This document shows, piece after piece, positions 1-64,000 of a stretch of 64,000 nucleotides of DNA. Location: assembly GCF_016595525.1 (NCBI RefSeq), contig NZ_JAENII010000009.1:124001-188000 (forward strand), written 5' to 3'. The position numbers and the translations under genes are program-made. Below the pieces are notes generated by a model. It saw only the letters and a program-made list of their open reading frames with translations, did no database searches and was not told the DNA's origin. The DNA comes from Haloferula rosea (GTDB taxonomy: Bacteria > Verrucomicrobiota > Verrucomicrobiia > Verrucomicrobiales > Akkermansiaceae). How positions within the stretch are numbered: the stretch's first letter is position 1; each line of letters begins with the position of its first letter.

Positions 1-5
1 GGACC

Positions 6-1796
6 GTGGTCTTCAGCGGCTCTTTTGAGGTTCCGGCCGGCACCTCGTTCAATGGCAACAGCCTGCTGAGTTTTGCGTTCGATCCGGGCGAACTCCAACT
101 GGACGATGACAAGGCCTATGGCTTTTTCATGCAGTATGTCCTCGATGATGTCACAGGTCTCGGAGCGGACGTCACGATCGCTTTCAATGCGGACCTCAAT
201 GCTTCCGGTAATCCTGCCGGCACCTTGTTGAATACCAACCCGAGTGATGCCGGTCTGGGAACGGGAGCGAATGGATCTTCAACCACACGTGACCTGAACT
301 ACTTCATCCAAGGCGTCGTTTCCGGTGCGCCTTCCGCTCCGTCCATCGTGGCCTCGGACACTCTGATCGAGTTGGGCAACTCGGTGGATCTCGACATCAC
401 CTTTGATCCAAGTGTCGACACCGCGATCTTGACGATTCCGAGTGGTTCGGTGGACCTGGTCGCGCTCGACGACGGCATCACGAATGGTGATCCGGTGGCC
501 GGAGACGGGGAGGTGTCGGTGACCGATTCTCCGACCAGCGCCTTCGACTACGTGGTGACCTCCACCAAATCCGGATTCCCCGATGGAACCGCGAATGTGG
601 AAGTGCTCGTGGTGGATCCCTCCGCGGAGCCATCCGACAATGCGTTCAGCACCGCAATCAAGGGAGATTCACCACTCTTCTACTATCGGTTCGAAGAGGC
701 GGCGGGTACCGGGTTCCTGCTGGATTCCTCCGGCAATGGAAATCATACGAGCGGTCTCGTGGGGGCCATCGTCCAAGGTGAAAGCCCGGGTGGGATGCAG
801 TTGGCCGCCCGATCCGATCTGACCGGGGCGATCACAGTGCCGGCGGCTTCGGAAATGAGCGACTCGTTCACTTTCGCATCAGTCATCAACGTGGACAGCT
901 TCGAAGGGGGAGCACTTCGCAACCTGCTTGCCATGGCGAATGATGGAAGTGGCGGCGTGGGTCGCTCGATCCTCTACTATGGCAATGGTGGCTTCACCAC
1001 CTTCATCAGTGGTTCGGCGGTCAGTGTGACGGACGTCAATGCGGTGCTGCCGCAGACAAGCTGCCTGATTCACATGGTTTATGATGCCGATCCCGACGCG
1101 GATCCGGGCACCGACGACCAGGAAGTCCGCTTTTATGTCAATGGACAGCCTTATGGATCACCTGTGGCGCTGCCGGTATTTCCTGCAAACTTCGGCGAAT
1201 GGGTTCTTTGCTCGAACAAGAATCTCGGTTCCCAGAGCCATGTGGGATTCATCGATGAAACGGCGATTTTTGATGCGGCTCTGTCGGACGTTCAGATTGC
1301 CGCCCACGGCACGGCCTTCCTGTCCGCGGCAGACCCGCTTCTCGGGTTCATTTCCGATACCGCGGAGATCACTTCGGGTGACTCGGTGTTGTTGACTTGG
1401 AAAACCTCGGATCAGGCATCCGTCGTCACCATCAATGGCACGCCCGTTGACGGAGGCGCAGCCGGAGGAGTCTACACCATGTCATTCAGCCCGACGGCAG
1501 ACACCACCTACACGATCAATGTGGACGGCGTGACCCGTGATGTCTCCGTGACCGTGCTTGCTCCACCGGCTCCGCCGAGCATCGTCTCGATTTCCGTCGA
1601 TGATTCGACGCCGCCCATGGTGACCCTCGTCATCAAGGGGGCACCGGAGTTCAGCTACGATGTCCAGGCTTCAGCGGACCTTGCCGATGGCTTCCCGACC
1701 AATGTGGGAACGATTGATACGGACATCAATGGAGATGGGAGCATCACCTTCGAAGGCTTCGGTCCCGCTGAGTTTTATCGAGTGGAAACCCCATGA
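6..1796 (+). CDS. Secreted LamG-domain protein, 5'-truncated by window edge
   Basis: The reading frame is open to the left edge of the window, so the GTG at position 6 is probably not the true start and the N-terminus lies outside. Residues 1-107 resemble the second half of the repeated module found in the next two genes (motif YGFFMQY, then a closing FIQG strand). Residues about 218-440 look like a concanavalin A-like LamG domain (YYRFEE near the start, SSGNGNH, an FIDETAIFDAALSD end), a fold that usually binds carbohydrate or protein. An Ig-like stretch follows (443-517). The C-terminal 75 residues carry a YDVQASADL motif and end in FYRVETP, as in the two downstream proteins. It is probably an extracellular or surface protein; no catalytic motif was seen. 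The function is not recognised. Confidence 0.7.
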   Translation: MVFSGSFEVPAGTSFNGNSLLSFAFDPGELQLDDDKAYGFFMQYVLDDVTGLGADVTIAFNADLNASGNPAGTLLNTNPSDAGLGTGANGSSTTRDLNYFIQGVVSGAPSAPSIVASDTLIELGNSVDLDITFDPSVDTAILTIPSGSVDLVALDDGITNGDPVAGDGEVSVTDSPTSAFDYVVTSTKSGFPDGTANVEVLVVDPSAEPSDNAFSTAIKGDSPLFYYRFEEAAGTGFLLDSSGNGNHTSGLVGAIVQGESPGGMQLAARSDLTGAITVPAASEMSDSFTFASVINVDSFEGGALRNLLAMANDGSGGVGRSILYYGNGGFTTFISGSAVSVTDVNAVLPQTSCLIHMVYDADPDADPGTDDQEVRFYVNGQPYGSPVALPVFPANFGEWVLCSNKNLGSQSHVGFIDETAIFDAALSDVQIAAHGTAFLSAADPLLGFISDTAEITSGDSVLLTWKTSDQASVVTINGTPVDGGAAGGVYTMSFSPTADTTYTINVDGVTRDVSVTVLAPPAPPSIVSISVDDSTPPMVTLVIKGAPEFSYDVQASADLADGFPTNVGTIDTDINGDGSITFEGFGPAEFYRVETP

Positions 1797-1834
1797 TCCT
1801 GCGCTACGGAGGGCGTCCAACTTCCGGCCTTTTC

Positions 1835-1866
1835 AGCGTCCTGCCCGTTTATGGGCAGGACGCTTT
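1835..1866 (+). terminator. Probable intrinsic terminator after the LamG gene
   Basis: A perfect 12-bp inverted repeat (arms 1835-1846 and 1853-1864, 6-base loop) lies 38 bases after the stop codon. Only a short T run follows, so it may be weak or Rho-assisted. Confidence 0.6.
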
Positions 1867-2002
1867 CGGTCCGTGTGGGTGGTCCCGGACCAGAGATCGT
1901 TCCCTCCATGGCCATGAATGTGAGCCCAATCTTCCCCATCATCATTCCATCGCGCCGACAGGATGATGGCGTAGTGTTTCCCTCCCGAACCCAGCGAAAA
2001 CC

Positions 2003-5000
2003 ATGAAACCCCAAGTCGTCATCCCGGTCATCGTCACGATGACTGCGGTCCAGCCGTCCTCTGCCGATGTCACCGTGTCGTCGACGGCACCGGGCGATGA
2101 CATCTTGTCATCGAATGACTCCGGGGGCATCTGGACGAACCTCTTTGATGAGGACCGGAGCGAAGATCACGCCCGCGGACAGTTGTTCAGTCTGCCTGAT
2201 GGCGTGGCGGGTGGATACGAAATCACGGCGATCACCGTGAACAAGCATGGCAACCAAACGTTTTCCAATGATACCCTCACGATGAGGGTCTTCGAAGGCA
2301 CGCAGGCGCAGTGGGACTCCGGGACCGGTCACGATACGGCCACCGACGGCAGCAACTACTACGTTGATGCGACCGTGACCCCGATTCACACCGAAGCATT
2401 TACCCTCAATGGAACGATCAACGATGGTGAGTATGTAACGTTCGAGTTCGCCACACCGGTGATCGTCAACGAGGACTCCGACTTCGGGTTTCTCATGACC
2501 TATGATGAATCGACGGATGGCGAAGGAGGAACGAGTCCCGATTTCTTCAGATACAACGAGGGAAGCACCGGCGGCCGGATCTCCATCACGACAAGTGATC
2601 ACCGAGTTTCCAGTCGACACATTCGTTATCTCATCAGTGGCCATCCCATTGATGCCGACACCGACAACGACGGGCTTTCTGACATCTGGGAAGAGCTGCA
2701 CTTCAAGGATCTGGACGAGATTGGAACGGGTGACCCTGATGGTGACGGAGTCAACAACGAGGCCGAGGAGACCGCGGGAACTGATCCGAACGAACGCGAC
2801 AGCGACAAGGATGGGCTCGATGATGATGTCGAGCTTGCCGGCCCAACGGACCCTCTTGATCCGGACAGCGATGATGATTCACTGCGGGATGGTGCCGAAT
2901 CCGGAACGGGCACCTTTGTATCGACCGCAGACACCGGGACGGACCCGATGCTGAAGGACTCGGACCACGACGGAGTGGCGGATGGGATGGAGCTCCGCCT
3001 TGGCACGGACCCTACCGACGGCTCCGATCTGCCCACCGGTCAGCCCAACATCATCTTCATCATGATCGACGATGCCGACGTTCGCCAGGTGGGGGCATAC
3101 GGGCAGGCGAGCTTGAAGACGCCCCGCGTGGATACGATGGCGACGCAGGGCATGCTTTTCACCGATTACTACACAGCGAGTCCGGTTTGTCATTCCTGTC
3201 GCTCCTGCCTGATGACCGGTCAGGACTCCCGCCGGTCGCAGGATCGGTACAACAATGGTGACGGAAGCGGCTATCAGGTTCCACTTGCTGCCGAACGGGT
3301 GACGATCGGTGAGGTCCTGCAGCAGGTGGGCTACGTCACCGGCTGTGTCGGCAAATGGGGGTTGGGTGGTCCCACCACGACGGGTGCTCCTTGGAATCAG
3401 GGGTTTGACTTCTTCTGTGGCTATCTTGGCCAGGTGCAGGCTCACGATGCGTTTCCGAAGTATCTGTGGAAGAACGACCAGAGGATCTATTTCAACACGG
3501 ATCAACTGGGCCCGGGCGATTCCCTCTACGTTCCGGGTGCGGACAATCCCAATGTGGCTCTCCAGGACTGGGATGATCCATTTGGAAATGTCGCTTCGCA
3601 TGATGTCGTGGTGGCTGAGGGGCTGCAGTTCATCGAGGACAACGCCGACAAGCCGTTCTTCCTCTACTGTGCGTGGACGCCACCGCACGCCCACAACTAC
3701 CCGGCCGCGACTCTTGCCGCCCTCACCGATGAGGATGGCTTGGTTTACGACCCCACGGATCTCGATCAGACCCTGATCAATGAAGTTTATCCCGGCATGC
3801 CTTTCGGCGAGTCGACCACCCATCCGGGTTTGCCGGAGTATGAGGCGCACACCCATGCCTCCATGATGTCGGTCACCGATCGCGATACCGGGCGGATCAT
3901 GGACAAGCTTGTCGAGCTCGGGATCGAAAACAAAACCCTGGTGATCTTTTCCTCGGACAATGGGGAGTCGGGCGACAGCGCCATTTTCCTCACGGAAGAA
4001 CATCTGAAGCCCGGCTACTTCGACCTCCGCGGTGCGAAGAAGGACACCTACGAGGGTGGGATCCGCTCGCCGTTCATCGCCTGGTGGCCGGGGACGATCA
4101 GTCCGAACACGACGAGTGGGGTGATCGGGACTTTTGCTGACCTGCTGCCGACTTTTGCCGACATCGGCGGAGCCGCCACTCCCACTCAGGTCACCGGGCG
4201 CTCAATCCTTCCCGTCCTTCAGGGTGGTTTGGAAAGTGACCTGCAGCACCGCGATTACCATTACTGGAGCTTTCGTGAGACCAGCAACGGGCTGAACCGG
4301 CGCTGGCGGGCAGTGCGGTCAGGTGATTGGAAGCTTGTGCGCGACCGCGCGAACAATGGCAGCCCGCCAACCTACGAGCTGTTCGATCTTGCCATCGACC
4401 CGTATGAGACGACGGATCTATCCGGATCCGAGCCCGACATCCTTGCCCGTCTCATTCCACTCGTGGAGGGAACGCACGAGGTATCGGATTCGCGGTATTT
4501 CAAACCGGATGACGAGTTCTTTACCCAGACGAATCTGGCCGCAACTGCTTTCCAGATCGGAGTCCCTGATGGCGGCGGTGCCGAGAATGGATACCGCTTG
4601 AATCCAAGCGGAACGGGCAGTTGCTTCAACTACCTTCCGTTCAGCTCCGGCGTGAATGAGAACGCGGTGTTCAGCTGGACGATGCAGTTTCCCTCGGGAG
4701 GAGCCGCTTCGCTCCTGTTGGGTGGTACCAATGACCCTTCGTTGTGTCTCTCCGTCCGGATCCATGCAACCACCAGGGACCTCGTGGTGAGTCATGGTGG
4801 TGTCGCGGCTGCGAGCACCACACTGGCCGCGGAGGACATGCCTGCCGACAGGGCTGAGTGTACGATGAGCCTAGATCCGGTGTCCGGGTCGGGACAGGTG
4901 GTGGTGGGGTCGACCGTGCTTCTTTTCGACTTGGGCACCCAGGTTTCACCACTCCGTTTCTGGGGCTACGAGGTGGAAACTCAAGTCGTCGAGGTCAGCC

Positions 5001-5281
5001 GTCCCCACTGGCAGGTCGGCGGTTCCGGCGCCGGGGCTGTGCGTATTGCGAAGGGGGCTGGCGCGATCCGGGCAAGGTATGTCCTTCCCTTCACCCCGGG
5101 GCAGTCAGCGAGCACGCAGTACAGCACGGACCTCATTCATTGGCATGACGACCCTCCGGGTTTGATCGATACCCGATCGACCAATTCTCAGGGGCAGATC
5201 CAAGGTTCATGGTATCTTCCGTCGGACAGTCTTCTGCCTCGAAATCACAAGAAGATCTTTCTTCGTGCCCTCACGGAATGA
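2003..5281 (+). CDS. Secreted multidomain sulfatase with thrombospondin type-3-like calcium repeats
   Basis: The product is a 1092-residue exported protein. A signal peptide (about 1-21) is followed by one copy of the ~180-residue repeated module (22-214). Next come Asp-rich DxDxDGxxD repeats typical of thrombospondin type 3 calcium-binding segments (217-343). A sulfatase domain (about 346-830) follows, then a C-terminal beta-rich region ending in FLRALTE. The sulfatase fold is shown by NIIFIMIDDAD, SSDNGES and DTYEGGIRSP. Two catalytic motifs deviate: the formylglycine site reads CHSCR (Cys396) where CxPxR or CxAxR is usual, and the GKWHLG motif reads GKWGLG, losing its His. Sulfatases hydrolyse sulfate esters and need Cys or Ser converted to formylglycine; whether this one is matured is uncertain. 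The neighbours on both sides share the repeated module. Confidence 0.85.
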   Translation: MKPQVVIPVIVTMTAVQPSSADVTVSSTAPGDDILSSNDSGGIWTNLFDEDRSEDHARGQLFSLPDGVAGGYEITAITVNKHGNQTFSNDTLTMRVFEGTQAQWDSGTGHDTATDGSNYYVDATVTPIHTEAFTLNGTINDGEYVTFEFATPVIVNEDSDFGFLMTYDESTDGEGGTSPDFFRYNEGSTGGRISITTSDHRVSSRHIRYLISGHPIDADTDNDGLSDIWEELHFKDLDEIGTGDPDGDGVNNEAEETAGTDPNERDSDKDGLDDDVELAGPTDPLDPDSDDDSLRDGAESGTGTFVSTADTGTDPMLKDSDHDGVADGMELRLGTDPTDGSDLPTGQPNIIFIMIDDADVRQVGAYGQASLKTPRVDTMATQGMLFTDYYTASPVCHSCRSCLMTGQDSRRSQDRYNNGDGSGYQVPLAAERVTIGEVLQQVGYVTGCVGKWGLGGPTTTGAPWNQGFDFFCGYLGQVQAHDAFPKYLWKNDQRIYFNTDQLGPGDSLYVPGADNPNVALQDWDDPFGNVASHDVVVAEGLQFIEDNADKPFFLYCAWTPPHAHNYPAATLAALTDEDGLVYDPTDLDQTLINEVYPGMPFGESTTHPGLPEYEAHTHASMMSVTDRDTGRIMDKLVELGIENKTLVIFSSDNGESGDSAIFLTEEHLKPGYFDLRGAKKDTYEGGIRSPFIAWWPGTISPNTTSGVIGTFADLLPTFADIGGAATPTQVTGRSILPVLQGGLESDLQHRDYHYWSFRETSNGLNRRWRAVRSGDWKLVRDRANNGSPPTYELFDLAIDPYETTDLSGSEPDILARLIPLVEGTHEVSDSRYFKPDDEFFTQTNLAATAFQIGVPDGGGAENGYRLNPSGTGSCFNYLPFSSGVNENAVFSWTMQFPSGGAASLLLGGTNDPSLCLSVRIHATTRDLVVSHGGVAAASTTLAAEDMPADRAECTMSLDPVSGSGQVVVGSTVLLFDLGTQVSPLRFWGYEVETQVVEVSRPHWQVGGSGAGAVRIAKGAGAIRARYVLPFTPGQSASTQYSTDLIHWHDDPPGLIDTRSTNSQGQIQGSWYLPSDSLLPRNHKKIFLRALTE

Positions 5282-5352
5282 TGGCCGGCCCAAAAGAAGG
5301 AACCCTTCGATATTTTTCCCGTCTCCAGTGATAAACATACCGACCCACGTTC

Positions 5353-8300
5353 ATGATTGATTCCAAGAAACTCGTTGCCGCCATCGTCGCGGTGGCCAGT
5401 CCCGTATTTGCCGGGACCGTAAGCACATCTGCCTCGGCGCCCACCGTTGATCTGATCTCGTCTTCCCCCTCGGGCGGCACTGATACCGCGTTGTTCGATG
5501 AGGATGCCAATGCGAATCATGCGCGTGGCCAGCTTTTCAATCTGCCTGACGGAGGAGGATCGGCGTACGAGATCACGGCGATCACGGTGAAGAAGAGCCA
5601 GACGCAGACCTACGTCAACGACACCCTGACGCTGAGGATCTTCGAGGGAACGGAGAGCGAGTGGAACGCCGGGACCGGTCACTCCACGGCGACGGATGGG
5701 AGTGACTACCTCGTCGATACGGAGGTTACCTTGATTCATACCGAGTCGTTCAATCTCAACACGGCAATCACGGACAACCATTACGTGACCTTCCAACTCG
5801 CGACTCCGATCGTCGTCAATGAGGACTCGGACTTCGGATTTTTCATGACCTACGATCAGGGTGGCGGCACGGAGGACCGCTTCCGTCATCGGGAGGCGGG
5901 CAGCGGTGGCGGACGCATTTCCATCACCACCACGAGTCATGGCACGTCAGGGTCGAGAAGGGTCGTTTTTTTCGTGCAGGGATCGGAGGTCACTCCGAGT
6001 GGGACCGTCACGGCCTCGGCTTCAGCTCCGACCGCGGATATCCTTGCCACGAAGGCTTTGGGTGCCACGGGGACCAACCTGTTCACGTATGCGGCGAACT
6101 CCAATCATGCGCGTGGCCAGTTGTTCTCGCTGGGCGATGGCAGTGGCTCTGCTTTTGAGATGCGCGCGGTGACCATCCAGAAAAGCGTGGCCCAGTCATT
6201 CGTGAACGACACGATGACCCTGCATGTGTTCAAGGGAACCGAGGCCCAGTGGAACTCGGGAACCGGACACATCGATACCAGCCCCAACTACTACGGAGGG
6301 ACCACGGTCACCCCGATCCACACCGAGGAGTTCACCTTGAATGGAACCTATGCGGCAGACGAATTCATCACCTTCGAGCTGGCGCTCCCCATTGAGCTCG
6401 ATGAGAACGAAGATTACGGTTTCTTCTTCACCTATGATCAGGTCGGCGGATCGGCGACGGCGTTCGGACATCTGGAAGCGTCGAATGGAGGTCGGATCTC
6501 CATCGATCAGGTTTCCCACAACACTTCTTCCCGGAGCATGAATCACTTCGTGATCGGTGTGCCCACGGGCACGGCTCCCGTGATCCTCACGCTGGGCTCA
6601 CCCTTCCAGGACAGGATGATCCTGCAGCGGGACAAGCCCATCAACATCTGGGGGGAGGGGCTTCCGTCGACTTCGGTGTCGGTCAGCATCAATGGGACCA
6701 ACGCGGTCGGGACCTCTGACGCCAATGGCGACTGGAAGATCGAGCTTCCGGCGTTGGCGAGCGGTGGCCCTTACGAGTTGGCCGTTACCAGCGGCGGGGA
6801 GACGGTCACCGTCAACGACGTGCTGGTCGGGGACGTCTGGTTTTGTTTCGGCCAATCGAACATGGTCTATACCCTCAATCAGATGGCGGCGTGGCACACG
6901 GCCTACGAGAATGACATCATCGCCAATGACAACATCCGCTGCCTGAAGATCGATCAGGATGGGTCGCTGGACGAAGAGGAGGAGGCTGGAATGAATTGGT
7001 TGGACAACTCCACGGCGGGCTCCTGGACGGCGGTGGGTTCGGTGTTCGCGCATCAGTTGAATGCTGCCACGGGAGTCCCGGTGGGGATTGTCTGGGCCGC
7101 CTGGGGGAGCAGTTCCATCGAAGGGTGGATGCCCCTCGAGATGACCGAGCGGCAGCCCTATTTTGCGGAGATGATGCAGCTGTATCAAAGCATCAGTGAG
7201 TACCGGAACGGCCAGACGACCTCGACGCGATTGCCGGCGCCCTACACGACGAATGAGGAGGGCATCGCCGGTCTCACCGCAAACGGCTGGTCATCGACGA
7301 ATGATGACATCTTCATGCGGACCCGGCCGAACATCCTGTATAACAAGATGGTTCATCCGATCCGTTGCATGGGGATCTCCGGCTTCATCTGGTACCAGGG
7401 GGAGGCGAATGCGGGCACGGCGATCAATGCCGCCCAGTACGGGTTCTCCCTGCCGGACATGGTGACGGAGTACCGCGAGAGGTTTGGCCAGGGAGACCTT
7501 CCTTTCCTCGGTGTGCAGCTTCCTTCCTATGACACGAATGGAAACTCCGCCGCGAATTGGCCATGGTTCCGTGAAGCTCAAGCCCGGTTGGAGACGATTC
7601 CGAATGGGCATGTCGCGGTGACCATCGACACCGGAACCTTCGGCAACATCCACCCGACGGACAAGGAGCCGATTGGCATCCGTTTGTCCCTGCTTGCGCG
7701 GAAGTACCAACTCGGTGAATCCATCGTGGCCGATGGCCCCCGGTTTGATTCGATGTCGATCGCGGGAGATGAGGTGACGATCACCTTCGCGAATGGATCG
7801 GGGCTGAACTCGGACGTGTCGGCCGGGCTTTTCCAGATCGCGGGTCCGGGGAGCAACCCGACCTTTCATGAGGCGGATAGCATTTCCGTGAGTGGGAATC
7901 AGTTGACCATCAGTTCGACCTCGGTGCCGGATCCCGTGGAGGTCCGGTATGCCTGGATCCCGGTGCCCAACGCACTGACGACCCTCGAGAATGGTGACGG
8001 CCTCCCCGCCACCCCATTCAGGACCGATTCGTTTCCGTTGCCGGGCCTCGGAGCTGAGGCGCCCCAGAGCATCGACGATGACTACGAGGTGGCCCAGAAT
8101 GGCACGCTGAATGTCGGCGCGGTCGGAGTGCTGGCCAACGACATCGACCTCAACCGGGATGTCCTCACGGCAACGCTGCTTTCGGATGTCAGTGACGGCA
8201 CCCTGAGTCTGCAGCCTGACGGATCCTTCAGCTACATCCCGCACAGCGGATTCGCCGGCACGGACAGCTTCACCTACGAGTGCTCGGACGGGGCGCTGAC

Positions 8301-8706
8301 TTCCGGCAGTGCGACCGTGACCATCACGGTCACCGGCATCCAGACCGGCTACTACACATGGCGTTCGGGCATGGCATGGAGTCCGGGTGATGATGAGACG
8401 GAGACGGGCGATCCGGATCTCGATGGCGTGGCGAACCTGATGGAATACGCACTGATGCTTGATCCGTTGGTGTCGGATGTTTCCGGTCTGCCGACCCTGA
8501 CCCCGGCAGGTGCGGATTTTGTTTATGATTTCAACAACGGCCGGGAGGGGGTGCTCTACGAAGTACTACTTTCGCCCGATTTGGTGACTTGGAGTGATCC
8601 GGCTTTTGCCTCGATCACGAGCGGGTCCTCGATGCCTGTATTGATTCCCTCCAGCGAGGGGGTCAACGGTCGGTTGTTCGTCCGCTTGAGGGTCTCGGAG
8701 CCTTGA
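5353..8706 (+). CDS. Secreted sialate O-acetylesterase-like SGNH hydrolase with two repeated modules
   Basis: The product is 1117 residues with a signal peptide (about 1-20). Two tandem copies of the ~180-residue module (about 21-211 and 220-402) come first. A sialate O-acetylesterase-type catalytic region (about 410-900) follows, then a cadherin/VCBS-like Ig domain (905-1000, ending in DSFTYECSDG) and a C-terminal module ending in RLRVSEP. Catalytic blocks are visible: GQSNM with the likely nucleophile Ser502, GSSSIEGW, WYQGEAN and FGNIHPTD carrying the catalytic His. Such enzymes remove O-acetyl groups from sugars; the substrate could be any acetylated glycan and sialic acid is not implied. 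It is 71 bases downstream of the sulfatase on the same strand. The export and attached domains suggest action outside the cell or on its surface. Confidence 0.85.
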   Translation: MIDSKKLVAAIVAVASPVFAGTVSTSASAPTVDLISSSPSGGTDTALFDEDANANHARGQLFNLPDGGGSAYEITAITVKKSQTQTYVNDTLTLRIFEGTESEWNAGTGHSTATDGSDYLVDTEVTLIHTESFNLNTAITDNHYVTFQLATPIVVNEDSDFGFFMTYDQGGGTEDRFRHREAGSGGGRISITTTSHGTSGSRRVVFFVQGSEVTPSGTVTASASAPTADILATKALGATGTNLFTYAANSNHARGQLFSLGDGSGSAFEMRAVTIQKSVAQSFVNDTMTLHVFKGTEAQWNSGTGHIDTSPNYYGGTTVTPIHTEEFTLNGTYAADEFITFELALPIELDENEDYGFFFTYDQVGGSATAFGHLEASNGGRISIDQVSHNTSSRSMNHFVIGVPTGTAPVILTLGSPFQDRMILQRDKPINIWGEGLPSTSVSVSINGTNAVGTSDANGDWKIELPALASGGPYELAVTSGGETVTVNDVLVGDVWFCFGQSNMVYTLNQMAAWHTAYENDIIANDNIRCLKIDQDGSLDEEEEAGMNWLDNSTAGSWTAVGSVFAHQLNAATGVPVGIVWAAWGSSSIEGWMPLEMTERQPYFAEMMQLYQSISEYRNGQTTSTRLPAPYTTNEEGIAGLTANGWSSTNDDIFMRTRPNILYNKMVHPIRCMGISGFIWYQGEANAGTAINAAQYGFSLPDMVTEYRERFGQGDLPFLGVQLPSYDTNGNSAANWPWFREAQARLETIPNGHVAVTIDTGTFGNIHPTDKEPIGIRLSLLARKYQLGESIVADGPRFDSMSIAGDEVTITFANGSGLNSDVSAGLFQIAGPGSNPTFHEADSISVSGNQLTISSTSVPDPVEVRYAWIPVPNALTTLENGDGLPATPFRTDSFPLPGLGAEAPQSIDDDYEVAQNGTLNVGAVGVLANDIDLNRDVLTATLLSDVSDGTLSLQPDGSFSYIPHSGFAGTDSFTYECSDGALTSGSATVTITVTGIQTGYYTWRSGMAWSPGDDETETGDPDLDGVANLMEYALMLDPLVSDVSGLPTLTPAGADFVYDFNNGREGVLYEVLLSPDLVTWSDPAFASITSGSSMPVLIPSSEGVNGRLFVRLRVSEP

Positions 8707-8724
8707 TCCGGGGGCGTGAGCCAT

Positions 8725-9900
8725 TCAGAGCCAGGGAACTTCAGGAGGCATCGTCACGAACTCTCCATCGATGCAGAGGGGGCGTCCGTCGAGGGTGACG
8801 CGTGAGCCTCCGGTCAGGCTGGCGATCAGGTCCCAGTGCAGGGCGCTCTTGTTGTGATTGCCGGTTTCGGGATAGCCGGCGCCGAAGGCAAGGTGGAAGG
8901 AACCACCCATCTTCTCGTCGAAGAGGATCTGGCCGGTCGGCTTGTTGATGGCACGATTCGTGCCGAATGCGACTTCGCCGATCCGGCGGGCACCATCGTC
9001 CTGATCGAGCATGGCAATGAGGAAGTCCTCACCCTCGTCGGCAGTCACTTCGGTGGCCCGGCCGCTCTCCATGACGATGCGGGCGTTGCGTACGGCATGG
9101 CCTTGATAGACGCATCGTTTGTCGAAGAACACGACGCCCTCGGCTCCTCCGTTGGGAGCATCGAGGTTGGGCCCGGAGTAGACTTCTCCGTCGGGGAAGT
9201 TCTTCCGCCCCGGGCTTGAAAGCCAACGCATCCCGCTGATGTCGACGGTGAGGTCGGTGCCGGCGGGAGTCTGGAAGTGCAAGGAGCGTCCGGTCATCAA
9301 CTCTTCGGCCAGTTGGCATTGCCAGCGATCGAGATCCTGCCAGAAGCCCACCGGGTCCTGCTGATTCAGCTGGCAAGCACGGATGACGAATTGCTGGTAG
9401 TCGCGCAGGCTCATGCCGGCGTCCTGCGCATAGGCATCGGTCGGGAACAGGGTGGTGGACCAGAGGAGTGGCGTGTGCTCTGCAGCCAACCCCGGGTCAT
9501 CCGCGGCGGCGGCCCGCTTGAAGAACAACTCGCGGCTCTTCTGGTTGGCCCGCGCGGCCCGCTGGGTAATGGCGGGGTCGAACTTGTCCATGGCCCGAAG
9601 GTTCGTGCTGGCACCGAGGTTGATGGTGGCATCCACGATTTCGGTCTCGAGCCGGGTGACGGGGTTTTCCCAATCCAGTTGATCGGGTTTGGCGAGCTCG
9701 AAGAAGGCTTCGTTGAGCGACTCGGGCCTGCAGTTCACGATGGGCATGCCTCCGGCTTGGAGCACCCGGCGATGGACGGCTTCCAACAAGGGGGTGGCGG
9801 CGGGCTGTGCGGTGATGCGCACGATCTTGCCCGGTCGAATGTCCGTGGCGTGACGGACGAGGACGTCGGCCCAGCGGTCGAGGTGAAGTTGGGTGAGCAT
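8725..9900 (-). CDS. M29-family (aminopeptidase T-like) metallo-aminopeptidase
   Basis: The product is a 391-residue cytosolic protein of normal M29 length. The frame is open further upstream, but ATG at 9900 fits the family's N-terminus and leaves 20 bases to the preceding gene. Recognisable are AEGVVFFDK, then the metal-site region with IGEVAFGTN (Glu), GGSFHLAFGAGYPE (His) and ALHWDLI (His/Asp). M29 enzymes release N-terminal amino acids using two metal ions. No signal peptide was seen. It follows the SGNH esterase gene closely on the same strand and is probably co-transcribed with it, although the functions have no obvious link. It converges on the larger esterase gene with only 18 bases between stops. 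Confidence 0.85.
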   Translation of the reverse strand: MLTQLHLDRWADVLVRHATDIRPGKIVRITAQPAATPLLEAVHRRVLQAGGMPIVNCRPESLNEAFFELAKPDQLDWENPVTRLETEIVDATINLGASTNLRAMDKFDPAITQRAARANQKSRELFFKRAAAADDPGLAAEHTPLLWSTTLFPTDAYAQDAGMSLRDYQQFVIRACQLNQQDPVGFWQDLDRWQCQLAEELMTGRSLHFQTPAGTDLTVDISGMRWLSSPGRKNFPDGEVYSGPNLDAPNGGAEGVVFFDKRCVYQGHAVRNARIVMESGRATEVTADEGEDFLIAMLDQDDGARRIGEVAFGTNRAINKPTGQILFDEKMGGSFHLAFGAGYPETGNHNKSALHWDLIASLTGGSRVTLDGRPLCIDGEFVTMPPEVPWL

Positions 9901-9920
9901 GAGGGGAGGTTGGAGGAGGC

Positions 9921-11414
9921 TCAGGGTTGGATCGGCCAGGCGTCGGTCCGGAAGGAAGATGCGGGAAGGCCTTCCTTGTTGGCAAAGTTCGGGGCGTCGG
10001 CATTTCCCCACGCGAAGCGGACGGCGACGGGAGTGCGGACCTTGTCGCTTGAGACGATGAGGGTGTCGCCATCGATCGTGGCTTCGGCCGGAACGAATTT
10101 GCGGTCCTTGCCGGCGATGGTGAAGTGGCTCAATGGCTCTCCGTCGGAGCTGGCCAGTCCGCTGCCGGTTCCGGTGCACTTGATCCGGATCGACCCTGCC
10201 TGGACTTCGTGGTCCTGATAGAGCGGGCCGGAGTCGACGAGGTCGGAGCGACCGTAGTCCCTCGCCAAGGCCATGAGGGCAAGCCGCTCGGCGACGGGCT
10301 TCTTCTTCTTCGGGTGGATGTTGGTGGCATCCCCGACATCCATCGTCACGGCCATGCCCGTTCTGGGAAGCGAGAGTGTCTTCATTTGTGCCTCCCTGAG
10401 GAAGGCGACGGGGATGGGCTCCTGTTTGTAGTGGAACGGGGCGATCTGGACGAAGTAGAACGGGAAGTCGCCGGCTCCCCAACGCGTGCGCCAGTCCTCG
10501 ATGAGGGCGGGGAAGAGGCGGGCGTATTGTGATGGGTTGCGGACGTTTGATTCTCCCTGATACCAGATGACTCCACGGAAGGCGTAGGGGATCAGGGGGT
10601 GGATCATGGAGTTGTAGAGAACGGCGGGACTCCGCTGGTTGAGGCCCTTTGGAACGCCCTTTTTACCCGCGTACAGGGCTCCTGACGACTCGGCGATGGC
10701 CGGGTAGCCGGCGAGCGTCTTGTCGAACTCGGGGAACTCGCGGCCGAGTTTCTCCGGGCTGATCCATGCTTCTGCAGAGGAGCCGCCCCAGTTGGTCGAG
10801 ATCAGACCGATCGGAACATCCAGTTCCTGGTGAAGTCGCGATCCGAAGAAGTAGGCCACGGCGCTGAAATTCAGTACGGTCTGCGGGGTGCATGCCGACC
10901 AGTTGGCGCGCATGTCGTCCTGAGTCTCAAGAGCGAGGACCTGAGGGACCTGGCAGAAGCGGATCCCGGGATGCTTCGCTTTCGCAACGTCATCCTTCCA
11001 GTGATCGAGCCCGAACCCCCTCATCTTCCACTGCATGTTCGACTGTCCCGAGCAGATCCAGACTTCCCCGATGAGGACATTCTTGAGCTGGATTTTCGAA
11101 GAGCCGGATGTGATTTGGATTTGGAACGGCCCTCCTGCGGAAGGGGTGTCGAGGGTGGTCTTCCAGCGGCCGTCATGGCCTGTGGTGGTGGTCGTTGTTT
11201 CCTGATTCCAGGAGGTGGTGATGGTGACTTCTGCCTTGGCCGTCGCGGTTCCCCAGATGGGCGCCTTGGCTTGTTGCTGCAGGACCATGTGGTCCGCGAA
11301 AATGCCGGCGACCTTCAAACTTGGTTTCGGGGCTTTCTTCTCTGGCTCGGCATGGCCGGTGAGCAGCAGGTTGGCGAGGACCCCGAGGACGAGGGAGAAG
11401 GTTCTGGTGCTCAT
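9921..11414 (-). CDS. Sialate O-acetylesterase-like SGNH hydrolase
   Basis: The product is 497 residues from ATG 11414, chosen because a signal peptide follows directly (MSTRTFSLVLGVLANLLLTG). Family blocks are GQSNM with the likely nucleophile Ser125, GGSSAEAW, WYQGESN and NIHPKKKKPVAERLAL carrying the catalytic His. It would be exported and deacetylate sugar O-acetyl esters. It has the usual family length and lacks the extra modules of the paralogue at 5353-8706. It is divergent from the GH2 gene across 254 bases, which suggests shared control of polysaccharide degradation. The substrate is unknown. Confidence 0.88.
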   Translation of the reverse strand: MSTRTFSLVLGVLANLLLTGHAEPEKKAPKPSLKVAGIFADHMVLQQQAKAPIWGTATAKAEVTITTSWNQETTTTTTGHDGRWKTTLDTPSAGGPFQIQITSGSSKIQLKNVLIGEVWICSGQSNMQWKMRGFGLDHWKDDVAKAKHPGIRFCQVPQVLALETQDDMRANWSACTPQTVLNFSAVAYFFGSRLHQELDVPIGLISTNWGGSSAEAWISPEKLGREFPEFDKTLAGYPAIAESSGALYAGKKGVPKGLNQRSPAVLYNSMIHPLIPYAFRGVIWYQGESNVRNPSQYARLFPALIEDWRTRWGAGDFPFYFVQIAPFHYKQEPIPVAFLREAQMKTLSLPRTGMAVTMDVGDATNIHPKKKKPVAERLALMALARDYGRSDLVDSGPLYQDHEVQAGSIRIKCTGTGSGLASSDGEPLSHFTIAGKDRKFVPAEATIDGDTLIVSSDKVRTPVAVRFAWGNADAPNFANKEGLPASSFRTDAWPIQP

Positions 11415-11668
11415 GGTTTTGATGATGGAATTCGCGGATTCAAGGGCCCCGGTAAAGGGAATCAGGGAAGGGGGAACAAGCAATATCGACCGTGATGCGC
11501 CTGAAATGAACTTATTGATGAATTCTATGATTTAGGTGTCCCGAATCCCTACGCATGACAACCACACCTATTGAACGAGAGGTGGAATCTGGCTGGTGTT
11601 TGACCCTACCGGGAGGCGAAGGAGAACTTCAGAAGGAAGCCCGTGGCAGGAGCCCATCACAGGAACTC

Positions 11669-14224
11669 ATGAGGAAGCATTTTCAACGTATCAAACCCGT
11701 GTGGGCCGGTCTGGTCATGACGTGTGTGGCCCTGTTCGGAGCTGACCTCATGGCGGCTGAGGCATCGGGGCGGGAACGTCTGAACTTCGACGAAGGCTGG
11801 CTCTTCTTGAAAGGGGACCCGAAGGGGGGGGCGCAACCGGGGTTTGATGACTCGGCCTGGCGTCGCGTGGACTTGCCGCACGACTGGAGCATCGAAGGGC
11901 CCTTCGACAAGGACAACCCGAGTGGGCCGTCCGGCGGATACCTGCCATGCGGGACGGGATGGTATCGCAAGGTGTTTCATGTTCCGGAGGGAGATGAGGG
12001 GCGAAGGATCTTCATCGATTTCGACGGCATCCACATGAATGGGGAGGTCTGGATCAATGGGCACCTGCTTGGCAAACGACCCTACGGCTACCTTGGCTTC
12101 GGTTTTGATCTCACCGAGCATTTGGATTTCGGAAAAGAGAATCTGCTCGCCGTGAGGGTCGACAACTCGCTGCAACCGGCATCCCGGTGGTACACGGGTT
12201 CGGGGATCTACCGGCACGTGTGGCTGACCTCCACGGATCTCTTGCGCGTGGAACGTTGGGGCACCCGGGTCACCACTCCGAAGGTGGCAAAGGAGCGTGC
12301 GGATGTGGTGATCCAAACGGCGGTGGTCAACGGACATGAAGAAGGTCGCGGGTTCGAGCTCGTGCAGACCGTGATCGACGCTGAAGGCACGGCGCGCGGA
12401 AGCGTCTCGTCGTCGGTCGAACTCAGTGCCGGCGAGCGGCGGGAGATCTCCCAGCAGCTGGTCCTGAAACATCCCCGTCTGTGGTCGCCGGATGCTCCGA
12501 ATCTCTATCAGGTTCGAACCGAGCTACGTCAGGGCGAGCGGCTGATCGACCGGTATGTCTCGCCGCTGGGAGTTCGTGAGGTGAAGTTTGATCCTGACCG
12601 TGGTGTGATTCTCAATGGAGAAGGCATCATCATGCGTGGGGTGTGCAACCACCACGATCTGGGCCCGCTGGGTGCGGCGTTGTGGGATGATGCGCTCGAG
12701 CGTCGTCTGCTGATGTTGAAGGAGATGGGCTGCAATGCCATCCGGACCGCCCACAATCCATCGAGCCCGGAGCTCCTGCACCTTTGTGACAAGCTTGGTT
12801 TCCTGGTGGTCAATGAAACCTTCGACGAGTGGCGCCGGGGATGGGCGTTCGAAGATGGCAAGCTGGTTTCCAGCAAGTCCAACAAGGGGAAGGCGAAGTA
12901 TGGCTACAACAGACTCTTCGATGATTGGGCCGAGCGTGATTTGACGGACCACATCAAGCGGGACCGGAACCACCCCTCGGTCATCATGTGGAGCGTCGGC
13001 AACGAGGTGCCTGAGGCGCAGAAGCACGGTGAGCTCGACACGCTGAAGTGGCTGAAGGCTTTGTGCCATGATCTGGATCCAAGTCGGCCGATGACGGTCG
13101 GGTGCAACTTCATCGCCGGGGCCAACGAGAGTGGGTTCGCGGGCCTGCTCGATCTGGTCGGCTACAATGGCGGGGGAGGGTCCTGCTTCCAGTATGAGGA
13201 GGACCACGAGCGCTTTCCCGAGCGCTTCATCTATGCCTCCGAGGTGCCGCATTCCCTGCAGACCCGCGGTGAATACCGGACCCGCTCACGCTATCGCGAG
13301 CCGGAGCATCAACCGGCCCACCTGACCGAGGAGGAGGTCTTTCCTGAAACCCATCCCCGCTACGAGTCGTCCTACGACAATGCCGGAGTGAGGATCAGTT
13401 CGCGGGATTCCTGGCGTCTGACAAGGGACCTTCCCTTCGTGGGTGGCGAGTTCCGATGGACGGGGTTCGACTACCTCGGTGAATCCGGCGGCTGGCCCAG
13501 GGTGATCGGGAACTTCGGGATCATCGACATTTGCAACTTTCCGAAGGATACCTACTACTTTTATCAGAGTCAGTGGACGGATGAACCGATGGTGCATCTT
13601 CTCCCGCACTGGACATGGCCGGGCAAGGAGGGCGTCGAGATCCCGGTCTGGTGCTATTCGAACTGTGACAGCGTAGAGCTGTTCCTCAATGGCGAGTCAC
13701 TGGGACGGCGTGAGTTCACCGCGGATCAGGACATGCACCTGCAATGGATGGTGCCTTATCAAGCCGGCGAACTGAAGGCGGTGGCGGTGAAGGACGGCAA
13801 GGAGGTCGCGGTGTCGCGCACCACCACGGCTGCGGAACCATCAAGAATGAATCTTTCGGCGGATCGATCGGTCCTGAGTTTCGAGGACCGTCAACTTTCC
13901 TACGTGACCATCCGCATTGAAGATGAACACGGGAACTTCGTGCCGAAGGCGGCGGTATCGGTCGGGTTGCAGGTCGAAGGGCCCGGTCGCCTGGTTGGGG
14001 TTGGCAGTGGGGATCCACTGAGCCATGAAGATTTCCAAGGCAGCACCGTGACTTCATTCAACGGGCTCGCGCTGGCGATCGTTGCTGCGACGGGGGAATC
14101 GGGGGAGATCATCCTGCGTGCCTCCGCTGAGGGAATGGCGACCGAACAGGTGAGGATTGCGGTGGAAGAGCCAAGCGCTCCGTCCGAGCTGTCAGCTGCC
14201 GATCGTGTGCTCGACAATCGATAG
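11669..14224 (+). CDS. Glycoside hydrolase family 2, beta-galactosidase-like
   Basis: The product is 851 residues from ATG 11669. A longer frame from 11555 exists, but the sequence after 11669 is a signal peptide (ending near LFGADLMAAEA), so the shorter start is preferred. Order: sugar-binding jelly roll (about 40-200, DLPHDWSIEGPF), Ig-like domain, TIM barrel (about 310-610), and C-terminal DUF4982/Ig-like domains. The acid/base sits in WSVGNEVPE (Glu446) and the nucleophile in VGGEFRWTGFDY (Glu594), both intact. It probably removes beta-linked galactose or a related sugar in the periplasm. Its last 33 bases overlap the end of the oppositely oriented kinase gene. Confidence 0.9.
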   Translation: MRKHFQRIKPVWAGLVMTCVALFGADLMAAEASGRERLNFDEGWLFLKGDPKGGAQPGFDDSAWRRVDLPHDWSIEGPFDKDNPSGPSGGYLPCGTGWYRKVFHVPEGDEGRRIFIDFDGIHMNGEVWINGHLLGKRPYGYLGFGFDLTEHLDFGKENLLAVRVDNSLQPASRWYTGSGIYRHVWLTSTDLLRVERWGTRVTTPKVAKERADVVIQTAVVNGHEEGRGFELVQTVIDAEGTARGSVSSSVELSAGERREISQQLVLKHPRLWSPDAPNLYQVRTELRQGERLIDRYVSPLGVREVKFDPDRGVILNGEGIIMRGVCNHHDLGPLGAALWDDALERRLLMLKEMGCNAIRTAHNPSSPELLHLCDKLGFLVVNETFDEWRRGWAFEDGKLVSSKSNKGKAKYGYNRLFDDWAERDLTDHIKRDRNHPSVIMWSVGNEVPEAQKHGELDTLKWLKALCHDLDPSRPMTVGCNFIAGANESGFAGLLDLVGYNGGGGSCFQYEEDHERFPERFIYASEVPHSLQTRGEYRTRSRYREPEHQPAHLTEEEVFPETHPRYESSYDNAGVRISSRDSWRLTRDLPFVGGEFRWTGFDYLGESGGWPRVIGNFGIIDICNFPKDTYYFYQSQWTDEPMVHLLPHWTWPGKEGVEIPVWCYSNCDSVELFLNGESLGRREFTADQDMHLQWMVPYQAGELKAVAVKDGKEVAVSRTTTAAEPSRMNLSADRSVLSFEDRQLSYVTIRIEDEHGNFVPKAAVSVGLQVEGPGRLVGVGSGDPLSHEDFQGSTVTSFNGLALAIVAATGESGEIILRASAEGMATEQVRIAVEEPSAPSELSAADRVLDNR

Positions 14225-16276
14225 CGGTTTGTCCGACCGGATCTTCGCCCGCAGTTCGCTGGAGGTGATTTGCCCGGCTTCGACACGAAGCTCGAGGAGT
14301 TCCGGCAGGTTGACGGTCCGTGTCAGATCGAGGGGGCATGCCCGCAGGTCGAGTGACTGGATCATCAATCCGTCGAGGCTGAGGAGATCGACCGGGCCGT
14401 TGCTCTCGAGCCGGAGCGACTTGAGGTTGAGGTGACGGAGTACCGAAAAGGCCTGATCATAGGTGTCGAAGCGGAAGGGTGGCTCGAAGCGTACGGTGAG
14501 TGAGGCATCCTCCTGGTTGTAGATGAACCCCTCGGGGTTCCAGCCGGGATTGATGAACTTGAGGAATGTCTGGATGACCGGCCCGTAGTTTCCCGGGTCG
14601 CTACGGGCAAGCACGTCGTAGGCAAGCATCGTGTCGATGAAGGCCGAGGGCTCGGTGTCCTCGCGCGTGGGCCTTGTCTTCTCATCCACAATCTTCATGA
14701 ACGAGATCAGGACGTCGGTGTCGGGACGTGAGTTCCGGTTGAATTCGTAGTCCTTGAAGCGCTGGGCAATCCATGCCTGATTCGGCGGAACATGCTCACC
14801 GACGACGGGGAGCAGTGCGTTCGCGGCCGCGAAGTTCATCTCGTGACAGGCCAGCCTGAACTGGAGGCGCTGGGTGGTCAGGCTCTCGGGATTCATCGCC
14901 ATGGCCACGTCCGCAAGCTGTGAAACCTGTTGATGGGTTTCCAGGGGAGCGGTGCCACGGAGAAAGCTGTGGTTGAGATCCATGCAGGAACTCGCCAGGT
15001 CCTCCGCGAGTTTCACCCGTGCGCCATCGAGGGAGTCGATCTGCGCGGTCAGGTTCTCGGCGGTTTCCTCCAAGGATTGTGCCTTCGTGCGAAGTTCTTC
15101 GGCTCGCTTGCGTTCCAAGGATGCGAGTTCCCGATGTCTCTGGACGCCCTGGATGAAAAGGACGCTGATGACGGTCAGGCCGATCAGGGCGACCACCGAG
15201 ACTGCGGAGGCGAGTTGGTTGCGCTGCACGAAGCTTACGATTTCGCGACGGAATCCGGGGTTCTCGGCGGTGGTGGTGTAGCCGGTGAGGTAGCGTGAAA
15301 TTTCCTGTCTCAGTTCATCGACGCTCTGGTAGCGGTCGTTCGGATCAAGAGCGACGGCCTTCATCACGACGGCGTCGAGGCTGGGTGGGATCTTGCGGTC
15401 CGGGCAGCGCACCAAGGGCGGGATGATCTCACCCTTGCAGGTCTGCGAGAGGATTTCCTCGGCCGAATCAGCGGTGAAAACCGGGACCTTGGTGAGGATG
15501 GTGTAGAGGATGCAGCCGAGCGCGAAGACGTCGGTCCGTTCGTCCTTCACCTCGTCGGGATCGGCCTGCTCGGGTGCCATGAACCCGGGGGTGCCCTTGA
15601 TTTCCCCGCTGAGGGTAAGCCCAACCCGGTCGGCGATCTCGGGGGTGACGGGGCCGATGTCCCAAGTGGTTTCCTCACCGATGCGTTTGCCCATTCCCCA
15701 GTCGCAGACCAGAACCTCACCGAATCGGTCGACCTGGATGTTCTCGGGCTTGAGGTCGAGATGGAGGGTGCTGCGGGAATGGGCGTAGGCCAGAGCATGG
15801 CAGATCTTCACGAAGATCTCGAGCAACTCCCGATCGTTGGCGGGCTGCCAGTTTGCCGGGGCCCGGCCTGGAACCACATGACTGGCAAGCGTCCTGTCGG
15901 ACTTCAGGTCCATGGTAAAGTAGGGCCTGCCCTCGGCATCCACTCCCGCATCGTAGATGTTGATGATGTTCGGGTGGACGAGGGAAGACGTCAGCCATGC
16001 CTCATGCACGAAGCGGTCAAGGTGCTCGGGTCCGAGGTCGGGGCGGGGTCTGGCCAGCGCGAGCCACTTCTTGGTCCGGCTGTCGAAGACCTTGGAGACT
16101 TCCTTGGATCCGCCTCGGGCCAGAAACGATTCCTCACGGTAGCGGGTCTCCGTTTCCGAGAGCTCGAGGTAGAGCGGGCAGATGGCCTCGATGGCGGCCT
16201 CGTCGAGTTGGTTGGCTTCGTGGTAGGCAGCGACCAGCCGCGGGTCGCTGAGACGCCGGGAGGTATCGGGTTTCAT
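14192..16276 (-). CDS. Membrane Ser/Thr protein kinase-like protein with degenerate catalytic motifs
   Basis: The product is 694 residues. The kinase-like domain covers about 50-335, a single membrane span lies near 360-380, a coiled coil follows (385-430), and the ~250-residue C-terminal domain is unrecognised. The order of motifs fits a Hanks-type kinase, but three positions are altered. The VAIK lysine position reads LALAR (Arg76), HRD reads HLD (Asp174 kept), and DFG reads DWG (Asp192 kept). DWG is common in related kinases; the Lys to Arg change is not. It may be a weak kinase or a pseudokinase. Its ATG overlaps the stop of the ECF sigma gene by 4 bases, so the pair is translationally coupled and probably acts together, with the kinase as sensor or partner. 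Confidence 0.82.
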   Translation of the reverse strand: MKPDTSRRLSDPRLVAAYHEANQLDEAAIEAICPLYLELSETETRYREESFLARGGSKEVSKVFDSRTKKWLALARPRPDLGPEHLDRFVHEAWLTSSLVHPNIINIYDAGVDAEGRPYFTMDLKSDRTLASHVVPGRAPANWQPANDRELLEIFVKICHALAYAHSRSTLHLDLKPENIQVDRFGEVLVCDWGMGKRIGEETTWDIGPVTPEIADRVGLTLSGEIKGTPGFMAPEQADPDEVKDERTDVFALGCILYTILTKVPVFTADSAEEILSQTCKGEIIPPLVRCPDRKIPPSLDAVVMKAVALDPNDRYQSVDELRQEISRYLTGYTTTAENPGFRREIVSFVQRNQLASAVSVVALIGLTVISVLFIQGVQRHRELASLERKRAEELRTKAQSLEETAENLTAQIDSLDGARVKLAEDLASSCMDLNHSFLRGTAPLETHQQVSQLADVAMAMNPESLTTQRLQFRLACHEMNFAAANALLPVVGEHVPPNQAWIAQRFKDYEFNRNSRPDTDVLISFMKIVDEKTRPTREDTEPSAFIDTMLAYDVLARSDPGNYGPVIQTFLKFINPGWNPEGFIYNQEDASLTVRFEPPFRFDTYDQAFSVLRHLNLKSLRLESNGPVDLLSLDGLMIQSLDLRACPLDLTRTVNLPELLELRVEAGQITSSELRAKIRSDKPLSIVEHTIGS

Positions 16277-16884
16277 CCTGCGGCGGGCGGCTCGAGTTCA
16301 GCGGTGATGGCGCGGATCTCGAGATAGAGGCGCCTCTTGACGCGCTTTCGCAGAGTGTAAACGGAGGAGACCGTGAGCTTCGTGATGCTGGCGATCTCGG
16401 CCGCGGAGTGTCCATCAAGGAAGAGCTCGTAAGCTTCCATGGCATTGCCCCGGAAAGCGGGGCGCACGCGGTCCATGGCCAGCTTGCCGATGTATCCGGC
16501 CCACTCGTCCTCGATCATCTGGGTGATCTCGGAGGCATCGCGGCCATTGAGCCAATCGACCTCGCGGTCCTCGATGTAGTCGGCCATCCGTTTCTTGCGG
16601 TAGCGCTGCTTCGACAGGTGGGAAAGCGCGGCGTGCCGGATGACGGCGCTCAGCCAACTGCGGAATCGGCCTTTGCTCCGGTCGTAGCCCGGCAAATCAC
16701 GGGTCAGGGTAACGAGGATCTGCTGGCTGAGGTCTTCGATCTCGTCCGTCGCGACATTCATCTCCTGGAGAATGTAGAGAATGAACCGTCGGTATTGTTC
16801 GACGAAATCCCTCCACGCGCCTTCATCCTGCGGGTTGCAAGCCCGCCGGATCAGGGTGTGCATGGTGGCATCTCGCTCGCTCAT
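16273..16884 (-). CDS. ECF-type RNA polymerase sigma factor
   Basis: The product is 203 residues. Region 2 is about 15-90, with AWRDFVEQYRRFILYIL, DLSQQILVTL, and SWLSAVIRHAALSHL for promoter melting. Region 4 is about 140-190, a helix-turn-helix with SAAEIASITKLTVSSVYTL. It would direct RNA polymerase to a small regulon. No anti-sigma factor with a zinc motif lies next to it; the coupled membrane kinase-like protein is the likely controller. It is divergent from the PEP-CTERM gene across 376 bases, so that gene is a candidate target. Confidence 0.88.
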   Translation of the reverse strand: MSERDATMHTLIRRACNPQDEGAWRDFVEQYRRFILYILQEMNVATDEIEDLSQQILVTLTRDLPGYDRSKGRFRSWLSAVIRHAALSHLSKQRYRKKRMADYIEDREVDWLNGRDASEITQMIEDEWAGYIGKLAMDRVRPAFRGNAMEAYELFLDGHSAAEIASITKLTVSSVYTLRKRVKRRLYLEIRAITAELEPPAAG

Positions 16885-17260
16885 TCCTGCCTTTGCTAGC
16901 GGTTGCCGGGCCAGATGGCGAGGGGATTTGGGATTGGCGTGCGCGGGTTCTGCCCGACGAAGGTATGGTTGGAGAAGTCGGTTGAAGCTGTTTTCAGTGT
17001 CTTTGATGATTCAATCAGGCCGTCTCGGTCCGGGAGTTCATAAATTTTTCATGTGTCTGTCCCAATTTGTCTCCTGGGTTCGCACAGTGCTTGAAGGTCG
17101 AGTTGTTGATCTCAAGTTGTTCCGTTTGGAGCTGGCTCTGGAGATCACCTGTCGGCGGAGAATGAATGTCTACCCCCTACTGAATCCATTGCTTGCCGAT
17201 ATTCGCGATCGCCCGAAAGGCGTCTCGCGGGTCAGCACGGAAACTGAGCTACGAAACGAT
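16885..17260. other. 376-base intergenic region between the ECF sigma gene and the PEP-CTERM gene
   Basis: This is the divergent promoter region for the sigma/kinase operon and the PEP-CTERM gene. An in-frame extension of the PEP-CTERM reading frame covers it, but that translation looks non-coding and precedes a clear signal peptide. I see no RNA gene or convincing -35/-10 pair by eye. Confidence 0.5.
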
Positions 17261-17977
17261 ATGAAACCAACATTGACCCCCTACCTGGCCACCGCAGGAC
17301 TCGCAATGGTGCTGGCAACCAACGCAAGTGCTGCATTGATCGTGGGCGCTGCGCCAACGACCAATGTTATCCACAACTCCATTGCCGGAGCGATCAACTC
17401 GAACATGCTCGATGAGGACGTCAACAGCAACCATGGTCGGGCAGACAGCTTCACCCTTGGGACATCCCCGAGTGGAACATTTGACATCACCTCGGTGACC
17501 TTGGCCAAGAATGGGAATCAGACCTTTGAGGCCGGTGACACCATGACTGTGTTCATCGCGACGGGAGGAGCAACCGAGTGGGCGAATGGCACCGGACACA
17601 ACACCGCGGATGACGGCACGAACTACTTGGTCGATACCGGCATGGTCCTTCAGGTCCAAGAGGTCTTCTCTCTGGTTGGCCTGATCACCGGTGCGGATTT
17701 CGTGACCTTTGAGTTTGCCAGCCCTGTGACTGTGGATGACGACACTGAGTACACGGTGGGGTGGGTGTTTGAGGAAGGTTCTTCAACGGCTACCGGGCCT
17801 GATCGTTTCGGATACGACGAAAACACGAATGGAGGACGTCTTTCCATTGTGGACGGCGCCTATGGTGGTGCCAGTTCCCGTGGAATCAGCTTTTCCGTGC
17901 AGGGCGTCCCTGAACCATCGGTGGCTCTCTTGGGCGGTTTGGGTCTCTTCGGCCTGCTTCGCCGCCGGCGTGATTGA
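17261..17977 (+). CDS. PEP-CTERM sorted protein consisting of one repeated module
   Basis: The product is 238 residues from ATG 17261, chosen because a signal peptide (about 1-25, ending NASA) follows directly. Residues about 26-210 are one complete copy of the ~180-residue module shared with the secreted proteins at 0-8.7 kb (NSNHGRADSF, EWANGTGHN, NGGRLSI). The C-terminus is a textbook PEP-CTERM signal: VPEPSVALL, a hydrophobic span, then RRRRD. PEP-CTERM tails are recognised by exosortases in the inner membrane during export to the cell surface or matrix; an exosortase gene lies at 35811-37214. The ligand or role of the module is unknown. Confidence 0.88.
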   Translation: MKPTLTPYLATAGLAMVLATNASAALIVGAAPTTNVIHNSIAGAINSNMLDEDVNSNHGRADSFTLGTSPSGTFDITSVTLAKNGNQTFEAGDTMTVFIATGGATEWANGTGHNTADDGTNYLVDTGMVLQVQEVFSLVGLITGADFVTFEFASPVTVDDDTEYTVGWVFEEGSSTATGPDRFGYDENTNGGRLSIVDGAYGGASSRGISFSVQGVPEPSVALLGGLGLFGLLRRRRD

Positions 17978-18003
17978 ATGGTTGCTGCATCTTGAATTCA
18001 CGA

Positions 18004-18036
18004 ACCGGTGTCTCGATTGAGACACCGGTGTTTTTG
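18004..18036 (+). terminator. Intrinsic terminator after the PEP-CTERM gene
   Basis: A perfect 11-bp stem (18004-18014 with 18019-18029) and a 4-base loop are followed by GTTTTTG. It lies 26 bases after the stop codon and upstream of the M24 start at 18055. Confidence 0.85.
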
Positions 18037-18054
18037 TGCTACGACGATCTCCCC

Positions 18055-19212
18055 ATGCCGAAACGTTCCCGCCAGCCCGTCTCCGTTCTCTTCCATTCTG
18101 ATTCCGGCGATCCGGACATGCTCTACCTGAGTCGGTTTGATGCCTTCGATCCCTACCTGGCATTTTCGATCGGGAAAAAGAGGTTTGGCGTGGCACCGGA
18201 CATGGAGTTCGGGCGGATGGTGAAGGAGTCGGCCTTTGATGAGATTCTGCTGCTCTCCGAGATTCGGAAAGGCGCTGCCCGGCGGTTCAAGGTGCCGAAG
18301 GGCAAAGCACCAAGCATTCCTCAGTTGATCCGGCATCTGGCCAAGCTTCATGGCATCCGGACCTTCCGTGTGAGTTCCCGCTTTCCGGCAGGGTTGGCCT
18401 TCGAGTTGAAGGATGCGGGGCTGAAGATCGAGGTGGCGGGCGATGAAGGGGTGTTCCCCGAGCGGGTGATCAAGACTGCGGAGGAAGTGGAAGCGCTGCG
18501 GAAGGGCAACCAGGCGAGCGCAGCCGGATTCCGGGCGGTCTCAAAGGCCCTTGCCGAATCGAAGGTGCGGCGCGGCAGGCTCGTTCATCAGGGGCGCACG
18601 CTGACGGCGGAGCGTTTGCGTGAACTCATCGCCCAGGCATCGATGGAGAAGGGAGCCATCGCGCTTCATACGATCACGGCTCCGGGAGATCAGGCGGTCG
18701 ACTGTCACAATGCCGGCCATGGTCCGATCCGGCCGGGCGAGTTGATCGTGGTCGACATCTTCCCGCGTCGACCCGCTGATGGCTACTGGGGGGACATGAC
18801 GCGCACCTTTCTCAAGGGGGAGGCAAGCGACGAGCAGAAGCGCCTGGTGCGGACGGTCAAGAAGGCCCATGCGCTGTCGCTGGAGATGATCAAGCCGGGT
18901 GCTTCGGGCGGGAAGGTCCACCGGGCGGTGGAAGACTTCTTCGCCAAGGAAGGTTACGAGACGACGAAGGACAGCAATGATCTGAAGGGGTTCTTCCACG
19001 CCTTGGGGCATGGGATCGGGTTGCAGGTTCATGAGAGCCCGGTGCTGCACGCCAAGGCGGACTGGCGATTCAAGAAGGGGATGGTGGTGACCACCGAACC
19101 CGGGTTGTATTACCGGGGTCTCGGCGGTGTGCGGATTGAGGACATGGTCCACCTCGTGCCGGGCGGCAACGAGCTGATCTCAAGGGCTCCCTACAAGTGG
19201 CAGATCGCCTGA
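18055..19212 (+). CDS. M24-family metallopeptidase (Xaa-Pro aminopeptidase-like)
   Basis: The product is 385 residues from ATG 18055; a start at 17974 would run through the terminator hairpin and is rejected. The N-terminal domain (about 1-145) is creatinase-like and the pita-bread catalytic domain follows. Metal ligands are visible: Asp234 and Asp247 (in VVDIFPRR and YWGDMTRTF), His319 in HALGHGIGLQVHE, Glu in TTEPGLYY, and Glu in GGVRIEDM. The spacing between the two Asp residues is two longer than usual. These enzymes cleave N-terminal residues, often before proline, in the cytosol. It converges on the DUF6288 gene. Confidence 0.87.
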   Translation: MPKRSRQPVSVLFHSDSGDPDMLYLSRFDAFDPYLAFSIGKKRFGVAPDMEFGRMVKESAFDEILLLSEIRKGAARRFKVPKGKAPSIPQLIRHLAKLHGIRTFRVSSRFPAGLAFELKDAGLKIEVAGDEGVFPERVIKTAEEVEALRKGNQASAAGFRAVSKALAESKVRRGRLVHQGRTLTAERLRELIAQASMEKGAIALHTITAPGDQAVDCHNAGHGPIRPGELIVVDIFPRRPADGYWGDMTRTFLKGEASDEQKRLVRTVKKAHALSLEMIKPGASGGKVHRAVEDFFAKEGYETTKDSNDLKGFFHALGHGIGLQVHESPVLHAKADWRFKKGMVVTTEPGLYYRGLGGVRIEDMVHLVPGGNELISRAPYKWQIA

Positions 19213-19306
19213 GATCCTCTTTTCGATCGGAGCCGTGATGGTCCGGGCGGTGTCGCGTGCGCAGACCCTCGATGCGTCGAGGACCTTCCGCCCGCAATGA
19301 CCAGGA

Positions 19307-21748
19307 TCACCTGGGCAGGCTTCGGAGTTTGGGTGAATGGTCGGCGTTCTCGATCTTGGTGATCGTTTCCCGGACCAGCGCCAGGTTCTTGTCAGGGGTC
19401 GCCTTGCCCTTGTTCTTGTCGACGAGCATCTGCTCGATTTTCCGCAGTTCGGGAAGCTGGGATTGGGCTTCCTTGCCGTAGAGTTGGAGGGCTTTCAGGC
19501 ATGGTGCCCATCGGCGCGCCAGCCCCCAGCGTCCGGGTTCGAGCACTTTCAGGCACAGGGGAATGCCTTCCTTGATGTGATGCTTGGCGAGGTAGTTCAG
19601 GCCGTTGAGGCGAATGAGGTCGCCGAACATGATGCCGCTCGGCGCCTGCTTCTCGACGGCCTCGTAGATGGCAGGCAGGAGCGGTTCAATTTCCTCGTAA
19701 GTGAGGTTGTTGAAGATGCTGGTGATGGTTCCGCGTGCGCGGCCGTCCTGATTCTGGAGGATGGCCTCGACCGCATCCTGGAGGTCGTCCCGATCGATTC
19801 CATCGAGTGACTTCGAGATCATGCCGGTGGATCTGCCGGCCATGGGTTTCTGGAAGAGCGAGAAGGCGAGGTAGCGCTGGGTCATGTTGCGCGGGTCATC
19901 CTTCGACTGCCCCGATGCGAGCTTCAGCAGGTCAGGAATGGCGACCCTTCCGGCGGGGCCGACGGCAGCCAGGGCCTCAGCGGCCTGAATCCGCAACCAC
20001 ATGTCATCCGACTTCAGTTTCTTACGCAGCAGAGGGACTGCTGAACTTGCGCGAGCTCCGAACTTCCGGATCGCCGCGCAGGCCCCCAGTTGTTCCTCGT
20101 AGGTGCCGGACTCGAGCATGGTGATCAACTGCGGAACCACGTCCGCCTTTCGCGATGCCAGCTCCTTGGCGCAGCGCAGGCGGAGTGTGGGTGACCAGCT
20201 TCCAAGTCCCTGGGTGAGGGTCTCGACGTCATAGCGCTTGTAGCGCTTCATGCCGTCGCGGCGGCTCCAGTCTTTTCCTGCGGCGATGACGAGGGTGGCC
20301 TCGGATTCATCGGCGGGGGGGATGCAGCTCGGCTTCTTGCCGGTCAGGCGGAGCGACCTACGATGCAAGGCGTAGCTCAACAGGTAGGCACCCGTGCTGT
20401 CCCAGCCGGCGAAGGAGTTGTCCTTCTTCGTCCGTCCGGGGTTTCCCTGATAGAGGTAGGTGCCGTCGTGGCGCCTTGCGAGGTCCAGGTACCAGCCGAA
20501 TTCCTCCATCCATGCGCCGGTGGCATGGGGGCCGAGGCGGGAGACACCGGGAAGAGCCCACAGGATGTTGAGGTAGTTGCCGGTGTGCCCACCGTCGCGT
20601 TCGGCATTGTGCGAAGCCGTGGCCATCCGGGAGAAGAAGGCGGTGTGCTTCTTGTCGCCCATCAAATCGAACATCACTGCCGCGGCGCTGCACTTGCCGT
20701 TGTCGTCGTGCGTCTCGACCCACGGTTCGTGATCGCCATACGGAATGGCACCCTTGCCCGAGTAGAAGGAGAGGATGAGGTGGCTCTTCTGAATCGCGCG
20801 ATCGAGAGCGGGATCGGACACTCCTGCCTCCTTGGCGAGGACGAGGGACATGGTCAGACTGAGGGCGGGGGCATTCATGGCGCCGTAGCCCATCAGGATG
20901 TGATCCGACTTGCGGGCGAAGGTGTGGCCCCAGGTGCCGACGATGCTCTGGCCATTCGCGATCTCGAGGGTGATGCGCTTGATGCCGGGCAGGACCGAAC
21001 GGTCACCGGTGGCGAGGTAGTACTCGGTGAGCAGGAGGTTGGCATAGCCGTAGTACCATGATTGGAAACCCTTCAGTTCGGTGATCTTGTAGTTGGCCGC
21101 CCACTTGGCCTCTTCCGCGACGAGGTCCATGTATTTCTCTTCTCCGCTGGCGAGCAGGGCGAGGGCGTTCAACGAACGAATGATGGCGTTGCCGCGTTTG
21201 TTGGAGGAGCGCATCTGCTTGGCGAGCGCTTCGCATCCGCGCTCGAAGATGGCCTTGGACTTGGGACAGTCGTAGGGAGCGGTGGCCGAGTAGGTGCCCA
21301 GCACGGGCAGGGTGATCTTCACCTCCTCCACGGCGCCAGCCCTCCAGCGTGTGATGGGAAGTTCGCCGGTCTCGGCCTCAGCTGCGGAGATGGCCTTGCC
21401 GAAGGCCGTGCGTGCGTCGGAGTCGAAGGGCTTGCCGAAGGTGCCGAGGATGACATCGCCCTTCTTGAGGACCTTGGAGGCAGGTGAATTCGGTGCGACG
21501 GCGGTGATCAGGATCTGGCGTGATCGGGAGGTGTCGACCTGGTGGGCATGGATCCATCCGCGAGCGCCGGTCGGGCCGAGGTTCCAGTCGTGGTGCTGAT
21601 CCCGTTTTCCACCGGCGGTCAGGTCGGGTGGCTCTGGGGTCGTTTCGATGGCGGGAGCGGCGTGCAGCCATGCGCCAAGGCAGAGCATGACGAGGCAGGC
21701 GATGGCGGGCATCGATCGGAGTGCCCGCTGGGATGGGGTTGGGTTCAT
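19307..21748 (-). CDS. Secreted PDZ/DUF6288 protein with HEAT-like repeats
   Basis: The product is 813 residues with a signal peptide (ending near WLHAAP). Residues about 50-150 form a PDZ-like domain (WNLGPTGARGW, ITAVAPNSPASKVLKKGDVI). The next ~300 residues (SATAPYDCPKSK, LLTEYYLATGD, HTGNYLNILWALPG) match what I know of the DUF6288 family, probably an alpha/alpha barrel. The C-terminal third holds HEAT-like helical repeats (VPQLITMLESG, VPLLRKKLKSDDMWLRIQAAEALAAVG). The family is frequent next to sulfatases in the PVC group; its activity is not established as far as I know. It is the last gene of the operon with the two sulfatases, 23 bases after the second. Confidence 0.8.
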   Translation of the reverse strand: MNPTPSQRALRSMPAIACLVMLCLGAWLHAAPAIETTPEPPDLTAGGKRDQHHDWNLGPTGARGWIHAHQVDTSRSRQILITAVAPNSPASKVLKKGDVILGTFGKPFDSDARTAFGKAISAAEAETGELPITRWRAGAVEEVKITLPVLGTYSATAPYDCPKSKAIFERGCEALAKQMRSSNKRGNAIIRSLNALALLASGEEKYMDLVAEEAKWAANYKITELKGFQSWYYGYANLLLTEYYLATGDRSVLPGIKRITLEIANGQSIVGTWGHTFARKSDHILMGYGAMNAPALSLTMSLVLAKEAGVSDPALDRAIQKSHLILSFYSGKGAIPYGDHEPWVETHDDNGKCSAAAVMFDLMGDKKHTAFFSRMATASHNAERDGGHTGNYLNILWALPGVSRLGPHATGAWMEEFGWYLDLARRHDGTYLYQGNPGRTKKDNSFAGWDSTGAYLLSYALHRRSLRLTGKKPSCIPPADESEATLVIAAGKDWSRRDGMKRYKRYDVETLTQGLGSWSPTLRLRCAKELASRKADVVPQLITMLESGTYEEQLGACAAIRKFGARASSAVPLLRKKLKSDDMWLRIQAAEALAAVGPAGRVAIPDLLKLASGQSKDDPRNMTQRYLAFSLFQKPMAGRSTGMISKSLDGIDRDDLQDAVEAILQNQDGRARGTITSIFNNLTYEEIEPLLPAIYEAVEKQAPSGIMFGDLIRLNGLNYLAKHHIKEGIPLCLKVLEPGRWGLARRWAPCLKALQLYGKEAQSQLPELRKIEQMLVDKNKGKATPDKNLALVRETITKIENADHSPKLRSLPR

Positions 21749-21771
21749 GGTGTGGCTTGTTTCTTGAGGCT

Positions 21772-23283
21772 TCAGTTCGCCCAGTCGGGCGCTTCCTTCT
21801 GGATGCTGCTCCAGAGGGTATTCATCTTGGATTTCATCCGCTTGAGTTCGTCGGGGAGCTTGTCGTTGAGTTCGTAGGCCTGCGAGCGATCGATCCCAAG
21901 ATCATAGAGGGTGAAGCGTTCGAGCTTGGTCGAGCGGATCCACTCGGAGGTGGCCTGCTTGTCTCCCTTGGGCGCAAACCATCCGATGAGGACCTGATCG
22001 CCATCCCGCATGGCCATGTTGGGAAGGTAGCGGGAATCGTAGTTGGCCGGATACATCCAGCAGGCGGGGATGGGGCGTTCGACTTCCCGGCCTTTCAGGG
22101 CGGGCAGGGCGTTGACGCCATCGATGATGCGGTCGCTCGGAGCGTCGACTCCCACCGCGTGGCAGAAGGTCGGGAGCCAGTCGGTGCCATTGACGAGTTC
22201 CTTCGAGATGCTTCCGGCTTCGATCTCACCGGGCCAGCGGACGATGCCGGGCACGCGGTGGCCGCCTTCCAGCACGTAGCGCTTCATGCCGTGCCAGGGT
22301 CCGGGTGTGCCGAAGCAGCGGTCGCGGATCGGGTCCTCCCACTGATTGCCGGATTCTTCGAAGGTAACGGGGGTTTCGGGTCCGTTGTCGCTGGTGAAGA
22401 CGACGATGCTCTCCTCGGTCTTGCCCTGGGCCTCGAGCGACTCCAGCAGGCGGCCGACCGAGTCATCGAGCTGGGTGACCGTGCCGTAGTAGTATTTCTT
22501 GTTTTCCTCGATCGGGCGTCCAAGCGGGCGGTGGACCTGGCCGTAGTCGATGGCGGACTCGAGGGTGTCAGTACGAGGATTATCGTAGCGCTTCGAGTAG
22601 GACTCCGGGGGCAGGATGGGCGTGTGGGGTTCGTGGTAGGAAACGAGAAGGAAGAAGGGTTTCTCCGGGTCGGGGCGGGCCGCCATCCAGTCGATGGCCT
22701 CCTTGACGATGGCATCGCAATACCACTGGCTGACCTCGCCGACCTTGTCGCCATTGCGGACGAACTTCGACGGGCTTTCGGGGCCATCGAAGGCATTCAC
22801 TTCCGTGGCGAACCAGTGGTCGAAGCCGTGGGCTCCCGGGTCGGGTTGGCCGGTGAATTTGCCGAGGTGCCACTTGCCGACGAAGCAGGTGTCGTAGCCC
22901 TTCTGCTTGAGCAGGGTGGGCAGGGTGATTTCCTCTTTGAGTAGGTGGCTTCCCCTTGGCTGGCCGGCGATCGAGTAGAAGCCGCTGCGGTAGGGTGTGC
23001 GTCCGGTGAGCAGTCCGGCGCGTGAGGGCGAGCAGACGGTGCCCGCCGAGTGGCAATCGGTGAGCCGGACCCCTTCGTTTGCCAGTGAGTCGAGGTGCGG
23101 GGTCTGAATGATGGGGTGGCCGTAGCATCCTAGGTCGCCGTAGCCGAGGTCATCGGCGAGGAAGATGATGATGTTCGGTGGCTTCGCGGCCGACAGTGCG
23201 GGTGCAAGGATCAGGAGTGAGGCGAGTGCCTGCCGGATGAGGTTCGGGATGCGACCGGTCTTGTGGAATGTGCCCATGCTCAT
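21772..23283 (-). CDS. Secreted arylsulfatase-type sulfatase
   Basis: The product is 503 residues. The start at 23283 is chosen because its ATGA overlaps the stop of the upstream sulfatase and a signal peptide follows (ending PALSAA). Catalytic features are intact: NIIIFLADDLGYGD for metal binding, CSPSRAGLLTG with Cys84 as the formylglycine precursor, GKWHLG, and FTSDNGPE. It hydrolyses sulfate esters, most likely on a polysaccharide, in the periplasm or outside. It is the middle gene of a three-gene operon (sulfatase, sulfatase, DUF6288). A formylglycine-generating enzyme must be encoded elsewhere. Confidence 0.92.
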   Translation of the reverse strand: MSMGTFHKTGRIPNLIRQALASLLILAPALSAAKPPNIIIFLADDLGYGDLGCYGHPIIQTPHLDSLANEGVRLTDCHSAGTVCSPSRAGLLTGRTPYRSGFYSIAGQPRGSHLLKEEITLPTLLKQKGYDTCFVGKWHLGKFTGQPDPGAHGFDHWFATEVNAFDGPESPSKFVRNGDKVGEVSQWYCDAIVKEAIDWMAARPDPEKPFFLLVSYHEPHTPILPPESYSKRYDNPRTDTLESAIDYGQVHRPLGRPIEENKKYYYGTVTQLDDSVGRLLESLEAQGKTEESIVVFTSDNGPETPVTFEESGNQWEDPIRDRCFGTPGPWHGMKRYVLEGGHRVPGIVRWPGEIEAGSISKELVNGTDWLPTFCHAVGVDAPSDRIIDGVNALPALKGREVERPIPACWMYPANYDSRYLPNMAMRDGDQVLIGWFAPKGDKQATSEWIRSTKLERFTLYDLGIDRSQAYELNDKLPDELKRMKSKMNTLWSSIQKEAPDWAN

Positions 23284-24797
23284 GGTTCGGTGGATTTGGC
23301 CTTCTTCCGGTTCTGGTAGTCCTTCTTCGACTGATACGGAGGAATGTGGTGCGGTTGGAGTTCGATGAGGGTGTCCGAACGAAGGGGTGCGGGTGACTTG
23401 GGAATCATGGCGGCAAGTCTCCGTTTGGTGGCGGCGTGTTGTTCCATGCCGGCGAGGTTGTGCCACTCCTCGGGGTCGCTTGTGTGGTCGTAGAGTTCTT
23501 CGGAGTCATCGATGTAGCGGATGTACCGCCACCTCTCGGTGCGCACGGAATACTCGGAGTGATCGTAGGTGGTGATGGCCGGGTGGTCCCAAGGATGGGC
23601 CGGGTCCCGAAGCAGCGGGACGAGGCTGTTTCCATCGAGATCCTTCTTTTCGGGTAGCGAACAAAGGTCGACCAGTGTCGGGTAGATGTCCATCAACGAG
23701 GTGACCCGCTGGCAATCGCCTCCGGCCCTCGAGCCTTCGGGCAGGGCCGTGGTGCCGGGCGGGACCTTGATCATCATGACGCAGCGGGCGACGTTTTCCC
23801 AGAGGGCGAACTTGCGCCAGTGCTGCTTCTCACCCAATTGCCAGCCGTGGTCTGACCAGACGACCACGATGGTGTTGTCGGCATGCGGGCTTTTCTCGAG
23901 CGCGTCCAGCAGTCGGCCGAGCATGGCATCGGCAAAGGTGACGGAAGCGAGGTATCCCTGCACGGCCTCGCGCCACTGGCCGGCCTCGATGACATGCTCG
24001 TGGTAGCCGCCGCCGCGCGCGATGATGTCATGCGCGCGGTCGCCGAGGTCGTCGGCGTCGTCCTTCAGGATCTTCGGAAGCTGAACGGACTCCAAGGGGT
24101 AGAGGTCGAAATAGGACCGGGGGACGTACCATGGCAGGTGCGGGCGGTAGATTCCGCAGGCGAGAAAGAAGGGCTTGTCGTGAGTGCGGGCCAGTTGTTT
24201 CGAGACCCAGTCGACGCATTTGCCGTCCCCGGTCTCCTCGTCCGTGAGGGGGATGGGCGCCCAGTCGAAGTCGCCATACATTCCGTCGAAGCCCGGCATG
24301 CTTACTGTGGTCCCGGGTTTGGGATAGTGGAAGTCCGGCATCGGCTGCTCGATGGACGGATAGTAGTCGTCCCAGCACTCCGGAGCGACCTGGGTATAGT
24401 GGAAGATCTTGCCGGCGCCGGCTGAGAAGTAGCCGTGGTTGCGGAAGTACTCGCCGAGGGTCACGGCATCCGGCATGGCCTTCCTCCAATCCTGATAGTT
24501 GGAATACATGCCCGAGGTGGTCGGGTGGTATCCGGTCATCACCGCGGATCGGGACGGGTTGCATCCGGGCGACGGGCAGTAGTTCCTGGAGAAATTGACG
24601 CCTTCCTTCGCCAATCGATTGAGGTGGGGCGTCTTTGCCTGTGGGTGGCCTCCGAGGGGTTCGATCCAGTCGTTGAGGTCATCGATGGAAATGAACAGCA
24701 CGTTGGGCGGTCTCGCAGTGACCTCGGATGCAGGCAGGCAACTGATCGCTGCGATCAGTGCAAGTGCCGGACGAAGGAGGTCGAAGGAAGGCCACAT
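23280..24797 (-). CDS. Secreted sulfatase, iduronate-2-sulfatase-like subgroup
   Basis: The product is 505 residues from ATG 24797, which is followed by a signal peptide (MWPSFDLLRPALALIAAISC). The sulfatase core is clear: NVLFISIDDLNDW, CNPSRSAVMTG with formylglycine Cys79, GKIFH (the variant seen in iduronate-2-sulfatase-like members), CGIYRPHLPWYVP, and WSDHGWQLGEK. It ends in a Lys-rich tail. It is the first gene of the operon and is divergent from the GH95-like fucosidase gene, so the two transcription units probably answer to the same polysaccharide. Substrate specificity cannot be read from the sequence. Confidence 0.9.
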   Translation of the reverse strand: MWPSFDLLRPALALIAAISCLPASEVTARPPNVLFISIDDLNDWIEPLGGHPQAKTPHLNRLAKEGVNFSRNYCPSPGCNPSRSAVMTGYHPTTSGMYSNYQDWRKAMPDAVTLGEYFRNHGYFSAGAGKIFHYTQVAPECWDDYYPSIEQPMPDFHYPKPGTTVSMPGFDGMYGDFDWAPIPLTDEETGDGKCVDWVSKQLARTHDKPFFLACGIYRPHLPWYVPRSYFDLYPLESVQLPKILKDDADDLGDRAHDIIARGGGYHEHVIEAGQWREAVQGYLASVTFADAMLGRLLDALEKSPHADNTIVVVWSDHGWQLGEKQHWRKFALWENVARCVMMIKVPPGTTALPEGSRAGGDCQRVTSLMDIYPTLVDLCSLPEKKDLDGNSLVPLLRDPAHPWDHPAITTYDHSEYSVRTERWRYIRYIDDSEELYDHTSDPEEWHNLAGMEQHAATKRRLAAMIPKSPAPLRSDTLIELQPHHIPPYQSKKDYQNRKKAKSTEP

Positions 24798-24945
24798 GAT
24801 GGGTAGGGAGATGCGGTCGGGGTGGTGCTCTTCAGGGCCGACATGGCGGCAAGGGAGCACGAAAACCGACACCAGACAGAATGAACATACTCCCTTATAG
24901 CAAGGCATATTCCACCCGATTGACTCATCTTTGAAGGACTTGAAG

Positions 24946-24957
24946 ATTCTCGAGAAT
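24946..24957. promoter_or_regulatory. 12-bp palindrome in the sulfatase/GH95 divergent promoter region
   Basis: ATTCTCGAGAAT is a perfect palindrome roughly midway between the start codons at 24797 and 25060. It could be an operator for a dimeric repressor or activator. No second copy was noticed and no regulator gene is adjacent. Confidence 0.3.
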
Positions 24958-25059
24958 TTGTGTCCCAAGTCGTGGGATTCATCCCCCATGTGATAATTCG
25001 GGCGGAGTTCGGAAGGCGGGGGTTGGCCCTGCTTCTCCGGGGGTGTTTGATCTGTCTGG

Positions 25060-27399
25060 ATGCCTATGATGAAAACCCGACCAAGAGCCCGATGTCAGGT
25101 GGTGGCGATGGCCATGGCCGCCGTTTTCGTTGCGTCCGCCTCCGCGATGCCGGCCCCGCTGGTCGACCGGGTCGGCTGGGCGGAGATGCTGGGTCGGCAT
25201 GATCTGGTCTGGGGATCGATGCCCAAGCGGTGGGATCAGGCACCATTCCTCGGGAACGGGGAACAGGGGACCCTGATGTACGAGATCAATCGGAGGAGCC
25301 TGCGTTGGGATGTGGGTTGCTCAGCGGCGCACGACCACCGTCCTTTTGAGAAGGATGACCTGAGCGAGAAGGGGGTGGCGGTGTTGAACCGGGGGAGACA
25401 CTTCATTGGTCATCTGCGTGTCGAGTTGCCCGAAGACATGACGGGTGGTCAGGCACGCCTGGATCTGTGGAATGCGGAAGCGAGGGGAACGGTAGAAGCG
25501 AAGGGCGGGGAGTTGTCATGGCGGACGCTGGTGCATGCGCGTGAGCCGGTGATGAAGTTCGAGATGACGCCATCGGGTTCGCTCGCCGATGCGAAGTTCG
25601 TGTATGTGCCTGAGAAGGCGCGCAGTGCGAGGGCGGTGCGGGCCAAGTCACTGAGGAAGCCTGCCAATCCCGATGCGGTATCTGGAACCCTTCCGGATGG
25701 AGTGAGGACTTCGGTGCAGCATTTGTGGGCGGGGGGGCAAACGGCGGTCGCCTACCTCGAAAGGAATGACGGCGGTAAGAGGTCGCTGTGGCTGAGCGTT
25801 CAGCACAGTTTTCCCGGGAAGGAAGCGGAAGCCGCGGCGGTGAAGGCGGTCAGGACGGCTGCGGCGACGGATCAGAGTGCGTGGACCGACGCCCACCGGG
25901 CATGGTGGCACGACTACTACCCGGCCAGCTTCGTTTCGACGGGTGACCCTTACTGGGACTCCTTTTACTGGATCCAGCAGTACAAGCTGGCCTGCGCCAC
26001 CCGGGACAAGGGGTGGATCATCGACAACCAGGGCCCGTGGTTGCAGCCGACGGCGTGGAACGCGACCTGGTGGAACCTCAACGTGCAGCTGTCGCACTCG
26101 GGAACCTACCAGGCCAACCGGCGAGGCATGGCTTCGGCCCTGAGTCATCGGCTCGACATCAACCGGGCGAACCTGAGGCTCAATGTGGCGGAGCCTTATC
26201 GGGAGGACTCCTACGCGATCGGCCGGACGGTGTCGGGGTGGGATCTGCTGGGGCACGCCGGACAACCGGGTGGCCGTGAACCGATGGACAGAAACATCGG
26301 GCGGGAGTGCGCGAACCTCCTCTGGGGTCTGCACAATGTGGACCTTGAGGTGCGATACTGGCAGGATGCGGAACTTCGTGACCGGGTGCTCTTTCCGCTC
26401 CTTGTCGGAGCGGTGAACTACTACTGCCACTTCCTTGTTGAGGAGGATGACGGGCTTCTGCACATCCCGAATACGCACAGCCCGGAGTTCCGCAATGCGG
26501 AGGACTGCAGCTACGACCTCGATCTCCTCAGGTGGGGGGTGGGCAGGTTGCTTGAGATTGCCGATGAGCGCGGGCTTTCCGCGGCTGATGAACCGCTGAT
26601 TCCAAAGTGGAGGGAGATCGAGGAGAAGCTGGTCCCGACGCATGTCAACGAGACCGGGCGGATGCTCGGCAAGAATGCTCCCTTGAATGGCGGGCACCGA
26701 CATTGGTCCCACCTGATGGCCATCTATCCGCTGAGGACCCTGACTCCTGAAGACAAGAAAGACCGGGAGCTCATCGAAAAGAGCCTGAAGCGCTGGCACA
26801 GCTTCGGGCGCGGGATCGCGGGCTATGCCTTCACCGGCGCTTCCTGCATGTCTTCCCTGCTTGGAGATGGTGAGGGGGCGCTGACGTATCTCAATCAGCT
26901 GAAGTCGTACCTCAAGCCGAGCACGCTGTATTCCGAGATTGGTCTGCCGGTGATGGAGACGCCGCTGCATGGGGCCACGGCCATTCAGGAGATGCTCTTG
27001 CAGAGTTGGGGGGGACGCTTGCGCGTCCTTCCCGCGGTGCCGGGGACGTGGCCGGACGTGCAGTTCTCTCAGCTGCGGGGTGAGGGGGCGTTTTTGGTTT
27101 CTGCCCGGCGTGGGGGTGGCTCGACGAAGTGGGTGCTGGTGGAGTCCGAGGTCGGTGGTGTGGTGGAGGTCGAGCCCCAGCTTAATGATGCCGCATGGGT
27201 GACCACGGAGGGGACGAAGGTAAGCAAGCTGAGCCCGGGCGTGTATCGCATCGACGCACCGAAAGGCGGCATGGCGATGTTCTGGCCGGAAGGGACGGAG
27301 CGCCCGGCCATGGAAGTCTCGCCGGTTCGCGCGAGGGGAGCGGTTCACCGCTTCGGTCTGCCAAAGGGATACCGTGAGCTGGCTGCGAAGCCGGAGTAG
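25060..27399 (+). CDS. GH95-like alpha-L-fucosidase-family glycoside hydrolase
   Basis: The product is 779 residues. Three in-frame ATGs (25060, 25066, 25069) precede a signal peptide ending ASASA. The N-terminal beta domain has WGSMPKRWDQAPFLGNGEQG, the (alpha/alpha)6 core holds WWNLNVQLSHSG, and the C-terminal part has GHRHWSHLMAIYPLRTL and HGATAIQEMLLQSWGG followed by LPAVPGTWPD. These match the layout of GH95 enzymes, which cleave terminal alpha-1,2-fucose or galactose. The Asn-x-Asn pair in WNLNVQ matches the pair that helps activate water in GH95, but the usual MNYWP segment after it is replaced. It may therefore belong to a divergent subgroup. It is divergent from the sulfatase operon. 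Confidence 0.75.
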   Translation: MPMMKTRPRARCQVVAMAMAAVFVASASAMPAPLVDRVGWAEMLGRHDLVWGSMPKRWDQAPFLGNGEQGTLMYEINRRSLRWDVGCSAAHDHRPFEKDDLSEKGVAVLNRGRHFIGHLRVELPEDMTGGQARLDLWNAEARGTVEAKGGELSWRTLVHAREPVMKFEMTPSGSLADAKFVYVPEKARSARAVRAKSLRKPANPDAVSGTLPDGVRTSVQHLWAGGQTAVAYLERNDGGKRSLWLSVQHSFPGKEAEAAAVKAVRTAAATDQSAWTDAHRAWWHDYYPASFVSTGDPYWDSFYWIQQYKLACATRDKGWIIDNQGPWLQPTAWNATWWNLNVQLSHSGTYQANRRGMASALSHRLDINRANLRLNVAEPYREDSYAIGRTVSGWDLLGHAGQPGGREPMDRNIGRECANLLWGLHNVDLEVRYWQDAELRDRVLFPLLVGAVNYYCHFLVEEDDGLLHIPNTHSPEFRNAEDCSYDLDLLRWGVGRLLEIADERGLSAADEPLIPKWREIEEKLVPTHVNETGRMLGKNAPLNGGHRHWSHLMAIYPLRTLTPEDKKDRELIEKSLKRWHSFGRGIAGYAFTGASCMSSLLGDGEGALTYLNQLKSYLKPSTLYSEIGLPVMETPLHGATAIQEMLLQSWGGRLRVLPAVPGTWPDVQFSQLRGEGAFLVSARRGGGSTKWVLVESEVGGVVEVEPQLNDAAWVTTEGTKVSKLSPGVYRIDAPKGGMAMFWPEGTERPAMEVSPVRARGAVHRFGLPKGYRELAAKPE

Positions 27400-27417
27400 C
27401 GGGGCGCGGACCCGAGC

Positions 27418-28788
27418 TCAGACGACGTCTCCGTAGAGCGTGAAGCCAGTGGATTCCTTGACTTGGATGTCGAGGATCTCGCCGGTCAGCTTGTGTGGGT
27501 CACCTTCGAAGATGAGGATCTTGTTCTGGCTGGTGCGCCCCGAGAGCGTCTCCTTGTTGTTCTTGGAAGGACCTTCGCAGAGGACCTTCTGGACCGTGCC
27601 GACGACGGCCTCGTTCTTGGCCTTGGCGATGCGGTTGACAGCATCGAGGAGGATCTGGTTGCGCTCTTCCTTCACGCGCTCGGGGAGTTGGCCGTCCATC
27701 TCGGCAGCCGGGGTGTCCTTGCGTTTCGAGTAGCGGAACACGAAGGCGTTGTCGAATTGCAGTTGGTTGACGGTATCGACGGTGGCCTGGAAGTCCTCCT
27801 CGGTCTCGGTCGGGAAACCGACGATGATGTCGGTGGTGATCGCGAGGTCGGGACGGGCGCCACGCATCTTTTCGCAGATCTCCACGAACTTGGCGTGCTT
27901 GTAGGGCCGGCGCATCGCCTTGAGGATGCGGTCGGAGCCACTCTGCATCGGGAAGTGGATGTGCGAGCAGAGCTTCGGCAGATAGGTGAAGGCGGCCACG
28001 AGGTCGTCGCGGTAGCCGATCGGGTGGGGTGAGGTGAAGCGGATGCGCTCCAGTCCTTTCACCTCATGCACGGCCTCGAGCAGCTGGACGAAGGGGGATT
28101 TGCCGTCGACCTTTTCGAATTCCGTGCGGCCGTAGAGATTCACGATCTGGCCGAGCAGGGTGACTTCCTTCACACCGCCATCGACGAGTCGCTCGACCTC
28201 CTCGACGACTTCGGGGATGGGGCGGCCGCGCTCCTTGCCGCGTGTGTCCGGGACGATGCAGAATGAGCAGCGCATGTTGCAGCCCTGCATGATGGAGACG
28301 AAGGCGGTGGCCTGGTGCTCCTTAGGCGTGTGATCGCGGATGGTGTTCTGCGAGCCGGATTCCTCCTCGAGGTCGCAGACGGATTCGCCGGTCAGGGAGA
28401 GCTCCACCTCGTCCATCCGGCGCTCGAGCCGGCCTTGGAGGATGGAGTCCACGTACTGGAAAACCTTGTGGTATTTCTGGGTGCCCACGACGACATCGAG
28501 GTGGGGGATGCGCTCGAAGAGTTCTTCGCCGCGGGATTGGGCCATGCAGCCCATGAAGCCGTAGACGACGTGGGGCTTCTGCTTCCGGTGGCGGCCCATG
28601 ATGCCCATCTTGCCCAGTGCCTTCTGCTCCGCCTGGTCCCGCACCGAGCAGGTATTGATCAGAATGGCGTCGGCCTCCGCCTCGGTGGGCGTCACGGTGT
28701 AGCCGCCATCACGGAACATTTCGGCGACCTGCTCGGAGTCGCGCTCGTTCATTTGGCAACCGTAGGTGCGAATGTGGACCTTGGGCAT
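27418..28788 (-). CDS. miaB: tRNA-2-methylthio-N6-dimethylallyladenosine synthase MiaB
   Basis: The product is 456 residues from ATG 28788 (MPKVHIRTYGCQMN). MiaB is a radical-SAM methylthiotransferase that modifies i6A37 of tRNA. The N-terminal UPF0004 domain has its three cluster Cys in TYGCQMN, INTCSVRDQ and GFMGCMAQ. The radical SAM cluster is GCNMRCSFCIVPDTRG (CxxxCxxC), and a TRAM-like C-terminal domain ends the protein. CSVRDQAEQK is typical for MiaB rather than RimO or MtaB. It converges on the GH95 gene with 18 bases between stops and is divergent from a lipoprotein gene. Confidence 0.95.
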   Translation of the reverse strand: MPKVHIRTYGCQMNERDSEQVAEMFRDGGYTVTPTEAEADAILINTCSVRDQAEQKALGKMGIMGRHRKQKPHVVYGFMGCMAQSRGEELFERIPHLDVVVGTQKYHKVFQYVDSILQGRLERRMDEVELSLTGESVCDLEEESGSQNTIRDHTPKEHQATAFVSIMQGCNMRCSFCIVPDTRGKERGRPIPEVVEEVERLVDGGVKEVTLLGQIVNLYGRTEFEKVDGKSPFVQLLEAVHEVKGLERIRFTSPHPIGYRDDLVAAFTYLPKLCSHIHFPMQSGSDRILKAMRRPYKHAKFVEICEKMRGARPDLAITTDIIVGFPTETEEDFQATVDTVNQLQFDNAFVFRYSKRKDTPAAEMDGQLPERVKEERNQILLDAVNRIAKAKNEAVVGTVQKVLCEGPSKNNKETLSGRTSQNKILIFEGDPHKLTGEILDIQVKESTGFTLYGDVV

Positions 28789-28868
28789 CGGGCGGCAAGG
28801 TCTAGGGGGAAATCCCCAATGATCAAATTTCAATTTTCGAAATCGCCGTCCGGGTCGATGGGGGAGAC

Positions 28869-29681
28869 ATGAAATGGTGGATTCCGCTTTTGGTTGTCGC
28901 ACTGGCGTCATGTTCCTCTCTGACGGTGCCCGGCGAGGGCAAGCCCACAGCGGGTGCGCGGGAGGCGTCGGGCATCCTGGCCCGGTCGGCTGCGGCGCAT
29001 GGGGACCCGGTGGGGAGCTACCGGGTGGTCGAGGTGTTCTATGCCGGCGAGTGGACCGGGGTGGTCAAGAGACTGCAGCCGGAGCTGGTGGATGCGGATT
29101 TCCGCAAGACCTCCGTGGAAACCTACAAGCCCCGTCAGGCCGTGGTGATACAAGAGCACCGTGGACCCGGTGGCAGCAAACGCGTGGAACGGACGAAGGA
29201 GGGCGTGAAGGTAAGTTACAATGGGACGCCGATCGGGGATGAGCCGAGACGTGATGCCTCGGCGCTGGTGGCGGATGCCTACACGGCATTCCTTTTCGGC
29301 TCGTCCTGGCTGGCGGAGAACGGGCGAGATCTGGCGGTGCTCTCACCGGTGTCCCTCGATGGGCAGCGTTGCCTCCGCGTGCAGGGTCGATTGACGCCGG
29401 GGTTCGGGTTTTCCGAGGAGGATCGCTTCATTGCGTGGATCGATGAGGAGAGTGGTCTGCTGCGGCGCCTTCAGTTCACGATTGATGGCTTGGAGAGCAC
29501 GCGGGGGGCGGATGTGGACGTGACCTTTTCCGAATTCTGGACGGCGGCAGACAGTTCTGTCTGGCCGGGAAGGTTTGTCGAGTTGGTGCAGCGGCCGGTG
29601 CTCGTGAAGGCCCACGAGTGGTGGATGACCGGGTTGAAGGCGGACGGGCGAACGCTGAAGTCGCCGGAGAAGGCTCAATAG
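28869..29681 (+). CDS. Hypothetical lipoprotein
   Basis: The product is 270 residues with a lipoprotein signal (MKWWIPLLVVALASC, lipid-modified Cys15). The mature part alternates charged and beta-prone segments (YRVVEVFYAGEWTG, LRVQGRLTPGFGFSEEDRF, AWIDEESGLLRRLQF). It loosely resembles LolA/LolB-type or outer-membrane lipoprotein-sorting folds, but I cannot assign a family. It probably sits at the outer membrane facing the periplasm. Its last 7 bases overlap the end of the oppositely oriented membrane-protein gene. Confidence 0.75.
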   Translation: MKWWIPLLVVALASCSSLTVPGEGKPTAGAREASGILARSAAAHGDPVGSYRVVEVFYAGEWTGVVKRLQPELVDADFRKTSVETYKPRQAVVIQEHRGPGGSKRVERTKEGVKVSYNGTPIGDEPRRDASALVADAYTAFLFGSSWLAENGRDLAVLSPVSLDGQRCLRVQGRLTPGFGFSEEDRFIAWIDEESGLLRRLQFTIDGLESTRGADVDVTFSEFWTAADSSVWPGRFVELVQRPVLVKAHEWWMTGLKADGRTLKSPEKAQ

Positions 29682-30052
29682 GCGGGCTGGATCGGCCCGA
29701 TATCCTGGTAGGGCTGCACCGCTGCGGTGTGGACCACCCAGAAGAAGAAGGCGGCCAGAATGCAGAGCAGGAGGATGCCGGTTGCGAGCGTGAAGCGGCG
29801 TGTGGCCCACCAGAGCTCCGAGCGTTCAGCGAGAATGGTGAAGATGGTCCATGCGAGTGGCATGAGCAGCAGAGAGATGCCGAAGTAGCGGATAAAGTGG
29901 ACCGAGGCCATCGGGAGCGCCCGGCTGTTGACGCCCATGTTGAGGGTGACTTTCGCGAATGCGCCGACGAGGAAGGTGCCTCCGACGATCAGGGCGCATT
30001 GCAGGGCGCAAAGGACGAGTTGAGCGCGGTACTCTTCTCCAAGCCGGATCAT
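29675..30052 (-). CDS. Small three-span membrane protein, unknown
   Basis: The product is 125 residues with three clear hydrophobic segments (about 12-38, 52-74 and 88-110) separated by short charged loops. It reads as a genuine inner-membrane protein rather than a shadow, because the opposite strand has only a low-complexity frame here. No family was recognised. It is divergent from lepB with 75 bases between starts. Confidence 0.65.
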   Translation of the reverse strand: MIRLGEEYRAQLVLCALQCALIVGGTFLVGAFAKVTLNMGVNSRALPMASVHFIRYFGISLLLMPLAWTIFTILAERSELWWATRRFTLATGILLLCILAAFFFWVVHTAAVQPYQDIGPIQPAY

Positions 30053-30127
30053 CTTTGGAAGATATCACTCACGCAGGGGGCGACCATCCCGGATTTCCGA
30101 GGCTTGCATGGTCGGCCATCGGGGTCG

Positions 30128-31375
30128 ATGCTCCGCCGCATGTTCGACGTGATGGATTTCTGGCCCCTTTCCTACTTCCAGCCCAAGTGGAAGAAGGAGG
30201 CCAAGCATTTGCTGAAAGGGGCGAAAAAGTTCATCCATTACAAACGCGATTTGCTGAAGCCCGATCGCATTGCCGAGATCGAGTCCCGGCGTGCCGACCT
30301 GAGTGATGCCGTACGGAAAAAGGACCGCGAGGCAGCGGAAGAGGCGGGCAAACAGCTTCGGGCCACCTGTGAGCAGTCGCTTTCGTCCCACCTGCAGCAA
30401 ACGTGGTGGGAGGAGAACGTAGAGGTGCTTTTCGTGGCTCTGGTGGTGGCACTCGGGCTACGTGCGTATGTGCTCCAGCCATTCCGGATCCCGACGGGAT
30501 CGATGCAGCCGACCTTGAACGGGATCACCGTCCACCGTGCTCCGGACGACCAGAAGAAGCCATGGATCGGCAGGCAGGCCTTCGATCTGATCTGGCACGG
30601 TCGCCGGCACCTGACCTACGTGGCGGAGAATGACATGGAGCTGCGCCGTCGCCCCGGCTATGCCCCCGGCAGGCCGGCTTCGTGGTTCCTGTTCACGCGC
30701 ACGGCGTATGACTTCACGGACGGCAGCACCATCAAGGTGCCGGCGGAATCGAACGAGTCGGCGAAGATCTTCATGCGCGACGGCGGGTTCAAGACCTCGT
30801 TCCAGCAGGGCGAGACGATCTTCAACGGCTGGATTGATACGGGGGATCTCGTACTTGTCGACAAGATATCCTACCACTTCCGCAAGCCGAAGCGGGGTGA
30901 GGTCTTCGTCTTCGACACGCGGGCGATCACGACCAGTGGCGACACCAGCCGGGAGCTGCGCGACCAGACGGGAGGCTCGCACTACATCAAACGGCTGTGC
31001 GGCGTGCCCGGCGACGAACTTCAGATCGAGGAGCCGAACCTGATCGTGAACGGCAAGATCGCCCAAGAGCCCTGGATTCGACGGGTGATGGAGCGGGAGG
31101 GCGAATACGGTGGCCCGACCCATCCGGGTTACGTGCTGGCCGATGCGCGCAATGCCGAGAAGTTTCGGAAGGCGCCGTTGGTGCAGCCGGGTTCGGTATT
31201 CAAGCTGAAGGACTCCGATGAGGTGGGCATGCGTGAGTATGCCGCCCTCGGTGACAATACGAACAACTCATTGGATTCCCGCTACTGGGGTGCGGTGCAT
31301 GAGTTCAATCTGGCGGGGCCGGGATGGTTTTCGCTGTGGCCGTTCGGCACCGGACATTGGGGGTTCATCCGCTGA
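30128..31375 (+). CDS. lepB: Signal peptidase I, enlarged
   Basis: The product is 415 residues from ATG 30128; ATGs at 30140 and 30149 are also possible, and a longer frame from 29618 runs through a lipoprotein gene and is rejected. It cleaves signal peptides of secreted proteins at the inner membrane. A Lys/Arg-rich helical N-terminus (about 15-90) precedes one membrane span (FVALVVALGLRAYVL). The catalytic Ser125 is in IPTGSMQPT and Lys288 is in YIKRLCGVPGD; the box ALGDNTNNSLDSRYWG is intact. The 163 residues between Ser and Lys far exceed the ~55 in E. coli LepB, so a large insertion lies between them. It is followed after 22 bases by a squalene/phytoene synthase gene. Confidence 0.92.
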   Translation: MLRRMFDVMDFWPLSYFQPKWKKEAKHLLKGAKKFIHYKRDLLKPDRIAEIESRRADLSDAVRKKDREAAEEAGKQLRATCEQSLSSHLQQTWWEENVEVLFVALVVALGLRAYVLQPFRIPTGSMQPTLNGITVHRAPDDQKKPWIGRQAFDLIWHGRRHLTYVAENDMELRRRPGYAPGRPASWFLFTRTAYDFTDGSTIKVPAESNESAKIFMRDGGFKTSFQQGETIFNGWIDTGDLVLVDKISYHFRKPKRGEVFVFDTRAITTSGDTSRELRDQTGGSHYIKRLCGVPGDELQIEEPNLIVNGKIAQEPWIRRVMEREGEYGGPTHPGYVLADARNAEKFRKAPLVQPGSVFKLKDSDEVGMREYAALGDNTNNSLDSRYWGAVHEFNLAGPGWFSLWPFGTGHWGFIR

Positions 31376-31397
31376 TCCAATTTTCTCCGCTTGATCC

Positions 31398-32222
31398 ATG
31401 AGTCACGCTTCGGACATCACCCGCCAAGCGAAGTCGAACCTCGCGTTCGCACTTCACATCCTGCCGAAAGAGCGGCGGGACGATGCGGTGATCTTCTACG
31501 CCTACTGCCGGGTCATCGATGATCTCGCGGATGATCTCGAGGTGCCCGAGGAGGAACGCGAACGGGCGCTGGGCGAGTGGAAGCACGGGCTGGAACACGG
31601 TTTCGATAACCCCGATGCCCTCCAGCAGGACGTGCTGGCGCTGAGGGAGCGCTTGGGGATTCCCACGCAACTGCTGGTCGCGGTGATCGACGGTTGTCGG
31701 ATGGACCTGAGGCCGCAGCGTTTCGGCACGTGGGAGGATCTTTCGAAGTACACGTGGAAGGTCGCATGTGCGGTCGGTCTCGTTTCGATCCGCATCTTCG
31801 GAGCGACGGACCCGGCGACCGAGAAGTATGCGGTGGCGCTTGGCCACGCCCTGCAGATCACGAACATCCTGCGCGATGTCGGCGAGGACCTCGACAATGG
31901 CGTGAGGATCTATCTTCCGCTGGCGGACTTCGCGCGGTTCCAGTATTCCGAGCGCGATCTCATCGGTAAGGTCTATGATGGGCGCTTTGTCGCGATGATG
32001 GCCTACCAGGCGGACCGGGCGGAGGCCTATTTCAAGGAGGCGGAGGATCTGCTGCCGGAAACCGATCGCAGTTCGCTGGTGGCTGCGGAGGTCATGCGTG
32101 AGATCTACCACACGCTTTTGAAGAAGATGCGGAAGGATGGCTTCCGGGTGTTCGATCGTCGCTATCGGCTCTCGAAGGCGAGAAAGATGACGATTTTTTC
32201 CAAGCGCCTGCTCGCGCGGTGA
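31398..32222 (+). CDS. Squalene/phytoene synthase-family enzyme (presqualene diphosphate synthase-like)
   Basis: The product is 274 residues. It joins two prenyl diphosphates head to head. Both Asp-rich metal sites are intact: YCRVIDDLADDLE and NILRDVGEDLDNG. The ending (SKARKMTIFSKRLL) and its length resemble HpnD of bacterial hopanoid/squalene synthesis more than plant-type phytoene synthases, but no second HpnC or HpnE gene is adjacent, so carotenoid synthesis cannot be excluded. It probably shares a transcript with lepB. Confidence 0.85.
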   Translation: MSHASDITRQAKSNLAFALHILPKERRDDAVIFYAYCRVIDDLADDLEVPEEERERALGEWKHGLEHGFDNPDALQQDVLALRERLGIPTQLLVAVIDGCRMDLRPQRFGTWEDLSKYTWKVACAVGLVSIRIFGATDPATEKYAVALGHALQITNILRDVGEDLDNGVRIYLPLADFARFQYSERDLIGKVYDGRFVAMMAYQADRAEAYFKEAEDLLPETDRSSLVAAEVMREIYHTLLKKMRKDGFRVFDRRYRLSKARKMTIFSKRLLAR

Positions 32223-32265
32223 CGCTTTGATGAATAAGTTCGCCTGAAAGGCGTTTCAGAATCAG

Positions 32266-32721
32266 ATGAATGTGAAGCAGTATGCAGCCTTGGGGTTGGC
32301 AATCATGGGGATGGCCTCGTGCACGACCTATCAACAGCAGGCGGGCTTGATTGGTGGTGTCGCCGGCGCGGCTGCGGGTGCCGCTTTTGGTGATGATTCA
32401 CAGGATGTGATCGCGGGTGCGGCGGCGGGTGCAGCGCTGGGTGCCGGCGCGGCGGCGGTGCATGAGAACCATGTGCGCAAGCGGGATTACGCCCGCTATG
32501 GCATTCCCGCACCGGAGGACAATCCGCCTGCGGGTGGTTCCGGAGGGGCGCCACCGCCTCCGAAGCAGGAATCGACCGAGTATCCCGTGGCGCAGCGGAC
32601 CAGCGATCCGAACGAAGTTCTGAGCCCGTATCCACCTCACCACCGGATCAATGTGGAGGGTTTCAAGTCGGGGCAACTGGCGCGCGACCCGAAGAACCAG
32701 AAGATTTTCCGCATTCCCTGA
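32266..32721 (+). CDS. Glycine-zipper lipoprotein
   Basis: The product is 151 residues with a lipobox at MASC (Cys19). A glycine/alanine zipper follows (about 28-66, with GLIGGVAGAAAGAAFGDD and a second similar run), then a Pro-rich linker and a C-terminal conserved-looking part ending DPKNQKIFRIP. Glycine-zipper lipoproteins span or associate with the outer membrane. It is 43 bases after the synthase gene and could be co-transcribed. Confidence 0.75.
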   Translation: MNVKQYAALGLAIMGMASCTTYQQQAGLIGGVAGAAAGAAFGDDSQDVIAGAAAGAALGAGAAAVHENHVRKRDYARYGIPAPEDNPPAGGSGGAPPPPKQESTEYPVAQRTSDPNEVLSPYPPHHRINVEGFKSGQLARDPKNQKIFRIP

Positions 32722-32843
32722 GCCTGTTGCCCGGCATGGGGTAAGGGCGTTCATGCGGGAATGGGGTGTTTGCGGTCGGCGTTCGGGTGCCGGATGAGGA
32801 TTGGGCTTTGCATGTTGGGCAGGGCTGTCATTGACTCCGCGGC

Positions 32844-33629
32844 ATGTCGATCACCCGCCCAGATGGCCGCCAATTGGATCAGCTTCGCACGGTTTCCTTC
32901 GCTCCCGGAGTCGCCCCCCATGCCGATGGTTCGGTGTTGGTGTCGTTCGGGAACACGCGGGTGATTTGTGCGGCGACCATCGAAAATGACGTCCCACGCT
33001 GGATGAAGTATCAGAAGGTCGCTGGCGGTTGGGTGACGGCAGAATACTCGATGCTCCCTTACTCGACGCACGATCGGAAGGCGCGTGACATTTCGCGTGG
33101 CAAGCTCGACGGACGCTCGTCGGAGATCCAGCGCCTTATCGGGCGGTCGCTGCGTGCGGTGGTGGATTTGAAGAAGCTGGGCCAACGCACGGTGTGGGTG
33201 GACTGTGACGTGCTGCAGGCGGATGGCGGCACGCGGACCGCATCGATCACGGGTGGGTGTGTCGCGATGGCGATTGCACTCAATCGCCTGATGGGTGAGG
33301 GCAAGCTGAACGATTTCCCGCTCAAGCAGCTGGTGGCCGCGATCTCGACGGGTGTCTATCAGGGCGAGCCTGTCCTCGATCTCAACTATCCGGAAGACCG
33401 CGATGCGACGGTGGATTTCAATGCGGTGATGACCGAGCGCGGGGAGTTCGTGGAGGTGCAGGGCAGCGGCGAGGAAGCCGTCTTCACCAGCGAGGAGATG
33501 ACTTCAATGCTGGACCTCGCGAAGAAGGGAACGAGTGAGCTTTTCACCCTGCAGAAGGCGGCGATCCTTGAAGCGGATCGGCCGGACGGTGATGCGCTTG
33601 CCAGTTTGGCAGGATCCTTCGGGAAGTGA
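32844..33629 (+). CDS. rph: Ribonuclease PH
   Basis: The product is 261 residues, slightly longer than the usual ~240. RNase PH is a phosphorolytic 3'-5' exoribonuclease that trims tRNA 3' ends. Family features are RPDGRQLDQLRTVSF, GNTRVICAATIE, AEYSMLPYSTHDR, SRGKLDGRSSEIQRLIGRSLRAV (substrate-binding Arg cluster), DCDVLQADGGTRTASITGG, and DLNYPEDRDATVDFN. All expected motifs are present. It lies upstream of a tRNA-like 3' fragment. Confidence 0.95.
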   Translation: MSITRPDGRQLDQLRTVSFAPGVAPHADGSVLVSFGNTRVICAATIENDVPRWMKYQKVAGGWVTAEYSMLPYSTHDRKARDISRGKLDGRSSEIQRLIGRSLRAVVDLKKLGQRTVWVDCDVLQADGGTRTASITGGCVAMAIALNRLMGEGKLNDFPLKQLVAAISTGVYQGEPVLDLNYPEDRDATVDFNAVMTERGEFVEVQGSGEEAVFTSEEMTSMLDLAKKGTSELFTLQKAAILEADRPDGDALASLAGSFGK

Positions 33630-33734
33630 CCGAGGGCGAGGGTCGTCGGATCGGGCGACTCCAGCATGAGCCCTTGGGGCTGGATGTTTCACGGCGGTTT
33701 CACCGTGGGTTCATGAGCTTGTCTCGTGACGGAT

Positions 33735-33768
33735 GGAGGTTGGGTCAATTCCAACCACCTCCACCATG
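33735..33768 (+). other. tRNA 3'-half-like hairpin ending in CCA, just before the VIT/VWA gene
   Basis: The bases read as a T-stem (GTTGG), a 7-base loop GTCAATT, the paired CCAAC, then CACCTCC, A and CCA, exactly the layout of a tRNA T-arm, acceptor 3' strand and CCA tail. I found no matching 5' acceptor strand (GGAGGTG), D-arm or anticodon arm upstream within 100 bases. It is therefore either a tRNA remnant or attachment-site scar, or a chance hairpin. The final A of CCA is the first base of the start codon at 33766. Confidence 0.35.
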
Positions 33769-35811
33769 CACATCTTACCGATTCATCCCACCATCGGCGC
33801 CCTGGCGCTGAGCCTTTGCCCACTGGGCTTCGCCAATCAGCAGGACATTGCCGGCCACGATGATCGGTCGGAAGCACCGCACTTCGAGATCGCGGGCGGC
33901 GAAGAGAACACCGAGCGCTTCCCGCTGAAGTCGACGAACTTGGAGGCGCGGATCTCGGGGGTGATCGCCGAGGTGAAGGTGGAGCAAACGTATGCGAACA
34001 CCGGGGACACCCCCATCGAGGCGACCTATGTATTCCCGGCGAGTACCCGGGCGGCGGTCCACGGGGTGGAAATGCGGATCGGTGAGCGCCGGGTGGTGGC
34101 GAAGATCAAGGAGAAGGAAGAGGCAAAGAAGGTCTATGAGGAGGCGAAACGCGCCAACAAGACGGCATCCCTCCTGGATCAGGAACGCCCGAATGTCTTC
34201 AGGATGAGCGTGGCAAACATCCTCCCCGGCGACGAGGTGAAGGTCACCCTAACATTCAGCGAAAAGCTGACGGCGACCGAGCGGGTCTATGAGTTCGTCT
34301 ATCCGACGGTGGTGGGGCCCCGCTACTCGGGAGCAGCGACGGCGAGGGAGACGTGGGTGGGAAACCCGTATCTGGAAGAGGGGGTGGATACGCCGGCAAC
34401 CTTCGCGGCGAAGATCAAGTTGCAGAGCGGGCTGCCGATTCAGAAGCTGAGCTCGGCAAGTCACCAACCCGAGATTTCCTTCAAGGATGAAAAGCGCGCC
34501 CTGGTGGTACTGCCCGCCAGTGGGGAGGCTGCGAATCGCGATTTCGTCCTTCGTTACAGGCTGGCGGACTCCGAGGTGGAGAGCGGGTTGCTTCTGCATT
34601 GCGGGGAAGAGGAGAATTTCTTCCTTCTGAACGTGGAGCCACCGGAACGGGTGCGTCCCGAACAGGTGCCGGCTAGGGAGTATGTCTTCGTGCTGGATGT
34701 CAGTGGCAGCATGAATGGCTTCCCCTTGGATACGGCGAGGATGCTGATGCGTGATCTGCTGGGTGGTCTGCAGTCCACCGACACCTTCAATGTCATGCTG
34801 TTCGCGGGCGAGAACCGGATGCTTTCCAAGCAGTCGCTGCCAGCCACGGCGGACAACATCCGTCGAGGCACGGATCTAACAGGATTGGCCCGGGGTGGCG
34901 GTGGCACGGAGTTGCTGCCGGCGTTGAAGCGTGCCCTCGCCTTGCCTCAGGATGAGGATACGTCGCGCAGCATCGTGGTGGTCACCGATGGATTCGTCGA
35001 CATCGAGAGGGAGGCGTTTGACCTGATCCGCAGAGAACGGGGCAAGGCGAACCTCTTTGCCTTCGGTATCGGCAGCTCGGTCAACCGGTGGCTGATCGAG
35101 GGCATGGCCCGGGCGGGCATGGGTGAGCCGTTCTTCGTTCTCCAGCCGGGCGAGGCGAGCCGGACCGCTGAGCGATTCCGCGACTACATCAGCTCGCCGG
35201 TCCTGACGGGAATCCGGATCCGCTATGAGGGATTCAAGGCGTATGACACCCAGCCGCAGAGTGTGCCGGATGTTTTCGCCGACCGCCCGATCGAGATCGT
35301 CGGCAAGTGGAAGGGGAATGCCAAGGGTCGGATCATCGTGACGGGGCATGGTGGGGGAGGGCCGTATGAGCAGGTTTTCGAGGTGTCGACCGGGGCGGGG
35401 TCGGGACTTGAGAACCCGGCGCTTCGGCCGCTGTGGGCGAGGGAGCGGGTCCGGGTACTGGCTGACAATTCGATGGTCGGTTCGTCCGGCCGCCGTGGTG
35501 GGGTCGACGAGGAATCGAAGCGGGAGATCACTTCGCTGGGGCTCACCTATGGATTGCTCACGGACTACACCTCATTTGTCGCGGTCGATGAAACGCCGCG
35601 CGAGGTGCTTGAGAAATTGCGGTCGGTCCAGCAGCCCTTGCCGCTGCCCCAGGGTGTAGGGAACTCGGCCTTGGGCGGAGGTCAGGTGTCGGTTGGTGTG
35701 AGCGCGAGTGCTTCAGGGCTCACCGGCGCAGCTCCTGAGCCGGGGGCCATCGGTTTGATCCTGGTGACGGCAATCGGTCTGCTGATGCGTCGCCATCGCG
35801 TGCAGGGCTGA
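33766..35811 (+). CDS. VIT and VWA domain protein with PEP-CTERM tail
   Basis: The product is 681 residues from ATG 33766, followed by a signal peptide (about 1-24, ending LGFANQ). A VIT domain covers about 50-175 (LEARISGVIAEVKVEQTY, TYVFPASTRAAVHGVEM). A von Willebrand A domain covers about 305-480 with an intact MIDAS motif (Asp311, Ser313, Ser315 in DVSGSMNG). The C-terminus has the sorting signal PEPGAIGLIL, a hydrophobic span and RRHR. It would be exported and handled by an exosortase. The stop and the exosortase start overlap (TGATG at 35809-35813), so the two are coupled and this protein is probably a dedicated substrate. VIT/VWA proteins often bind metal-dependent ligands. Confidence 0.88.
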   Translation: MHILPIHPTIGALALSLCPLGFANQQDIAGHDDRSEAPHFEIAGGEENTERFPLKSTNLEARISGVIAEVKVEQTYANTGDTPIEATYVFPASTRAAVHGVEMRIGERRVVAKIKEKEEAKKVYEEAKRANKTASLLDQERPNVFRMSVANILPGDEVKVTLTFSEKLTATERVYEFVYPTVVGPRYSGAATARETWVGNPYLEEGVDTPATFAAKIKLQSGLPIQKLSSASHQPEISFKDEKRALVVLPASGEAANRDFVLRYRLADSEVESGLLLHCGEEENFFLLNVEPPERVRPEQVPAREYVFVLDVSGSMNGFPLDTARMLMRDLLGGLQSTDTFNVMLFAGENRMLSKQSLPATADNIRRGTDLTGLARGGGGTELLPALKRALALPQDEDTSRSIVVVTDGFVDIEREAFDLIRRERGKANLFAFGIGSSVNRWLIEGMARAGMGEPFFVLQPGEASRTAERFRDYISSPVLTGIRIRYEGFKAYDTQPQSVPDVFADRPIEIVGKWKGNAKGRIIVTGHGGGGPYEQVFEVSTGAGSGLENPALRPLWARERVRVLADNSMVGSSGRRGGVDEESKREITSLGLTYGLLTDYTSFVAVDETPREVLEKLRSVQQPLPLPQGVGNSALGGGQVSVGVSASASGLTGAAPEPGAIGLILVTAIGLLMRRHRVQG

Positions 35812-37214
35812 TGCATTTCCCCATCTCGATGATGTCGATGAAGGAAAGGCTCCACCCGGCGCCTCGATGGGTTTCGGTTGTGGCAGGTGTGGGGTTTCTG
35901 ATCACGCTGCTCCCGGTGCTGGGTTGGTATGTGCGGCGGGCGATGGATGGGTCCGACGAGCCACTGGGGGTGATCGCCCTCGTGGCGGCAGTGGTGCTCG
36001 GCGCGCTCGGCGTTTGTGGGGGTGGCCCGAATCGCATCCAGCTTCATCCTTGTCGACTGCTGCTGGGTGCCCTCGTCCTCGGGGTGATCCAGAACAGCGA
36101 CCTCGTCCGGTATCCTCTGGCCATCGCGATGCTGGCGGTGGCGGTGATCTCGCTTTCGGTGTCGATGAAGCGTGGAAAGGCCGGCTTGGTGGCACTGCTG
36201 GTTCTTTCCATGCCGGTCATGGCGTCGTTGGATTTCTACGCAGGCTACCCGCTGCGAGTGGTGGCGGCAGAGATTTCCCATGGCTTGCTGACGGTTGCGG
36301 GCATTGAGGTCGAGCGGGCGGGGGTGATGTTGATCGACGGCGGGCGTTTGGTGGGCATCGACCCACCGTGCGCGGGGATTCGCATGCTGTGGACTGCGTC
36401 CTTCGTGGCTGCTTTTCTAGCAGCCCGGATGCGACTGGGTTGGACGCAGACGGTGGGGTTGATGTCCTTGGCGGTCGTCTGTGTGGTCATCGGCAATGGG
36501 GTGCGTGCCGCTTTAGTCTTTCTCCCGGAGTCCGGACGGGTGGAGTGGCCGGAATCGCTGCATTCGGCCGTCGGTTTGGTGGTCCACGGAGGGGTGTTGG
36601 CTGCCCTGTTCGGGCTGGCTTCGCGGCTGGATGCCCGAGGAATGCAGGACACGCAGGTGAGGCCGCTTCCATGGAGTCGGCGCGCGGCTGTGGTTGTCGT
36701 GGCCATGCTGCTGGTGCTTGGCGGCTCGCGGGTGGTGGGGAGGCATCCACCGAAGGCAGTGGTCGAAGGGGAGGTGCAGTGGCCCGCGACCTTGGATGGG
36801 ATCCCGCTGGTCCCGCTTCAACTGGGGCCGATGGAGGTCCGCTTCGCGCGTTCGTTTCCCGGTCAGATCGCCCGGTTTCAATGGGGCGACGGGGAGGTGA
36901 TCATGCGGCGAACGGACCGGGCGACGCGCATGATGCATCCGAGTGGCGACTGCCTTCGGGCTGCGGGCTATCGTGTGGAAAGTGAGCCCGTCTTCCTCGA
37001 TGGCGACGGCCGCTGGTGGGGTGCTTCGACCGCGCGGCGGGACGGCAGGCAATGGGACGTGCACGAGCGCTATGTCGGCTCCGCTGGTGAGGCATCGCTT
37101 GATGCTTCCGCCTGGTATTGGAAGGCGGTGCTGCACCCGGAAGACGGTCCGTGGACGGCGACCACCGTGCTCATGCCCGCTTCCGGATCCGTGGCAGTCC
37201 TCGGGAAACGCTGA
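35811..37214 (+). CDS. Exosortase/archaeosortase-family membrane protease with fused C-terminal domain
   Basis: The product is 467 residues. The N-terminal ~280 residues have about eight hydrophobic spans and the exosortase catalytic triad: Cys187 in IDPPCAGIRML, Arg232 in GNGVRAALVF, and His251 in ESLHSAVGLV. Exosortases process PEP-CTERM proteins at the inner membrane. After a further span (AAVVVVAMLLVLGGSRVV), residues about 310-467 form a soluble periplasmic domain with MMHPSGDCLRAAGY. This resembles the EpsI-type partner domains found near exosortases, here fused. The paired VIT/VWA substrate recalls the XrtN-type systems described in other bacteria; that link is inference. Confidence 0.85.
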   Translation: MHFPISMMSMKERLHPAPRWVSVVAGVGFLITLLPVLGWYVRRAMDGSDEPLGVIALVAAVVLGALGVCGGGPNRIQLHPCRLLLGALVLGVIQNSDLVRYPLAIAMLAVAVISLSVSMKRGKAGLVALLVLSMPVMASLDFYAGYPLRVVAAEISHGLLTVAGIEVERAGVMLIDGGRLVGIDPPCAGIRMLWTASFVAAFLAARMRLGWTQTVGLMSLAVVCVVIGNGVRAALVFLPESGRVEWPESLHSAVGLVVHGGVLAALFGLASRLDARGMQDTQVRPLPWSRRAAVVVVAMLLVLGGSRVVGRHPPKAVVEGEVQWPATLDGIPLVPLQLGPMEVRFARSFPGQIARFQWGDGEVIMRRTDRATRMMHPSGDCLRAAGYRVESEPVFLDGDGRWWGASTARRDGRQWDVHERYVGSAGEASLDASAWYWKAVLHPEDGPWTATTVLMPASGSVAVLGKR

Positions 37215-37235
37215 GGGCAATCCCGTATCGCGGCG

Positions 37236-38525
37236 TTACCGGTTCTGCCAGCGGGTATGGTTGGATCGTGCGTCCTTCTGAATCCGCGGGTTCTGAATCC
37301 GATCGATCGCATCCAGCGCGGCTTTCTCGTTGTTGCGGGCGTGAAGCGAACTCAGGGAGAATTCGGACAGGCTGTTGTCACGATGCCAGCCGGGCGGCAG
37401 ATCTCCGATCCATTCCAGTGCCTCATCGGGAGAGTGGTGGATGTAGGTGCGAATGCCGACGCGATAGATGTCCTCGTATCGTTGCTGGGCCGGGATGGTG
37501 GTGGCCCAGGTGGCGAGGGCGATGGGATCCTTGGCGTGGACCAACTGGTTGTGGAGCCGGTAGGGCAATTCCTTGTGGTAGCGATCCCAGTCGCCCGCCT
37601 GAATGACGCTGTCGATCAGTGCGGTGAAGGCCAGTGGATTGTTGTCGATCTGCTTGATCGCTCCGTCGACCACCTCGGACCTCATGGAAGGGGGGACGAG
37701 TTGCAGTTGGTCGAATACCTGGTCCCGGCTGTTGGACGACTTGAATCGGGCAATGATGGCACTTTCGTAGATCTTCGCGAGACCACCTTCAGAGGCTTTC
37801 GCACCGTTGATCAGATCGATGAATGACTGATCGGCGAACTCGGCACCGAGTTGTTCGAAGACACGCTTGTTCTCCGGAGTGTCCGGAAGGGAGGCCAGAT
37901 CGGAAATCCAGGCTTGGCGATCGGGATGGTTCACATGGTCCGGCCCCAGCAGTTTCTTGGCGACCATGTCGGTATCGAAGGCACCAAGCTGGGGGAGGTA
38001 GGCAATCAGGGCCCCCGGCTGGCTCTGTGAGACGACCTGGATCCAATGCAGGCGGGCGGTGCCGGTCATCAGGCCGAAGGACTCACCCTGGACAAGATTG
38101 AAGAAGGTCTCGGGATCATTTGCGATGCCCTCGTCGAAGGCGGAAAGCAGGCTTTTTCCGGTGAAGAATTGTTCGGTGACCATCGTGTCGATCGCGGCCC
38201 TGAGCGCCGCGGCGGGATCCTCCTCGTACCATTCACGTAGTAGTTCCAGTCTCGCCTGATGTCTTTCCTCGAGTCCGAGGTCGGTGAGGGCTTCGAGGGC
38301 GTTCCACTGCCCGCTCCGGGTCGCTGCAAGCTTGGCGATGTTCAGGCGCTCGCTCAGTGGTACGGGTCTGCTGTCGGCGCGGGCGGTGCCGCTGGATGGG
38401 CTCTGTGCGGTTCGTCCTGCTTCAGCCGTCCCCTGCGGGCTGGTGGACGTCGGTTGAGGGCGAACCATCCATGCGAGGGCGGCCCCGGCGAGCAGGCAGA
38501 TCAGGCTGATGATGGCGGTTCTCAT
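37236..38525 (-). CDS. Membrane-anchored helical-repeat protein A, unknown
   Basis: The product is 429 residues from ATG 38525, which overlaps the upstream stop by 4 bases (ATGA). An N-terminal membrane anchor (about 3-20) precedes a Ser/Thr/Pro/Gly-rich linker to about residue 60. The rest is predicted helical with repeated short motifs such as LEWIGDLPPGW and AWISDLASLPD. It resembles the upstream protein in layout and motif, so the two are likely paralogues. It probably projects into the periplasm as a scaffold. No family was recognised. Confidence 0.72.
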   Translation of the reverse strand: MRTAIISLICLLAGAALAWMVRPQPTSTSPQGTAEAGRTAQSPSSGTARADSRPVPLSERLNIAKLAATRSGQWNALEALTDLGLEERHQARLELLREWYEEDPAAALRAAIDTMVTEQFFTGKSLLSAFDEGIANDPETFFNLVQGESFGLMTGTARLHWIQVVSQSQPGALIAYLPQLGAFDTDMVAKKLLGPDHVNHPDRQAWISDLASLPDTPENKRVFEQLGAEFADQSFIDLINGAKASEGGLAKIYESAIIARFKSSNSRDQVFDQLQLVPPSMRSEVVDGAIKQIDNNPLAFTALIDSVIQAGDWDRYHKELPYRLHNQLVHAKDPIALATWATTIPAQQRYEDIYRVGIRTYIHHSPDEALEWIGDLPPGWHRDNSLSEFSLSSLHARNNEKAALDAIDRIQNPRIQKDARSNHTRWQNR

Positions 38526-39964
38526 TTTCCGGGAGGGACGAAGTTCTTCGCCTTGAACAGGCGGGTGGCCAATTCCGGATCCTGACTGCGCAGGTCGTGG
38601 GAAAGGGCTCCGAGACCCATGTCCCGATCCACGCTGGTAGGCAACTGGATCAACCACTCGGCATAGGATTCACCGTATGTCCTGTAGGCGCCGAGCGTGG
38701 CGCCGGTCCAGCGCATGAAGCGTTGCTGGAGTGGCCCTTGGGACGGGTTGTAGGGGTAGGCGTTGAAGAGTTCCATCAGGCGCTTGGGGTCTCTAGCCAG
38801 GTTGCTGGCGCCAGTCATGATGACGGTGTGGGCATCCTCGGCAGGCAGGTCGGCGAGCCAGCCCACGGCTGCTTGAGGGTCCGCAGCAGCCAGGTGGGTG
38901 AACAGGTGGCGCTTGGTCTCCATGGGTTCTTCCTCGAGAAGTTTGTTGATGTCGGGCGGAAGGGCTTCGAGGAGTGCGTCCATGTTCAGCTCTCCCTTGG
39001 AGACGAGGGTCAGCGGTGAAGGATCTTCTTCCAGCCATGCGGAACGAACTTCCTCCACCTTGACCCGGAGTAACTGCTGCAACTCATCCCTTCGGACTTC
39101 TTCCGGTGCCTTTTTCGATGAACTCGACTGGACCAGGGCATCGAGCCTGGTCTTGAGATCGGTTTCGATGGGTGCGGCGTAGCGTGACTGCCAGAACTGT
39201 CTGGATCCCTCGATGAATGGCCTCGTTTCGGGATGGTCGGTCATCAGCCCATCCAGCCAGGTCAGGGCGTCGTCTCCTTGAGCGGCAGGGATGTTCAGGA
39301 TCTGATGGAACTGGCCGGTGCCAATCATGAGTTCGGCCCATGCCCGGCTGTGTTCGTCCGGGCAGCGCCGTGTGGCGTGGGTCATGAACGCCTGGGCGGC
39401 GGAGAAATCGAGTTTTTCGAGGGTGGCCTCGATGGTTTCGAGTCCATCCTGCCAGCTCATCTCGGCCAGTTGATCAAGCAGTTGTCCTTGGGCATCGGAC
39501 AAGTTGCGGGTGACGGGAAGGAGGGCCAGCTCCAGCAGGGCTTCGCGTGGGAGGGTTTCGCCATGTGACACGAATGCTTCTGCAAGGGCCGCAATGGCAG
39601 GTGAAGGGAGTTCGGCAATCGGCGGGATCGCATCGACCGCAGCTTCTTGGTCGGTCTTGAGTGCGCCGACCATGGCATCCGTCAGGCGGAACCAGTCGGA
39701 GTTTGGCTCCGTGGAAAGCGTCCGGATCAAGCCTGGCAGCGACTCTGAGAAGGGTGATTTTAACAGCTCACCCGTCGAAGGCGCGGCATCCTCGAAGTCG
39801 GGTTCGGGGGAGGATTCGGGCTTCGAGGGACGACCGTAGAGTCGCAGGTCCTTGCCGCCCGCGGTGCTGCCGGTCGGCTGGTCATGCTTGGCCCACTGCT
39901 GGGTTGCCAGGAAGCCGACCCCGAAAGCGACGCATGGAGGTAGCCAGTATTTCCAAGCTTTCAT
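38522..39964 (-). CDS. Membrane-anchored helical-repeat protein B, unknown
   Basis: The product is 480 residues with an N-terminal hydrophobic anchor (about 6-22) and a low-complexity linker rich in Ser, Pro and Glu. Helical repeats follow, with the recurring motif AVGWLADLPAED, AEWLIQLPTSVD and similar. It is the first gene of a two-gene unit with its probable paralogue. The function is not recognised; alpha-solenoid proteins of this sort usually mediate protein contacts. Confidence 0.72.
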   Translation of the reverse strand: MKAWKYWLPPCVAFGVGFLATQQWAKHDQPTGSTAGGKDLRLYGRPSKPESSPEPDFEDAAPSTGELLKSPFSESLPGLIRTLSTEPNSDWFRLTDAMVGALKTDQEAAVDAIPPIAELPSPAIAALAEAFVSHGETLPREALLELALLPVTRNLSDAQGQLLDQLAEMSWQDGLETIEATLEKLDFSAAQAFMTHATRRCPDEHSRAWAELMIGTGQFHQILNIPAAQGDDALTWLDGLMTDHPETRPFIEGSRQFWQSRYAAPIETDLKTRLDALVQSSSSKKAPEEVRRDELQQLLRVKVEEVRSAWLEEDPSPLTLVSKGELNMDALLEALPPDINKLLEEEPMETKRHLFTHLAAADPQAAVGWLADLPAEDAHTVIMTGASNLARDPKRLMELFNAYPYNPSQGPLQQRFMRWTGATLGAYRTYGESYAEWLIQLPTSVDRDMGLGALSHDLRSQDPELATRLFKAKNFVPPGK

Positions 39965-40103
39965 GATGATAGGTGACTATTGAGGTCGTGGTTTCCCAAG
40001 TCAATCCGGCAGTCCACGGCGATGTCTGGAGTCGAAATCGGGCCGACGGTGAGGCGGCTTCTCGGTCTGGTAGATGCCTTCGGGGAAGGGGCCGGAGCGA
40101 TCT

Positions 40104-40424
40104 TCAGGCGAACAGGCTGATGGTGCCTGCGAGGAGGAAGATGACGAAGAGGATGCCACCCGCCAGTATGCGGGTGGCGTGGAAGGTGGAGTATTCCTCG
40201 TGAAAGCGGGGCAGCGCGAGGGTTCCAATCCCGAAGCAGATCATCCCTGCACCGTAGAGTCGGGCAGGGAGGCCGACGACGTCGGCACCGCGGATGTGGA
40301 TCTCACCCGTGGCCAGTCCACCGGTGCCGTTCCAGAGGGCAAGGCAGGGAAGAAGGAAGGCGAAGACCAGCCACCCGATCACGGTGGATTCGAGTGGCTT
40401 GGTGAAGGCCTTGAGGCGCTTCAT
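40104..40424 (-). CDS. Small membrane protein, unknown
   Basis: The product is 106 residues with three hydrophobic segments (about 13-33, 56-72 and 86-104). Its ATG overlaps the serS stop by 4 bases (ATGA at 40421-40424), which supports translation and co-expression with serS. No family was recognised. Confidence 0.65.
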   Translation of the reverse strand: MKRLKAFTKPLESTVIGWLVFAFLLPCLALWNGTGGLATGEIHIRGADVVGLPARLYGAGMICFGIGTLALPRFHEEYSTFHATRILAGGILFVIFLLAGTISLFA

Positions 40425-41713
40425 TGTCCGGCGCTGATCTCTTCAGAGCCGAAGTAGGGAACGAGTGCCTCCGGGATGCGGATCGAGCCATCGGGCTGCT
40501 GATACTGCTCGAGCAGGGCGACGTAGAGGCGGGGAAGCGCGGTGCCGGAGCCGTTCAGCGTGTGGCAGAAGCGGTTCTTCCCGTCGCTGTCCTTGAAGCG
40601 CAGCTTCATGCGGCGTGCCTGGTAGTCGCCGAAGCACGAGCAGCTTGAGACCTCGAGGTATTTCCCCTGCCCGGGTGCCCAGACTTCGATGTCGTAGGTC
40701 TTGGCTGCGGAGAACCCGAGGTCGCCGGTGCACAGTTCGATGGTGCGGTAGTGGAGGCCGAGTTTCTGCAGGGCGGCTTCGGCGTGACCGGTCAGTTCCT
40801 CAAGTACGGCAAATGACGTATCCGGATGGACGACCTGGACGAGCTCGACCTTGTCGAACTGGTGCATGCGGATGATGCCGCGGTTGTCACGCCCGGCGCT
40901 GCCGGCTTCCCGGCGGAAGCAGGGGGTGTGGGCGCAGAGGCGCTGGGGAAGCTTGTCTTCCGACAGCAGGGTGTCGCGGAACAGGTTGGTGACGGGGACT
41001 TCGGCCGTCGGCGCGAGGAACATCTGGTTGCGACCGTCTTCACCGGCGTCGGTGCCATACATGTCGTCCTCGAACTTCGGCAGCTGGCCGGTGCCCTCCA
41101 TGCACTCGCGGCGCACGACGTGGGGCACGTTGACTTCCTCGTATCCATGTTCACCCGATTGGAGATCGAGCAGGAAGGAGATGAGTGCGCGTTCGAGACG
41201 GGCTCCCTTGCCGCGGTAGACGGCGAAGCCGGAACCGGCGATGCGGGTGGCGTCGTCGATGGAAATGATGCCGAGCGCTTCCGCGAGATCGAGGTGGTCC
41301 TTGGGCTCGGAGATATCGGGCTTCTCACCCCAGGTGCGCACTTCGGGATTGGCGGTTTCGTCGGCGCCGACCGGGCAGTCGCTGTGGGGGAGATTCGGGA
41401 TGTTGAGCAGCAGGTCGGACTGGCGGGTGCCGGCGGCTTCGCCTTCCGCATCGAGTGCTTCGATCTTGCCTTTGATGTCGCGCACTTCGGCTTCGACCGC
41501 CGAGCTGTCCTCGCCCTTGGACTTGAGCATGCCGATCTGCTTGGAAATCTGTTTGCGCTGGGATTGCAGCGCCTGCTTTTCGGTCTCGGCCTTGCGGCGG
41601 GATTCGTCGCAGGCGAGGACTTCGTCGATGAGGGTCCAATGGTCGCCACCGCGCGCCTTGAGGCGCTCACGGACGGCGTCGGGGTTTTCACGGATCTCGC
41701 GGATGTCGAGCAT
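40421..41713 (-). CDS. serS: Seryl-tRNA synthetase
   Basis: The product is 430 residues, the usual length. It charges tRNA-Ser and supplies seryl-tRNA for selenocysteine where used. The N-terminal ~110 residues form the tRNA-binding coiled coil (MLDIREIRENPDAVRERL onward). The class II core has FRREAGSAGRDNRGIIRMHQ (motif 2) and LNGSGTALPRLYVALLEQYQ (motif 3), with CSCFGDYQARRM between. All expected features are intact. Confidence 0.96.
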   Translation of the reverse strand: MLDIREIRENPDAVRERLKARGGDHWTLIDEVLACDESRRKAETEKQALQSQRKQISKQIGMLKSKGEDSSAVEAEVRDIKGKIEALDAEGEAAGTRQSDLLLNIPNLPHSDCPVGADETANPEVRTWGEKPDISEPKDHLDLAEALGIISIDDATRIAGSGFAVYRGKGARLERALISFLLDLQSGEHGYEEVNVPHVVRRECMEGTGQLPKFEDDMYGTDAGEDGRNQMFLAPTAEVPVTNLFRDTLLSEDKLPQRLCAHTPCFRREAGSAGRDNRGIIRMHQFDKVELVQVVHPDTSFAVLEELTGHAEAALQKLGLHYRTIELCTGDLGFSAAKTYDIEVWAPGQGKYLEVSSCSCFGDYQARRMKLRFKDSDGKNRFCHTLNGSGTALPRLYVALLEQYQQPDGSIRIPEALVPYFGSEEISAGQ

Positions 41714-41807
41714 GGCGGGGGGGCTTTAGAACATCGGACCGCGAAGGTCCAACCTTGAACATCGAATGTTTGCCGGGCGGAGGCGGGTGAGGTGGCGGGG
41801 TGGACAC

Positions 41808-41843
41808 GAAAAACCCCGACTCCTGGGGGCAGGGAGTCGGGGT
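41808..41843 (-). terminator. Intrinsic terminator for the kinase-HEAT gene
   Basis: A perfect 11-bp stem (41813-41823 with 41833-41843) is followed, on the minus strand, by TTTTTCG. It lies 24 bases past the kinase stop codon and separates it from serS. Confidence 0.88.
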
Positions 41844-41866
41844 GGGAAAGGTTCCGGAAGCGGTGA

Positions 41867-44467
41867 TCAGTTGTCGCCTTTGACGCGCTGGCGCTCGCGG
41901 ATGTGGCTCAGTGCCTTTTCGGCGCGGTCGATCACGCGGTCGCTTTCGGATTCGTCGGCGAAGTATTCGATCACGGCGAGTGCCCAGTCGGAGGTCTCGT
42001 TCTTGGCGAGTCCACCGATGATGGTGTTCTGTTCGCGCTCGGTCTTGGCCTGGCGGGCGAGCATTTTCCAGTAGTCCTCGGCGTCCAGGTCATCGAGTTC
42101 ACGGTCGTCGGACATCAGGAACTGGTAGCCGGCGTCGAAGGCCTTCGGGCGGAGCTGCTCGTCTGTCTGTTCTTCAAGGAACTCCATCAGGGTTTCGAAC
42201 ATGGACTCGTCGGCCCAGTTCTTGAGCGCTTCGATTGCGGCGAGCTTGTCGAGGTTGTCGTCGCCTTCGAGGGCGGCGGTGATGACTTCTTCGGCGGACT
42301 TGCTGCCGGTGTAGCCCATGAGGCGGATCATGGTCCGGCGGTTGTCATCGTTCACATTCTTGGATGCGGTGGCGAGGGTCGACCCGAACTGCTCTTTCTT
42401 GTCGGAGTCCTTGATGACTTCGGCGGTGGCCTTCTCTGCGGCGCGACGGACGGCGGCGGAGGGGCTGAACTGAATGACGTCGAGGAAGTCGTCGAATTCT
42501 TCTTCACCCCCCACTTCGATGACGGCGGTGAGCGCGGCGGCGGCGGCCTGCTCGTCATCGGTCTTGCGGGCGAAGTCGAGCAAGTAGGGTTTGATGGCCG
42601 GGTTGGCGCGCTTGCGCAGGACGCGGCTCAGCAGGGACACGCGGATGTCGACGGGCAGGGTCTCGGTGGTGGCGAACTCGGCGATCCTCGAGTCGATGTC
42701 GGTGCCATCGGTGGCCTTCGCGATGGAGAGTGCCTTGTAAACCGTCTCGCGGCTCTTGTTGCTGCCGGCGCGGGTCGAATTCAGGAGGATGTTGAGCTTT
42801 TCGGAATCGACGGCGATCTCGGTGGTCTCCGGCTTGGCGGCCTCGGCGACGAGTGCGTTGTAGACCTCGGCTTGGTTGTTTCCGCTCATCATCTGGACGA
42901 GCATGATGCCGAGTCCGATGACGAAGACTCCGAGGACACTGGCGATCGCGACCTTGGCGCCGTTGCCCATGCCTTGTTTGGCCTGGGGAGTCTGGATGCC
43001 GCTCGCGGGAGGGGTGGCTCCGGCGGGAGGCTGGGCGGCCATGGTCGATCCGGATGCTGGAGCGGGACGGCCGGCGAGTTGGACGGTCGAAGTCGCGGGG
43101 CTCGCCACCTTGGCGGTGGGAACCACGGCTGCCGGGGCTGGCGCTGCAGGAATGGGAACGGCGGCTGGGGCGGGTGCCGGGGCTGGAGCAGGCGCCGGAG
43201 CGGGTGCCGGTGCCGGGGTCGGGGCGGCTGGCACGACTGCGGGGGCTGGAGGTGGCGCGTTGGGTGCGGTTTCAGCGGAGGCAGCGGGTGCTTGTTGACC
43301 GGTGGTGTGGACACTCGGTGGTGCGCCAGCCGGAGGAGAAAGGGGTTGCGGGGCGGTCTGGGTTTGCACCGGCTCGGGACGCTCTTCGGCGGCAGGTGCG
43401 GGAGTCGGGGCCGGAGCGGGTGCCGGTTGGGCGGCGGGTGCCGGCGGAGTGGGCACGACGGGGACCGGCTGGGCGGCTGGAGCCGGCGCGGGTGCCGGTT
43501 GCGCAGCGGGAGCCGGGGCCGGCGCGGGCTGGGCGGCCTGGGGTTCTGAGGGGGCGGCGCCTGGGATGATGAGGCGGGGGCGTTTCGGGGCCTCGGGGGC
43601 CGGCTCGGTGGGTCCAGTGCTCATGGCTTGTGTGCTGGGGATATCGAGTTCGATGAAGTTTCGTAATGCCTCGCGGGCGTTGGCGGGCCGGTCGTCGGGC
43701 ATGCGGTTGATGTGCCACATGATCCAGTCGGCGAGCCAGCTTGGGACATCCGGGCGCCTCTCTGCAAGGGCAACGACACGATGTTGCAAATGTGCAGCCA
43801 TTACCTGCGGACCGGTGTCGCCCTGAAACGGGGTCATGCCGGTCAGGGCGTAGTAGTAGACGCAGCCGATGGCATACATGTCGGTGCGTGCGTCCAGTGG
43901 GCCGCGCTCGAATTGCTCGGGGGCCATGAAGAAGATGGACCCATAGACGGAGTCGTTCTGGTCGACGGTCTGCTCCTCGGGCTCCGGTGCGAACTTGGCG
44001 AGGCCGAAGTCGACCAGCTTGACTTGGAATTTCCCCGAGGGGAGCCAGCTGACCATCACGTTGGATGGTTTCAGGTCGCGGTGGACGAGTCCGAGGTCTT
44101 GCGCGGCGATGAGGCCTTCCTGGACCTGGAGGGCGAACTCGCGGAAATCCTCGGTGGTCAGCGGAGCCTTCTCGACGATGGCGTCGATGGTTTCGCCCTT
44201 GAGCAACTCCATGACGACGAAGGGGCCTTCCTCGTCATTGCCGACGTCGTAGATGGTGACGATCTGCGGATGTTGGAGGGCGGCGAGGGCGCCTGTTTCC
44301 TGAGTCATTTGACGAGTCGCCTCGTCCTCAAGTTTGTCGTCGTCCTGGGAACGCCGAATGCGCTTGATGGCGACTTCGCGGTTCAGGTTCTTGTCCCAGG
44401 CGGCGTGGACGGTGCCCAAGCCTCCTTGGCCGAGTTTCTCCCTGATCTCGTAACGTTCCTGTGCCAT
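41867..44467 (-). CDS. Hanks-type Ser/Thr protein kinase with Pro/Ala linker, membrane span and HEAT-like repeats
   Basis: The product is 866 residues. The kinase domain (about 6-270) has every hallmark: GQGGLGTVHAA, Lys35 in VAIKRI, Asp131 in HRDLKPSN, and Asp153 in DFGLA. A long Pro/Ala-rich linker follows (about 290-490, many PAPAPAAQP-like repeats), then one membrane span (VAIASVLGVFVIGLGIMLVQ). The periplasmic part has helical HEAT-like repeats (AAAALTAVIEVGG, NLDKLAAIEALKNWAD). It would phosphorylate cytosolic proteins on Ser/Thr in response to something sensed outside. It is followed by a strong terminator and lies 60 bases after the AraC-type regulator on the same strand. Confidence 0.92.
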   Translation of the reverse strand: MAQERYEIREKLGQGGLGTVHAAWDKNLNREVAIKRIRRSQDDDKLEDEATRQMTQETGALAALQHPQIVTIYDVGNDEEGPFVVMELLKGETIDAIVEKAPLTTEDFREFALQVQEGLIAAQDLGLVHRDLKPSNVMVSWLPSGKFQVKLVDFGLAKFAPEPEEQTVDQNDSVYGSIFFMAPEQFERGPLDARTDMYAIGCVYYYALTGMTPFQGDTGPQVMAAHLQHRVVALAERRPDVPSWLADWIMWHINRMPDDRPANAREALRNFIELDIPSTQAMSTGPTEPAPEAPKRPRLIIPGAAPSEPQAAQPAPAPAPAAQPAPAPAPAAQPVPVVPTPPAPAAQPAPAPAPTPAPAAEERPEPVQTQTAPQPLSPPAGAPPSVHTTGQQAPAASAETAPNAPPPAPAVVPAAPTPAPAPAPAPAPAPAPAPAAVPIPAAPAPAAVVPTAKVASPATSTVQLAGRPAPASGSTMAAQPPAGATPPASGIQTPQAKQGMGNGAKVAIASVLGVFVIGLGIMLVQMMSGNNQAEVYNALVAEAAKPETTEIAVDSEKLNILLNSTRAGSNKSRETVYKALSIAKATDGTDIDSRIAEFATTETLPVDIRVSLLSRVLRKRANPAIKPYLLDFARKTDDEQAAAAALTAVIEVGGEEEFDDFLDVIQFSPSAAVRRAAEKATAEVIKDSDKKEQFGSTLATASKNVNDDNRRTMIRLMGYTGSKSAEEVITAALEGDDNLDKLAAIEALKNWADESMFETLMEFLEEQTDEQLRPKAFDAGYQFLMSDDRELDDLDAEDYWKMLARQAKTEREQNTIIGGLAKNETSDWALAVIEYFADESESDRVIDRAEKALSHIRERQRVKGDN

Positions 44468-44527
44468 GGACTAGGAGACACAAGTGACGCGGCAGACGGC
44501 GTGACGCAATGAAGAATCGCGTATGCC

Positions 44528-45442
44528 CTAAGATGCCGCGTCCTGAATTTGCTCGCTTCTCCACCGGGTGGGCGAGCACCCCACGATGCGCGCAAAGCAG
44601 CGGTTGAACTGCGAGAGCGATTGATAGCCTACGTGGAAAGCGATTTCCGACACACGCTGGTCTGGTTTGAGCAACTCCTTCTTCGCCCACTCGACGCGAC
44701 AACGGTTCACGTAGTCGGTCAGGGTCAGGCCGGTTGCTTCTTTGAAAAGTCGGCAGAAATGCGACTCACTGAGTCCGGCCACCCGTGCGACGGCTCCGAG
44801 TGGCAGCGGCGAATCGAGTTCCTGATGGATGTATTTCCGGGCCTTGGCGATCGCGGCGGGCTCGCTGCCTTCCTCGATGATGGCGAGGGACTCGGCGTGG
44901 TTGCCGAGTTGGTGGGCGAAGCTCTCCAACAGGGTGACCATGCTGGCGTAGCGATCGGGCTCGATCGTGCGGGTCTGGAAGTAGGCCTTGCGCAGGACTT
45001 GCTCGGACTCGGCGTCGAGCTGCTTGCGTCCGATCTTGCCCAGCAGGCTGTCGAAGTCGTCTTCACCGGGGATGCGGGAAAAGATCTGGCCGGTGCGGAG
45101 GAAGCCGACGGTGGTGGCTCCCATGCGGATGGGCACGGCGGTCGAGGTGAGGCCGGCGAAGCAGTGGCAGGTGCTCGGGCCGGTGGCTTCCGCTTGGGTC
45201 AGGAGGGTGCGGTTGGTTTCCACGCAGGCGGTGCAGGCGCTCTTGCACAGGTTGATGTGTTCGCAGAAGGGGCTGCGGTTGACCGCTTCGTCGTCGAGGC
45301 ACCAGTTGTCGGGGTCGGCCCCGACCAATCTGAGGGGCAGTCCCGTCGCTGTGCGAAAGGCCTCTTGGTAGACCTTGAAGGTGTCCGACCTTTTGAGCCG
45401 CTCGTGGAGGTTGGCCTCAAATCCTTTTACCGCATTCGTCAT
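44528..45442 (-). CDS. AraC-family transcriptional regulator with PocR-type sensory domain
   Basis: The product is 304 residues from ATG 45442 (a start at 45484 is also open). The N-terminal half (about 15-165) has the Cys-rich PocR-like pattern: CEHINLCKSACTAC and then TCHCFAGL, with VGFLRTGQIF. The C-terminal ~100 residues hold two AraC helix-turn-helices (PLGAVARVAGLSESHFCRLF and RVSEIAFHVGYQSLSQFNRC). PocR-type domains sense small molecules such as diols in known cases; the ligand here is unknown. It is divergent from the aspartase fusion gene, a likely target. Confidence 0.88.
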   Translation of the reverse strand: MTNAVKGFEANLHERLKRSDTFKVYQEAFRTATGLPLRLVGADPDNWCLDDEAVNRSPFCEHINLCKSACTACVETNRTLLTQAEATGPSTCHCFAGLTSTAVPIRMGATTVGFLRTGQIFSRIPGEDDFDSLLGKIGRKQLDAESEQVLRKAYFQTRTIEPDRYASMVTLLESFAHQLGNHAESLAIIEEGSEPAAIAKARKYIHQELDSPLPLGAVARVAGLSESHFCRLFKEATGLTLTDYVNRCRVEWAKKELLKPDQRVSEIAFHVGYQSLSQFNRCFARIVGCSPTRWRSEQIQDAAS

Positions 45443-45762
45443 AGGGCGCTGAACTCTAGGATCCGTGACTGGGAAGATCAACACTTTGCGGAGGAGGACG
45501 ATTCGCGGCTGGAAAATGGACGGCTGCAGCGGACGGAACGGATGATTTTAGCAGGAAAGTGGGGGTGTCGGGCCTCTTGCCGGGCTCCTGCAGCGGGATG
45601 GGGGGCGGCCTGGTCCAGGGTGCTCCTGCCTCATCGTCCGCTGGATGCCGAAAATCGGATGATTTCCCCTGTCGAAGTATCCGCGGAATGGCTAAGTGTG
45701 AGGAGTGGCGAGCATCTCCGGTGGAGCGGGCGATCGAATGCGCCGCATTTCCCATACAACCC
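45443..45762. other. 320-base divergent intergenic region between AraC-type regulator and aspartase fusion
   Basis: It should hold the promoters of both genes. Overlapping frames exist on both strands, but the translations look non-coding. I see no hairpin followed by a T run and no clear direct-repeat operator by eye. Confidence 0.45.
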
Positions 45763-47646
45763 ATGAAACTCACCCCGGAACGCATCAAGCGGTACGCCAA
45801 GGACATCGGCATCAGCGTCGAGGAACTTCAGTCATTCGTCGGCCTGGGCCGCCAGAAAGTCTACCAGGCCGGGGACTACCTTTTCCACGAATCGGCGCCG
45901 CGAAGGTGGTTCGGGATCGTCATGGAGGGAAAGGTCGACTTGCTCAGCGGACTATCGGGACGGCATGTCTCGGTCGGCTGTCTCGGCGAGGGTGCGATCA
46001 TCAATGAAAGCATCCTGATGGATGAACTGGCCCACAGCGTCTCCGGCGTGGCGGTGGGGGAGGTGAAAATCTGGACGATCGGTCGCGACGTGGTCATGGA
46101 CTTCCGCGAGGCCCACCCCGAAGTTTATTACCGGATGGTCAGCCGGGCGGCGCGGCGGATCGGCGCGCGCCTGCGTGAGACGACGTCGCGCTTCGCCAAC
46201 TCGGAGCAGATGCGGGTCGAGGTCACGGGCTTCCGTCGTGAGCACGATTCGCTGGGTGATCGGGAGATCTCCAACAGTCACTATTTCGGAATCCAGACCT
46301 CACGGGCGGTGGACAACTTCCCCTTCTCCGGGATCCGGCTGTCTCACTACCAGCATTTCGTCAATGCGCTCGCGCTGGTGAAGAAAGCGGCGGCGGTCGC
46401 CAATGCGGAACTGGGTGCGCTGGATCCGGAAATTTCGAAGGCCATCGTCCAAGCGTGCGACCGGATCATTGCGGGCGAATTCCACCAGCACTTCGTCGTC
46501 GACGTGGTGCAGGGAGGCGCGGGCACCTCGACGAACATGAATGCCAACGAGGTGATCGCGAATGTCGCCCTCGAGATCCTTGGTCATCGGAAGGGCGAGT
46601 ATGAGTTCGTCCACCCGAACGACCATGTGAACTGCTCGCAGTCGACCAACGATGCCTATCCCACGGCGGTGAAGTTGGCGGTGGTGGCGTCATTGAAGGA
46701 AACCCTGTCGGCCCTGAAGGTGTTGAGGAAGTCCTTCGAGGCGAAGGCGGTGGAATTCGATGATGTGATCAAGATGGGGCGGACGGAGAACCAGGATGCC
46801 GTGCCGATGACGCTGGGTCAGGAATTCTCCGCGTATGCCGTGATGGTTGGCGATGGCATCCGGCGCCTCGAACGCGCCAGCGGTGACCTCTGCGTGATCA
46901 ACATGGGCGCGACTGCCATCGGCACCGGCCTGAATAGCCCTCCCGGCTACGCCGAACTCTGCACCAAGCGCTTGTCCGAGTTCAGTGGGGTGGAGCTCGA
47001 ACTGGCGGGCAACTTGGTCGAGGCGACTCAGGATGCCGCCGACTTCGCCGTCATGAGCGGGGCGCTCAAGACCGCGGCGCTGCAAATTTCCAAGATCTGT
47101 AACGACCTCCGCTGGGCGTCGTCGGGCCCCCGCTGCGGGCTGAATGAAATCAACCTCCCACCGCTTCAGCCGGGGTCATCCATCATGCCGGGGAAGGTTA
47201 ATCCGGTGATGCCGGAGGTGGTCAACCAGATCTGTTACCAGATCATCGGATCCGACCTCACGGTGTCGATGGCGGCGGAGGCCAGCGAGTTCGAGCTGAA
47301 CATGGCCGAGCCCATCATCGCCTACAACCTGCTCAGCACGCTGATGCTGCTGAAGAATGCCGCCATCGCGCTGTCGACGCGCTGCATCGACGGCATCACC
47401 GCCAACCGCGAGCGTTGCGCCGACTACGTGAAGAACTCCATCGGGATCGTCACCGCGCTGAATCCGGTGCTCGGATACGAGCGGTCGGCATCGATTGCCA
47501 AGGAAGCCCTGAAGACCGGTCGCAGCGTCTATGACCTGGCGATGGAGAAGGGCTGGATGACGAAAGAGCAACTCGATGATCTCCTGCAGCCGCAAAAGAT
47601 GGCCAATCCCTTGATGCCCGATGGAGTGACGGAGCCCGACGAGTGA
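45763..47646 (+). CDS. aspA: Aspartate ammonia-lyase with N-terminal cyclic-nucleotide-binding-like domain
   Basis: The product is 627 residues from ATG 45763, about 155 longer than ordinary aspartases. Residues about 28-128 read as a Crp-type beta-barrel (YQAGDYLFHESA, GIVMEGKVDLLSG, GEGAIINESILM). From about 155 the fumarase/aspartase superfamily follows: SSxxNDAYPT-like CSQSTNDAYPTAVK, NMGATAIGTGLNSPPGY, and the signature GSSIMPGKVNPVMPE with catalytic Ser472/473. It deaminates aspartate to fumarate and ammonia in the cytosol. The extra domain suggests allosteric control by a nucleotide, but the fully conserved cAMP phosphate-binding signature was not evident, so ligand binding is inference. 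It is divergent from the PocR/AraC regulator. Confidence 0.88.
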   Translation: MKLTPERIKRYAKDIGISVEELQSFVGLGRQKVYQAGDYLFHESAPRRWFGIVMEGKVDLLSGLSGRHVSVGCLGEGAIINESILMDELAHSVSGVAVGEVKIWTIGRDVVMDFREAHPEVYYRMVSRAARRIGARLRETTSRFANSEQMRVEVTGFRREHDSLGDREISNSHYFGIQTSRAVDNFPFSGIRLSHYQHFVNALALVKKAAAVANAELGALDPEISKAIVQACDRIIAGEFHQHFVVDVVQGGAGTSTNMNANEVIANVALEILGHRKGEYEFVHPNDHVNCSQSTNDAYPTAVKLAVVASLKETLSALKVLRKSFEAKAVEFDDVIKMGRTENQDAVPMTLGQEFSAYAVMVGDGIRRLERASGDLCVINMGATAIGTGLNSPPGYAELCTKRLSEFSGVELELAGNLVEATQDAADFAVMSGALKTAALQISKICNDLRWASSGPRCGLNEINLPPLQPGSSIMPGKVNPVMPEVVNQICYQIIGSDLTVSMAAEASEFELNMAEPIIAYNLLSTLMLLKNAAIALSTRCIDGITANRERCADYVKNSIGIVTALNPVLGYERSASIAKEALKTGRSVYDLAMEKGWMTKEQLDDLLQPQKMANPLMPDGVTEPDE

Positions 47647-47789
47647 ATGCGGGCGGAAACGGGGCGGTCGTGGTTTGCCGTGGCTGGCAGCCCCGAGCTG
47701 CGGTTGAGCTTCAATGAGTCGTGGGAATTCCGGGTGTCAGGTCGGATTCGGCTTTTCCGTCCGGGCCGGCACAGTGCATGGTGCGGGGC

Positions 47790-48593
47790 ATGCGTTTGGC
47801 GGTGCTTGGAAGCGGCAGTGGGGGGAATGCGGCGGTCATTGATGCCGGCGGCACCCGCTTGCTCGTCGATGCCGGGTTGTCCGCCAAGCAGATCCGCCTC
47901 CGCCTCGAAGCCATGGGGATTGCGCCCGACTCGCTCGATGGCATCCTGCTCACCCACGAACACGGCGATCACATCAGTGGTCTCCGCGTGTTCCTCAAGA
48001 ACTTCGACCTGCCGGTGTATGCGACACCCGCGACCCGTCAGGTGGTGGCGGAGAACCTCGGGGCTGTGAACTGGCGGATCTTTGAGAGCGGTCGACGTTT
48101 CGAGATCGGGGAGGTGGAGATCGAATCTTTTCTCGTGCCGCACGATGCGGTCGAACCGGTCGGCTTCGTATTTCGCCGTGCCGAGCAGGTGCTGGGGATC
48201 GTCAGTGACAGCGGTCACGTCACGCCTGCCATCCTCGAGCGTTTGCGCGAGACCCAGGTGCTCTTCGTGGAAGCCAACTACGATGATGCCCTGCTCGAAG
48301 CCGACCAGCGGCGCCCCTGGTCGACGAAGCAGCGAATCGCTTCACGACACGGCCACCTATCGAACGCCCAGACCGCGGCCCTGGTGGCGGAGCTTGCCGC
48401 AGGCAGCTTGGAACGCGTGGTGCTGGGTCATCTCAGCCGCGATTGCAACACCCCCGACGTGGCGATTGATGCGGTGAGCTGCCCCGGTGTTCATGTCGCC
48501 TGTGCCATCCAGGATGAACCCAGTGGCTGGCACGAGACCCCGGCGCCTCCCTGCGACATCGCCTTTGCCAGCGACGAGTTGTTCGGAGGGTGA
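47790..48593 (+). CDS. MBL-fold metallo-hydrolase, WalJ/YycJ-like
   Basis: The product is 267 residues from ATG 47790 (MRLAVLGSGSGGNAAVID), preferred over the ATG at 47721 because the family begins this way. The zinc motif is LTHEHGDHISGL, with further ligands in SDSGHVTP and VVLGHLSRDCNTP. YycJ/WalJ proteins are proposed nucleases linked to DNA replication and cell-wall signalling in Firmicutes. In this phylum the role is not known to me. It converges on the orphan gene at 48739. Confidence 0.85.
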   Translation: MRLAVLGSGSGGNAAVIDAGGTRLLVDAGLSAKQIRLRLEAMGIAPDSLDGILLTHEHGDHISGLRVFLKNFDLPVYATPATRQVVAENLGAVNWRIFESGRRFEIGEVEIESFLVPHDAVEPVGFVFRRAEQVLGIVSDSGHVTPAILERLRETQVLFVEANYDDALLEADQRRPWSTKQRIASRHGHLSNAQTAALVAELAAGSLERVVLGHLSRDCNTPDVAIDAVSCPGVHVACAIQDEPSGWHETPAPPCDIAFASDELFGG

Positions 48594-48738
48594 AGGTCGA
48601 CTGTTAGGGGTCGCCCCATCATCGGGGGAGATGTGTGTTCCGGTCATGGATGCGGGGGATCACCTCATCAATGCCCGCCGGAGATTTCCAGCTACGGAGC
48701 AACCTTCGCACTTCGGTTCGTCGGGGTGGTGGCTCCCG

Positions 48739-49584
48739 CTATCGGGGAGGTTCCTTCGAGTCGGGTTGGCGGGTTTCGCTGCCATCCGGCTTCGGGACCG
48801 GAGGGCGGGCGGATTGGCCGGCTCCATCCCGTTCTTCATGGGTGGTAGATACGAAACGCGTTCCATCGAATCGATACTCCTGCCAAACATAAGTCTCGCG
48901 GAAATCCATGAAGTTCTCACGGCCCGTGACTTGAATCACGGAACCCTCTGGGGGAATCGTGTAGCCAAGGGAAATCCGCTTCTTCTGCGTTGGATATTTT
49001 AAATGGGCTTTGTAGTGATTCCGGTATCGATCGATCACGGCGTCCGCCTTGATCTGTGGCAAAATCTCATCGCCCTCACGAATCCAGCTGCCCTCACGAA
49101 ATCGCCACAGTTGCGGATATCCGACGCTGATGTAATCCAGTCGTGCCTGCTTCCGCTCGGTGCTGCGAAAAATGGTTCTGGCGCCCCGGCTCCCGATCAT
49201 GATCAAAGGTTCCTTCCCGCCATGAAAAACCCGGATCGTCACGAAGAACGCGCCGGCGTCGACCTGCGGTATGGTGAAATGGGCGTGTAGAAATTGGTCC
49301 GTAAGAGATTCCCTTTGGATGAAGGTGATCCGGCGCTCCACCGAATCCTCGATCCTGCCAAAATAGTGGCTGGCCAAAAGAAGATAGAAATCGAGAGCCG
49401 TACGCGGTGGATCGGAACGAGTTTCAAGAATCGCCCGCTCGCTTTCGTCCAACGTGACCGGTAGCCACACCCAATCCGAAACCTCTGAATCCTGATTGGT
49501 AAACCGCAATTGCCGCGAGGCATCTCCAGCAAGCAAGATGCAGGAGGCCAGCAAGAAGAACAGGGAGGAGAGAAAGGCAATCAT
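48739..49584 (-). CDS. Secreted hypothetical protein in a lower-GC region
   Basis: The product is 281 residues from ATG 49584, followed by a signal peptide (MIAFLSSLFFLLASCILLAG; the LASC could also be a lipobox). The mature protein is mixed alpha/beta (LDFYLLLASHYFGRIED, FFVTIRVFHGGKEPLI, SVIQVTGRENFMDF) and ends in a charged, Pro-rich tail. No family was recognised. The DNA is noticeably more A+T-rich than its neighbours, and the gene sits beside repeats, which hints at recent acquisition. Confidence 0.65.
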   Translation of the reverse strand: MIAFLSSLFFLLASCILLAGDASRQLRFTNQDSEVSDWVWLPVTLDESERAILETRSDPPRTALDFYLLLASHYFGRIEDSVERRITFIQRESLTDQFLHAHFTIPQVDAGAFFVTIRVFHGGKEPLIMIGSRGARTIFRSTERKQARLDYISVGYPQLWRFREGSWIREGDEILPQIKADAVIDRYRNHYKAHLKYPTQKKRISLGYTIPPEGSVIQVTGRENFMDFRETYVWQEYRFDGTRFVSTTHEERDGAGQSARPPVPKPDGSETRQPDSKEPPR

Positions 49585-50133
49585 CGGGGCGAAAGAATGA
49601 GAACAAGCGACCCGACCCACATGGAGGTTCGCCGATTCTCCTTGTCGCATTGAATCACCAAAAGCCGATCACAACAAGACTGCTGATCGTGGTGTCATCA
49701 CCTTTCATTGAAGTCTAGGACGCGCTACTCGTCTCCAAACCGGATCGCAACCACCCCACTGTCCCAAGTGGAAAGGTAAACCCAGCCCTGCCGAATCGAG
49801 TCGCCCAAGTTTCATCAATCGGGGTGAAAAGCACGTAGAAGGAGAATGCGAGTGCTCAAATCACAAGCGCTAGCGAAAACTGGACGACTCTCGTTGTGAG
49901 GTATCGAAGCCAAGGTCTCTCCATTTCGTAGCGAACAGTATTGGTTCGTAGATGATCCGGACCGAATTTCTGGATCGTCCTTGTTAGGAGATCGAGGGTG
50001 GACTTGTTGATTTGGCAGGGGATTTCAAGCCGTCGAACTGGTTTAACAGGTCGTTGGAGCGGCGGCACCGAGTGGGGGTGGTCGGGGAGTGAGATGCTGG
50101 CTTTTGTCGATGACTTGAGCGGGGGATGAAGAG

Positions 50134-50252
50134 GGATGAAGGATGAAGGATGAAGGATGAAGGATGAGGGATGAGGGATGAGGGATGAGGGATGAGGGAT
50201 GAGGGATGAGGGATGAGGGATGAGGGATGAGGGATGAGGGATGAGGGATGAG
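50134..50252 (+). repeat. Tandem array of 17 copies of a 7-bp unit
   Basis: Four copies of GGATGAA are followed by thirteen copies of GGATGAG with no interruption (119 bases). The strand is strongly purine-rich. Slippage should make copy number variable between strains. Confidence 0.95.
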
Positions 50253-50319
50253 GGCAGTTGCGTGGTCCAGCGCAAGGGTGGTGCGAGGGCGGGTGAACTG
50301 CAGCGGCTTGGAAAGCCGC

Positions 50320-50375
50320 GCTCCCTAATCGCAGGCATCGCTTGGCCCCTGAACCCTCAGTCCCTGAACCCTTGG
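50320..50375 (+). repeat. Direct repeat copy A (56 bp)
   Basis: Matches copy B at 50548-50603 at about 51 of 56 positions by direct comparison, with no gaps. The shared core is CATCGCTTGGCCCCTGA. Confidence 0.9.
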
Positions 50376-50459
50376 TCGGAGTGGGCTTTGAGGTTTGAAG
50401 AGTTGAGGGAACCGCGAAAGGGGCGCGAAATGGGAGCTCAGCATGCTCTGCGGTTCTTG

Positions 50460-50490
50460 AGTGGAAAGTAGAAAGTAAAAACTGGAAAGT
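50460..50490 (+). repeat. Inverted repeat, left arm (31 bp)
   Basis: Matches the reverse complement of 50687-50717 at 29 of 31 positions. The arm is very A/G-rich and lacks flanking target duplications that I can see. Confidence 0.9.
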
Positions 50491-50547
50491 GGGGGGAGCT
50501 CCGCTCTCTTTTGGGGATGCGCGACGGCGTCACGCGGTCCGGGTTTG

Positions 50548-50603
50548 GCTCCCTATTCGCTGGCATCGCTTGGCCCCTGATCCCTCAGTCCCTGATCTCT
50601 TGG
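50548..50603 (+). repeat. Direct repeat copy B (56 bp)
   Basis: Second copy of the repeat at 50320-50375; it lies between the two arms of the inverted repeat. Confidence 0.9.
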
Positions 50604-50686
50604 CAAGGAAGGGGAGGCTCCGCGGTAGGGGGTGATGATGGTCGGCGATGTCCGCGCTTGGCGAGGTTCCTGCCCATTGATCTCTC

Positions 50687-50717
50687 ACTTTCCACTTTTT
50701 ACTTTCTACTTTTCACT
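50687..50717 (-). repeat. Inverted repeat, right arm (31 bp)
   Basis: Partner of 50460-50490; 196 bases separate the arms, so the unit spans 258 bases, a size seen in small non-autonomous elements. Confidence 0.9.
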
Positions 50718-50876
50718 ACCCGACTTGGACCTTCGGCTTCGGACTTGGACCGGGATGGTGATGCGATGGGTCCGTGGTCGGGTCGGTGAATTCGATGGTT
50801 GGCAAGGGGTGCTGGGATCTCGGCAGGATGTGCGGAGGTTGGGAGGTTGGTGGTCGGGTATGGGTTGGGTGAATCG

Positions 50877-52220
50877 ATGAGAACCCTATGCCTGATCCTG
50901 GTCATGGCGCTGTCCTTGCACGGTGCCGAAACTGCGGCGGAACGTGATGCACGCATGGAATGGTGGCGCGATGCGCGTTTCGGAATGTTCGTACATTGGG
51001 GTTTGTATTCGGGGCTGGCTGGAACGTGGAAGGGGAAGATGGTCAACGATCACGGGGGGATGGAGTGGATCCAGCAGCGTGTGGGGGCGGACCCTTACAC
51101 GTATGCGGCGGAAGCGATTCCGAAGTTCGTGCCGAAGGAAGGTTTCGCCGAGGAATGGGCACGGATGGCGAAACGGGCGGGATGCCGCTATGTGGTGTTC
51201 ACGACCAAGCATCATGACGGCTTCGCCCTGCATGACTCGGGGGTGACGAACTACGATGCGGGTGACGTGGTCGGGCGTGATCTGGTGAGGGAGATTGTCG
51301 ATGCGCTGCGGGCCGAGGGGCTGAAGGTGGGTTTCTACCACTCGCTGATTGATTGGCACCACCCGCAGTATGACTTCAAGTTCATGAAGGCGCTGCCCTA
51401 CACGAAGGGGAGTGCGAATGTGGCGGTGACGAAGCGTGACCATGGGAAGTATGTGGATTTCCTGCATGCCCAGGTGAAGGAGTTGATGACGGGCTACGGT
51501 CCGATCGATGTGCTGTGGTGGGACTATTCGAAGAAGGGTGCGGAAGGGGAGGCGTGGCGTGCCACGGAGTTGATGAAGATGGTTCGGGCGGAGAATCCGG
51601 CGGTGATCATGAACAATCGGTTGTATGGCATTCCGAAAATCGAGAAGCACGATGCGGTCGGTCGTTTGCTGAGTTTCAATCCGTCCCATGGGGACTTCAC
51701 GACGCCGGAGCAGACGGTGCCGTCCCGTGGGGTGGCGGGCGTGGATTGGGAGCAGTGCATGACGATGAACACGACGTGGGGGTTCTCGGAGCACGACAAG
51801 GCGTGGAAGTCGGACGAACAACTGATCCGGCATCTCGTGGACATTTCATCCAAGGGGGGGAACTTCCTTCTCAACATCGGGCCGACGGGGGACGGGTCGA
51901 TCCCGCCTGAGTCGGTGAAGGGACTTTCGGCCATGGGGGATTGGCTGAAGGTCAACGGGGAGTCGATCTACGGCACCACGGCGAATCCGCTGGAGGAGGT
52001 GTCATTCGAGGGTCGCTGCACGGCGAAGGGCGATGCGCTCTATCTCCATGTGTATGCGCGGCCGGAGGGTGGCACGATCTCGCTGGATCACTCGGGTCGG
52101 CAGGCCACGCTTCTTGATGGCAAGTTGGCACTGAAGGTTTCCCGCGAGGGCGACAAGTTGGTCATCCAGCTGCCGGAGGAACTGCCGGATCCGGTCGTGA
52201 CAGTGATCCGTGTGGACTAG
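50877..52220 (+). CDS. Glycoside hydrolase family 29 alpha-L-fucosidase
   Basis: The product is 447 residues from ATG 50877, followed by a signal peptide (MRTLCLILVMALSLHGAE). The N-terminal TIM barrel has RDARFGMFVHWGLYS, YVVFTTKHHDGFALHDSG, and VLWWDYS with the likely nucleophile Asp216. NFLLNIGPTGDG closes the barrel, and a beta-sandwich with LDHSGRQATLLDGK ends it. It removes terminal alpha-linked fucose in the periplasm. Together with the GH95-like gene at 25060 it points to fucose-containing glycans. It stands alone in its transcription unit, just downstream of the repeat region. Confidence 0.92.
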   Translation: MRTLCLILVMALSLHGAETAAERDARMEWWRDARFGMFVHWGLYSGLAGTWKGKMVNDHGGMEWIQQRVGADPYTYAAEAIPKFVPKEGFAEEWARMAKRAGCRYVVFTTKHHDGFALHDSGVTNYDAGDVVGRDLVREIVDALRAEGLKVGFYHSLIDWHHPQYDFKFMKALPYTKGSANVAVTKRDHGKYVDFLHAQVKELMTGYGPIDVLWWDYSKKGAEGEAWRATELMKMVRAENPAVIMNNRLYGIPKIEKHDAVGRLLSFNPSHGDFTTPEQTVPSRGVAGVDWEQCMTMNTTWGFSEHDKAWKSDEQLIRHLVDISSKGGNFLLNIGPTGDGSIPPESVKGLSAMGDWLKVNGESIYGTTANPLEEVSFEGRCTAKGDALYLHVYARPEGGTISLDHSGRQATLLDGKLALKVSREGDKLVIQLPEELPDPVVTVIRVD

Positions 52221-52384
52221 GAAGCAGGTCGGTCTCGGGGGCTTCGCGGTGGTCGTGGCGGTGGCCCACGCGTGGCCCATGACTGGAGGCGCGTGGCTCC
52301 GCCGACCGTTTTGTGGGGATTTGGGCGCATTCGCTTTGCAAATGGAGACAGAGGTCCTATTTACGGGTCCCTACCCACGAATCG

Positions 52385-53674
52385 ATGCTTGTTTCCTGCC
52401 CCCATTGTTCCACTGGTCTTGACGTCGCTCCCGAGCACGCTGGCCAGACCCTCCAGTGCCCGGCCTGTCAGGGTCGGCTGACGCTTTCCAGTGAAGATCT
52501 GGCGCAGGAGTCTGCGGCGAGCAACCACCCGGAACGGGAGGGCTGGGCGGAGAAGGATCATGCGAACCCGAACTTCATCAAGGGGTTGCTCATCGGGATC
52601 GGCATCACGGTTGCCTTCCTCGCCTTGATGTTTCCCTTCAAGAGCACGCGGGTGGGGGCGATCTTCCTTGAGCGTGGCTGGGTGAACTTCGCCGAGACCT
52701 TCCTGTTTTTCTGGGGGCTGACGATCCTGGGGATGAAGTGGAAGATGAACCAGCGGCAGGAGCGCGCGGCCCTGTTGGATCTATTTCCGCAACGGCTTGG
52801 TCGCCAGATCGACCGGACAACGGTCTCGGGCTTCATCGACAACATCTATCAGGTGCCGTTGTCCCTGCGGGACAGTCTGATCGTGAACCGCATCCGGAAG
52901 GCGCTCGAGTTGTTCGAAGCGCGTCCGAACAACACCGAGGTGGCGACCTTCCTGAGCACGCAGTCCGAGTTGGATGCGAACCGGTCGATGGGTTCCTACT
53001 CCTTGCTGAAGGTGTTCCTGTGGGCAATTCCGATTCTGGGCTTCATCGGCACGGTGATGGGGCTTTCCACGGCGGTGGGCTCGCTGGCGGTGGGGGACAA
53101 CAGCGACCCGGAAGCACTGATGGCTTCGGTGAACAACCTGACGGGCGGGCTTGGGCTGGCCTTCGACACGACCTTGCTGGGGCTGATCCTGAGCATTCTG
53201 ATGAGCTTCCCGATGGCGGCGGTTCAGAAGAAGGAGGACGAGACGCTGACGATCATCGATGCCTTCTGCAACGAGAAGGTCCTGCCGAAGCTCAACGACA
53301 GCAAGCATGCGGGGACGGATGAACTTCTGGAGAAGGCGGAGAGCATTCCGCAGCTCGTGAAATCGCTGGCTCAGGCGCATGAGACGTTCCTGGTGAATCT
53401 CAATGAGAGCACGATCCAGCTGAAGGAGAGCGGACAGGCGCTGCGGAGCGGGCTCGACGAGCATCGCAAGACGGTGGAAACGAGCTTCACGGATGCGGTG
53501 AAGAAGCTGACCGACACGAGCAGTGAGATTTTCATCCGCTCGGATCAGGAATTGAACCGGACTTTCGAGAAGATTGCGACGGGCATCGATGTGATGAACC
53601 AGTCCCTGCGTGATCTTGGAGAGAAGCAGATTCCGAATGACGCGAAGCGCAAGCGCGGGTTGTTCCGTCGTTGA
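52385..53674 (+). CDS. MotA/TolQ/ExbB-like proton channel with N-terminal zinc ribbon and helical tail
   Basis: The product is 429 residues from ATG 52385 (MLVSCPHCSTGL). A zinc ribbon comes first, with Cys5, Cys8, Cys25 and Cys28. Four hydrophobic segments follow. The last two are the conserved channel core, FLWAIPILGFIGTVMGLS and GLGLAFDTTLLGLILSIL, with the channel Thr residues. The C-terminal ~130 residues are a long amphipathic helical tail. TolQ/ExbB proteins form pentameric inner-membrane channels that use proton flow to drive a partner. Ordinary TolQ lacks both the zinc ribbon and so long a tail. The next two genes, 3 and 4 bases away, encode TolR/ExbD-like partners. Confidence 0.87.
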   Translation: MLVSCPHCSTGLDVAPEHAGQTLQCPACQGRLTLSSEDLAQESAASNHPEREGWAEKDHANPNFIKGLLIGIGITVAFLALMFPFKSTRVGAIFLERGWVNFAETFLFFWGLTILGMKWKMNQRQERAALLDLFPQRLGRQIDRTTVSGFIDNIYQVPLSLRDSLIVNRIRKALELFEARPNNTEVATFLSTQSELDANRSMGSYSLLKVFLWAIPILGFIGTVMGLSTAVGSLAVGDNSDPEALMASVNNLTGGLGLAFDTTLLGLILSILMSFPMAAVQKKEDETLTIIDAFCNEKVLPKLNDSKHAGTDELLEKAESIPQLVKSLAQAHETFLVNLNESTIQLKESGQALRSGLDEHRKTVETSFTDAVKKLTDTSSEIFIRSDQELNRTFEKIATGIDVMNQSLRDLGEKQIPNDAKRKRGLFRR

Positions 53675-53677
53675 GTC

Positions 53678-54490
53678 ATGCCACGCCGCCGATCCAGTTC
53701 CGAGGGTGGGGTTTCGCTATTCCCCTTCATGAGCATCCTCGCATGTCTCATCGGCATCCTGACGCTGCTGATCAGCGTGACGATGCAGGTGAAGAACATG
53801 GACCGGAAGGGACAGACGGAGGAGGAGCGGGCGCGGGCGGTGGAGAACCGGGATCTGAAGCGTGAGGCGAAGGAGCTCGAGGAGCAAATCAAGAAGCTGG
53901 AGGAGCAGATCAAGCGGGAGCGGTCGACGGTGGCGGAGCTCGAGAAACTCAAGGACCGTCAGGTCGTGCTGAAGGAAGAGCTAGCTGATCTGCGGAAGGC
54001 GGAGGATGAAACAAAGTCGGATGCGGAGCTGCAGAAGATCGCGGAGAACCTGAGGAAGGAGATCGTGGCCCTGAAAAAGGAACGTCCGCCGCTCAACAAG
54101 CAGCTCGAGGATCTGCGCAAGCAGCTGAAGGAGCGCAAGGAGGCACCCGAGCCACCGAAGTCGGTCCAGGTGCAGCCGGGGGGGGTGGGTTTGAACAAGG
54201 CGCGGAACATCTTCTTCGTGGAAGCGAACTCGACGGGCATCGTGCTGATGGAGGATGGCAAGGAGGGGAAACGGATTTCCAAAGGGGCGATCCCGAGCAA
54301 CGGTGACTACAAGCGATTCCTCGAAAACGTGAAGAAGACGCGGGATTCGATGGTCCTCTTCCTGATCCGGCGAAGCGGCAACGAGTCGTATCTCTGGGCG
54401 GCCTCGGAAGCGGAGAACAAGTTCAATCTGACCACGGGCAAGTTGCCGATCCCGAACGACGGCAAGATCGACCTATCCCTTTTCGACTGA
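53678..54490 (+). CDS. TolR/ExbD-like coiled-coil subunit lacking the membrane Asp
   Basis: The product is 270 residues. A basic N-terminus (MPRRRSSSEGG) precedes a single membrane span beginning VSLFPFMSILACLIGILTL. Aligned with the ExbD motif PFID, this reads PFMS, so the proton-carrying Asp position is Ser19. A long coiled coil follows (about 45-165), then a periplasmic ExbD-like domain (NIFFVEANSTGIVL, SMVLFLIRRSG). It shares its N-terminal pattern (RSS.E.GVSL) with the next gene, so the two are paralogues. It probably lies around the TolQ-like channel with a structural role. Confidence 0.8.
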   Translation: MPRRRSSSEGGVSLFPFMSILACLIGILTLLISVTMQVKNMDRKGQTEEERARAVENRDLKREAKELEEQIKKLEEQIKRERSTVAELEKLKDRQVVLKEELADLRKAEDETKSDAELQKIAENLRKEIVALKKERPPLNKQLEDLRKQLKERKEAPEPPKSVQVQPGGVGLNKARNIFFVEANSTGIVLMEDGKEGKRISKGAIPSNGDYKRFLENVKKTRDSMVLFLIRRSGNESYLWAASEAENKFNLTTGKLPIPNDGKIDLSLFD

Positions 54491-54494
54491 GTTC

Positions 54495-55601
54495 ATGGCA
54501 CGCAAGCGATCATCGGATGAAGCCGGAGTGAGTCTCGACTCACTCATGGATGCGCTGACCAATGTGGTCGCGGTGCTGATCCTGGTGCTGATCCTGGTGC
54601 AGGCGGACGTGACCCAGAAGGTCGAGGAATTCCTCGACAACCTGAAGCCGGCGACGCCCGAGGAGGTGCAGCAATCGAAGGAGCAGTTGGCGAAGGTCCG
54701 CGAGGAGCTCGAACGGAAGCAGGCGCTTCTCCAACAGGAGGCGCCGACGCCGGCGGCGATCGAGGAGGAGAAGCGGTCGATCGCCCTGTTGGAAAAGGAG
54801 CTGAAGGACAACAGCGAACTGCTGGCGGATCTGGATGAGCTCAAGAGGCTGGAGAGGAAACTGCGATTGGAGCGCGATGTGGAACAGGAGAAGACGTCGA
54901 AGATCGAAGAGGAGATCGCGCGCCTGCTCGCCCAGCTCGATGCGACGCCGGAGAAGGTGGCGAAGCCGGACATTGTGACCATTCCCAGCAGTCGGCCGAT
55001 CCCGGCGACGGCGAAGATCTACTACGCGATCGTCCAACGGGGCCGGGTGCATCTGATTGATCCGTTCACGCCTGTCGAATTGTTTGAGGACGAGTTCCGG
55101 CAGGAGAAGCGGCACTGGCTGCTGGAGCGTGTGAAGCGTCAGGGTGCCGATCGGTACATCTACGACGGCCGGAAGATCGAGGCCCACTTCAAGGACTTCG
55201 ATTTCAAGAACCGCCGGAACCAGCGGGTGACGTTGGTGGCGCCGCCGACCGGCACGCGGATGCGGATCGAAATTCGCCCCGATCTGAAAGAGGGGGGGAC
55301 AACGACCGAGCAACTCGCCGAGCCCAACTCGCAGTTTGCCGCCAGTGTGAAGGCGCTATCGAGGATCCGTGGCGCGGTGCTCATGTTCTGGGTGCACCCG
55401 GATTCCTTCCCGACCTACCTCAAGGCCCGCCCGCTGGCCGATGCGGTGAATCTCCCGGCAGGTTGGGAGATCCGTTTCAACCAGATGTATGCGGTGACGC
55501 TGAGTGATGTGGAGATCCGCCGGCAGAAGGAACCTCCACCCGCCAAGCCGGACCCCAATCCGCAACCGAAGCCGCCCCGGCTCGGGCCGAAGCTGGACTG
55601 A
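54495..55601 (+). CDS. TolR/ExbD-like coiled-coil subunit with intact membrane Asp
   Basis: The product is 368 residues. The N-terminus is MARKRSSDEAGVSL, then DSLMDALTNVVAVLILVLIL. Asp19 falls where ExbD has its essential Asp, and Asp15 is one turn earlier. A coiled coil (about 45-155) and a periplasmic domain (AKIYYAIVQRGRVHLIDPF, VLMFWVHPDSFPTYL) follow, ending in a Pro-rich tail. It should be the proton-coupled partner of the TolQ-like channel. No OmpA-type peptidoglycan-binding domain is visible, unlike MotB or ZorB. Confidence 0.82.
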   Translation: MARKRSSDEAGVSLDSLMDALTNVVAVLILVLILVQADVTQKVEEFLDNLKPATPEEVQQSKEQLAKVREELERKQALLQQEAPTPAAIEEEKRSIALLEKELKDNSELLADLDELKRLERKLRLERDVEQEKTSKIEEEIARLLAQLDATPEKVAKPDIVTIPSSRPIPATAKIYYAIVQRGRVHLIDPFTPVELFEDEFRQEKRHWLLERVKRQGADRYIYDGRKIEAHFKDFDFKNRRNQRVTLVAPPTGTRMRIEIRPDLKEGGTTTEQLAEPNSQFAASVKALSRIRGAVLMFWVHPDSFPTYLKARPLADAVNLPAGWEIRFNQMYAVTLSDVEIRRQKEPPPAKPDPNPQPKPPRLGPKLD

Positions 55602-55772
55602 CAGGTGTGGGGGGAAAGAAAAAGACCGGGGAGCTTCCTTGGTCGCCAAACCCTGAAACTCCGCCGGTCCAATCGACCAGGGAGAGCGGATCATCCGCTG
55701 GTCTTGAAGAGAAAGTGACGTGATCTCCGGCCGATGGCCATGCCGTGATCGCGTAGCCGTCGGGGGTTTCTG

Positions 55773-57149
55773 TTAGTCAGGACGCTTCAGGACCCAGCCG
55801 ACGACATCGGATTGGTAGTCGGTGTAGGTTTTCCATGGGCCGCGGAGCCAGAGTAGGACGGAGTAGCCTTCGCCCGCCACGATGATGGGCCTCAGGTTGG
55901 GATGGGTGGATTTCGACGTCAGTGGTTTCCAGGTGATGGTGGAGCGATCATCGTCGGTCCCGACCGTGGCCGAGAAGATCTCGTGGGTGCCGCCGAGGTC
56001 CTTGCCGGTGGATGGGTCGACATCGGTCGAGATCACTGCGTGGCTGGGATGGGTGGGATCCAGCGCGATCAGCCCGGTGTAGCTGCTTTCCCGTGGATAG
56101 AGGCAGGTGCCGGCGTAGGCGACCTCGCGATCCACCCATGTCTTGCCGTTCCAGTGGGCCATGCGGTAGCGGTGGTCGTCGTTGGTCAGATAAAGCGAGT
56201 AACCGATGTGCGGTCGGGAGGACTCATCGACGGCGATCGAGCTGGTCCATGCGCTGCGCTCGGCGCTGAGGGAATGGTCACCTGGTCCCTTGTTGCCACC
56301 GCCCTTGAAGATCAGGTCGGCTTCGGATGGGGTGAGGGGGCCATCCTCCAGCGCCTTGATGCGGGTGCCGTCGACACGGAAGAATGCTCCGTCCCGGAAG
56401 TCCGCGTAGTAGATGCTGTTGCCGAAGTTCCGTGGGTGGGCGTCGGTGAATGAGATGCCGACCGTGTTTTCATCGCGCTGCACGTAGCGCGGGTAGGGGC
56501 GGTTGACGCCATCGACCTCGTCGGAGATGAGGTGGTGGGGGTCACCCCAGGTCTCGCCATGATCGGACGAGCTGATGACGGACGGGTTGAAGCCGATGCC
56601 GCGGAAGAAGTTGTAGAGTTTCCCTTCCGACTTCGAGGTGTAGAGGTTCATGTAGGTGACGTTGGCCGCCTTCGGGTAGTCGTGGACGAACTTCTGGGGT
56701 TCGCCCCAACTGAGGAAATCATCGGGCGAGGAGATCCGGTAGTGGTGGACGCGGTCTCGGTTGTGCTTGGCATAGACGGCAAGGATGCTGCCGTCGGGAC
56801 GGGCGTGGAGGGCGGGCACGTTGTGATCGTCCTTTTCGAATCCGGCGTGAAGGACGGTGGTGCCGAGGTCTTTCCCGGCCTCAAGGTCGTAAACGCTCAC
56901 TTTGACGTCGCCGGTGGTCCCACTCAGGCCGCCGACGATGAGTTTCCCCTGATGGATGATGGCCCGGGGGTCCTGAAACCAGCACCATCCGGCATCTTCC
57001 ATGAAGGTGGTGGGTTCGCGGGTCGAGGCTTCCGCCTGGGCGGGCTGGACCAAGCAGGTCAGCGCCAGCGCCGCCAGGGAGCCGATGGCTAGAATGGAAG
57101 GGCGGGAAGCTTTGGGGTGTCGGGCGCGTGAAAATCGATGGTTGGCCAT
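55773..57149 (-). CDS. Secreted BNR-repeat (BNR_4-like) protein
   Basis: The product is 458 residues from ATG 57149, with a signal peptide ending [26 protein letters not shown] near the mature N-terminus and repeated [13 protein letters not shown]-type Asp-box motifs indicate a beta-propeller of the BNR_4 type. Such propellers occur in sialidase-like and some polysaccharide lyase families, including ones acting on ulvan. No sialidase FRIP motif was seen, so neuraminidase activity is unlikely. It is probably part of the extracellular polysaccharide-degrading set. It is divergent from floA. Confidence 0.8.
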
Positions 57150-57280
57150 GGGTGTTTCAGGTTCGCGGAGGATACGGGGTGGGGCGCTCCGGCTTGTCAT
57201 CCGGCATGGGGTTTCCGGCTCGTGGAAATTCATCGAATTTGTGGACTAGCCGCGATGGGGAAGAGGGATATAGTGGCGTC

Positions 57281-58324
57281 GTGAACACACTTGCAGCCAT
57301 TGAATGGTCCTTCATTTTTCTCATCGTAGGACTCATCATCCTTGTCGTCGCGGGCTTGGTCATCGCGATGTTCTTCAAGACCTGGTTGAGGGCAAAGCTG
57401 TCCAATGCGCCGGTGTCCTGGGGGAGCTTGATCGGGATGCTTCTGCGGAAGGTTCCGTTTGGACGCATCGTTGATGCGAGGATCACCGCAGTGAAGGCAG
57501 GCCTGCCGCTCACCGCCGAGCAGTTGGAAGCCCACTACCTCGCGGGGGGTGATGTGGAGAATGTCGTGCTGGCGCTGGTGGCCGCCGACAAGGCGCGCCT
57601 GGAGCTGCCATTCGACCGGGCATGTGCGATCGACCTTGCGGTGAAGGGCACGACCAAGACGGTGCTCGAAGCGGTGCGCACCTCGATCAATCCGAAGGTG
57701 ATCGAGTGCCCGAACCCGGAAACGTCCGGAGTGAACAAGATCACTGCGGTGGCCAAGGACGGCATTGCGGTGAATGTGCGCGCCCGGGTGACCGTCCGGA
57801 CCGCTCTCGATTCGTTCATCGGCGGTGCCACGGAAGAGACCGTCATCGCGCGGGTGGGCGAAGGCATCGTGACATCGGTGGGTTCCGCCGAGAGCTACAA
57901 GGCGGTCCTTGAGAATCCGGACAGCATTTCCAAGCTGGTGCTCAGCAAGGGCGTCGATTCGTCGACGGCCTTTGAGATCCTTTCGATCGACATCGCCGAT
58001 GTGGACGTGGCCGACAACGTGGGAGCCCGACTTCAGACCGAACAGGCCGAGGCCGACAAGCGGGTGGCTCAGGCCAAGGCGGAAATGCGTCGGGCCGCGG
58101 CGGTCGCTGTGGAGCAGGAGATGTCCGCCCGGACGCAGGAAATGCGTGCGAAGGTGGTGGAGGCGGAAGCCCAGGTGCCTCAGGCGATTGCGGAGGCCTT
58201 CCGTGCCGGCAATCTGGGTGTGATGGATTACACCAAGTACAAGAACATCATGGCCGATACCGACATGCGTTCCTCGATCGCCACGGACGAGGACGGCAGC
58301 GGTCCCGAGAACCAATCCCTCTGA
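57281..58324 (+). CDS. floA: Flotillin-like protein FloA
   Basis: The product is 347 residues from GTG 57281, chosen because the next in-frame ATG is inside the membrane segment and a GAGGGA precedes the GTG. The N-terminal hydrophobic hairpin ([20 protein letters not shown]) is followed by an SPFH-like domain ([34 protein letters not shown]) and an Ala/Glu-rich coiled coil ([18 protein letters not shown]). FloA organises membrane microdomains. It is the first gene of a tight operon with a small membrane protein and NfeD, the usual partner. Confidence 0.93.
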
Positions 58325-58843
58325 ATGATTCCGCTGCTGGCCAACCTGGACATTCCGGCCGAGGTCATCTCGGTCCTGTTCCTGCTGCTCATCTCGCTCG
58401 CGAACTGGATCAAGAACCGGGCGCTGCAGAAGAAGCAGGAAGAGGAGCTCGAGGAGGAGGATCCGATGCGGGAGATCATCTGGCGGCGCCAGATTGGTGA
58501 ACCGGTCGATGAGGATGTCTTCGAACCGGTCCGGGACCCGGTGCCGCCACCGATGCCCTCCCGTTCGATCCGGGTCGATCCACGACCTCCGGTGGTCACC
58601 GTAGCACCTGCTCCGGTGAAGCCGCCAGCGATGAAGGTGCGGCAGGTTTCCGAGAAGGAGGCCGCCCTGGCGACGAAGTTCGAGGATTCGCTGGGTCGGA
58701 AGCCGAGAAGACGGACGAGTCATCGATCAGAGGTCGACAAGTTGCTGCGCTCACCGTCGGCCGCGAAGAACGCCATCCTGCTGACCGAGATCCTCGGCCC
58801 GCCGCTGGCCCTGAAATCCCCGTCCGAACGATCATCCGCATGA
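58325..58843 (+). CDS. Small single-span membrane protein between floA and nfeD
   Basis: The product is 172 residues starting directly after the floA stop (TGAATG). An N-terminal span (VISVLFLLLISLANWI) precedes a Glu/Lys-rich helix (KKQEEELEEEDPM), a Pro-rich stretch and a C-terminal helix. It sits in the same operon, with its stop overlapping the nfeD ATG by 4 bases. No family was recognised; it is probably an accessory of the flotillin/NfeD complex. Confidence 0.75.
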   Translation: MIPLLANLDIPAEVISVLFLLLISLANWIKNRALQKKQEEELEEEDPMREIIWRRQIGEPVDEDVFEPVRDPVPPPMPSRSIRVDPRPPVVTVAPAPVKPPAMKVRQVSEKEAALATKFEDSLGRKPRRRTSHRSEVDKLLRSPSAAKNAILLTEILGPPLALKSPSERSSA

Positions 58844-60285
58844 TCACGCGTGTCTTACTTCTGTTTCTGTTCAGCCTGTTCGCCCTCCACGCCGAGGAGG
58901 TTCCGGAGAAGCGGCTGATGGGGAAATCCGATGAGGTCAGTCTGGCGGACAAGGTGGTGGTGATTCCCATTGGTCAGAAGGACCTGATCAACAAGCAGGC
59001 CTTCCGGTTCTGGAACCGGACGATCGACCGGGCGGTGGAGGACAAGGCGAAGGCCATCGTCCTGGAAATCGATACGCCGGGTGGACTGGCCTTCGATACC
59101 CGCGACATCGTCACCGATGAGTTTTCCAAGCCCGAACTGCCGCTGATCAGCTGGGTGAAACGGGAAGCCCTCAGCGCGGGGGCTCTGATCGCGTTTTCGA
59201 CCGACCGGATCTACATGGCCGAGGGAACGAGGATCGGGTCCGCCGGGCTCATCAACGGGACCGGGCAGGAGATCGAGAAGGTGACCCGGGCGAAGCTGGA
59301 GAGTGCCTTCGAGGCATCCTTCCGACCGGTGGTGAAGAAGAAGGGGCATCGCCTCGATGTGCTTCAGGCGATGATGTTCGTGGATGAGGACAACGAGCGG
59401 ACCTTCGGGTCGGTGACGGTCCGCAAGGGTGGCCTGCTCAATCTAACGGCCAGCGAGGCCGTCGAAATCGTGGATGGCAAGCCGCTGCTTGCCGCGGGGA
59501 TCGCGAACAGCCTGGAGGAGGTGCTGAAGGTGGAGGAGCTGGATGATTTTGAAGTCATCCGTCCCAAGCCGACCGGCTTCGAGTCCTTTGCATGGTGGGT
59601 CGCGGCCTTCTCGCCGCTGTTGATTGCGCTTGGCCTGGGCGCGGCCTATCTGGAGCTCAAGGCGCCCGGTTTCGGGGTGTTCGGCTTCGTGTCTCTGGGC
59701 ATTTTTGCCGTGTTCTTCTTTGGCAACAGCGTGGCGGGGAATCTCGCGGGTTACGAACTGATGGCGGTGTTCCTGTTGGGGGTGGCGCTGGTGCTGCTTG
59801 AGATCTTCGTGCTTCCCGGGATGGTCGCGGGGGTGGTGGGCGCTCTGCTCATGATGGGCTCGCTGTGGTTCGCGATGGCGGACAAGGTGGACTTCGAGCG
59901 CTTGACCGATGGCGTGGAGGATGCGCCGACGGTGACCGATGTGCTGTTCAAGCCGGGTGCCTATCTGGTGTATGGCATGCTCGGTGGGCTGGGCATTCTC
60001 CTGCTCTTCATGCGCTATCTGCCAAGTATACCCCTGTTCCGTGGCCTGGTGGCGGAAGAGGAACTTCCGTCAGGCTCCGGGGACGACGGCCATGTGCCGG
60101 AAAGCTACGTTGGTGCCACGGCGGTGGTGGTTTCCGACCTGCGTCCGACCGGGACCATCATGATCGATGGGGTGCGAAAGGATGCGATTTGCGATGTGGG
60201 CCTGATCGAGAAGGGCGCTGAAGTGAAGATCGTGAAGGAAGGCATGACGTATCACGTCGAGCCGATCGACTCCGCGCGCTCCTGA
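58840..60285 (+). CDS. NfeD-type membrane ClpP-class serine protease
   Basis: The product is 481 residues. A signal peptide (ending FALHA) leads to a ClpP-like domain (about 40-220) with EIDTPGG, the nucleophile Ser112 in REALSAGALIAF, and a probable Lys147 (QEIEKVTRAK) from a Ser-Lys dyad. Four to five membrane spans follow (about 250-390), then a C-terminal NfeD OB-fold (ATAVVVSDLRPTGTIMIDG, DVGLIEKGAEVKIVK). This is the long, proteolytic form of NfeD, which cuts membrane-associated proteins such as stomatin or flotillin partners. It overlaps the small gene upstream and converges on the hypothetical gene. Confidence 0.92.
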   Translation: MITRVLLLFLFSLFALHAEEVPEKRLMGKSDEVSLADKVVVIPIGQKDLINKQAFRFWNRTIDRAVEDKAKAIVLEIDTPGGLAFDTRDIVTDEFSKPELPLISWVKREALSAGALIAFSTDRIYMAEGTRIGSAGLINGTGQEIEKVTRAKLESAFEASFRPVVKKKGHRLDVLQAMMFVDEDNERTFGSVTVRKGGLLNLTASEAVEIVDGKPLLAAGIANSLEEVLKVEELDDFEVIRPKPTGFESFAWWVAAFSPLLIALGLGAAYLELKAPGFGVFGFVSLGIFAVFFFGNSVAGNLAGYELMAVFLLGVALVLLEIFVLPGMVAGVVGALLMMGSLWFAMADKVDFERLTDGVEDAPTVTDVLFKPGAYLVYGMLGGLGILLLFMRYLPSIPLFRGLVAEEELPSGSGDDGHVPESYVGATAVVVSDLRPTGTIMIDGVRKDAICDVGLIEKGAEVKIVKEGMTYHVEPIDSARS

Positions 60286-60292
60286 GACGGGC

Positions 60293-61009
60293 TCAGCTGC
60301 CCTTGGCGTTCTTCGCCTCCTTGGCAGTCTCGTGGTCGAGGACGCCCCAGACCCGGGGCACCTTGTTGCCCGGTGAGGGAGGCGTGACGAAGAGGATCTG
60401 GCGGGCTTCCGGATCGTGCTGCCAGTTGGTGCGGCAGACGGCCTTGCGGTCCTTGCTGCCCTTGAGAATGCAGTCGATGGCGACTGGATAGGCTCCGAAG
60501 GAATCGCGGGGTGGCTTGACCACTCCGGTCTTGCCGGGTTTTACGGAGACGACCTTGTCGCCGAACTTTCCGACCATGGTGGCGGAGGACACGTTGTAGA
60601 TGAGGGTGTCTCCCTTGGGAAAGCGAGCGGTCGAGCCGTCGACGGGCATGATCCGGGCCGGCACGACCGGGTTCTTCGGATCGGGGAAGAAAAGCAGGAT
60701 GCAGCGGCTCCATGATTCCGGGATGGTCACTGTTGGTGCTCCTTCGGGTGGCGTGGCACCGGCGGCGAGGGCTTCGGGAAGCACGGCGAAGACCAGCTCG
60801 CCATTGGGCACCTTGACTTCAGGGGAGAGGCTGCGGCTGGGAAGCTCCAGCTCGAAGGACTTCTTGCCGGAATGAAGGTGGACGGTCTGGGGGGCGTCCT
60901 GCGGCGGCTGGATGAACATGGCGCGGATTTCGCGCGCGTGACTCATGCTGGTTGCCGCGAGGAAAAGGAGGGCGGCGCCGAGAGAGGCGTGGAGAGATCG
61001 GGTTTTCAC
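60293..61009 (-). CDS. Secreted hypothetical protein
   Basis: The product is 238 residues from GTG 61009, chosen because a signal peptide (VKTRSLHASLGAALLFLAAT) follows immediately. The mature part is beta-rich (VHLHSGKKSFELELPSRSL, ELVFAVLPEALAAG, LIYNVSSATMVGKFGDKVV). It lies 26 bases after the Verru_Chthon cassette protein A-like gene on the same strand, so it may belong to that export or pilin-like cassette. I recognise no family. Confidence 0.7.
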   Translation of the reverse strand: MKTRSLHASLGAALLFLAATSMSHAREIRAMFIQPPQDAPQTVHLHSGKKSFELELPSRSLSPEVKVPNGELVFAVLPEALAAGATPPEGAPTVTIPESWSRCILLFFPDPKNPVVPARIMPVDGSTARFPKGDTLIYNVSSATMVGKFGDKVVSVKPGKTGVVKPPRDSFGAYPVAIDCILKGSKDRKAVCRTNWQHDPEARQILFVTPPSPGNKVPRVWGVLDHETAKEAKNAKGS

Positions 61010-61035
61010 GTGATGGGATTGACTTGGGTAGGGTG

Positions 61036-64000
61036 TCAGACTTCCTCTTGCTTGAGCCAGCGGAAAGAAACCACTTGGAAGCGTCGGCCGAAGCGTTTGT
61101 TGACGTCCGAAGTCATCTCGGTCGAGTGGGGTAGGACGGTGGCATCGTCGGCGGAGTCCACGAAGGATGCCTCCCGCTTGACGACCACTTCGCACCACGC
61201 CTTGGCGAGGATCTTGTTCGCGTCGTTCGGGTCACGTGCATCGCCGTAGGCGCGGATGGTGAAGGTGTCGTCACGGGCCGAGATGATGGGAGCGATGGGA
61301 GTGAGGATGTCTGCCTGACGAATCCAGCCGGGGACCCCGAAAGCGGAGGAACCCAGTGCGGCCTCGGGGAACTTGTAGTCGGCATTTCCCGGAGGAGCGG
61401 AGGTGATCTCGACGGATTCCTCCTGGAGCACCCGGTAGGGGTTCTCGCCGGAGGAGCGCTGGGAAAGGTTGTCGAGGGCCTTCTGGATGGTTCCGGCGAT
61501 CGCGAGATCCTTGTCCGAGGAAACCTGGCGGTTGACGAACTCGGAGAGGGACAGGAATGGGCCCCGCTGGCGGATCTGCTCGACGATCTCTTCCGCCAGT
61601 GCGTCGATCTGTTCCTCGGTCAGGGTCCGGTGGCCGGCGAATTCGGCGGCGGCGGAGTAGAGCGGGTTGGATTCGCTGGAGTTGGAGTCCGTTGATCGAT
61701 CGCCGGCGATGGAAGTTCGCGGGTAGCTGAAGGAGGACGGTGCGCCTTCGTTGGTGTTGCCCTTGCTGTCGAGGTAGGGGACTTCGAGGTCCTTGGCCTG
61801 GCGAAGCAGGGCTCTCCATGCATCGAGGGACACCGAGTTGATGTTGAACATGCCTTCGACCTCGAATTTCGACGCGATGGTCTGGAAGGAATACTTGTTG
61901 GTATCGCGGTCCTTGGAGGTGGAAGTGGCTTTCTGAACGGCTTCGGTCACGGTGGGCAGGTCGGCGCCGGGTGCCGGGATGTAGAAGCGGTTCGGCAGTG
62001 GCTGGGTGCCCTCGAGGTGCTCTTGGTAGACGTTGCTGATGCTGCGGTCGGTCCGGTTGCTGAAATCCCGGTAATCGTTCGCGACCGAGGAGAAGAACCA
62101 GTCGTCGAACAGCATATTGTTCAGGAAGTAGGCGTCATCGTTGCACATGCCGTTGTTGTAGTCCGTCTGCACGAAGAGCGAATCCGGAGCGAAAAGCGGA
62201 TGGGCGGAGCTGTTGCCGATCAGATTGAACTGGAACGGAGGAATCGGGTTGTTGTTCCGGGCATCGAAGTGCTGCAGCTGGGCGAGGCTTTGAAGCGGGC
62301 GGGTGGGCAGCTCCGCCATGACGCAGCGGGTCAGGCCATTGCCTGCCTTCACGCCGGAGACGATGTAGCCGCTGTTGGAGGAGGGTTCGAATTGCGGGAT
62401 GCTTTCGGTATCGTTCCATCCCTGGACTTCCTGGAAGACGAAGTCGTAGGGAGCATTGATCGGGTGGTAGACTCCCGAGCCTGCCATCGAGTTCGCGGCC
62501 TCGTTGTTGTCGGCGTAGCCGACCTCCGTGTAGTAGCACAGGGGGTTGGTTTGCAGCATGCCCTTGGAGTAGAGGTGTCGGTGCTGCGGCGCGCGGGAAA
62601 GGGGCGTGGCCAGGCGATATCCGAACACGGCGCTGGCGAAGGCGCGGCTGCGGAGGCCTTCGACTTCCCCGAGGGTGGCGGAGATCCTTGTCGTGAGTGG
62701 CGGATACAGGGTGTCGACCACGGTGTCGCCACCGAGTTCGGCCGAGGTGTAGGCCATCCGGTGGGCGGTGGAGGCATCCCCGATGCGGATGTTGTAGACG
62801 ATGCCGATTCCTTCCTTGCCTCCCTCCTTGGTCTTTCCGTTGTAGGTGATGCTGTCGACGGAGATGGTGGCGTCGCTGCCTGCGTAGATCCGGTTTCCCT
62901 TGTTGAGCCCGTAGAAGAGGAATCCACCACCCGGCTTGTAACCGGGGGTCAGGACGACATTGCTGGCCTTGGAGTTCTCCTTGGGTTCGTTGTCGCTGAG
63001 CCCGAAGATCTGGGTGGCACCGGGGGCGAGGGTGATGCCGGAGTTGATGTTGAGCTTGAAGCGCGTGTAGCCGTCGCCCGCATTGGTGATCTCGGAGAGG
63101 GAGGTTTCGCTGTAGAGACGGCGTCCCATCCTGAACCGGAACGCGAGCGGTGCGGTCTCTTGGATGTCGATCCCGAAGTTGCTGATGGTCAGTTCGACGT
63201 TGTAGGGATTCCACAGGGTGACCACCGGGGTGATCATCAGGGCTGCCATGTAGCGGCCTTCGAGTGCGGCGGTGTGGTTGGGGTTGTTCGCGGAGTTCGA
63301 CTGGGCGGAAGACAGCGAGTAGATCCAGTGGATGCGGGCGATCTGGGGAACGCGGCGGACCTGATCCTGAAAGTTGAAGCGCTCTCCGGATTTCAGACCG
63401 GCGTAGTTGGAACGCATCGCAGTCCTCGAGGCGCTGGTGGTGGTGAGGCGGGTGTACTGGGTGAGGTAATCGGCCAGGGCGGTCCACGAGCAGATCGGGG
63501 GGACCTGCTTCCATCCCGGCTGACCGGGGCTGCTGCGGTAGGTGGCCCATGGGTAGATCAGCGGGTTCGAAGGGTGGGAACTCGACTGGGCCTTGGAGAA
63601 GGTTTGTTCTTCGCCGGGGCGCAGGGTGAGGAGTGGCAAGCCTCTGGAGCTGAGACGGCTGTAGCTGTGCGCGAACAGGGACATGTCCCGTCTCCAGCCG
63701 GCGTTGGCGGTATTCGTCAGGAGACCCCGGCTGAAGCTGGTGAGATCATGGAAGCGCCGGAGTTCGGCGCTGGAGTTGACACGCTCAAGGGTGGAAACGG
63801 ATGGGATGGTGCTTTTCCCGTAGAGCTCGTCCACATCGCCGAGGGCGAAGACACTGGCGTCGGGGCGGCCGTTGGAGCGCACCCGCTCCTGCCAGGCCAC
63901 GGCTCCGCCGGGCTCGTCGTCGCGGTCGACATTGATCATCGACTTGCTGTTGTCCCCGCTGGTGAACCAGGCGATGGCGCCTTCCGATTCGTCGAGAAGG
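61036..64000 (-). CDS. Verru_Chthon cassette protein A-like, cut by the right window edge
   Basis: The frame runs through the right edge (the codons at 63940-64000 continue open), so ATG 63939 is not the true start. At least 987 residues are present. GAIAWF, then SFSRGLLTNTANAGWRRDMS, match what I know of protein A of the Verru_Chthon cassette, a set of co-occurring genes with pilin-like partners in Verrucomicrobiota. The C-terminal end, RRFQVVSFRWLKQEEV, also fits. The long middle is beta-rich and repetitive in Asn/Ser. It is probably exported and part of a surface or secretion assembly; the real function is unknown. Partner genes B-D would lie upstream, outside the window. Confidence 0.72.
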   Translation of the reverse strand, partial: LLDESEGAIAWFTSGDNSKSMINVDRDDEPGGAVAWQERVRSNGRPDASVFALGDVDELYGKSTIPSVSTLERVNSSAELRRFHDLTSFSRGLLTNTANAGWRRDMSLFAHSYSRLSSRGLPLLTLRPGEEQTFSKAQSSSHPSNPLIYPWATYRSSPGQPGWKQVPPICSWTALADYLTQYTRLTTTSASRTAMRSNYAGLKSGERFNFQDQVRRVPQIARIHWIYSLSSAQSNSANNPNHTAALEGRYMAALMITPVVTLWNPYNVELTISNFGIDIQETAPLAFRFRMGRRLYSETSLSEITNAGDGYTRFKLNINSGITLAPGATQIFGLSDNEPKENSKASNVVLTPGYKPGGGFLFYGLNKGNRIYAGSDATISVDSITYNGKTKEGGKEGIGIVYNIRIGDASTAHRMAYTSAELGGDTVVDTLYPPLTTRISATLGEVEGLRSRAFASAVFGYRLATPLSRAPQHRHLYSKGMLQTNPLCYYTEVGYADNNEAANSMAGSGVYHPINAPYDFVFQEVQGWNDTESIPQFEPSSNSGYIVSGVKAGNGLTRCVMAELPTRPLQSLAQLQHFDARNNNPIPPFQFNLIGNSSAHPLFAPDSLFVQTDYNNGMCNDDAYFLNNMLFDDWFFSSVANDYRDFSNRTDRSISNVYQEHLEGTQPLPNRFYIPAPGADLPTVTEAVQKATSTSKDRDTNKYSFQTIASKFEVEGMFNINSVSLDAWRALLRQAKDLEVPYLDSKGNTNEGAPSSFSYPRTSIAGDRSTDSNSSESNPLYSAAAEFAGHRTLTEEQIDALAEEIVEQIRQRGPFLSLSEFVNRQVSSDKDLAIAGTIQKALDNLSQRSSGENPYRVLQEESVEITSAPPGNADYKFPEAALGSSAFGVPGWIRQADILTPIAPIISARDDTFTIRAYGDARDPNDANKILAKAWCEVVVKREASFVDSADDATVLPHSTEMTSDVNKRFGRRFQVVSFRWLKQEEV

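Follow-up and report, generated by a model that had tools for sequence, protein, structure and literature searches.

A three-gene membrane motor with matched pore residues in Planctomycetes-Verrucomicrobia relatives and a pore/soluble mosaic in Verrucomicrobiales

Positions 52385-55601 of the window (the whole 64,000-nucleotide stretch of Haloferula rosea contig NZ_JAENII010000009.1 that was analysed) encode a genuine three-gene membrane motor, kin of the Tol, Ton, and flagellar motors. The A-B-C trio, zinc ribbon included, recurs in relatives within the Planctomycetes-Verrucomicrobia; residues of its pore are matched across the three proteins; and in the Verrucomicrobiales the membrane and soluble segments of the same genes form a mosaic of different histories. 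We put at roughly 60% the probability that the products form an ion-driven motor of 5:1:1 composition whose axle is a heterodimer, in which the pore would be a co-adapted three-gene set. The features of the window are as follows.

52385..53674, + strand: gene A, TolQ/ExbB/MotA-family subunit, 429 aa
52385..52486, + strand: A zinc ribbon, residues 1-34, CPHC-x16-CPAC; soluble module, tracks host lineage
52541..53293, + strand: A membrane/pore module, about residues 53-303, type-specific, borders approximate (hydropathy; type affinity in sliding windows)
53051..53053, + strand: A Thr223, aligned with PomA Thr158; present in 114/114
53168..53173, + strand: A Thr262-Thr263, aligned with PomA Thr185-Thr186; Thr263 in 114/114, Thr262 replaced by Ala in D-type
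53294..53671, + strand: A helical C-terminal tail, residues 304-429; soluble module, tracks host lineage
53678..54490, + strand: gene B, TolR-like axle subunit, 270 aa (model pLDDT 78.9, pTM 0.40)
53678..53812, + strand: B N-terminus and TM helix, residues 1-45; pore module, one type change on its own tree
53732..53734, + strand: B Ser19, at the ExbD Asp25 site; of 109 B genes that adjoin A, 82 have Ser and 27 have Asp
53819..54133, + strand: B predicted coiled coil, residues 48-152 (model)
54206..54448, + strand: B periplasmic domain, residues 177-257, TolR/ExbD-like in the model (Foldseek, VIA-align)
54495..55601, + strand: gene C, second TolR-like axle subunit, 368 aa (model pLDDT 80.6, pTM 0.53)
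54495..54629, + strand: C N-terminus and TM helix, residues 1-45; pore module (type affinity)
54537..54539, + strand: C Asp15; Asp in 79 and Val in 23 of 102 readable adjacent operons
54549..54551, + strand: C Asp19, at the ExbD Asp25 site; Asp in 104/104 rows read
54657..54944, + strand: C predicted coiled coil, residues 55-150 (model)
55014..55517, + strand: C periplasmic domain, residues 174-341 (VIA-align)

The three genes lie on one strand, separated by gaps of 3 and 4 bases. Of 44 other loci taken from the genomes of relatives, 43 have B after A and 41 have C after B, so the trio is not a chance arrangement, and the first-pass annotation was right to see one TolQ-like subunit with two different TolR-like partners; the three loci with no following C comprise two contig ends and one case in which C is on another contig. 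Residues were counted after 11 duplicates had been removed from the 125 loci. In three loci (G026, L148, and L159) C does not adjoin B, and the trio is thus not necessarily one operon; in L115, B and C are inverted. All ten f4 genomes carry one B each, and the operon is single copy.

The CPHC-x16-CPAC motif of A spans residues 5-28. Of 114 different A sequences, 111 have the first CxxC and 113 the second, the exceptions being L096 and L115 (contig edges) and L071 (a frameshifted copy); the ribbon noted at first pass is therefore kept among relatives wherever the start of A is readable. The MotA_ExbB family (PF01618) matches residues 170-286 at 42.1 bits (cut-off 22.9), and at E 0.01 it matches all 45 aligned A sequences; the pore threonines expected on the two core TM helices of this family are present as Thr223 and Thr263. 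With about 125 helical residues past Leu303, the description of A as a TolQ-like protein with a ribbon and a helical tail is borne out. When the profiles of A and C were compared with solved structures, they retrieved between them ZorA-type, LysW-ribbon, apolipoprotein, and other coiled-coil chains, and no ExbD or TolR. No report of a zinc ribbon on a TolQ/ExbB-type proton channel was found in the open-licence literature.

Each of B (MPRRRSSSEGGVSLFPFMS at its N-terminus, carrying Ser19) and C (MARKRSSDEAGVSLDSLMD, carrying Asp19) comprises one TM helix followed by a coiled coil, and the two are related by profile-profile alignment (probability 98.9, E 1.4e-17, a score to which the coiled coil contributes). 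Ser19 and Asp19 fall in gapless register in this alignment, at the ExbD Asp25 site, as the first-pass annotation had placed them; the conserved TM Asp of ExbD/TolR is thus kept in C (104/104) and replaced by Ser in the window's B. At E 0.01, PF02472 (ExbD/TolR) gives no match to B or C of the window or to any of the 41 C sequences compared, and it is not among the 25 of 34 families listed for 43 B sequences. Structural models weakly suggest TolR-like folds, and the periplasmic domains of both proteins are probably TolR-like. For B, TolR (5by4) is the top match by Foldseek (E 0.028, probability 0.97) and by VIA-align (Z 7.5, rmsd 3.0, 85 residues aligned), ExbD coming second and third at Z 6.1 and 5.9, level with unrelated rows. 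For C, VIA-align also ranks 5by4 first (Z 8.1, rmsd 3.8, 93 aligned), with a ribosomal protein as runner-up (Z 6.4); TolR is missing from the Foldseek best 50.

A second conserved acid in C, Asp15, was absent from the first-pass annotation. Its role may be to cap the helix and not to carry ions, since the modelled helix begins, at low confidence, at residue 14.

Two pore types can be distinguished. The S-type, which includes the window, combines A-Thr262, B-Ser19, and C-Asp15, and the D-type combines A-Ala262, B-Asp19, and C-Val15; 11 positions over the three proteins are listed as type-specific. The match at A262, B19, and C15 holds in 101 of 102 readable adjacent operons (L071 is unreadable at C15). 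Counting B and C anywhere in the locus gives 102/103, and the demand for A-B-C adjacency on one strand removes L115; the sites are also matched in the four loci in which C is unlinked or B and C are inverted (G026, L148, L159, and L115). Val15 is found in 23 of the 24 loci that have B Asp19 and a readable adjacent C, and all 23 Val15 are D-type; the 79 Asp15 comprise 78 S-type loci and L170 (Candidatus Anammoximicrobium), the lone rule-breaker among adjacent operons, with B Asp19, C Asp15, and A Thr262. As B Asp19 pairs with C Val15, C of the S-type bears two acids, and in the D-type each axle protein bears one. The earlier proposal that only one axle partner carries the acid needs to be divided accordingly: most homologues do combine Ser in B (82/109) with Asp in C (104/104) and hence have Asp in only one of the two subunits at this site, but the one-partner rule applies to one of the two pore types, Asp19 being present in B at 27 of 109 loci.

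On a tree of the pore segments from 36 loci of the Verrucomicrobiales the type changes only once (support 100), and the residue coupling taken alone therefore amounts to a single event; it is the mosaic that lends independent support. The soluble segments of the same 36 loci give a tree with 8 type changes, 7 of them forced by starred branches, that tracks host lineage, although some clustering by type is retained (8 changes versus 12.2 in shuffles, with 3 of 500 as low). Trees of single segments agree, with one change in each of the three membrane segments and 7-8 in each of the three soluble ones, of which 2, 3, and 5 are forced. These module trees cover 36 of the 47 rows of the clade. Seven loci were left out with B or C missing, partial, or unlinked (L059, L073, L118, L128, L129, L131, and L135), as were L119 and L138 (first read as lacking B, which both have), L067 (a near copy of L066), and L142 (no reason given). 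In AU tests on 31 of the 36 loci (without L114, L124, L125, L123, and L141), the soluble data reject D as one clade (p 3.2e-5, lnL gap 766), and the pore data reject lineages X, Y, and Z (p 7e-4, 2e-39, and 3.5e-7), these lineages having been named after inspection of the trees, which were quick ones.

The same pattern is seen at individual loci, where S and D operons occupying the same locus share their neighbours. L061 and L130 are 98% identical in the adjacent RibBA, only 60% in the pore, and 76% in the soluble segments; trees of RibBA and NusB also intermix the S and D types. In lineages X and Y, about 40% of 357 positions distinguish the S pores from the D pores, whereas pores of one type compared between the two lineages share 78-82% identity; the contrast is smaller in lineage Z (same-type 68-72%, S versus D 61%). 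Synonymous sites are saturated and give no date for an exchange.

In the mechanism we propose, five copies of A would surround one B and one C helix in an envelope-spanning motor of the 5:2 kind, and ions would travel along a ring of A Thr223 and Thr263, carried by the axle acids. Both acids would come from C in the S-type motor of the window (Asp15 and Asp19, one helical turn apart), with none from B, and in the D-type B and C would give one acid apiece, level with each other. Movement, probably a rotation, would reach the periplasm through the long coiled coils and the TolR-like domains of both axle proteins, and the ribbons and tails of A may form a cytosolic ring for docking or gating. The pore unit, made up of the TM region of A and the two TM helices, would be kept co-adapted by selection: between related species, S and D sets take each other's place at one locus, in the form of three separate gene segments, and the ribbon, tail, and periplasmic domains remain with the host lineage. 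Such a swap of the pore as a set, with the soluble parts kept, suggests that mismatched pores perform poorly and that the soluble parts meet lineage-specific partners encoded elsewhere.

A bolder reading, to which we give somewhat less than even odds, is that one chromosomal locus holds two ancient pore alleles of a three-gene motor that differ in where the acids sit (both on one axle helix versus one on each) and perhaps in the coupling ion, and that species of one genus swap them by replacing three membrane segments with all soluble segments kept, which would amount, in bacteria, to a trans-species dimorphism of an ion pore encoded by several genes. Ion sharing between two axle helices is hard to test in 5:2 motors because the axle is normally a homodimer; an apparent heterodimer with acids placed in two alternative ways would allow each helix to be changed alone. 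Through the mosaic, nature has also run an experiment on which residues have to fit together across the three proteins; lineage-specific partners of the soluble parts, to which the mosaic points, could be traced by co-variation.

Some of these observations could be read differently. It is unlikely, in our estimate, that B and C serve two separate motors, A5B2 and A5C2, the Ser-type B motor being non-conducting or regulatory. B and C are homologous, and the accessible text of a review treats the equivalent question for AglRQ/S as still open (PMC9389320); but an S-type A5B2 would have no acid at the site, and the exchange of A, B, and C pore segments as a set fits one pore better than two. We give very little credence to convergent evolution of pore residues, in place of segment exchange, as the source of the mosaic: synonymous sites carry no signal in either direction, but the roughly 40% of positions that separate S from D in lineages X and Y, set against the identity of their same-type pores, are too many for convergence.

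The types might instead reflect the coupling ion, Na+ for the S-type (Thr223-Thr262-Thr263) and H+ for the D-type (Thr-Ala-Thr), with relatives switching the set to suit salt or energy supply; we doubt this. The PomA residues with which A 223/262/263 align (T158/T185/T186) are reported in the accessible part of PMC10374538 to be conserved in all Na+-driven stators, and Ala is found at the 262 site, as in the D-type, in TolQ and ExbB chains in 5/5 alignments listed. In the genome that the window comes from, however, the six ExbB-type motifs examined all have two Thr there as well, and this double Thr in ordinary ExbBs weakens the Na+ signature. The same part of that paper reports Ala at T158 as well as T185 for H+-driven MotAB; the D-type, by contrast, retains Thr223. 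A second feature given there, an Ala or polar residue (taken as PomA 190), is Leu in A. A Zorya-like defence motor, defence having been floated at first pass, deserves hardly any weight. PADLOC matches A to ZorA2 (E 1e-10, 39.3 bits), the A profile also matches ZorA chains in the PDB, in part via the coiled coil, and ZorA-ZorB likewise has a MotA-type pore with a helical cytosolic tail; but NCBIfam ZorA scores 25.1 on A against a cut-off of 100, and ZorB is not among the 25 of 33 families listed for B or the 12 for C. With both ZorA scores weak, no recurrent partner gene, and housekeeping neighbours in the lineages examined, the defence reading was rejected.

Assigning a function from gene neighbours was rejected as well. 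Among 1626 ORFs at 125 loci, A (106 loci), B (91), and C (89) alone recur widely, and the next clusters reach at most 19 loci, at variable distance, antisense or by local synteny. The operon adjoins housekeeping genes in the lineages examined, and alpha-L-fucosidase, BNR_4, and FloA flank it in the window.

TolQ-TolR and ExbB-ExbD of E. coli have a homodimeric axle and work with TolA and TonB as partners. They share with the trio the PF01618 pore and, as the models suggest, probably the TolR-like periplasmic fold, and TolQ and ExbB resemble D-type pores in having Ala at the 262 site; we know of no ribbon in these systems. The host genome has ordinary ExbB and ExbD genes elsewhere. The gliding motor AglR-AglQ-AglS of Myxococcus xanthus likewise joins a single MotA/TolQ-type subunit with two of the MotB/TolR type, all encoded in one gene cluster (PMC3169522, PMC9389320, in their accessible parts). 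As described there, AglQ and AglS are both PF02472 members, unlike B and C of the window; both are said to carry Asp (PMC9389320), where B has Ser19; and no zinc ribbon is mentioned, whereas A has one. A vWA force-transducer operon of PVC bacteria also has a tolQ-like gene and two different tolR-like genes (PMC12204202); no recurrent TPR or vWA gene lies beside the trio, in contrast, and the accessible text on that operon mentions no ribbon, Ser/Asp types, or pore mosaic.

A sister operon (L083-L089 and L174) resembles the trio in having one TolQ-like and two TolR-like genes and differs in lacking the ribbon; in L083-L089 its A' is 31-34% identical to A. In most copies genes of roughly 1000 aa and roughly 215-550 aa precede it. 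Of the 7 B' motifs read, 6 have Asp and one, that of L085, has Ser; in C', both acids are present in 6/6.

The gene trio that the first-pass annotation had placed in the window is borne out, at the same positions and on the + strand, with spacers of 3 and 4 bases.

52385-53674, + strand: A, TolQ/ExbB/MotA-family gene, 429 amino acids
53678-54490, + strand: B, TolR-like axle gene, 270 amino acids
54495-55601, + strand: C, TolR-like axle gene, 368 amino acids

A carries a zinc-ribbon pattern (CPHC-x16-CPAC), a helical tail, and a MotA/TolQ/ExbB region above the Pfam cut-off. Hydropathy gives clear membrane helices at residues 67-85, 207-225, and 262-280; a further helix, read by eye near 99-119, would place the ribbon in the cytosol, as in MotA. 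In both B and C, a single membrane helix at the N-terminus is followed by a long coiled coil and then by a periplasmic domain. The extreme C-terminus of A (window 53648-53671) is a conserved basic motif, KRGLFRR here and KKGWFSR in the consensus, and C ends (window 55593-55598) in Leu-Asp or similar, the last Asp being present in at least 90% of 41 sequences; both termini look like docking motifs.

At E 0.01, neither B nor C of the window has an ExbD/TolR Pfam match, none of 41 C sequences has one either, and ExbD/TolR is absent from the 25 Pfam families listed, of 34, for 43 B sequences. Both programs used rank the TolR periplasmic domain first among solved folds for B (Foldseek E 0.028, probability 0.97; VIA-align Z 7.5, rmsd 3.0, 85 residues aligned); ExbD follows in VIA-align at Z 6.1 and 5.9, level with unrelated folds. 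TolR is also the top VIA-align match of C (Z 8.1, rmsd 3.8, 93 aligned), ahead of a ribosomal protein at 6.4, and is not among its top 50 in Foldseek. Kinship of B and C with TolR is thus modestly backed by fold comparison, not by sequence searches. The B-C alignment runs from residue 1 and sets Ser19 of B opposite Asp19 of C, at the site of ExbD Asp25.

After removal of 11 duplicates, 125 loci yielded 114 A sequences. Among the 109 loci where B adjoins A, 82 encode Ser and 27 encode Asp at residue 19 of B; at residue 19 of C, every one of the 104 rows read has Asp. Ser19 of B goes with Asp15 of C and Thr262 of A (S-type pore, 78 adjacent operons), and Asp19 of B with Val15 of C and Ala262 of A (D-type pore, 23), the sites matching in 101 of 102 readable adjacent operons. 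The sole mixed one, L170 from Candidatus Anammoximicrobium, combines B Asp19, C Asp15, and A Thr262. The rule is also kept in the four loci with unlinked or inverted C: relative genome G026 is D-type with Val15, and Asp occupies that site in L148, L159, and L115, all S-type. With types set by A262, 11 positions divide them almost cleanly (A 97, 98, 104, 262; B 13, 15, 19; C 13, 15, 16, 36). The earlier proposal that only C carries the acid therefore describes the S-type state, with both acids on C one helical turn apart, and fails for the D-type, where the B and C helices have one acid apiece.

A sister operon (L083 about 6150-12550, minus strand, and likewise L084-L089; L174 4911-12958) encodes a protein of ~1000 amino acids, one of 215-550 amino acids whose start we take to resemble GYF_2 domains, a ribbon-less TolQ-like protein, and two TolR-like proteins (FQD and DLLLDT motifs). 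Its B counterpart has Asp in six of seven motifs read, its C counterpart both acids in six of six.

In the tree of A, with column 262 excluded, the D-type forms one clade enclosing a single S-type row, L057. Because the membrane parts of L057 are nearer S-type relatives and its soluble parts nearer D-type relatives, the operon was split into pore segments (membrane region of A, N-termini of B and C with the membrane helix) and soluble segments (tail of A, rest of B and C) in 36 loci (20 D-type, 16 S-type). One type change suffices for the pore tree (support 100); the soluble tree requires eight, seven of them forced by starred branches, against 12.2 under shuffling. Taken singly, each of the three pore segments gives one change and the three soluble segments seven or eight, with two to five forced. 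In AU tests, soluble data reject a single D clade (p 3.2e-5, lnL gap 766), and pore data reject host lineages X, Y, and Z (p 7e-4, 2e-39, and 3.5e-7, respectively); these lineages, each a supported group in soluble trees, were named after the trees were seen, and the gaps are large. In sliding windows across X and Y, affinity shifts from lineage to type and back to lineage close to the edges of the modules, and does so in each of the three genes; the ribbon of A groups with the soluble parts.

Both types occupy the same chromosomal site, downstream of ribBA in the seven X and Y loci compared (nusB and ftsY nearby in several) and downstream of plsY and gpsA in lineage Z, the five neighbours being checked by Pfam in one locus each. 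A single B was found in all ten genomes checked of the family concerned (f4). S and D are intermixed in the RibBA tree (four type changes for 13 loci) and the NusB tree (three for 10). Between L061 (S) and L130 (D), RibBA is 98% identical, the soluble parts 76%, and the pore 60%; in the four same-type, same-lineage pairs compared, the pore is 94-97% identical. Convergence at that many pore positions is unlikely. Either of two histories explains the mosaic: exchanges recurred between related operons and matched pores were selected, or a dimorphism was long kept while the soluble parts recombined freely. Saturated synonymous sites leave the two inseparable.

Thr223 and Thr263 of A align with T158 and T186 of PomA. 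From this alignment, membership of PF01618, and the TolR-like partners, we infer an ion-driven 5:2 motor whose axle would be one B and one C. Exchange of the three pore segments as a set would be best explained by their sharing one pore, which favours such a heterodimer rather than distinct A5B2 and A5C2 motors. That the soluble parts follow host lineage suggests partners encoded elsewhere. The two pores could possibly differ in ion, Na+ for S and H+ for D: the S-type Thr triad equals the Na+ stator triad reported in PMC10374538, and the D-type equals TolQ/ExbB, but the double Thr also occurs in ordinary ExbBs of this genome, and H+ MotAB, in the same source, is unlike the D-type at the Thr223 site.

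Myxococcus AglRQS likewise has one tolQ-like and two tolR-like genes; PMC9389320 is cited for Asp in both, in contrast to Ser in B of the window, and leaves hetero- versus homodimerisation unsettled. PVC operons join such a trio to TPR and vWA genes (PMC12204202). We found no report of a ribbon-bearing TolQ/ExbB in the open-licence literature, and no mention of Ser/Asp types or a pore mosaic in the parts consulted of PMC12204202, PMC3169522, PMC10374538, and PMC9389320.

Among 97 genomes, comprising that of the window and its relatives, 66 contain some match to A; the match exceeds 200 bits in 45, patchily distributed, including 6 of 18 in the window's own genus; C exceeds 150 bits in 11 of 288 sampled genomes of the phylum, its own counted. 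The best 80 of 533 relatives in a named-genome scan belong chiefly to Verrucomicrobiota; Planctomycetota, Lentisphaerae, and Kiritimatiellae are also represented. Of 44 loci from relative genomes, 43 have B after A and 41 have C next; A, B, and C are adjacent on one strand in 103 of 114 distinct loci. Contig ends account for most of the others, which also include L115 and three cases with C elsewhere in the genome (G026, L148, L159). In two planctomycete loci, L148 (10484-11278) and L159 (8613-9407), A and B are present, and the unlinked C means that the trio is not invariably one operon. In L115 (3-3113) B and C adjoin A but are encoded on the other strand, either through inversion within the operon or through an assembly error. 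In G026, B and C lie on separate contigs (L059 about 7039-8196; L171 6440-8322) with a similar ORF beside each, that beside C matching an ISL3 transposase zinc finger weakly (22.3 bits, below cut-off); this C has a periplasmic domain like S-type relatives and a D-type membrane helix. L071 (3690-6940, minus strand) is a degraded or misassembled copy, with the first ribbon half in another frame and a stop in C directly after Asp15. L140 and L163 (both DDSV01 contigs, UBA2381) show two ribbon operons in one genome, one D-type and one distant S-type.

The nearest neighbours of the trio are an alpha-L-fucosidase, a BNR protein, and a FloA/NfeD pair; as first noted, no Tol or Ton partner is among the immediate neighbours. 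Elsewhere in the host genome lie eight more MotA_ExbB regions, along with ordinary ExbD genes, which makes the trio an extra system. The following was also seen in the window.

45559-47643: lyase/fumarase-type protein that has a cyclic-nucleotide-binding domain at its N-terminus, to our knowledge an uncommon combination
49856-50338: ORF with repeated SLIPHPS units; the DNA upstream of the fucosidase gene thus contains a short tandem repeat
57128-60285, just 3' of the trio: FloA flotillin-like gene, small gene, and NfeD gene, consecutively
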